Positions 1 through 25,397 of a stretch of DNA of 25,397 bases are shown here, piece by piece (position 1 is the first letter of the stretch; every line of letters starts with the position of its first letter). Origin of the DNA: a virus; the IMG/VR virus record IMGVR_UViG_3300006108_000053, positions 1 through 25,397 of that record; one strand, 5' to 3'. The notes beneath the pieces were generated by a model. It saw only the letters and a program-made list of their open reading frames with translations, had not been told where the DNA came from and did not search any database. A program made the translations under genes and the position numbers.

Positions 1-216
1 GGTCTGAAGATCGTACCGATCGAGGCGGATGAGGCGATGGCCGAAGCCTGGGCAGGTGCGTCTATTGACACAGCCAGCGCTGGCCTGCCGGACAACGAGG
101 TCAACATGCTGTATGCGCAGTCGGACTGGTCCGCCATGATCGCCGCAGCGCCCGCCGGCCAGCAAGCACTGAAGGACAACACACCCAACCCGCTTAGGAA
201 TGAAATGGGAGTATAA
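1..216 (+). CDS. 3' end of unrecognised phage protein (partial)
   Basis: The reading frame is open from the first base and ends with TAA at 214-216, giving the last 71 residues of a longer protein; its start lies outside the window. The visible part is acidic and Ala-rich with no motif I recognise, and ends in LRNEMGV. Its codons are GC-rich and it runs in the same direction as the HTH gene 2 bases downstream, so the two probably share a transcript. It lies opposite to the late operon and may belong to an early or middle gene block. Function unknown. Confidence 0.6.
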   Translation, partial: GLKIVPIEADEAMAEAWAGASIDTASAGLPDNEVNMLYAQSDWSAMIAAAPAGQQALKDNTPNPLRNEMGV

Positions 217-218
217 AA

Positions 219-659
219 ATGAGCGTTACCGGAGATGCACTGTTTATAAGGCTGTGGAATGAAGGAGTTGCGGCTGCAAAAATAGCGGAAGTGTTTGGTA
301 TTTCGCTCAAGCATGTGCGTAGATTGCGTGATAGGCTTAAATGCAAGCCTCGCAAAAGTTTTGAAAAATCGCCCTACAACATCGGGAAGAAAGACCGCAA
401 GAAAGTCACTCCTGAACAGCTTGCAGAAATGCGCAGGTCTATGACCTTGGATGCAATGGCCGCTGAGGTGAATATTTCACGCTCACGCATTCAGGACATT
501 CTCAAGGAATACAGATCTAGCGTTCCAAAAAAACCGCCTACGAACAAACCAAGCGACTGGCAGATAAAGCGGAATCATTTGGGGAAAGAGCCATTGGCAG
601 CCAATATCCCCTATACGCTGGCAATCCTAGAGCAGGCCAAATACATTAACCTGGATTGA
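219..659 (+). CDS. Small DNA-binding protein with two HTH segments
   Basis: The 146-residue protein has two helix-turn-helix-like stretches. Residues about 15-42 contain GVAAAKIAEVFGISLKHVRR, and residues about 64-98 contain MAAEVNISRSRIQDILKEY. Both have the alternating hydrophobic pattern and central Gly/Asn turn of HTH motifs that resemble resolvase or sigma-like domains. A basic linker (KCKPRKSF, KKDRKK) separates them, and the C-terminus is Pro/Lys-rich. The ATG at 219 follows GGGAG by 7 bases and lies just after the preceding stop. It is one of only two plus-strand genes and converges on the late operon with a 9-base gap. A transcriptional regulator is the natural inference, but the target is unknown; a nuclease-associated DNA-binding role is also possible. 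Confidence 0.75.
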   Translation: MSVTGDALFIRLWNEGVAAAKIAEVFGISLKHVRRLRDRLKCKPRKSFEKSPYNIGKKDRKKVTPEQLAEMRRSMTLDAMAAEVNISRSRIQDILKEYRSSVPKKPPTNKPSDWQIKRNHLGKEPLAANIPYTLAILEQAKYINLD

Positions 660-668
660 CCGTGCCTG

Positions 669-1037
669 CTAACCAGAAACCACGATCAGAGTTTTATCGT
701 CAGAAACAGAAATTGCCTCTCGAATAACCCGAGGCAAGATGATGCACCCGTGCGAAGCAGTGTGATCCATAGCCTGATTGTCGCCGTGAATAAGGAATCC
801 ATCACGCCCAAACGTGTCGGTACCTGCTTGCGGCGTCAATCTCATGGCAACCGGGCCACACTGCGGATGCAAAAATGCGTCGCCAATGTCGTAAGATCCA
901 ACCGGGATCGGGCCAGTGTCAGGCACTGATTGTTCCGCCGGATTGTCCAAACCGTCAGCAATGCCTGAATAACCCAACCCAACTACAGTGCCGTCATGCA
1001 GCATTTCACCCGTAGTCTGCCGGTATAGCCACGTCAT
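669..1037 (-). CDS. DUF2778 (L,D-transpeptidase-like) peptidoglycan enzyme, candidate endolysin
   Basis: 122 residues with the DUF2778/Tlde1 pattern: an N-terminal YRQTTGEMLHDG segment, GPIPVGSYDIG near residues 42-52, RLTP, FLIHGDN near 81-87 and SHGCIILPR at 95-103. His84 and Cys98 occupy the catalytic positions of this YkuD-related fold, which acts on peptidoglycan stem peptides. The family occurs in prophages and as type VI secretion effectors that damage the cell wall. The start ATG (1035-1037) overlaps the stop of the holin gene as ATGA, so the two are probably translationally coupled. No other muramidase, amidase or transglycosylase lysin is visible in the window, so I infer that this is the lysis enzyme. 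There is no signal peptide, consistent with release through the holin. It is the last gene of the minus-strand block. Confidence 0.8.
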   Translation of the reverse strand: MTWLYRQTTGEMLHDGTVVGLGYSGIADGLDNPAEQSVPDTGPIPVGSYDIGDAFLHPQCGPVAMRLTPQAGTDTFGRDGFLIHGDNQAMDHTASHGCIILPRVIREAISVSDDKTLIVVSG

Positions 1038-1423
1038 TTAGCCACGCCTTTAATTTTCTCGTAAGTGCGCAAACCGCCCATGCCGAGCATCCCAAACATT
1101 AGCTGCCAAAGAGTGTCGTCTAGCTTAGGCGGACTGGCTAACGGAATATGTTGCAGTGCAGCAATCCAGATTGCCATGGGGACGACAACATATTGATAGC
1201 CTAGTGCCAAAGCGCAAATCCATCCAATGGCAGGACGCCATCCAGCCACAAAGACACTGCTATTTTCAGCCTCTGCGGCGTCTACAGTGTTTTGAGTAGC
1301 ATCCCACTGCTGGAGAGAAGATCTAAGTGCATCCTCAGCGGCCTGCTTTTGGGCGGGATCCGGGATAAACTTGTTGATGATCTGTAGGCCAGCACCAATA
1401 GCGTCATCTATCCCGAATGCCAT
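1034..1423 (-). CDS. Holin, 3-TM family (GTA/phage holin)
   Basis: This 129-residue protein resembles the holin-of-3-TMs family (Holin_3TMs). An N-terminal amphipathic and charged stretch is followed by AGWRPAIGWICALALGYQYV, a second hydrophobic segment (VVVPMAIWIAALQ), and FGMLGMGGLRTYEKIKG at the C-terminus. The AGWRP...GMGGLRTYEK signature is what I rely on. The frame could be extended upstream to a GTG at 1438, but the ATG at 1421-1423 shares its A with the upstream stop (TAATG) and has GGTGG about 11 bases before it, so I choose that start. The protein would form inner-membrane lesions that release the neighbouring DUF2778 enzyme. Confidence 0.85.
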   Translation of the reverse strand: MAFGIDDAIGAGLQIINKFIPDPAQKQAAEDALRSSLQQWDATQNTVDAAEAENSSVFVAGWRPAIGWICALALGYQYVVVPMAIWIAALQHIPLASPPKLDDTLWQLMFGMLGMGGLRTYEKIKGVAK

Positions 1424-1674
1424 TATTTGCAATTCCACCGTTTAAGTGAAGCCTTAGCGCGTTCTGCCGGACCACTGGCTTTCTTCACAACACCCTTCAT
1501 GCGAGCGCAGAAAGAAGCCTTGCGGCCTGCATCTTGTTCCGTCTTAGGATGAGGCGCAGGGGCCTTCAGGTGACTGCCTGTAGCTTGGTTGTATTTCGCC
1601 CGACCTTTAGCCGTCAGCCCTGCACCCGACTTGGTAGGCAGTTTCTCTCCACGGGAAACAGAAAGGGATGGCAT
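1423..1674 (-). CDS. Small basic DUF6321-like phage protein
   Basis: 83 residues, rich in Lys, Arg, Ala and Ser. The core GLTAKGRAKYNQATGSHLKAP followed by RKASFCARMKG matches the pattern I associate with DUF6321, a small basic family common in phage genomes with no established function. The basic composition suggests nucleic-acid or virion DNA contact, but this is inference. The start ATG lies 4 bases after an AGGAGG that contains the stop codon of the upstream gene. The last base of its stop is the A of the holin ATG. Its position beside the lysis genes is conserved packing and not proof of a lysis role. Confidence 0.75.
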   Translation of the reverse strand: MPSLSVSRGEKLPTKSGAGLTAKGRAKYNQATGSHLKAPAPHPKTEQDAGRKASFCARMKGVVKKASGPAERAKASLKRWNCK

Positions 1675-1682
1675 GATACCTC

Positions 1683-1907
1683 CTAAGCCGGGTCGATATC
1701 AGGCGGACCAGAAGCCGGAGGAGCAGCAGGCGGGATTTCCTCGCTGAACTCGGCAACTTGTTCAACCGTAGCAGCCGCAGAATCAACTACTGCTTCTACG
1801 TCTGTCACGACAGCCTCAGCAACCGCTTCAACCTCAGCGACAGCATCCTTTACTTCCGTTTCCGCGAAGGAAAGCATTTCGCTCCAAACCTTAACTACTT
1901 CAACCAT
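1683..1907 (-). CDS. Acidic Val/Ala/Glu helical protein with Pro-rich tail
   Basis: 74 residues. Residues 10-55 are almost entirely Ala, Val, Glu and Asp in an amphipathic helical pattern (repeated VEAV/AEAV units), followed by a Pro-rich acidic C-terminus (PPAAPPASGPPDIDPA). There is no TM segment. A perfect AGGAGGT lies upstream of the ATG at 1905-1907, indicating strong translation. It sits between the appendage gene and the basic DUF6321 protein. I do not recognise a family; a small virion-associated or chaperone-like helical protein is possible. Confidence 0.65.
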   Translation of the reverse strand: MVEVVKVWSEMLSFAETEVKDAVAEVEAVAEAVVTDVEAVVDSAAATVEQVAEFSEEIPPAAPPASGPPDIDPA

Positions 1908-1919
1908 TTTGACCTCCTA

Positions 1920-4487
1920 TTAAGCCTGGGCTTCAGTCCAGCTTACGATCATCGACACGTTGGCCGACGAACCAGACTGGTTTTGAGCGGTGATGGTAAT
2001 CAAGTCAGGGCCGTCAGGGTAAACGCCATTAGCCGTGGTAGGAACCGTATTGGTCAAACCGCCGCCAAGGATTGTGTTACCTAGATCTCGGATGAGAGTG
2101 AGATCTTCTTCCGTCAATGTGGAGTTGGCAGTGCCGCCCGCGTTGTTGGTGTAGAAAGAGAAGATAGTTTCACCGCCCGTCAGCGTCGTAGCGCCCGTAT
2201 GCGCGCAATACTGCGACAGAGACGAGCCACCGACGTTGGTAAACGTGCCAGCCGAGTTTTGGCCGTTCAGCACCACGTTGATTTTGAACACGCCGGTAGA
2301 CAACACGCGAATGGACTGAAGTTTCAACTGCATACGGTTGATGACTTCACGCGCCCCAAGAACGCCGATCAAACCAGTGTCAACTGAAGGCCCCACGCGA
2401 AGGCTGAAGATCGAGTTGGTAGCGCCAGAGGCAACCGCAACCGCCGTCGCACCAGTGCTTTGATTGAAACTGAACAACAAATCATTATTGAAGCCACCGT
2501 CCATGACGATAGACGTGCCCCAATGCGACATGCTGCCACCAGCCGGGAAAATAGACGCATTAGTAGTTTGGTTGGCAAGCTCTACGGCGACAGGAGCCGT
2601 AGCCGAATATGTATATGCCGTAGCAGCACTGCCGCCCGTAGCGCCGCGCGTGCAGCCCGTAAACGTGGTGCCGGTCAACCCGGTATAAGTCACATACTCC
2701 ACGACGCCCGCATTGCCAGACCCAACCAAACGGAAAGCCCCGCTATTCGGAAAACCGGCAGTGCTTGCCACGTTGATCGTGGTGTCGCCGGTGCCAACGC
2801 TAGACGTAATCGTGGTGATCGGTTGAATGCAATATGACTCGTAGTGCGCCGGCAAGTTGCCAGATCGCATCCACGCTTCAGTGTAGGTGTTGTTGTTCTG
2901 AACTTTGTGGCAGTAAATCATCTGCCCCAGATTGGTGCGCAAACCAAAGCGGATAAACCCCGCACCATACCAAGAGTAGTCAATATACCACATTTGCATC
3001 TTGGTCAGGTCAATGGTGTAGCCCGAGGGGCCAGTGCCATCACACTTGTCCAGGTTCCAAGACGATTGCGGAAAGCGCGTTTCAATGGTCAACGACGAAA
3101 CCACGTTCGATGAAGTGGCAGCACGATATTCCGGCACAATCTGAATCTGAGTGTTGCTGGAAATCGAATGTACACGGTAGCTTTGACCGCGAATGACAAT
3201 ATAGCTGCCAGGAACTAACTGCTGCGAGAACAGAGTATTCGTGCCGGTGACAACATTGGAACCGCTAGTAACCGCGATTGTGCCTGCAATCTGTTGAGTG
3301 CTTTGCCGACGAACCGCGTTTAGGGTTTGGCCGTCAAACTCAAAAAAGATCCCGTTCTGCTGGTCCATAATGCCAATGCGGTGCGCAGTGCCATACCAGC
3401 TATAAGAACTGACATAGATCGGGAACCCCGTAGCAGGAGAAACCGCCGGAGCGTTGTTGCAAGTATAGGTCAAGGAAGTCGGAGTAACCGTCACAACCTG
3501 CCAAATGCCGTTGTATTGCGACTGAACGCATCCGCTAACCTGGATATAAGATCCCGGCGTCATATTGTGGACGAACTTGGTGTTCACCGTGATCGTCGTG
3601 CCTGAAGCGGTCAGGCTATCAACGAACATGGCGTTCTTCATAATAGACCCAGTAGACATCTGAATCGCCTTGCCGGACTGATACCGGAAATAACGACGTG
3701 TCTGACGGATGATCTGAGCGCCAGGAGAGCCAACACCGGCAGAGAACTGAATGCCACCGTCGTAAGCGCGGTGAATCGAGAACCCGTTTGGAGTGCAATA
3801 CAGAGTGCTTGTCGAACCGGCAGACGCCGTAATCGTGCCAGTGGGAGCGTTTGCAACGGTGAACGTGAACGTGTTGTTCGTCGGAACCGTGGCAACCTGA
3901 AACATGCCATTCGGCGGGTTCGTCGTGGACGTAGTGCCGACAACATAGATCAGGTTGCCTACAGACAAGCCGTGGCCGTAGTTGGTCGCAGCAGTAACAG
4001 TTGTGCCTGCGTTCGTGAACGCAAAACCCGCACTCGAAGACACCGGAATAGCAGCACCAGTGTAGAACGTGCCCGTATAGATGTAGGTTTTGGTGCTGTC
4101 GTAAATGCTGCCAGAAGTTGCATCTACCGTCCCAGGAAGCTGGGTGTAGGTGAAGCTGCTTACGCTGGTCGTGGTTACAATGAACCAACCATTCGCCAGC
4201 ACGTCAGTCGTGCCTTGCACATAGAGCGGAGTTCCAACCGCCGGGTTGGCAGTCGAAGTCACGGTAACAGTGCCGCTAGAGATCGACACGCCAGTGATCG
4301 TCAGCGGGCTGGTCGGGTTGTAAAACGCAGTGGGACGATTATTCGTCATATTGACGAAATCCCACTTAGTCGGCTGCAAACCATACTCGAAGTCCGTGTC
4401 GATCAACGACTGCGGCGTAGACGTGCGAATCTTGGCAACGGCGTCTAGCTGTTCTTCTTTAGGGATGATCTGGAGAACGTCGGGCAT
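1920..4487 (-). CDS. Large virion appendage/tail-associated structural protein with repeated beta modules
   Basis: 855 residues. The start (QSLIDTDFEYGLQPTKWD at 26-43) and the core resemble a structural protein family of environmental tailed phages. Core landmarks are QTRRYFRYQSGKAIQMSTG at 262-280, GIMDQQNGIFFEFDG at 372-386, and WYIDYSWYGAGFIRFGLR through NLPAHYE at 500-550. Three copies of a beta-rich unit (about 64-118, 157-212, 290-345) share the pattern T-V-T...G..I.V.GTT...NG.F.V.TV....FTYT. Two other Thr/Val-rich modules occupy about 400-470 and 555-635. The third unit interrupts the conserved core. The ATG follows GAGGTAG by 6 bases. Such composition fits a surface-exposed host-contact or baseplate-ring protein, but the exact role is unknown. 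Confidence 0.75.
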   Translation of the reverse strand: MPDVLQIIPKEEQLDAVAKIRTSTPQSLIDTDFEYGLQPTKWDFVNMTNNRPTAFYNPTSPLTITGVSISSGTVTVTSTANPAVGTPLYVQGTTDVLANGWFIVTTTSVSSFTYTQLPGTVDATSGSIYDSTKTYIYTGTFYTGAAIPVSSSAGFAFTNAGTTVTAATNYGHGLSVGNLIYVVGTTSTTNPPNGMFQVATVPTNNTFTFTVANAPTGTITASAGSTSTLYCTPNGFSIHRAYDGGIQFSAGVGSPGAQIIRQTRRYFRYQSGKAIQMSTGSIMKNAMFVDSLTASGTTITVNTKFVHNMTPGSYIQVSGCVQSQYNGIWQVVTVTPTSLTYTCNNAPAVSPATGFPIYVSSYSWYGTAHRIGIMDQQNGIFFEFDGQTLNAVRRQSTQQIAGTIAVTSGSNVVTGTNTLFSQQLVPGSYIVIRGQSYRVHSISSNTQIQIVPEYRAATSSNVVSSLTIETRFPQSSWNLDKCDGTGPSGYTIDLTKMQMWYIDYSWYGAGFIRFGLRTNLGQMIYCHKVQNNNTYTEAWMRSGNLPAHYESYCIQPITTITSSVGTGDTTINVASTAGFPNSGAFRLVGSGNAGVVEYVTYTGLTGTTFTGCTRGATGGSAATAYTYSATAPVAVELANQTTNASIFPAGGSMSHWGTSIVMDGGFNNDLLFSFNQSTGATAVAVASGATNSIFSLRVGPSVDTGLIGVLGAREVINRMQLKLQSIRVLSTGVFKINVVLNGQNSAGTFTNVGGSSLSQYCAHTGATTLTGGETIFSFYTNNAGGTANSTLTEEDLTLIRDLGNTILGGGLTNTVPTTANGVYPDGPDLITITAQNQSGSSANVSMIVSWTEAQA

Positions 4488-4498
4488 GATTTGCTACC

Positions 4499-4717
4499 TC
4501 AGTAAACGGTTTTGCCGGGCTTGGTCGTGCGGCTGTTTTTAGTATCGTCAGCGCCTTTTCGCCAACTAAACATGGCGCGATAACCACCCGGAGGCATACC
4601 ATCGCCCTGACAGAACTGGCTGCCCATACCATACTTGTCTTGCGGGATCTGCGCCCGCGAAGCCGTAGCAACGCGGAATACGTTACCCCTCAGGCGGTTG
4701 TTGCTGCTGTCTTTCAC
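4499..4717 (-). CDS. Small unrecognised protein (72 aa, GTG start)
   Basis: 72 residues beginning KDSSNNRLRGNVFRVATASR and containing PQDKYGMGSQFCQGDGMPPGGYRAMFSWRKG; the C-terminus is basic. The frame is open further upstream to 4762, but the GTG at 4715-4717 has AAGGAA 8 bases before it and conservation-like composition begins there, so I prefer it. The first 35 bases overlap the end of the two-TM protein gene in another reading frame. It directly precedes the appendage gene, 11 bases away. I recognise no domain; a small structural or assembly protein is possible. Confidence 0.6.
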   Translation of the reverse strand: MKDSSNNRLRGNVFRVATASRAQIPQDKYGMGSQFCQGDGMPPGGYRAMFSWRKGADDTKNSRTTKPGKTVY

Positions 4718-4913
4718 TTTTCTTTTCCTTGAACAAAGATGGAACGAATACAACGGTGCCAAAGAACGCCGCCATGATAATCCGTTCTTGCGTCGGGTCG
4801 TGCATCACCCAGCAAGCCAAAGCGAACGTCATGCAGAGAGACAGGATAGTAAGAACCCGGTCGCTGATGACTTGAAAGGCGATGCGAACAATCTGCAAAA
4901 TAACGGCGTCCAT
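4683..4913 (-). CDS. Small two-TM membrane protein (holin-like candidate)
   Basis: 76 residues with two hydrophobic segments, about 22-38 (ILSLCMTFALACWVM) and 46-60 (MAAFFGTVVFVPSLF), separated by a short charged turn (HDPTQER) and followed by a charged, Gln-rich tail (KEKKSERQQQQPPEG). Two TM segments with a polar C-terminus is the layout of class II holins, but no family signature is visible. The ATG is preceded by AGGGGAC at 4918-4925. A 3-TM holin already lies beside the lysis enzyme, so this could be an antiholin, a second holin, or an unrelated membrane protein. Confidence 0.65.
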   Translation of the reverse strand: MDAVILQIVRIAFQVISDRVLTILSLCMTFALACWVMHDPTQERIIMAAFFGTVVFVPSLFKEKKSERQQQQPPEG

Positions 4914-4953
4914 AGGTGTCCCCTAAGTTAACTGTGGAAACACCATACATCGT

Positions 4954-5157
4954 TTATTCTTCCTCGTCACCGCCAAAGAAACCAGAACCAAAGTCGTCGT
5001 CACTCACCTTTTGTTTGATCTTTTCCAGATTCAAAGCACGGTCAAGCACACGCATCTTGTCGATCAAAGTGGCTTCGCCGTTGCTCATCACTTCCTTGAG
5101 CAACTTGCTAATGGCCGCTTCAAGATCCGGGTTTATCCCTTTGGTCTTTTTGACCAT
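4954..5157 (-). CDS. Small helical protein with acidic tail
   Basis: 67 residues from ATG 5155-5157, 2 bases after the ejection-protein stop. An upstream TTG in the same frame is less likely. The body is helical and charged (NPDLEAAISKLLKEVMSNGE, IDKMRVLDRALNLEKIKQK), and the end is DDDFGSGFFGGDEEE, an acidic and Gly/Phe-rich tail. Similar small proteins recur next to structural genes in short-tailed phages, but I know of no assigned function. The compact helices and acidic tail would suit a small assembly chaperone or a terminase-accessory protein; this is speculation. Confidence 0.7.
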   Translation of the reverse strand: MVKKTKGINPDLEAAISKLLKEVMSNGEATLIDKMRVLDRALNLEKIKQKVSDDDFGSGFFGGDEEE

Positions 5158-5159
5158 AA

Positions 5160-7475
5160 TCAATCATCTTCCCTTTGTGGCACCAAACGTCCGCCCACGC
5201 CTGCAACAGCCGCAGGCAGCGTGTTTTGCGGAGGGCCTATATCTGGCCGCATACGACGTTGAATTGTCCTGGCGCCACGGCCTAAGGGCGTTGAGAGCGG
5301 ACTAGTGAGGAACCGCGCCAACCGTTCGCCGCGATCTAGCACAGAGCGGAGCACGTCGGTTTCCCCTTGCGAACCCTGAGTTATCGACCTCATGCCCAAG
5401 GCAGAGCCATAACGCGCTTGAGGTGCCAATGGATGCCGGTTTAGGGCGGGTTCAGCCTTCATGGTGTTCGCCAAAGCCTCGGGGCTTACGTGCCCGGCCT
5501 TGTTGATGTTTCCTGCATTGGACTCAACCATATCCTTCAGCGTCATATAAGCCCGATACTGTTGGTTGGTTTTCTTCAAAACCGCAGCAATATGGGGGTT
5601 GGTCCTTTCAATGGCGGCGTCAATTTCATCGACGATCTGCCGCGCTTGGAACCGAATGTTCCCGTCCGTATGGTTGGCCGCTTGATATGCCATCTCACTG
5701 CGTAGGCGGCGCAAATCTTCGCCTTCGATTTTTGCAATTACCGGAGTGCGTGGCGCGGCAGCAGTTGTTCCCGGAGCAGTTGTCTCAATCGGGATTGCTC
5801 CAGGATCTTGATAGATCTTATTCACAACACTTTCGTTAATCAACTTGCCTTCCCAATTTGCCTCCAGAAATTCCTTCACTTCAGAAGTGAGTGGAGTATG
5901 ACCAACGACACGGGCGTAAATGGCTTTCCAGGCATCGCTAACGCTTTTGAAGAACTTTTCAATCGCAGTTACAGGTTTTTGAGTCGTGGTCAACCAACGA
6001 GACGTTTGCTCGGCAAACCATTCATTAAATCCGTGATAATACCGGACGTCTTTTGCCGTGCTAGGGATCATCTGTTGATGTTTAGGCGTGTATTTGTCGG
6101 AAGTCACTGGTCTGAGTTGTTCAACATTCTTGCCCATATCTGCTTTTTTGGCGGCAGCCCATGCATCTCGAATAGCCTTTTTTGTTTCGGGCGTTGCATA
6201 CTCAAAAAGTTGAAATTCGGCCTGATGGCCAAACTCATGCAAAGCAGTGGCTAGAGCGTCTTGAGGATTTGAAATCAAAGCTTCGTTGATGAAAATGTGT
6301 CCAGTCGGGCTTGCCCACCCATAAGCATCTCCGCCAGATCCAACGTAAATGCCAGGATTGACCCTCATCCCCAATTTTTCAGACAATTCGTCCAGTGCTT
6401 TCTTTACGTCGGCTCCCCACAGTGGAGCATCTGGAGACGTAATAGGACGCACATTTTTATAGTTGCTAGCATTCATCTCATTCAAAAGGGCTTGAGTCAA
6501 AGGAGCGGCTTCAATCCGCTCGCCTGGGGCAAACGTCTTTTCAACAAAATTACCGGCGCCTTTTTTGGCGTTGATAATCTGTTGACGCATTGCGTTGAAG
6601 GCTTCAATTTCCGCAGCTTTAATTTCGGCTGCTTTGTATTTATTGACTAGATTGCGGGCAACGCCCATCACTTCAGGAGAACCAGCCGGATAAATTCTCG
6701 CCTCTTGTTTCGCGATCTCTTCGAGAAGATCAGCCATATCTTTGTCGATGTCGAATATGCCGCTGTAGATCTTCCGGTATTTCTTGTCAAAATCCTTGGC
6801 GCGGCCTTCCAAAAACTCACGGCTTACGCTATCCGCCTCTTCGCCTGTTTGCGCAGTGACTTCCCGGTTGATCTTGATCTGCTCGGCGGGAGAAAGCGCC
6901 TCGCTTTTGGGCGCGTTTTGACGTACTTGCCTCGCACTCACGGTGTAACCGGCATCTTCGGCAGCCTGGGCAACTTTTGCGGCTTCAGCGGACGGGCGTC
7001 CGATCAAAGCCGACTCGCCCAATGCGCGCAGACCTTTTCCAACCACTTTCGGACCTAGATTGGGAGACAAAAACGGTCCGATAAACGCACCGATTTTCTC
7101 GGCAGCCGTTTCTGGTTCTCCAAAGGCAAAATCTCGAATGTTTTCGGTTGTCGGAAGCTGAAGAACGCCAGTGCTAGGCAAACCAACGGCGCCTTGCGCC
7201 CAACCAGCCAAATTTTGAACATCTCCAAAGATGCCAGGAATGCTCGCCAAAGCACTCTTGCCGCCACTGACCGCAACGTCTTTCAAATTTGCCATCTGCT
7301 CGGCGTAAGGCATAGACGATACCGGGGTCGTGTCTTCGTAATAGCCGGTGAAATTCCCCATCGGGTCATAGCTGGGAATTTGCCTCGCAGGAGCGGTCGA
7401 AACTGGTTTTTCTTGACCGGCGGCGGGCACAAATCTCCCGCCACCTGTGCTGGGAGGGTCAGGAATAAAGCCCAT
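5160..7475 (-). CDS. Ejection/internal virion-type protein with zincin metallopeptidase module
   Basis: 771 residues. The N-terminal third is Gly/Pro-rich then helical (EDAGYTVSARQVRQ at 173-186; long helices to about 305). The C-terminal part (578-745) continues the helical scaffold with LRRLRSEM, QARQIVDEIDAAIER and KKTNQQYRAYMTLKDMVES, a pattern seen in internal or DNA-ejection proteins of phages. Between them, about 320-560 carries a metallopeptidase-like module: HEFGH at 413-417 (6225-6239) gives the two His ligands and catalytic Glu414, and NEWFAE at 484-489 offers Glu485 or Glu489 as third ligand. The ATG shares one base with the previous stop (TAATG). The protein likely enters the virion and may cut host or phage proteins, or help cross the envelope; this role is inferred. 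Confidence 0.75.
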   Translation of the reverse strand: MGFIPDPPSTGGGRFVPAAGQEKPVSTAPARQIPSYDPMGNFTGYYEDTTPVSSMPYAEQMANLKDVAVSGGKSALASIPGIFGDVQNLAGWAQGAVGLPSTGVLQLPTTENIRDFAFGEPETAAEKIGAFIGPFLSPNLGPKVVGKGLRALGESALIGRPSAEAAKVAQAAEDAGYTVSARQVRQNAPKSEALSPAEQIKINREVTAQTGEEADSVSREFLEGRAKDFDKKYRKIYSGIFDIDKDMADLLEEIAKQEARIYPAGSPEVMGVARNLVNKYKAAEIKAAEIEAFNAMRQQIINAKKGAGNFVEKTFAPGERIEAAPLTQALLNEMNASNYKNVRPITSPDAPLWGADVKKALDELSEKLGMRVNPGIYVGSGGDAYGWASPTGHIFINEALISNPQDALATALHEFGHQAEFQLFEYATPETKKAIRDAWAAAKKADMGKNVEQLRPVTSDKYTPKHQQMIPSTAKDVRYYHGFNEWFAEQTSRWLTTTQKPVTAIEKFFKSVSDAWKAIYARVVGHTPLTSEVKEFLEANWEGKLINESVVNKIYQDPGAIPIETTAPGTTAAAPRTPVIAKIEGEDLRRLRSEMAYQAANHTDGNIRFQARQIVDEIDAAIERTNPHIAAVLKKTNQQYRAYMTLKDMVESNAGNINKAGHVSPEALANTMKAEPALNRHPLAPQARYGSALGMRSITQGSQGETDVLRSVLDRGERLARFLTSPLSTPLGRGARTIQRRMRPDIGPPQNTLPAAVAGVGGRLVPQREDD

Positions 7476-9181
7476 TATTCGTCACTCCAAGTGCCCTGAA
7501 CGCCGTTGATGATAATCCTCTGGCGATTCTTTATCTTGTTATCCTGCCTTGCCTTTTGCGCCGCAGCTTGATCCGGGAAACTCAACATCTTTTTTTGCAT
7601 ATATTGCGCAAACGTGTTACTTTTGTCGTTTAGTTTCGCTTGCTGCGCATCAAGCACATCAGTCACCGTAAACGGGATTGACTCTTGAATTTTCTTCAAA
7701 GCGTTTTCGTATATCGGTTTCATCTCAGGCGTAGCTTCAACGAGTTTGACTTCAATTGCCTTCTCAAACCTCTGGCGCAGTCCAGCCAATTTTTCCAAAA
7801 CGGTAAAAGGCTTGTCGCCGGACTTAATCAGCAATCCTTCGGTGAACCCGGCAACCATCCCTCCAGAAACGGAGCGCCCGCCTTGCATGATTTTAGCAAG
7901 TTCAAACCCCAAAGAGTTCATATTATTGTTGTATTGCTGCACTGACTCGCTGGTCAATGAGTTGGTTAAAGCGTTCAACGGAGCGCCGAGAATTGATCCT
8001 TCAGTTTTTCCAAAAATTCCACTAGTCGTGAATTGCTGTTTAGACAAGTTTTCGACTTGCTGCGCAGCTTCGTTCATTGAGATTGCAACTTGAGAGTTGA
8101 ATTGCTGAGCCATTGCGCTTGGCTGCTTATTTGCGCTTCCGGTTGGACGCCCTTGAAGCTGCACGACCACATCTGTCGGCAATAAATTGCCGTTCAGATC
8201 CGTGAGGGACACGCTTCCGTCTGAGGCTGTTTTCAGAACATAATCAAAGGGTTTGCCGTCTAGCGTTTCATGAATGACCCTTGTCGTCACTCTTCCGACG
8301 CTTGCCGGTTGCACTTCAATGCCCTGCGCCATCATTTGACGGGCTTGCCCGACTGTTGTTTTCATCACTTGGCCATTGACGAAAACATCAACAAACTTGC
8401 GATCTTCGGCGGCTTGCGCATCTTGTTGAGCGTGCTGATGGCGAGCGTCTTCAAGCGCCGCTTGCTTGACAAGGCGAGCCGATTCCATGCTCATCTGGTG
8501 CGCCCATTCCGCCGTCTTTTGAACGCCTTCGTATTGCACCTTGGCTTGCAGCACGGGCGCCCCAAGGCGAGCCATGGCCAATTGAGCGTAGGCCTTGCCC
8601 TTGTCCATGTCTGTTTGAGACAGTTTTAGGGCCTGCTGAAGTTCCTGCTGAATTTCGGCATTGTGCGACTTGATCGACTCAAGATTGGCCTGAAACTGCT
8701 TGTATTCCTTCTCATACAGATCCTGCCGCCCTTGCTGGTAGCCCTGCATCATGCCGGTCATCGCCGCCATGCCTTCCATCCCGGCAGTCTTGGCCTTGCC
8801 GCCGAGAGCAGTGCCAAGCACGCCCAACATGCCAAAGATCATGGAAAGATCGGAGGCGGTTTCTTTCGTGGGCACAAACGCCGGAATGGGCTTGGTTTCG
8901 GCCTTGGCCTGAGCAACCGCCGCACGATCAGCAATGGACCTCTGTTCCGCCGCTTGCGCCATAGCCTCTGCGCCAGCCACTTCCTGAGCACCCTGCTTTC
9001 TTGCGTAGTCTTCGCCAGCAGCCATAACCCCGCTCATGCTCGCGGGATACTGCAAGCCACTAGCAGGCTCTTGCGTGGGAGCGGGAGGCGGCGCAGGAGC
9101 CGGAGCGAGGGCGGGAGGGGGAGGCGTCATGTTTGCGCCGGGAACCACCGGAAAAGAACCGCTAAAAATGCTGTCTTCCAT
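7475..9181 (-). CDS. Putative ejection/internal virion protein
   Basis: 568 residues. A Pro/Ala-rich N-terminus (PPPPALAPAPAPPPAPTQEP) precedes a short Gly/Ala/Met hydrophobic region at about 113-145 (MIFGMLGVLGTALGGKAKTAGMEGMAAMTGMM). A long Gln/Glu/Lys/Ala-rich helical, coiled-coil-prone segment (about 146-260) follows. The C-terminal half is mixed, including FVNGQVMKTTVGQARQMM and ILGAPLNALTNSLTSESV. Composition and position among three other similar large proteins suggest an internal core or DNA-ejection protein. The ATG has AAGGT 6 bases upstream. I recognise no enzymatic motif. Confidence 0.65.
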   Translation of the reverse strand: MEDSIFSGSFPVVPGANMTPPPPALAPAPAPPPAPTQEPASGLQYPASMSGVMAAGEDYARKQGAQEVAGAEAMAQAAEQRSIADRAAVAQAKAETKPIPAFVPTKETASDLSMIFGMLGVLGTALGGKAKTAGMEGMAAMTGMMQGYQQGRQDLYEKEYKQFQANLESIKSHNAEIQQELQQALKLSQTDMDKGKAYAQLAMARLGAPVLQAKVQYEGVQKTAEWAHQMSMESARLVKQAALEDARHQHAQQDAQAAEDRKFVDVFVNGQVMKTTVGQARQMMAQGIEVQPASVGRVTTRVIHETLDGKPFDYVLKTASDGSVSLTDLNGNLLPTDVVVQLQGRPTGSANKQPSAMAQQFNSQVAISMNEAAQQVENLSKQQFTTSGIFGKTEGSILGAPLNALTNSLTSESVQQYNNNMNSLGFELAKIMQGGRSVSGGMVAGFTEGLLIKSGDKPFTVLEKLAGLRQRFEKAIEVKLVEATPEMKPIYENALKKIQESIPFTVTDVLDAQQAKLNDKSNTFAQYMQKKMLSFPDQAAAQKARQDNKIKNRQRIIINGVQGTWSDE

Positions 9182-9190
9182 GATGATACC

Positions 9191-10243
9191 TTACTTCGTC
9201 GGGGTCATGGTGTATGACGTTGTGGGCACCAGCATACGCATCATGGTGGCATAATAGTTTTGCGTCATGTTCTGCAATTGCTGATTGGCTTGCAACCCGG
9301 CCTGGATGCCCTGAGTGGCGTAAGCATCGCCCGTCTGGACCGTGCTCATGCCCAACGACATCTGGTTGTTCAACAGCGTGTTGTAAATGTTTCCAAGCTG
9401 AGTTGCAGCCTGTTGTGCGCCCACACCACCCTGATTGGAAACTTGTTGGTTGATCTGCGCCTGGGCGGCCTGATACGCCTGTTGCGATTGCGGGGTGAGT
9501 TCACCGCGTTGTGCAGCGCTTATCATCGACTGCCCTTGTTGCTGGAAAGGTGCGGCCAAAGCAGCATACTGCGCTTGCGTCTGGTTTGCCTGTCTGCGAG
9601 CGGCTGCTTGCTGGCTCAATCCCAACCCAAGACCGCCTGCACCAAGCCCCAACTTAAGCAAATTGGAAGGATCTTGCAGTGCATTCAAAGCCGAGGTTTG
9701 CGTTCTGCTCAACCAGCTGGGCGGCGGACCTTTTTCAACAGTCTGATTCTGTTGTTGATCGGGCGACACCGCTGCGGTCTGATCTGCACCGGCAAACGTC
9801 GGGGCAAACGCCCCTGTTGTCGGCGCAGTCGTCGGAATATTTACTTGCGGATTTACGGCACCATAAGCTGTGCCATAATCGGTTGTAGACGGCTGCATCT
9901 GGCCGGTCTGACCAAAACCCGAAAATTCTTGGGGCGGGGAAACAGATTCCGGGGCCGCTACTGGCGTGGTTTCTGTAGCCGTTGGCGGAGGAGTAACTGG
10001 TTCAAGCTGTGCAGGAGGCGTATAAAATTCATCCACGCCTTCCATCGCAAATTCAAGCAACCCAGTCTCGGGGTTGATCTTCCCAGAACCACCGTGTGCT
10101 TTCAACAACGCAGCTTCTCTGGGCGAAATGTGAGCAAGGATAGTATCACCCTTGCGGCCGCGCGAACGAAGGATCTGAGCAAGACCTTTCAGGTCCAAAT
10201 CAGACATTGCATCGGTCTTTAACGCCTTCGCGAGACTTGCCAT
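9191..10243 (-). CDS. Putative internal/ejection protein, Gln/Ala-rich
   Basis: 350 residues. Residues about 27-67 contain RSRGRKGDTILAHISPREA, then LLKAHGGSGKINPETGLLEF, a segment I associate with a widespread phage and prophage structural protein family. A Pro/Thr-rich linker follows (about 75-175), then a hydrophobic Gly/Leu stretch (KLGLGAGGLGLGLSQQAAARR) and a Gln/Ala-rich helical C-terminus with repeated QQA, QAQ and QANQ units. It lies 2 bases after the Ala/Gly-rich protein gene and 9 bases before the next. A DNA-ejection or internal virion role is inferred from domain pattern and neighbours. Confidence 0.65.
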   Translation of the reverse strand: MASLAKALKTDAMSDLDLKGLAQILRSRGRKGDTILAHISPREAALLKAHGGSGKINPETGLLEFAMEGVDEFYTPPAQLEPVTPPPTATETTPVAAPESVSPPQEFSGFGQTGQMQPSTTDYGTAYGAVNPQVNIPTTAPTTGAFAPTFAGADQTAAVSPDQQQNQTVEKGPPPSWLSRTQTSALNALQDPSNLLKLGLGAGGLGLGLSQQAAARRQANQTQAQYAALAAPFQQQGQSMISAAQRGELTPQSQQAYQAAQAQINQQVSNQGGVGAQQAATQLGNIYNTLLNNQMSLGMSTVQTGDAYATQGIQAGLQANQQLQNMTQNYYATMMRMLVPTTSYTMTPTK

Positions 10244-10245
10244 GA

Positions 10246-11103
10246 CTAAGTTCCAGACCCATCAGTTTGCCGCAAAGAAGCAGCGTTCCACACATTGCGA
10301 TTAGACGAACCAGTATCAGACGAACCAAAGTAAGTTCCGCCCGGTTGATACGACAAATCAGGCGATAAACTCAAACCCTGAGCAAGAGCAGCAGTTGAAG
10401 GAGAAGGAATGCTCCCCGCTCCCGTAGAAGAAACGCCACCACCACTTGGGAATGCAGCACCTAGAGCCAAATTACTTGCCAAACCACCAGCAATTTGACC
10501 GCCAATAGATGACGTAGGCTCGTTTGAACCGGCTGAATACAAGCTAGAGCCAATTCCGCTGGCCGCACCGCCCAAAGCACCGAGTTCAGCCGCAGTGCCA
10601 ATGTTCTGACCAGTAGCAGCAGCACCAGCAGCACCAGATACGCCGCCTACAATGCCCTTACTCAAGCCGCTGCTAAGCGCATCTGAAGTCGTGTATCCCA
10701 GTGAAGTCCCCAAAGTGGGAGATACGGTAGATCCGACAAGGTTTTGAACGGTTGGGCTAATAGCACTGCCCACACCACCGCTAATTGCGCCACCAAGCGC
10801 ACCTTGCCCGATATCACCGCCCTGAACAGCAGCAGATGCAGCACCAGTTGCGGAGCCTACAATGGCTCCTGAAGCGGCGTTAGCAACGGTCGTGATGGCA
10901 GACAACGAGCCAGCCGCATCAGCGGCAGCAGCAGCCGTAGGCGCGCTTATAGCGGCAGCAGCGGCAGCCTCACCGCCAAGCGCACTCGCAATAGCCGGAG
11001 CAATCAAAGGAGCGGCAACCAATCCGATGCCAGCCGACACAACCGCCAACACAATAGGAGCGATCGTCTTGTTGTGTTTGATTAAACTACTGAGCCAAGA
11101 CAT
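10246..11103 (-). CDS. Ala/Gly-rich hydrophobic virion protein (glycine-zipper-like)
   Basis: 285 residues, dominated by Ala, Gly, Ser and Thr. Residues 13-45 are hydrophobic (APIVLAVVSAGIGLVAAPLI), a probable membrane-inserting helix. Many GxxxG-like repeats follow (GAIVGSATGAASAAVQGG, GALGGAISGGVGSAISP), typical of glycine-zipper proteins that oligomerise in membranes. The last 70 residues are polar and Ser/Gly-rich. In an ejection-protein cluster this suggests an envelope-spanning channel component; that is inference. Start and stop of the neighbouring 168-residue gene share one base (TAATG). Confidence 0.6.
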   Translation of the reverse strand: MSWLSSLIKHNKTIAPIVLAVVSAGIGLVAAPLIAPAIASALGGEAAAAAAISAPTAAAAADAAGSLSAITTVANAASGAIVGSATGAASAAVQGGDIGQGALGGAISGGVGSAISPTVQNLVGSTVSPTLGTSLGYTTSDALSSGLSKGIVGGVSGAAGAAATGQNIGTAAELGALGGAASGIGSSLYSAGSNEPTSSIGGQIAGGLASNLALGAAFPSGGGVSSTGAGSIPSPSTAALAQGLSLSPDLSYQPGGTYFGSSDTGSSNRNVWNAASLRQTDGSGT

Positions 11104-11609
11104 TAGAGAGCAACCTCCAAAACATAGCCGCCCGGTTGAGTCGATTGGCGTATGTTCACGGGGTATTTCTTGGACAACTGCTTAACCGCCATAGCTGCCT
11201 GCGGATCTTCAGTTGTTGAAGTAACTCGGTTAATGCCCATGCTCTTGAACGTGTTCAAAGCAGTCACAAACCGCTGCGCAATCTGGTTGGCATCTTCCGT
11301 AGATATGACATGCACATCAACCGTGCCTTTAGGCAGAATTTTTTGATCTGGCGTGTAGCCCACCGCAAGAAGCAATGTGTTGCCAATTTGCACCAGTCTT
11401 GCTTTTCCAGACTTAGCCAACTGGTTAAGGTTGAGGATAAACTGATTAACGGTCTTTTCGTCAGCACCCGTTGTTTGCATATACTGCTTGATAATGCTGG
11501 CAGGGCCAGTTTCTGACGGCAGCGTTTTGCCGCGCTGGCGTGCAATAGCCCCCATTACGCTTTTGTTAGGGGCGTCTATCTTAGACTGTGCTTCCGCTAC
11601 TCGTGCCAT
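11103..11609 (-). CDS. Unrecognised 168-residue accessory virion protein
   Basis: 168 residues. The N-terminal half is charged and helical (KIDAPNKSVMGAIARQRGK; TVNQFILNLNQLAKSGK). The C-terminal half alternates strands and helices (KGTVDVHVISTEDANQIAQR, FVTALNTFKSMGINRV, YVLEVAL). The second half loosely resembles an acetyltransferase-type alpha/beta fold found in some short-tailed phage gene clusters, but no acetyl-CoA-binding loop is evident, so I do not assign it. It is coupled to genes on both sides through single-base TAATG overlaps. Its place between tailspike-linked small genes and ejection proteins suggests a tail or ejection accessory role. Confidence 0.6.
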   Translation of the reverse strand: MARVAEAQSKIDAPNKSVMGAIARQRGKTLPSETGPASIIKQYMQTTGADEKTVNQFILNLNQLAKSGKARLVQIGNTLLLAVGYTPDQKILPKGTVDVHVISTEDANQIAQRFVTALNTFKSMGINRVTSTTEDPQAAMAVKQLSKKYPVNIRQSTQPGGYVLEVAL

Positions 11610-11950
11610 TAAGAAAGCCCTAACACCGCCGCTATTTGTTGGTGAATCAGCAAATGCTCAGAGAGCCAATCGTAAAAAGAACCCTCGTTGTTGAAGTTCA
11701 CATCCAACATATTAAACGGATTGCTGAGACCAGTCAGCCCCGCGAACGATTGATGTTCTACCTGATGAGCCTGTAGCCAGTCATCAAGATTATCAGTATC
11801 CGCATCCATGAGCGGATATACAGGCACGGAAATGCCCTGAAGGAAAAACGTATCCCTGAACAGGTTGTGCTGAAGCCCGTTTTCGAACAGAAAGCTCTTT
11901 AAGCTATCCGTATTGCCAAACTCCACCGCGCTGAGTTGATCGAAATCCAT
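11609..11950 (-). CDS. Small protein with three internal repeats
   Basis: 113 residues built from three copies of one unit of about 37 residues. The best-aligned parts are TDSLKSFLFENGLQHNLF (14-31), TDNLDDWLQAHQVEHQSF (52-69) and EGSFYDWLSEHLLIHQQI (89-106). All share Leu/Phe, then Phe/Trp-Leu, an Asn/His, and His-Gln/Asn at fixed spacing, and each ends near GIS, GLS or GLS. Linkers contain LMDAD and MLDVN. The repeated His pairs could bind metal or build a trimeric or pseudo-threefold virion piece; neither is shown. I have seen no named family for it. It is coupled downstream by TAATG. Confidence 0.65.
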   Translation of the reverse strand: MDFDQLSAVEFGNTDSLKSFLFENGLQHNLFRDTFFLQGISVPVYPLMDADTDNLDDWLQAHQVEHQSFAGLTGLSNPFNMLDVNFNNEGSFYDWLSEHLLIHQQIAAVLGLS

Positions 11951-11956
11951 TTGTTC

Positions 11957-12187
11957 TCATTTGTCCGCTTTGCGGTCTAGCTTGTCGAATATCTGCTTTA
12001 GAATATCCTTCACCTCAAGAATATCCTGACGATACTCGTTTTTGGTCACATACTTGGTATGGAGATCCTTCTCCAAGTCCTTCAAGTCTTTTTCCAGACT
12101 GCGAATTGCGTCCCATACAACCTTTAACAACCAGCCGAGGATTGCACCAAAACCAGCCGCCAAAATGTTGATGAGATTTTGGTCCAT
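11957..12187 (-). CDS. Membrane-anchored coiled-coil small protein
   Basis: 76 residues. One TM helix at about 5-27 (LINILAAGFGAILGWLLKVVW) is followed by a charged coiled coil (IRSLEKDLKDLEKDLHTKYV; ILEVKDILKQIFDKLDRKADK) with leucine at heptad-like positions and a KNEYRQD joint. This layout, N-terminal TM plus cytoplasmic or periplasmic coiled coil, is common in phages beside tail-fibre or lysis genes. It superficially resembles hemolysin-XhlA-type or spanin subunits but lacks their signatures. The ATG follows the preceding stop directly. A membrane-associated tail or lysis accessory is the best guess. Confidence 0.65.
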   Translation of the reverse strand: MDQNLINILAAGFGAILGWLLKVVWDAIRSLEKDLKDLEKDLHTKYVTKNEYRQDILEVKDILKQIFDKLDRKADK

Positions 12188-12325
12188 TTAGACCGCCTGT
12201 GTTGTACGACGCTTGATCGGCAATAATGTTGTCATAAAATTTAACGCCATGCCACCAGACACACCCAGCACTCCCGAGGTGTTTACGGCGTCGGCCAGGA
12301 TCGAGAGGTTGCGGGGGGTTGTCAT
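12188..12325 (-). CDS. Tiny 45-residue protein after the tailspike
   Basis: An ATG at 12323-12325 opens a 45-codon frame ending with TAA at 12188-12190, immediately before the next ATG at 12187. The product begins MTTPRNLSILADAVNTSGVL, continues GVSGGMALNF, and ends basic (IKRRTTQAV). AAAGG lies 8 bases upstream of the start and the frame exactly fills the gap between neighbours, which supports it. The N-terminus resembles the short PRNLS...LAD leader seen at the start of some phage tail-fibre proteins, so it may be a shortened relative or a chaperone-like accessory. Function unknown. Confidence 0.6.
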   Translation of the reverse strand: MTTPRNLSILADAVNTSGVLGVSGGMALNFMTTLLPIKRRTTQAV

Positions 12326-12335
12326 TTATCGGCCT

Positions 12336-14057
12336 TTATTGCTTATTCAAAGCCATTGTTGGGGCAGTGACGTACGTGATTGTGACAGATTGCCTAGGAG
12401 CAAGGGTGAACGAGCAAGGCGACGCATTACTGACAGCAACGCCGTTCACTGTAGAGACCACCCCCGATCCGCCGTAAATGTTGACGTTCTCAATCGAAAG
12501 ACCCGCCGTGTAAGTATAAGGGGAGGCCCCAACCGTCTGCAATGCAGTTCCTTGCGGGTTAAACCCAGCAGCTTGCGAAACACTTGACCCATACCCTGCG
12601 GAACCTGTCTGCAAAATTACTGGAGAATTGGCCGAAGTCAGCTTAGTTCCGTTCACGGTTAAAACACCAGCAAAACCACTTTGTAATTCTATCGCGTAGC
12701 TTTGCAGGTTTGTATATCCCGGAGGCGTTCCTCCGATTTCCCCCATCGAGAATTTAACGCTGTCTGTGTATTGCCCGATTAACACGCCAGAGTATGTTCC
12801 GCTTGAAGAAGTAGAATTGCCGTAGATGTCGGGATTGATGAAGTCGATGTCCTCGCAATGGTAAATCTGTATGCCGTTAGTCAGGTTGTTAAGCACCTGC
12901 ACATCGGTGAAATCCATGCGGGCAATCAAAGAGCTTGGATTAGTATCAGCGTTTAAACGGATGCCGACATAGGCGGTCGCGGCCCAAGTGTTAATGAACT
13001 TCCAGCCTTGAACAATTCCTCCGTTGGTAACGGAAAAATTCATGCCGATGCCCTGAGACGCGGCGATATTAAAGTCGGAAGTGTCAAAGGTTACATTTGA
13101 GAGGTAGCCCCAAATGCTGAACTGGCCGGCGCCGGGATTAACCAACAGACCCTGGTGGCAATGCAGAATATCAGAGTTTGTTAATACGAACGCGCCCCCC
13201 ATGTAGGGAATTTCAAAGCCAGCATTCGGGGTATAGGCACTGCTGTCCTGATCCATGATGACATTGTTAAAGAATAGATCATGTGAGCCGCCAGTGATGA
13301 GCACACCGTCGTGATTGAAGTTTCGCACCTGCAAAGTGTCAAACCACAAAGCACCAGAGACATTAGTAATCTGGATATTGTCATATCCCTGCGTAAACCA
13401 GCATTTTCTCGCCCCGCAGTTATTGGACCCGGTAAACGTAATGTATGCGCCCGATGTTTGCTGTGAGGCGGACGTGAAAAAGAGGTTTTCAAAGAACACG
13501 CCCGCTACGGACGACACAGTAAACATCGTGCTGGAGGTAAGAGCCGCTTTTAATTTCACTCCGCCCGCAGTGTTGGCTGTTTGATTTTCGCCTACAAAAG
13601 AGACGTTGTTGTAGGCGCTTAACGTCAAACCTCCGACGATATAAGGATTGATGTTGGCTGGAACCCACACCTGCCCGCCTCCAGCCGCGCCCGCCGCGTT
13701 GTATGCAGCCAAAAAAGCAGATGAGGAATCTGTGGTGCCATCTGTGTACGCCCCGTAGTCCAAGACGTTGAACGGACGCTGCGCCCTCGCCCCCAACGTC
13801 CGAGCAGTCGTTGACCCCGTGGCCGTGATCGGTGTGAGCGATGCGTCCGAGACGCCGGTGCCGCCGTTGGCTGCGGTCAGGGGGGTGGAAAGGGTCAGCG
13901 CACCCGTTATGACGGGCGTTGAAAGCGTGACTGAACCATTCCCGATGCCGTTCACGGCATTGAAAATAGTCGTAAAATCCGTATCCAAGTAGGTCAACTG
14001 GTTCTGAGTAGTCGTGTTGCCAAAGGTATATGGAACAGTCAGCGGGAGTGTAGTCAT
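12336..14057 (-). CDS. Tailspike with pectate-lyase-like beta-helix
   Basis: 573 residues. The N-terminal 90 residues look like a particle-binding region (LTVPYTFGNTTTQNQLTYLD; TAANGGTGVSDASLTP). RPFNVLDYGAYTDGTTDSSS at 94-113 is the typical entry of pectate-lyase-3-type right-handed beta-helix tailspikes, followed by GGGQVWVPA and many short strands with Asn/Gly turns (YNNVSFVGENQ, DIDFINPDIYGN). The C-terminus is beta-rich (LAPRQSVTITYVTAP). Such spikes bind and often cleave surface polysaccharide; the catalytic residues cannot be located from sequence alone. The ATG shares a base with the nozzle stop (TAATG). This is the likely main host-range determinant. Confidence 0.8.
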   Translation of the reverse strand: MTTLPLTVPYTFGNTTTQNQLTYLDTDFTTIFNAVNGIGNGSVTLSTPVITGALTLSTPLTAANGGTGVSDASLTPITATGSTTARTLGARAQRPFNVLDYGAYTDGTTDSSSAFLAAYNAAGAAGGGQVWVPANINPYIVGGLTLSAYNNVSFVGENQTANTAGGVKLKAALTSSTMFTVSSVAGVFFENLFFTSASQQTSGAYITFTGSNNCGARKCWFTQGYDNIQITNVSGALWFDTLQVRNFNHDGVLITGGSHDLFFNNVIMDQDSSAYTPNAGFEIPYMGGAFVLTNSDILHCHQGLLVNPGAGQFSIWGYLSNVTFDTSDFNIAASQGIGMNFSVTNGGIVQGWKFINTWAATAYVGIRLNADTNPSSLIARMDFTDVQVLNNLTNGIQIYHCEDIDFINPDIYGNSTSSSGTYSGVLIGQYTDSVKFSMGEIGGTPPGYTNLQSYAIELQSGFAGVLTVNGTKLTSANSPVILQTGSAGYGSSVSQAAGFNPQGTALQTVGASPYTYTAGLSIENVNIYGGSGVVSTVNGVAVSNASPCSFTLAPRQSVTITYVTAPTMALNKQ

Positions 14058-16024
14058 TAGAACCTCGCCCTTAGCTCATGCTCTGTCTCAAGCGTGTTTA
14101 TCACAAACCCGCCGTAAGTAGAGGTTATGGTTAACCCGATATATTTGCCCCACTGTTGGGCATCGCTTTTGTAAAGGTAATAACCGTTGGTAAAGTCCCA
14201 TGGAATAATGGATGAGACGTTGTTGACCCACGGTATAAAGGCGCCAGATGAATTAAACCAAGGCACTTGGTTTGTTAGCGTGTAGATCGGGCTTGAGTTG
14301 ACTTGACTGTCAACAGTGACGTTGAACACGCCGCTATTGGTCAAAGTGGCTTCAATGCCAAATTTCAAAGCCTGTTTGTCTCGTATAATATCTCCCATAG
14401 TCCACAGCGCGCTTTGCACGTTGGACGATATACTGGCTGTGCTGCTTTGGTATAGCTTAACCAGTGATGTACCGTCAGTGCCGTAGATCGAAGGCACCCC
14501 ACCAACCGGAACGCCGTTAATATATTTGATGGTGCCTTGGCTAGTCAGGAACCATTTTTTGTCAAAAAACACTGCTTGAAGCGGGCGCGTTCCTTGCGCA
14601 GGATCTTGGTAGTAAAAATTAAACGCAGCGCAAAGAATGCCGTTCAGCAGCACCTGACCGCCACTTACAGGCTGCGAAAAATCAATGAGCGGAAATATGC
14701 CATCCAAAGCGTCAGACAACTTCGTTGTCGTAGAACCCACCAACGCATAAACGCCGTAGTCATTCATAAACAAAACGCTGCGGAAGTATGGGAACAAACT
14801 GTAGACGCGTTTAGTGCCAACAGACGCACTGACGTTGGTGTTGGTGAAGATCGTTGTGCCGTTGCTCTGAACGCGAACGTCAGAAAACACATTGATGCTG
14901 TCGTCACCAAAAATGTAGAGGAAGTTGTTGGCCGAAAGTAGGCCCTGAATGTTGCCGTGCAGCGTTTCGTCGGTCAGCGTCACAGCGCCCGCAGAAACGG
15001 TCACAAAGTCGCTGTATGAGCCTGCGGCGGAGTAATACACCGTGCGCCCTTGAGCCACCCACACGCGCCCCGAGAACGTCGCCACGTCTATGTTTGGGCT
15101 AGTGCTGGCAACCGCCGTAGCAATGGCTCCTGAACCCGTAGAATCGGTAATAGAGACAGACGGGTTGGACGTGTAACCGTTGCCCAAGTTAGTCATCACA
15201 ATCTGCGTGATAACATTGGCGACAACAACCGCTTTGGCAGCCGCATTTGCGCCACCACCACCGGAAATAGTGACCGTGGGAGTGGCGCTATAACCTGTGC
15301 CACCGCTTTGAAGGTTTACAACAACAGTGCCGGTCGCAAAGCTAATGTAACTAGCAACCGCAGTTGCGCTTGATCCACCACCACCGCTCAAAGTCACTGT
15401 TACCGGCCCTGTGTAGCCAGAACCGGCGTTAGTCAAAGTGATGGAAGATACCGCAGTGCCGGTAAGCGATACCTGGGCCGTAGCTTGAACGCCGTTTGCG
15501 TCATTCGGCGCGCTAATAGATACAGACGGTGCGCTAGTATAGCCGGTTCCAGGGTTGGTAATTGCGATCGTGCCAACGGAGCCAATGGCGACTACGTTAT
15601 TACCATTCCAACTATACAACCCGTTTGCCGGGTCAAGAATCAACAAACGCTCATTTTTCCATTGAGCCGAGCGCAATCCCGATCCACTAAACTTACCCGC
15701 AGATGCAATAGTGCCTTTAGTCGCCGTTTGGATATTAAAATCCTCAGCTGCGCCGTTGCTCTGGAATGAAAGCAAATAGTCAGACAAATTGATATTAGAC
15801 GACGTAAAATAAGTTGTCGCCGTGGTCCAGGTAACTACATTGCCGCCGCTGTTTGTGACTGAGATCTGAGCCGGGACAATCTTAAGATTGCCTGAACCAA
15901 TAGGCATCGCATTTTCAAGCCACGAAAATTCGTTCTCAGGAATTGCCGTGCGATTGGCGTGAGTATTGATACCCCTAAAGTCTTTGATGACCAGATACTG
16001 TTTGCGCTGCTCTGCCGACGCCAT
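14057..16024 (-). CDS. Tail nozzle/stabilisation-like protein with four GxGY repeats
   Basis: 655 residues. The N-terminus IKDFRGINTHANRTAIPENE and FSWLENAMPIGSGNL matches the P22 gp10/tail-tubular-B-like stabilisation proteins that form the beta-propeller end of short tails. Later strands such as RVWVAQGRTVYYSAAGSYSDF and NNFLYIFGDDSINVFSD fit propeller blades. An insertion at about 150-305 holds four tandem units with GTGYTSAP, GSGYTGP, GTGYSATP and GNGYTSNP. The gene starts 3 bases after the adaptor stop and its own stop overlaps the tailspike ATG. Position between adaptor and tailspike supports the assignment; the exact family is inferred. Confidence 0.75.
   Translation of the reverse strand: MASAEQRKQYLVIKDFRGINTHANRTAIPENEFSWLENAMPIGSGNLKIVPAQISVTNSGGNVVTWTTATTYFTSSNINLSDYLLSFQSNGAAEDFNIQTATKGTIASAGKFSGSGLRSAQWKNERLLILDPANGLYSWNGNNVVAIGSVGTIAITNPGTGYTSAPSVSISAPNDANGVQATAQVSLTGTAVSSITLTNAGSGYTGPVTVTLSGGGGSSATAVASYISFATGTVVVNLQSGGTGYSATPTVTISGGGGANAAAKAVVVANVITQIVMTNLGNGYTSNPSVSITDSTGSGAIATAVASTSPNIDVATFSGRVWVAQGRTVYYSAAGSYSDFVTVSAGAVTLTDETLHGNIQGLLSANNFLYIFGDDSINVFSDVRVQSNGTTIFTNTNVSASVGTKRVYSLFPYFRSVLFMNDYGVYALVGSTTTKLSDALDGIFPLIDFSQPVSGGQVLLNGILCAAFNFYYQDPAQGTRPLQAVFFDKKWFLTSQGTIKYINGVPVGGVPSIYGTDGTSLVKLYQSSTASISSNVQSALWTMGDIIRDKQALKFGIEATLTNSGVFNVTVDSQVNSSPIYTLTNQVPWFNSSGAFIPWVNNVSSIIPWDFTNGYYLYKSDAQQWGKYIGLTITSTYGGFVINTLETEHELRARF
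15104..15577 (-). repeat. Four tandem GxGY protein repeats in nozzle gene
   Basis: Within the nozzle protein the GxGY motifs fall at residues 159-162, 201-204, 242-245 and 281-284, spacings of 42, 41 and 39. Each unit reads I..T..G.GYT..P.V.I followed by a Gly/Ala/Ser stretch (SGGGGSSATAVA, SGGGGANAAAKAV). Units of this type occur as add-on beta domains in structural proteins of aquatic phages. They are probably surface-exposed. Confidence 0.75.
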
Positions 16025-16027
16025 AGG

Positions 16028-16666
16028 TTAATACCCTGAGCTATACGGATTAGGCAGCCTGCGCGTAAATGTGCCAGCAAGCACGTTCTGCACTTTTTTG
16101 ATGTATTCGTTCTTGAAGATCTCGGACTCGCCGTAAGACTGCTCTTTGTATTTGGCAGTATGGCAAGCGTAGTAAGCCACTGGAGAAGTCCAAGGATCGG
16201 GAATAGGGTCTACGTCCGACAAGTTTACGAGCGGCACTGGCTCAATAACCGTGTCGATTTCCATTGCATAAACTTGGTCAGGCACAGGACCAAGGTAAAA
16301 GGTCTGAGTGCCATACATGGTGAACGCGATTGGGCGTCCAATGTAGTTCTGCCAATAGCGAAGCTGCGCGTTGAAATCACTCCACGCCAGATAGCGCAAA
16401 GGAACGCGGCTGTTGCCCCAATACAGGTTGATGTTCACAATATCCATCGTCTGCGCACCCTGCGGCATTGATGAAAACGTGTAGATCTCTTGGCTGGTGA
16501 CGGTATTCAACATCTGAATGGTGCGAAGGCAGCCGGTATCGCGCACCAAGCGATTTCTCGCTTCGTTGATGTAGTCAGTCAGTTCATTGGTCGAATAAAA
16601 GTTGGCGTTAGCGTCGTGCAGAAGCCTCTGGCACTGCGTAATGTAGTTTTGAAGCGTCGTGGACAT
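16028..16666 (-). CDS. Head-tail adaptor (DUF6682-like)
   Basis: 212 residues. The N-terminus LQNYITQCQRLLHDANANFY, then STNELTDYINEARNRLVRDT, is the characteristic start of the DUF6682-type adaptor family in short-tailed phages, and helices with conserved aromatic residues follow (LYWGNSRVPLRYLAWSDFNA; VAYYACHTAKYKEQSYGESE). The protein is expected to form a ring under the portal that receives the nozzle. GAGGAGG lies 4 bases before the ATG. Its order, capsid then small proteins then adaptor then nozzle, is as expected. Confidence 0.75.
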   Translation of the reverse strand: MSTTLQNYITQCQRLLHDANANFYSTNELTDYINEARNRLVRDTGCLRTIQMLNTVTSQEIYTFSSMPQGAQTMDIVNINLYWGNSRVPLRYLAWSDFNAQLRYWQNYIGRPIAFTMYGTQTFYLGPVPDQVYAMEIDTVIEPVPLVNLSDVDPIPDPWTSPVAYYACHTAKYKEQSYGESEIFKNEYIKKVQNVLAGTFTRRLPNPYSSGY

Positions 16667-16678
16667 GCGCCCTCCTCA

Positions 16679-17023
16679 TTATCGAGTGGCGTGAAGCGTC
16701 TTTACTCCCCCAACAACCCTGTGACGGGCTGAAGGGGGAGCATTGACCGTCGCCGGGGACAACGAACGACGATTCTGAGGCGCATCCTCACTGATTTGAA
16801 TCTCAGCAAGGCGCACCAATCCCTGCGGAACGTCATTTGACGTTTTAACCCAGCCCAAACGGGTCAAAAACGGCGCTTTATCTTCAATCTGATAGCCAAA
16901 AGTAGCGCGGGCCACTTCTACAGGAACTTCAACAGAGGTCTGAGGCGGAAATTTGAAAATTTCCCCGTCCCAAGAACCCTGCAAGAAGTCAGAACCCGTA
17001 TTAGTGACCCACACTTTGTCCAT
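16679..17023 (-). CDS. Unrecognised 114-residue structural accessory protein
   Basis: 114 residues from ATG 17021-17023, which overlaps the preceding stop as TGATG with GGTGAG nearby. An upstream TTG start at 17047 is less likely. The N-terminal half is beta-like (KVWVTNTGSDFLQGSWDGE; FPPQTSVEVPVEVARATFGY), followed by KAPFLTRLGWVKTS and a basic, Pro/Ser-rich tail. It sits between the decoration-like genes and the adaptor, so a head-completion or virion surface role is plausible. No family recognised. Confidence 0.65.
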   Translation of the reverse strand: MDKVWVTNTGSDFLQGSWDGEIFKFPPQTSVEVPVEVARATFGYQIEDKAPFLTRLGWVKTSNDVPQGLVRLAEIQISEDAPQNRRSLSPATVNAPPSARHRVVGGVKTLHATR

Positions 17024-17478
17024 CAGAAACTCACCACGTCGCCCCAAACGCTAATGTTCACCGAGGTATTGGCGACAGCAACGCCAACCTTAACGAACAA
17101 AGCACTTGCAGTGTAGGCAGTAGTGGCCGCACCGGAGGCAAGCGTCAGGTCTTGCCAAGTATTGGCAGCAGTGACGTTACCTAGCGTCTGCCCAGCAGCC
17201 GTCGTCACCGCGTTTGACGTGTTACCGTCGTTGCTGGTGAGGATGGTCACATTGGCAGTAGCCAAAGACGGAACTGTGCCGCCCGCAGTGTTGGCAGGGT
17301 TTGTCACCGTAATGCGACGGATGATGTAAGAGCCAGTGCTACCAACGCCGCCCGAAAGAATCGGGAGGGTCGCAACCGCATTGCCAGTGCTTGCCAACGA
17401 AGTCGCTGGCGAGAAAGACACACGAAAAGACCCAAAAGCGTCTTGGTAAAACTGACCTACGGAATCAGGATTAGCCAT
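17023..17478 (-). CDS. Beta-rich head decoration-like protein
   Basis: 151 residues, starting MANPDSVGQFYQDAFGSFRV, then Thr/Val/Ala-rich with alternating strands (YIIRRITVTNPANTAGG; SALFVKVGVAVANTSVNISV). There is no catalytic motif. AAAGGAG precedes the ATG by 6 bases. Composition, size and position just after the major capsid gene suggest a capsid surface or head-fibre protein. The gene ends in the TGATG overlap with the next. Confidence 0.6.
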   Translation of the reverse strand: MANPDSVGQFYQDAFGSFRVSFSPATSLASTGNAVATLPILSGGVGSTGSYIIRRITVTNPANTAGGTVPSLATANVTILTSNDGNTSNAVTTAAGQTLGNVTAANTWQDLTLASGAATTAYTASALFVKVGVAVANTSVNISVWGDVVSF

Positions 17479-17489
17479 CGGTCACTCCT

Positions 17490-17846
17490 TTAGGAAGTGA
17501 AGGTTCCAGAAGCCGCCTGACCGCCATTCACCGTCAACAACGTGACCGTCTGAGTGCCGGTGACGGCGTTCGCGCGGACGTTGAAACCGTCAGAGAACAG
17601 AACGCCGCCAGTGTTGTTAGCAAGGAGCGTGCTCCAGCTATTCGCACTACCAGTGTAGTTGTTCACCTCAATGGTGACGTTAGCAGCCGGAAGCATGAGA
17701 TACATGCCAGCCGGGACAAACTGCGAGTTAAGCATCGCAGTCGAGTTGCCCGCGCCAACATTCGCCACCGATACCGGCAGAAAATACGCCGCCGCCGAGT
17801 TGGCGCTGACGTTGTTGACGAGGATCTTGTTAAGAGCGAGTGCCAT
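17490..17846 (-). CDS. Beta-rich small capsid-associated protein
   Basis: 118 residues with a repetitive Ala/Asn/Val/Thr composition (KILVNNVSANSAAAYFLPVS; AANVTIEVNNYTGSANSWST) and no charged clusters. It resembles small trimeric decoration proteins in size and beta content, but no signature is visible. AAGGAG lies 7 bases upstream of the ATG and overlaps the capsid stop region. A decoration role is inferred from its place directly downstream of the capsid gene. Confidence 0.6.
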   Translation of the reverse strand: MALALNKILVNNVSANSAAAYFLPVSVANVGAGNSTAMLNSQFVPAGMYLMLPAANVTIEVNNYTGSANSWSTLLANNTGGVLFSDGFNVRANAVTGTQTVTLLTVNGGQAASGTFTS

Positions 17847-17857
17847 TGACTAACTCC

Positions 17858-18874
17858 TTAGATCGAAAGGCTGTTGTAGCCGGTGACTTTGGTCATAGAA
17901 CGCGGCTTGGTGTTAACCAATTCCGCAATCATCAGAACCGCACCGACATAACCAATTTGCCAATTCGGCAAAGTGGACTCAAAACCCGTAAACACAAACG
18001 AACCCTGCTCATGGATATAGAGCGACAAATAGTTCGTGTTCAGGAAGTAAACCGTGCCTTCAGGGCAATACGGGTCCGGGTAAACCGGAACGCCGGCAAC
18101 CATCAGAGCGCGGAACGCAGCCTGCGGGCCATTGGCATCAGTGTCAAAGCCGTGACCCGGCGTAATGACATACTGCTCCTGACCAACATAGTCCTGCGCC
18201 AGAAGTGTCCAAGTGCCAAAGCCGCAAACCGCAAAGGTCGGAACTTCAGCGCCATTCTTCACGGTGCCGGAAATGTATTGCAAGATGTTCTGACGAGTCG
18301 GGTTCACCGAACCAGCCGCATACACCTTCGAGCGCCACCAAGTGTTCTGAGTGGTCGAGCGAGTGATGTTGCCGTAAGTCGCAGTGCCAGTGCCATCATC
18401 AACCGCCGCTGGCAGCCCAATAAACTGCTGCGTGTTGGTCGTGTTGTTGTAAAGCGCCGTCGCCATCGCATCCATCATCACGTTGGTCGCATCGTTCATG
18501 CGAGCCTCAATGAGCGGAATAACAGCATGATCCTGCTGAACCGCACCTTCCATGCCCAAGAACGGCACGGGAGCGATCATCAACTTTAGGTTAAATTCAG
18601 CGTCGAACGCGCCTTGCTGGACGCTCGGCTGGCTGAACGAACCGCTGTAGTCAGACCATTGCGCGTTGACAAACTGCGAACCCTGCACCGGCACGGTAAC
18701 AGAAGACACACCGCCAGAAGCAACCTGACTGTTCGAAATCAACGCCGCAAGAAGCGGAGTCGAGTTGTAGATTTGAACAACCAGCTTGGGAATAAACGCA
18801 CGCCGCGTGACATAAGTCAGCTCGGTATACTGCGTTGATCCCGTCGCCGGAAGAATGCCACCACCAATAGGCAT
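17858..18874 (-). CDS. Major capsid protein
   Basis: 338 residues. Position directly after a scaffold-type gene and before decoration-like genes identifies it. Sequence features fit an HK97-fold capsid: an N-terminal arm (PIGGGILPATGSTQYTELTY), long helix region IPLIEARMNDATNVMMDAMA, an internal Trp/Ser-rich domain, and C-terminal GYVGAVLMIAELVNTKPRS. The ATG follows GGAG by 7 bases. The protein appears to lack an N-terminal delta domain, as expected when a separate scaffold is encoded. Strong expression is expected because of the clear ribosome site and its own short spacer. Confidence 0.85.
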   Translation of the reverse strand: MPIGGGILPATGSTQYTELTYVTRRAFIPKLVVQIYNSTPLLAALISNSQVASGGVSSVTVPVQGSQFVNAQWSDYSGSFSQPSVQQGAFDAEFNLKLMIAPVPFLGMEGAVQQDHAVIPLIEARMNDATNVMMDAMATALYNNTTNTQQFIGLPAAVDDGTGTATYGNITRSTTQNTWWRSKVYAAGSVNPTRQNILQYISGTVKNGAEVPTFAVCGFGTWTLLAQDYVGQEQYVITPGHGFDTDANGPQAAFRALMVAGVPVYPDPYCPEGTVYFLNTNYLSLYIHEQGSFVFTGFESTLPNWQIGYVGAVLMIAELVNTKPRSMTKVTGYNSLSI

Positions 18875-18912
18875 GGTTTATCTCCGAAAAAAATTAAGTC
18901 CCCTACAAAACG

Positions 18913-19455
18913 TCAAATGCCAATGGGTCGCGTGGGTTTGCGCAACTCATTAAAAGCCTTTGCCGCTTCATTCCTTGCAGCCATCTGCGGGTTTTTCCAG
19001 AACGCCGAAAGCGTAGTCTTGGCAGTGTCGTCCATCACGTTCCGGTTATAGGAAGTGGGAGTCGGCGCGGCCTGTTCACGCATCCAGCGATGGTAATCCG
19101 CTGCGGTTTCGTGAGAAGTAATACCCTTCTCCAACATGATCTTCTCCACTTCCTCGATCTCGCTTTCGCTGTTCACCATGCCTTTTTTCATAAGGTTGGT
19201 GCGGCGACGCTCAAGATCTTCAAGAGCCTCTTTTTCCTGAAGCCTAGCTTCAAGCTGACGAACACGGGCGTCTGAAGCGTCAATCGCACTCGTGGTGCGA
19301 TCTTCAATGTCGATTTCCGGGATCGTCATGTCAGGCTTGGCTTTTTTGGTCAGACGCAAAAAGTCTTTGCGAGTGGCCGGATTTTCAGCAAGCTGACGCG
19401 CCAAAGCCGCGAGCTCATCGCGGGCTTCCGGCGAAAGATCTTCGAGAGAAGGCAT
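18913..19455 (-). CDS. Scaffold protein
   Basis: 180 residues, charged and helical. It is rich in Glu, Asp, Lys and Arg (SPEARDELAALARQLAENPA; VRQLEARLQEKEALEDLERR; SESEIEEVEKIMLEKGITS) with coiled-coil character and few aromatic residues. The C-terminus is basic (NELRKPTRPIGI), suitable for contacting the capsid shell. It lies immediately upstream of the major capsid gene, the classic scaffold position. AGGGGAC is 4 bases before the ATG. Confidence 0.75.
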   Translation of the reverse strand: MPSLEDLSPEARDELAALARQLAENPATRKDFLRLTKKAKPDMTIPEIDIEDRTTSAIDASDARVRQLEARLQEKEALEDLERRRTNLMKKGMVNSESEIEEVEKIMLEKGITSHETAADYHRWMREQAAPTPTSYNRNVMDDTAKTTLSAFWKNPQMAARNEAAKAFNELRKPTRPIGI

Positions 19456-19473
19456 GTCTGTCCCCTAACCTAT

Positions 19474-19659
19474 TCAGATGACTTTATGCCCGTCGCCGGG
19501 CTTCTTGATCGACAGGTTGTTCTTCGGTCCAGTCTTGGACGCAGAAGAAAGCCCACCAAGATGCGCGTAGCGCGGCGGGTTGTAGATTGGACCATGCATC
19601 TGCTGGTCGCTAGTCGGGCGGCGGATGACACCAGCGCCCCTCGGCTTGAAAAGTTCCAT
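19474..19659 (-). CDS. Small basic 61-residue head-region protein
   Basis: 61 residues from ATG 19657-19659, which lies 4 bases after the previous stop and has AAGGAT about 6 bases upstream. The frame runs farther upstream but only through low-complexity coding sequence of the neighbour. The sequence is basic and Gly/Pro/Ser-rich (ELFKPRGAGVIRRPTSDQQ; GGLSSASKTGPKNNLSIKK) with HGPIYNPPRYAHLGG in the middle. No family recognised. It lies between the Pro/Gly/Met-rich protein and the scaffold and may be a minor head protein. Confidence 0.6.
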   Translation of the reverse strand: MELFKPRGAGVIRRPTSDQQMHGPIYNPPRYAHLGGLSSASKTGPKNNLSIKKPGDGHKVI

Positions 19660-19663
19660 GATC

Positions 19664-20161
19664 TTATCCTTGCATGGGCGGAGCGCCGCCACCGGGCGGC
19701 ATTGGAGGCATACCACCGGGCATACCACCGGGCGGCATGGGCGGAGGAGCGCCAGGAGGCGCACCGGGCATCGGCGGAGAAGCCGCCATAGCCCTAGCTT
19801 CAGGACTGCCACCGCCTGCATTTGGCAGGGTTTGCAGCATCTGAAGAATCTCAGCATTCTTGAGGCTGTTAGTCTTGGCGGTGCGCGGACCCATCATGCC
19901 CGTCAGGCTCTTAAGAGCCGACATGACTTTTTGCCCTTCATCGCTTTCAGCACCAAGACCCGGCAGCGATTGCTCAAGAAGATCCATCGCCAAACCAATA
20001 TTGATTCGAGCCGATTCCTGCGTTCCAAGACGAGGTTCAGGATTTGACATAGGAGCCGCAGACGGCGGTTGAGGAGCATTGGGGTCAGACCCAATAGCAG
20101 CGCCCGGCGCAGATTGCTGCGCTTGCATCAACTCCATCATCTTAGAAGTCGAATCAGACAC
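19664..20161 (-). CDS. Pro/Gly/Met-rich head-region protein
   Basis: 165 residues, GTG start at 20159-20161 with GGAG 7 bases before it. The N-terminal half is helical (MMELMQAQQSAPGAA; ARINIGLAMDLLEQSLPGLG). The C-terminal 40 residues are a low-complexity Pro/Gly/Met tail built from PPGAPPP, PGGMPGGMPP and related units; at DNA level a 12-base unit is duplicated exactly at 19708-19731. It is the first gene after the structured intergenic region. A minor head or assembly protein is possible. Confidence 0.6.
   Translation of the reverse strand: MSDSTSKMMELMQAQQSAPGAAIGSDPNAPQPPSAAPMSNPEPRLGTQESARINIGLAMDLLEQSLPGLGAESDEGQKVMSALKSLTGMMGPRTAKTNSLKNAEILQMLQTLPNAGGGSPEARAMAASPPMPGAPPGAPPPMPPGGMPGGMPPMPPGGGAPPMQG
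19708..19731. repeat. Exact tandem 12-bp duplication in coding sequence
   Basis: The unit gcataccaccgg occurs twice back to back, extending the PGGM tail of the 165-residue protein. It is a small slippage-prone tract. Confidence 0.8.
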
Positions 20162-20181
20162 CTTACGCTCCAGTTAATAAT

Positions 20182-20201
20182 AAATCCGCGTTAGCAGATT
20201 T
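20182..20201 (-). promoter_or_regulatory. Hairpin H3 before the head-gene ribosome site
   Basis: In the minus-strand transcript AAAUCUGC can pair with GCGGAUUU around a 4-base loop (UAAC), an 8-bp stem with one G-U wobble. The wobble would be a C-A mismatch on the plus strand, so the structure is better on the minus-strand RNA. A U-rich tail follows, then the ribosome site of the 165-residue gene. Confidence 0.5.
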
Positions 20202-20215
20202 TGGCATAATAAAAC

Positions 20216-20254
20216 AAGGGGGAATATATTTGAGGTCCGTCCCCCTCAGCGGAC
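20216..20254 (-). promoter_or_regulatory. Possible H-type RNA pseudoknot or terminator hairpin
   Basis: Minus-strand RNA: GUCCG (20254-20250) pairs with CGGAC (20239-20235). The loop between them contains GAGGGGGA (20247-20240), which can pair with UCCCCCUU (20223-20216). Both stems can form together as an H-type pseudoknot: 5 and 8 bp, connecting loops of 2 and 11 bases. Alternatively GAGGGGGA and UCCCCCUU form a simple hairpin followed by GUUUUAUUA, resembling a weak intrinsic terminator. Which form exists, if any, cannot be decided from one sequence. Confidence 0.4.
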
Positions 20255-20262
20255 ATCGGAGA

Positions 20263-20290
20263 CTAACAACGGGCTAAACCCGTCTGTTAG
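20263..20290 (-). promoter_or_regulatory. Hairpin H1 directly after the last micro-ORF
   Basis: Minus-strand RNA CUAACA-G-ACGGG, loop UUUAG, CCCGU-UGUUAG: an 11-bp stem with one bulged G, starting at the base after the micro-ORF stop codon. No U-run follows, so it is not an intrinsic terminator alone; an RNase site, pausing hairpin or attenuator arm are options. Confidence 0.55.
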
Positions 20291-20323
20291 TTACTTCCGG
20301 CGGTGCTTGCGGCCCTTAGCCAT
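20291..20323 (-). CDS. 10-codon basic micro-ORF (MAKGRKHRRK)
   Basis: ATG at 20321-20323 with AAAGGAGG 7 bases upstream, one of the strongest ribosome sites in the window, opens ten codons: Met-Ala-Lys-Gly-Arg-Lys-His-Arg-Arg-Lys, then TAA. Seven of ten residues are basic. The stop abuts hairpin H1. A strong ribosome site before so short a frame suggests it is translated, either as a leader peptide whose translation controls the RNA behind it or as a tiny DNA-binding peptide. I know of no family. Confidence 0.5.
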   Translation of the reverse strand: MAKGRKHRRK

Positions 20324-20337
20324 AATAAATCCTCCTT

Positions 20338-20373
20338 TCATAATTTGAGTTGCGTCCCCTGGGCCACCGTCAT
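20338..20373 (-). CDS. 11-codon micro-ORF
   Basis: ATG at 20371-20373 follows the stop of the 13-codon frame without a gap; the product would be MTVAQGTQLKL, ending TGA at 20338-20340, just before the next ribosome site. It has no ribosome site of its own and would depend on re-initiation. Weakest of the three micro-ORFs; it may be chance. Confidence 0.25.
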   Translation of the reverse strand: MTVAQGTQLKL

Positions 20374-20415
20374 TTAGCGAGCGCGACGGCGAGCACGTTT
20401 CATGGCGCGATACAT
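20374..20415 (-). CDS. 13-codon Arg-rich micro-ORF (MYRAMKRARRRAR)
   Basis: ATG at 20413-20415 with AGGGGGG about 8 bases upstream opens thirteen codons, six of them Arg and one Lys, ending TAA at 20374-20376. It begins 14 bases after the stop of the 49-residue gene. With the 10-codon frame downstream it forms a pair of very basic mini-peptides. Leader peptide or nucleic-acid-binding micro-protein are both possible. Confidence 0.4.
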   Translation of the reverse strand: MYRAMKRARRRAR

Positions 20416-20429
20416 CAAATCACCCCCCT

Positions 20430-20579
20430 TCATTCACGATCCAAGCGGCGCGTATTAGCGCGCGGCGCGGACGTGCGAATAGAGGATACGCGATATTCAA
20501 TGCCTGCGCCATCTCTACCTGCATTCAACTGGGAAGTTTGAATTCTTGGCTGATCGCCACGAGGAGTTTCATCAGCCAT
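20430..20579 (-). CDS. 49-residue basic protein coupled to the portal gene
   Basis: The ATG at 20577-20579 shares its A with the portal stop (TAATG). The product begins MADETPRGDQPRIQTSQLNA and continues GRDGAGIEYRVSSIRTSAPR, ending RRLDRE; TGA is at 20430-20432. It is polar, Arg-rich and probably disordered. The exact stop-start fusion with the portal gene argues that it is real. It could be a portal-associated or DNA-contacting peptide; no family recognised. Confidence 0.6.
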   Translation of the reverse strand: MADETPRGDQPRIQTSQLNAGRDGAGIEYRVSSIRTSAPRANTRRLDRE

Positions 20580-22213
20580 TACTTCACCTGTTTTAATTTT
20601 GCGCCACCGCCTTCATGGTGCGGTTGCGCGGCTGCTTTTGCCTCGTTCTTTTTCAGCTTGTCTTTCAACAACTGCTTCATTGGAGGCTCCAGAAGATCCA
20701 GCAAGCTCTCTTTGTCAATCGCGCCTGCCTTGAACAGATTAAACGCCAAAGTGCGCAAATCTTCCATGAAAATTGGACTATTGGAATGCGCGTCAACCTT
20801 GACGACAAAATCCTTAGTAAACTGCTCCGCGATAAAATCCATGCCATTTGCATCGCGGAAAGACGTGTCGTCGTCCATCTGCATCAGCCGCAGATAGAGT
20901 GTCGCCATTTTCTCAAGCGCATCCTCAACGATAAGAGCGCGCTTCTTCGCACGGGAAGACCCAAGCCGCGCCAACTGCGAAGCGTGACCAGAAGAACGAA
21001 CTCCAGACTCGCCATGACCAGAGAGAATGCTGCTGATACCAGAGGCTTCAGCAAACATTGCGTCAATCTCGCCAATTTCCTTGTAAAGGTCCTGCGGGAT
21101 TTCAGGCGCAAGTTTCTCAACCTTTGAATTGGGCATGTCGGTCGCCAACAACCCGCCAGCACGGTTAAGAGCAAAGTTCTTTTCATCCAAAATGCCAGTA
21201 AAGCCCATCAAAGCTGTCGGAGGGTTTACTTGCTTGGACAACAGATCAAGTATCTCACTCATCCGCTTGTTGCGCATTTCTTGCAGATAAATGAGGCGAG
21301 AAACCTCAGACTGCCCCCAATAGTAGTCAAACTGGGGGTTGGGATTCAAATGCACAAACGGCAACTCTCCTTTTAAGAAAATTGCCTTGTTTGAATCCTC
21401 GTTCCACAACGGGCGGTCATAAATTACAACGCCGGGGTCGGCAATCGTGACAATCTGATAGTCTTGCGTTTCGTCGTTGTAGACATACAACTCTCGCATT
21501 TCGATGGTGTCCTCGGCAACTTGAGGACGCATACGATTCACGCCAGACAAATCCAAGTTCACGTTGCCGTAAATGGTCGGATTGCTCTGCGACATGATAA
21601 TGCGGTTGACCGCATTCGGAATCTCGGTCGGTGCATGGATGGAGGAGGTAATGCGTTTCATCAACGCTTCACGGCGCGGGTGTCGGTATAGGTTTCGCGC
21701 CAATTCGGATTTAGTGATGTAGTAGGTCTGGCACAAAGCCTCTTGGCGATCCGTGTAAGGCACATCCTCGCGCAACACGCCAATGGCTCCAGGCTCAACC
21801 ATATACGGTGTAATGCCGCCAGGGCGACGCACCAATTTGACAAACGTGCAGCCAAACACCAGTGACCACGTTAGGGCCATGCTGAAGATGTTGTCAGCGT
21901 TGGTGTTTGACCATTCGTCGTTAAGAGCCTGAGTCAAGACGGGGATCTTGGAATGTTCCGCTTCTTTGACTGCTGCACCCAACGCAATAGAAAAACGGGT
22001 TTGGTCCGCGCTGTAGAGGAATGACACAAGCTGGTCGATATGCGGGTAGATCTTGTTATAATGCGCTGGGCTTTCTTCAGGACCAGAGCCAAACAAGAAA
22101 TAGCTACGCAGGGAAACATAATCGCCCTTTCGCTCATTTTGCGAAACGTAACACTTCTCAGCTAGGTCTAAATAGAAAAACTCTCGCTCATCAGCATCGG
22201 ACGGGATAATCAT
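20579..22213 (-). CDS. Portal protein
   Basis: 544 residues. It lies after TerL and ahead of the scaffold and capsid genes, the usual place and near the usual length for podovirus portals. Typical portal features include the N-terminal YVSLRSYFLFGSGPEESP, NKIYPHIDQLVSFLYSADQT, an inner helical region FDYYWGQSEVSRLIYLQEMR, and a C-terminal helical, Lys/Ala-rich tail (MKQLLKDKLKKNEAKAAAQP). It forms the twelvefold ring through which DNA enters and leaves. The ATG overlaps the preceding stop (ATGA). Confidence 0.85.
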   Translation of the reverse strand: MIIPSDADEREFFYLDLAEKCYVSQNERKGDYVSLRSYFLFGSGPEESPAHYNKIYPHIDQLVSFLYSADQTRFSIALGAAVKEAEHSKIPVLTQALNDEWSNTNADNIFSMALTWSLVFGCTFVKLVRRPGGITPYMVEPGAIGVLREDVPYTDRQEALCQTYYITKSELARNLYRHPRREALMKRITSSIHAPTEIPNAVNRIIMSQSNPTIYGNVNLDLSGVNRMRPQVAEDTIEMRELYVYNDETQDYQIVTIADPGVVIYDRPLWNEDSNKAIFLKGELPFVHLNPNPQFDYYWGQSEVSRLIYLQEMRNKRMSEILDLLSKQVNPPTALMGFTGILDEKNFALNRAGGLLATDMPNSKVEKLAPEIPQDLYKEIGEIDAMFAEASGISSILSGHGESGVRSSGHASQLARLGSSRAKKRALIVEDALEKMATLYLRLMQMDDDTSFRDANGMDFIAEQFTKDFVVKVDAHSNSPIFMEDLRTLAFNLFKAGAIDKESLLDLLEPPMKQLLKDKLKKNEAKAAAQPHHEGGGAKLKQVK

Positions 22214-22680
22214 GTTTTGATCTTTAACCCCTCATGATCGGCAATATAACTTGCGGCGCGTGGTCCTTGCAAGTCTCCTACATCTCTGGGCAATACACTA
22301 ACAGATTCCCCTTTAACAGACTTGTATGCTTTTCCGCCCATAACATTAGACATGCTAATGCCGCCTCCGCCGCCCCAAATGGCATTGTCACCCGGACGCG
22401 CTTCACGCATTTCTTGTTCTTGTTTAGAAACCGGCGCGTTGTTCCTTGTGAAATACCCCTGTTGGCTTTCGCCTTCACGAGTGCTTTTGATGTTGCTCAT
22501 GCCGAACTCTTGAGCCATGCCTTTAAGCGAGCGATCAGCAGTTTTCGTTCTTGCCGACATGTATGACGGTGCGCGAAGGAACACGACGTTAATGCCATGC
22601 TCGCAGCCATTCGGGCATACAGGCTCCCAAGCCTCAAAGAACCCATGCTGGTCGCATTTGTAGTCACGTTTTACAGCCAT
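22210..22680 (-). CDS. Small zinc-ribbon-like protein between TerL and portal
   Basis: 156 residues from ATG 22678-22680, which has AAAGGGGAC 4 bases upstream and lies 1 base after the preceding stop; the frame could be extended to 22758 but without a ribosome site. Cys9, His12, Cys22 and Cys26 in KCDQHGFFEAWEPVCPNGC form a zinc-ribbon or knuckle-like pattern. The rest is polar and probably partly disordered, including GDNAIWGGGGGISMSN. Proteins with this N-terminal pattern occur near terminase genes in environmental podoviruses. It may be a portal or packaging accessory. Confidence 0.65.
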   Translation of the reverse strand: MAVKRDYKCDQHGFFEAWEPVCPNGCEHGINVVFLRAPSYMSARTKTADRSLKGMAQEFGMSNIKSTREGESQQGYFTRNNAPVSKQEQEMREARPGDNAIWGGGGGISMSNVMGGKAYKSVKGESVSVLPRDVGDLQGPRAASYIADHEGLKIKT

Positions 22681-22681
22681 A

Positions 22682-23083
22682 TCAGTCCCCTTTATCGCCT
22701 TCAAGTTGTTGATTGAAACTTGGTTGCGAATAGTCCGCACGGTTGCGAATACCCACATCCATCTTTATTTGCCCGTCAACCACCTGAAGCCCCAGGTGGC
22801 GGTACATGCGCGGTTTAGGCGAACGTCGATACTCGGTGAACCGGGTGTTATACATGCCTTGCATCACGGCAATTTCGCCATTTTCCCACTGTTGCAAGGC
22901 CCTGCTAACCCGAATCTGCGTTATCTCTGAGACCGGGTTGATTTTCTGGATAAAGCATTTCTTGAACAGATCCTCGGTAATGCCCGCCACGTTGGCAAAC
23001 AACGCCGCCGAGATCCCCCGTTTCTTATCCGCGAGAAACCTGTCAATACGCTCCATCAAGACTTTTTTGGGCAGGACGCTCAT
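22682..23083 (-). CDS. HTH-like protein directly after TerL
   Basis: 133 residues. Residues about 20-72 (KRGISAALFANVAGITEDLF, then NPVSEITQIRVSRALQQWEN) look like a lambda-repressor-type helix-turn-helix bundle with a conserved-looking AGI turn. The C-terminal half is basic and polar (RFTEYRRSPKPRMYRHLGLQ). The ATG shares one base with the TerL stop (TGATG). Position within a packaging operon suggests DNA binding in packaging or feedback control; a regulator is equally possible. Confidence 0.65.
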   Translation of the reverse strand: MSVLPKKVLMERIDRFLADKKRGISAALFANVAGITEDLFKKCFIQKINPVSEITQIRVSRALQQWENGEIAVMQGMYNTRFTEYRRSPKPRMYRHLGLQVVDGQIKMDVGIRNRADYSQPSFNQQLEGDKGD

Positions 23084-24843
23084 CAGGAACCATACATGCC
23101 AATGTTTTTGAGGTAGTCCGATACGTTGCGGCCCACGCTGAGTTGTTCAGGAGTCCTGTTCTCCTGAGACTTGTTGACCGCACGGCTTAGTTTCATTGCC
23201 ACCAATCGTGGTTGCACCTGTTCAGCATAAGCAGCGGCCGCCAACGCAGCGCCAATCACGCGATCATCTTTTCCGCGTCCGCCAGCCTCAATCGAAGCGC
23301 CGTCACGGCGAATGGTCTTCATTTCTTCGATCAGATCCTGACTGCATACGCGCATCATGCCTCGTTCAAAATAGTCCTTCAGGTAACTCATCATCCGCTC
23401 TTTGGACGATACCGTTGTTACCCATCCCATAGCATTGCTTGGACCGCTCAACGTGTCGTTCTTCCGCCAGATGTAGTTGGACATATGCCCCAGCACATCC
23501 ATCAGATCTTTACCGTGCTGCCCGCCTATGCTGACCGCCTGACGCCGCAAGTTGCGCAACTCATTGATGACGGCTTGTCCAGGTCCGTTCACTTCCAGGT
23601 TAAGCGTTGAATTGCGATACGCGCCAGCAAGATGACTAATCACCCAGGCAAATTGATAAGTGTTCATTTCACTGGTTGCAAACTCGGCAACCTGTTCCAT
23701 GCCGTCCGAGTAGCAACGCCAGACGCTAATGCAGAACCTATCCGCCCAATCGCTAGATCCATACGCCGGGTCAGCGCCAATGACGTAGTAAGCCGTGTCA
23801 ATCGGCTGTTCCCAAATCCTAAGCGTTGCCAGCTTGTCAGACGAACGCACAACCTCAGTGTCGGCAAAGTGCGCGCCCATCACATAGCGATACACCTCCG
23901 GCACCATCTTCTTCGCGTCTTTCATCGCATCCGTGCAGCGAGCGTTCGAGAAGAACGAACTGCCGGTCATAATGAAAGCGTAGTCCTCAGTGGGCGGAAA
24001 CTCCTGATACATCAAAGCATCATCACGAATGCCTTCAGACAGTTTCCAACGCCACCAAGCCATCTGACGTGAATTGATCTCTACGCCATAAAGCTTCTTG
24101 ATATCCCGGACCCATTCTTTCTCCTCGCCGGTCAATCGACCATCCCAATAGACTTTGTAAACCTGAGATTCCGCATCGACAGAGTAGAACTCGTTCCGCC
24201 ACCAACCGCAGAAAATAGCCTTCTGCGTTTTGGCTCTTTTGGCCGTGATATACATGTCATGAAACATGTTGAAGCCGCGAGCCGTGCTCTCAAACATATA
24301 CAACCTGTCGGGGTTGGTTTCCGCCAACGAAGCCAACAAGGACGCCAAACCCTCCTCATCACCCCATGAACTTGTCTCCGTGCCGTGAAGGTAGGTAATA
24401 GCTTTGCCGCGCCCCAGAGTGCCTTTCGCTCGCAACCCGGCCACCTGATAAAACAACCGGCTTCGGTTCTTCAGCACCATCTGATTCCGGTTGTGGCTAT
24501 CAACCGGCATCTTCCATTCACGCGGCAAATGCTCGTGATACATGCCAAGAGTGCTGCGGAACATCTCACGGTTTTCCTCCGTGTCAGTCACCAACGTCGC
24601 ACCCAAACCCGGATGTGTGAACACCCAATACAAGTCCAACGCCAGACTGATTGTCGTAATGCCTTGCTGACGCCCTTTCAGAATCACGTAATGATGGATA
24701 TCGTTCTCAAGACCCTTCTGAATCTCCTCCATCACATAGGTCTGAGTGCCAAGCAGGGTGCCAAGCTTCTTCAGACCCTGTTCCTTGGTCTCAATCTGAA
24801 GCTCCGAACAAAACTTGTAGAACTTCTTAAGATCGAACTTCAT
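23083..24843 (-). CDS. terL: Terminase large subunit (TerL)
   Basis: 586 residues. ATPase: KGRQQGITT at 56-64 is the Walker A, and AITYLHGTE at 148-156 takes the Walker B place, with Glu156 but no Asp before it. FESTA at 184-188 is the coupling motif. Nuclease: GADPAYGSSDW at 356-366 (Asp358), LEVNG at 416-420 (Glu417) and GKDDRVIGAALA at 524-535 (Asp526/527) supply the acidic RNase H-like active site. Length is typical. It packages DNA into the prohead through the portal and cuts it. No strong ribosome site is seen; the upstream stop is 25 bases away. Confidence 0.9.
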   Translation of the reverse strand: MKFDLKKFYKFCSELQIETKEQGLKKLGTLLGTQTYVMEEIQKGLENDIHHYVILKGRQQGITTISLALDLYWVFTHPGLGATLVTDTEENREMFRSTLGMYHEHLPREWKMPVDSHNRNQMVLKNRSRLFYQVAGLRAKGTLGRGKAITYLHGTETSSWGDEEGLASLLASLAETNPDRLYMFESTARGFNMFHDMYITAKRAKTQKAIFCGWWRNEFYSVDAESQVYKVYWDGRLTGEEKEWVRDIKKLYGVEINSRQMAWWRWKLSEGIRDDALMYQEFPPTEDYAFIMTGSSFFSNARCTDAMKDAKKMVPEVYRYVMGAHFADTEVVRSSDKLATLRIWEQPIDTAYYVIGADPAYGSSDWADRFCISVWRCYSDGMEQVAEFATSEMNTYQFAWVISHLAGAYRNSTLNLEVNGPGQAVINELRNLRRQAVSIGGQHGKDLMDVLGHMSNYIWRKNDTLSGPSNAMGWVTTVSSKERMMSYLKDYFERGMMRVCSQDLIEEMKTIRRDGASIEAGGRGKDDRVIGAALAAAAYAEQVQPRLVAMKLSRAVNKSQENRTPEQLSVGRNVSDYLKNIGMYGS

Positions 24844-24867
24844 ACCACGCTCACCACGTAGAAGCTG

Positions 24868-25284
24868 CTACTCAGCATCAACCTTTGCCGCAGGCTCATC
24901 CTCGCCAACGTAGTAATACCTTTGCTTCGAGGCGATGATTGCATGTCCCTGCTTCCTATTCTTCTGCGCACACAAACTCATGATTGACCGCCAGGACACA
25001 GGCAAATAACCGTGCGGCCAAAGCAATTCCTTCAGATCATCATACGAAACACCCTCCTTCCCAGAGAGCATACACGCATCCAAAAACCGAATAGGCTGTT
25101 CAGCCGGACGCACTCGACGAACATGCGCACGATGGTCCCCAGTCTCACGAGCATACTTCAAGTAAGACAAAATTGTGGTCAGGCTAACGCCCTCCCCATC
25201 AGCAATGTCCCGCAACCGAACATTAACCGCCCAACGGTCAAGTATCCGGTTCAAACGCTTCAATGATTCTTCACGCATCGCCAT
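24868..25284 (-). CDS. HTH protein in small-terminase position
   Basis: 138 residues from ATG 25282-25284, which has GAGGAGG about 9 bases upstream; a longer frame to 25347 lacks a ribosome site. Residues about 6-55 (LKRLNRILDRWAVNVRLRDI; ADGEGVSLTTILSYLKYARE) form a probable winged or simple HTH, and the C-terminal region about 75-125 is a second mixed domain (FLDACMLSGKEGVSYDDLKE; ASKQRYYYVGEDEP). The gene is the first of the minus-strand block and lies directly before TerL, where TerS normally is. DNA recognition for packaging is inferred; a transcription factor is an alternative. Confidence 0.6.
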   Translation of the reverse strand: MAMREESLKRLNRILDRWAVNVRLRDIADGEGVSLTTILSYLKYARETGDHRAHVRRVRPAEQPIRFLDACMLSGKEGVSYDDLKELLWPHGYLPVSWRSIMSLCAQKNRKQGHAIIASKQRYYYVGEDEPAAKVDAE

Positions 25285-25305
25285 ACAACAAATCCTCCTC
25301 ATAAA

Positions 25306-25334
25306 GTTATATATGGTTTTAACAAATAATTGAA
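25306..25334 (-). promoter_or_regulatory. Sigma70-like promoter candidate for the late block
   Basis: Minus strand: TTCAAT (25334-25329), a 17-base spacer and TATAAC (25311-25306), five of six matches to TATAAT and three of six to TTGACA. The start point would fall near 25299, almost at the GAGGAGG ribosome site, giving a very short leader. The region is AT-rich against its surroundings. No other well-formed promoter is evident in the window. Confidence 0.4.
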
Positions 25335-25397
25335 GTGCCGCAAACATGGTTTTTTCTTGGGGGGAGTTGCGAAAGGGGCACCCGCATGAGGGGGCCC
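25335..25397. other. Right edge of window, no gene assigned
   Basis: GC-rich and G-tract-containing sequence upstream of the promoter candidate. Several short runs of C on the minus strand could pair, but I see no convincing gene, terminator or repeat. The preceding gene, if any, lies beyond the window. Confidence 0.4.

Follow-up and report, generated by a model that had tools for sequence, protein, structure and literature searches.

A predicted gluzincin-type metallopeptidase module in a putative phage ejection protein appears to be an optional, exchangeable enzyme cassette

The window analyzed here, a linear IMG/VR virus record taken at its full length of 25,397 bases, carries a gene (P0001; 5160..7475, minus strand) for a 771-aa putative ejection protein with a zinc-metallopeptidase module predicted near its middle. 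From comparison with related loci, this module looks like an optional and exchangeable enzyme cassette, and comparable ones have already been described in giant phage proteins that are injected. That injected phage proteins contain proteases was predicted in 2017, with a role either in processing or as effectors directed at the host, and the majority of these proteases are in huge multidomain proteins (PMC5512222). The enzyme belongs to a known type, and the variation lies in the compact carrier, the single exchangeable zincin, and the natural relatives in which the slot is empty or swapped. With a small, expressible enzyme and natural controls, one of them with a 90% identical capsid protein, the targets of injected phage proteases become testable.

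The source virus is a freshwater phage, probably short-tailed. Its head and tail genes are on the minus strand and are arranged in the order terminase (23083-24843), SU10-like portal (20579-22213), major capsid protein (17858-18874), and tail and fiber genes, followed by P0005, P0004, P0003, and P0001; an SU10-type adaptor is coded at 16028-16666, also on the minus strand. The product of P0005 (10246..11103, minus strand) is Gly/Ala-rich and hydrophobic; it is a putative internal or ejection protein, P0004 (9191..10243, minus strand) codes for another putative internal or ejection protein, and P0003 (7475..9181, minus strand) codes for a helical putative ejection protein that neighbors P0001 and is its syntenic partner in relatives. 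P0001 is the last gene of this putative ejection-protein block, and we infer that its product is an internal virion protein, ejected with the DNA, from the gene order, the helical character of the scaffold, and the domain context that it shares with other phage proteins. Searches with P0001 gave neither a sequence match nor a significant fold match to known ejection proteins, and its full-length model (pLDDT 63) fits no solved one. The gene that follows (1920-4487, minus strand) codes for an 855-aa virion or fiber protein, 96% of which aligns at ∼42% identity with virion structural/fiber proteins of T4-like cyanophages (S-RSM4 and S-PM2); no counterpart of it was found in ctah5458, a related genome described below.

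The P0001 protein has a disordered N terminus and then a helical scaffold on either side of the zincin module, with all parts coded on the minus strand. Residues 1 to 156 (7008..7475) are modeled with low confidence (pLDDT mostly <50), are probably disordered, and are poorly conserved in the alignment of relatives. The N-terminal and C-terminal scaffold halves, residues 158 to 282 (6630..7004) and 577 to 712 (5340..5747), are both common to proteins lacking the zincin. Between them are linker 1 (residues 283 to 343; 6447..6629), consisting of the end of a long helix (267 to 304) followed by variable sequence, the module itself (residues ∼344 to 545; 5841..6446), which is the best conserved block of P0001, and linker 2 (residues 546 to 576; 5748..5840), which is variable and mostly modeled with low confidence. 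The interval originally singled out from the sequence, 5796-6518, corresponds to residues ∼320 to 560. P0001 has no match above the curated cutoff in Pfam, PHROG, or NCBIfam, and no direct sequence match to these databases or to the PDB is convincing; some relatives have weak, subthreshold matches to M48, SprT, M78, and DUF6782. A profile match to an RNA methylase (E 0.0016) is judged to be spurious, because this is an unrelated enzyme class and there is no HExxH in the alignment.

Relatives were gathered with a two-sequence module seed (P0001 and Microcystis phage Mae-Yong1326-1), yielding 29 viral loci; with P0001 alone as the query, no viral contig was matched. Both HEFGH (residues 413 to 417; 6225..6239, minus strand) and the motif xEW[FY]AE, which is NEWFAE in P0001 (residues 484 to 489; 6009..6026, minus strand), are kept in every relative of the P0001 architecture that covers the module. 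Two fragments (L027 and L028) start after HEFGH and both keep NEWFAE, and three giant proteins (L030 to L032) have HEIGH or HEIFH together with NEWFAE. In a 22-row module alignment the invariant columns are H413, E414, H417, E485, W486, A488, and E489; among wider relatives E489 is often replaced by aspartate and E485 is kept, and in one of these (L085) the motif was not seen. This conservation in relatives, together with the invariant columns, rules out HEFGH/NEWFAE as a chance motif. Tyr479 (6039..6041, minus strand), a candidate transition-state tyrosine, and F509 both lie outside the filter used for selection, and they are invariant in the 80 module sequences that were chosen by motif. The module is under purifying selection, and its dN/dS is 0.12 in comparison with the nearest relative (L004).

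These patterns bear on whether the module still cuts. A structural or binding domain that has lost its protease activity is an improbable alternative; it finds a parallel in the virion RNA polymerase of phage N4, whose HExxH domain is without a described protease activity in the available portion of the source (PMC12633501), but the P0001 module diverges to ∼41% identity with its zinc ligands, catalytic glutamate, and Tyr479 still invariant, which argues against such a loss.

The AlphaFold2 model of the module (mean pLDDT 85) has zincin topology and contains, in module numbering, a helix at 11 to 25, strands at 32 to 36, 43 to 46, and 50 to 54, and the HEFGH helix at 61 to 82 (residues 404 to 425 of P0001), followed by a helix with E485 (residues 483 to 496). 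This is the arrangement of a gluzincin, with an N-terminal helix and a small beta sheet before the active-site helix that bears HExxH, and a glutamate on a later helix. Foldseek comparison with the PDB places archaeal minigluzincin chains (jannalysin, selecase, and abylysin) in the top seven positions (E 0.07 to 1.1, probability 0.72 to 1.00) and PprI in the eighth (E 1.3, probability 0.12). None of these matches to solved zincins reaches significance (the lowest E is 0.07, and no match has E ≤ 0.001), and the fold assignment thus rests on the topology, the motifs, and the PDB ranking together. Anthrax lethal factor was also matched below threshold, at E 3.9 in the fold search and, as ATLF, at E 0.041 for one of the relatives, which we attribute to the zincin fold in general. 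In thermolysin the corresponding motif is NExxxD, and by this analogy E485 is likely the third zinc ligand, alongside the two histidines of HEFGH, with E489 likely in the second shell. Judged from the model and the alignments, the module is a gluzincin-type zinc-metallopeptidase domain that looks catalytically intact and is predicted to be active. The sequence-only reading had proposed a zinc peptidase from HEFGH and NEWFAE, and this stands: the motifs are conserved in complete relatives, including HEFGH in close homologues, the third-ligand glutamate is present as E485, and a zincin fold is predicted.

Homologues without it show that the module is an insertion between the two halves of one scaffold. 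The complete circular genome ctah5458 (MW202825) has at the same place, beside a P0003 homologue, a gene for a 476-aa protein (P0012) that is without the module and matches P0001 residues 122 to 282 and 583 to 713 in local alignments. A 517-aa version in L034 also lacks the module, and both of its scaffold halves are recognized (E 8e-25 and 4e-27) by profiles that were built without L034. Along with these two clear empty-slot homologues there are two weak ones (L043 and L044), and a further scan for such homologues returned only the L034 contig again. Comparison of homologues with and without the insert had been proposed at the outset as a way to define its boundaries; both kinds are found, and relative to L034 the insert spans residues ∼301 to 582, comprising the module and linkers. 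The earlier impression of a single conserved protein, with its N- and C-terminal parts on either side of the module, is likewise borne out, as the two parts are contiguous in the relatives without the module.

The major capsid protein coded by the window is 90% identical to that of ctah5458 and 87% identical to that of ctz7E20, and the portal and terminase proteins of these two phages are 69 to 71% and 75 to 76% identical, respectively, to those of the window. No module match at E ≤ 1 was found in six frames of either of these complete circular genomes, and the module is therefore dispensable for building the particle. The late-gene position of P0001 would suit a virion maturation protease acting on head or tail proteins during assembly, but because such close capsid sisters lack the module, head maturation is unlikely, and this role as a whole is very improbable. 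We note that the ctah5458 and ctz7E20 neighbors P0004 and P0003 are down to ∼30 to 40% identity with those of the window and that the P0001 scaffold is at <30%. In three other loci (L038, L040, and L041) the slot contains long helical proteins of 755 to 913 aa, whose similarity to P0001 is not detectable.

The module and its flanks have also recombined as separate units among three related loci, L015, L016, and L021. Modules of L015 and L016 are 89 to 99% identical and their N-terminal scaffolds 71 to 79% identical, the relationship is reversed for L015 and L021, and the informative sites are distributed 131:15 inside the module and 36:112 outside (Fisher p = 4e-32). The whole carrier gene is replaceable as well, with a zincin carrier in L036 (9181-11376) and an unrelated 869-aa protein in L037 (9431-12040) occupying the same slot within flanking DNA that is 82 to 93% identical.

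A later acquisition of the module had been read from its low GC content, and we reject this part of the sequence-only reading. The hand counts behind it are reproduced (45, 40, 42, 53, and 43% in or next to the module versus 63, 60, and 60% in the flanking scaffold), and the dip is real: the GC content of the module is 47.0%, compared with 53.1% for the N part and 56.2% for the C part, and a value this low is reached by 7% of coding windows. However, other coding stretches are equally low, such as 7460-8060 in the neighboring gene (43 to 47%). Across relatives the module (mean 43.2%) follows the scaffold (44.2% and 45.4%), and pairwise module and scaffold distances are correlated (r = 0.90; 0/2000 permutations), and we therefore regard the pairing of module and scaffold as old rather than recently acquired.

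The same module is present in ∼40 distinct IMG/VR proteins of 1,100 to 3,567 aa. The module profile recognizes proteins that have LPD1 (L002), LPD38 (L046, L087, and L100), LPD39 (L075), and ParB (L100), in each case at E 7.6e-16 or better; L075 combines LPD39 with a DarB-like PHROG match, L051 has a weak ART-PolyVal match that is below the cutoff (E 0.0029), and no recognized polyvalent domain was found in L031, L032, and L070, which are among the giants sampled in detail. Because several sampled giant homologues carry these domains, the module can be equated with the domain that Iyer et al. (2017) named "MPTase" in polyvalent proteins. We do not class the P0001 carrier itself among the polyvalent proteins, since only the zincin and the scaffold are recognizable in its chain, rather than two or more unrelated effector domains. 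The L002 protein (OP028995.1, Microcystis phage Mae-Yong1326-1; 2441 aa, 4908-12233) is annotated as a "peptidoglycan transglycosylase" and has two HExxH motifs, yet it has no transglycosylase match. We also note that L045, a contig binned into a Bacteroidetes metagenome-assembled genome, encodes a zincin carrier adjoining a P0003-like gene and is thus probably a phage contig.

In a Methylobacterium prophage (L046), the gene for a 2083-aa protein with the module, a second HEIGH stretch, and LPD38 (8828-15079) is located downstream of a transglycosylase gene. This arrangement and the ejection-type position of P0001 would both be consistent with a module that attacks the envelope or cell wall while the DNA passes through, a role like that of the transglycosylase domain in T7 gp16. 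Nonetheless, no peptidoglycan-peptidase family matches the module, and HExxH gluzincins are, to our knowledge, not a usual class of peptidoglycan hydrolase, making this role improbable.

We favor the explanation that the carrier is ejected with the DNA and that its zinc protease cuts one or more host proteins after delivery, and we consider the chances of this being correct to be close to even. The carrier would sit inside the virion and be expelled along with the DNA, H413, H417, and E485 would hold the zinc with E414 as the general base, and cleavage would occur early in infection. This host-directed role is preferred because the module is dispensable, is exchanged between scaffolds, is present in unrelated carriers, and has a strictly conserved active site. 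No significant match was found between the module and sequence or structure families of known substrate. The main rival is self-processing, in which the protease would cut the variable linkers of its carrier, or else the neighboring ejection proteins, either before they are packaged or while they are being ejected, and would thereby free or rearrange the complex that translocates the DNA. Iyer et al. proposed such self-processing for the MPTases of polyvalent proteins, and P1 DdrB is cleaved before packaging, but the N4 virion RNA polymerase is packaged unprocessed (PMC5512222). The flexible, low-confidence linker after the module and the retention of the module with one scaffold over long divergence, as reflected in the distance correlation, are consistent with self-processing. 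However, scaffolds without the module exist in ctah5458 and L034, the module is also in unrelated giant proteins, and no common cleavage site is visible because the linkers are conserved neither in sequence nor in length; we regard self-processing as rather unlikely. If the protease is instead directed at the host, it is conceivable, and we suggest this only tentatively, that the last putative ejection gene provides an open slot in which protease cassettes are exchanged by recombination, with each injected against a different host protein, such as a defense component.

The P0001 block resembles the ejection proteins of T7 (gp14-16) and P22 (gp7/16/20), which are helical and coded after the tail genes by several consecutive internal-type genes; P0001 differs from these in that neither its sequence nor, at a significant level, its predicted fold matches theirs, and its packaging is a prediction. 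Minigluzincins and PprI/IrrE (M78) rank highest in the PDB fold search, although without significance, and they are unlike the module in being stand-alone cellular proteins with 17 to 20% sequence identity to it. The N4 virion RNA polymerase carries a zincin-like domain and is delivered with the DNA (PMC5512222; PMC12633501). Its C1 domain shares with the module an HExxH followed by a NEF/NEW-type helix and an amphipathic helix within a protein ejected into the host, but it is joined to a giant RNA polymerase. The profile similarity of the two is weak (P 3e-4 to 4e-3, probability 8 to 39%) and confined to the HExxH helix and its surroundings, which is suggestive only, and we do not assign the module to the same clade. 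In polyvalent proteins no domain is commoner than the zincin-like MPTase, for which 12 clades have been published. Its proposed role is either processing of the chain or an attack on host proteins, and the polyvalent proteins themselves are proposed to be codelivered with the DNA (Iyer et al. 2017; PMC5512222). Like the module, these MPTases have a three-strand core, an N-terminal helix, the HEXXH helix, and a second helix with a glutamate; unlike them, the P0001-type carrier is of ∼700 to 800 aa and has one recognizable enzymatic domain inserted in one scaffold.
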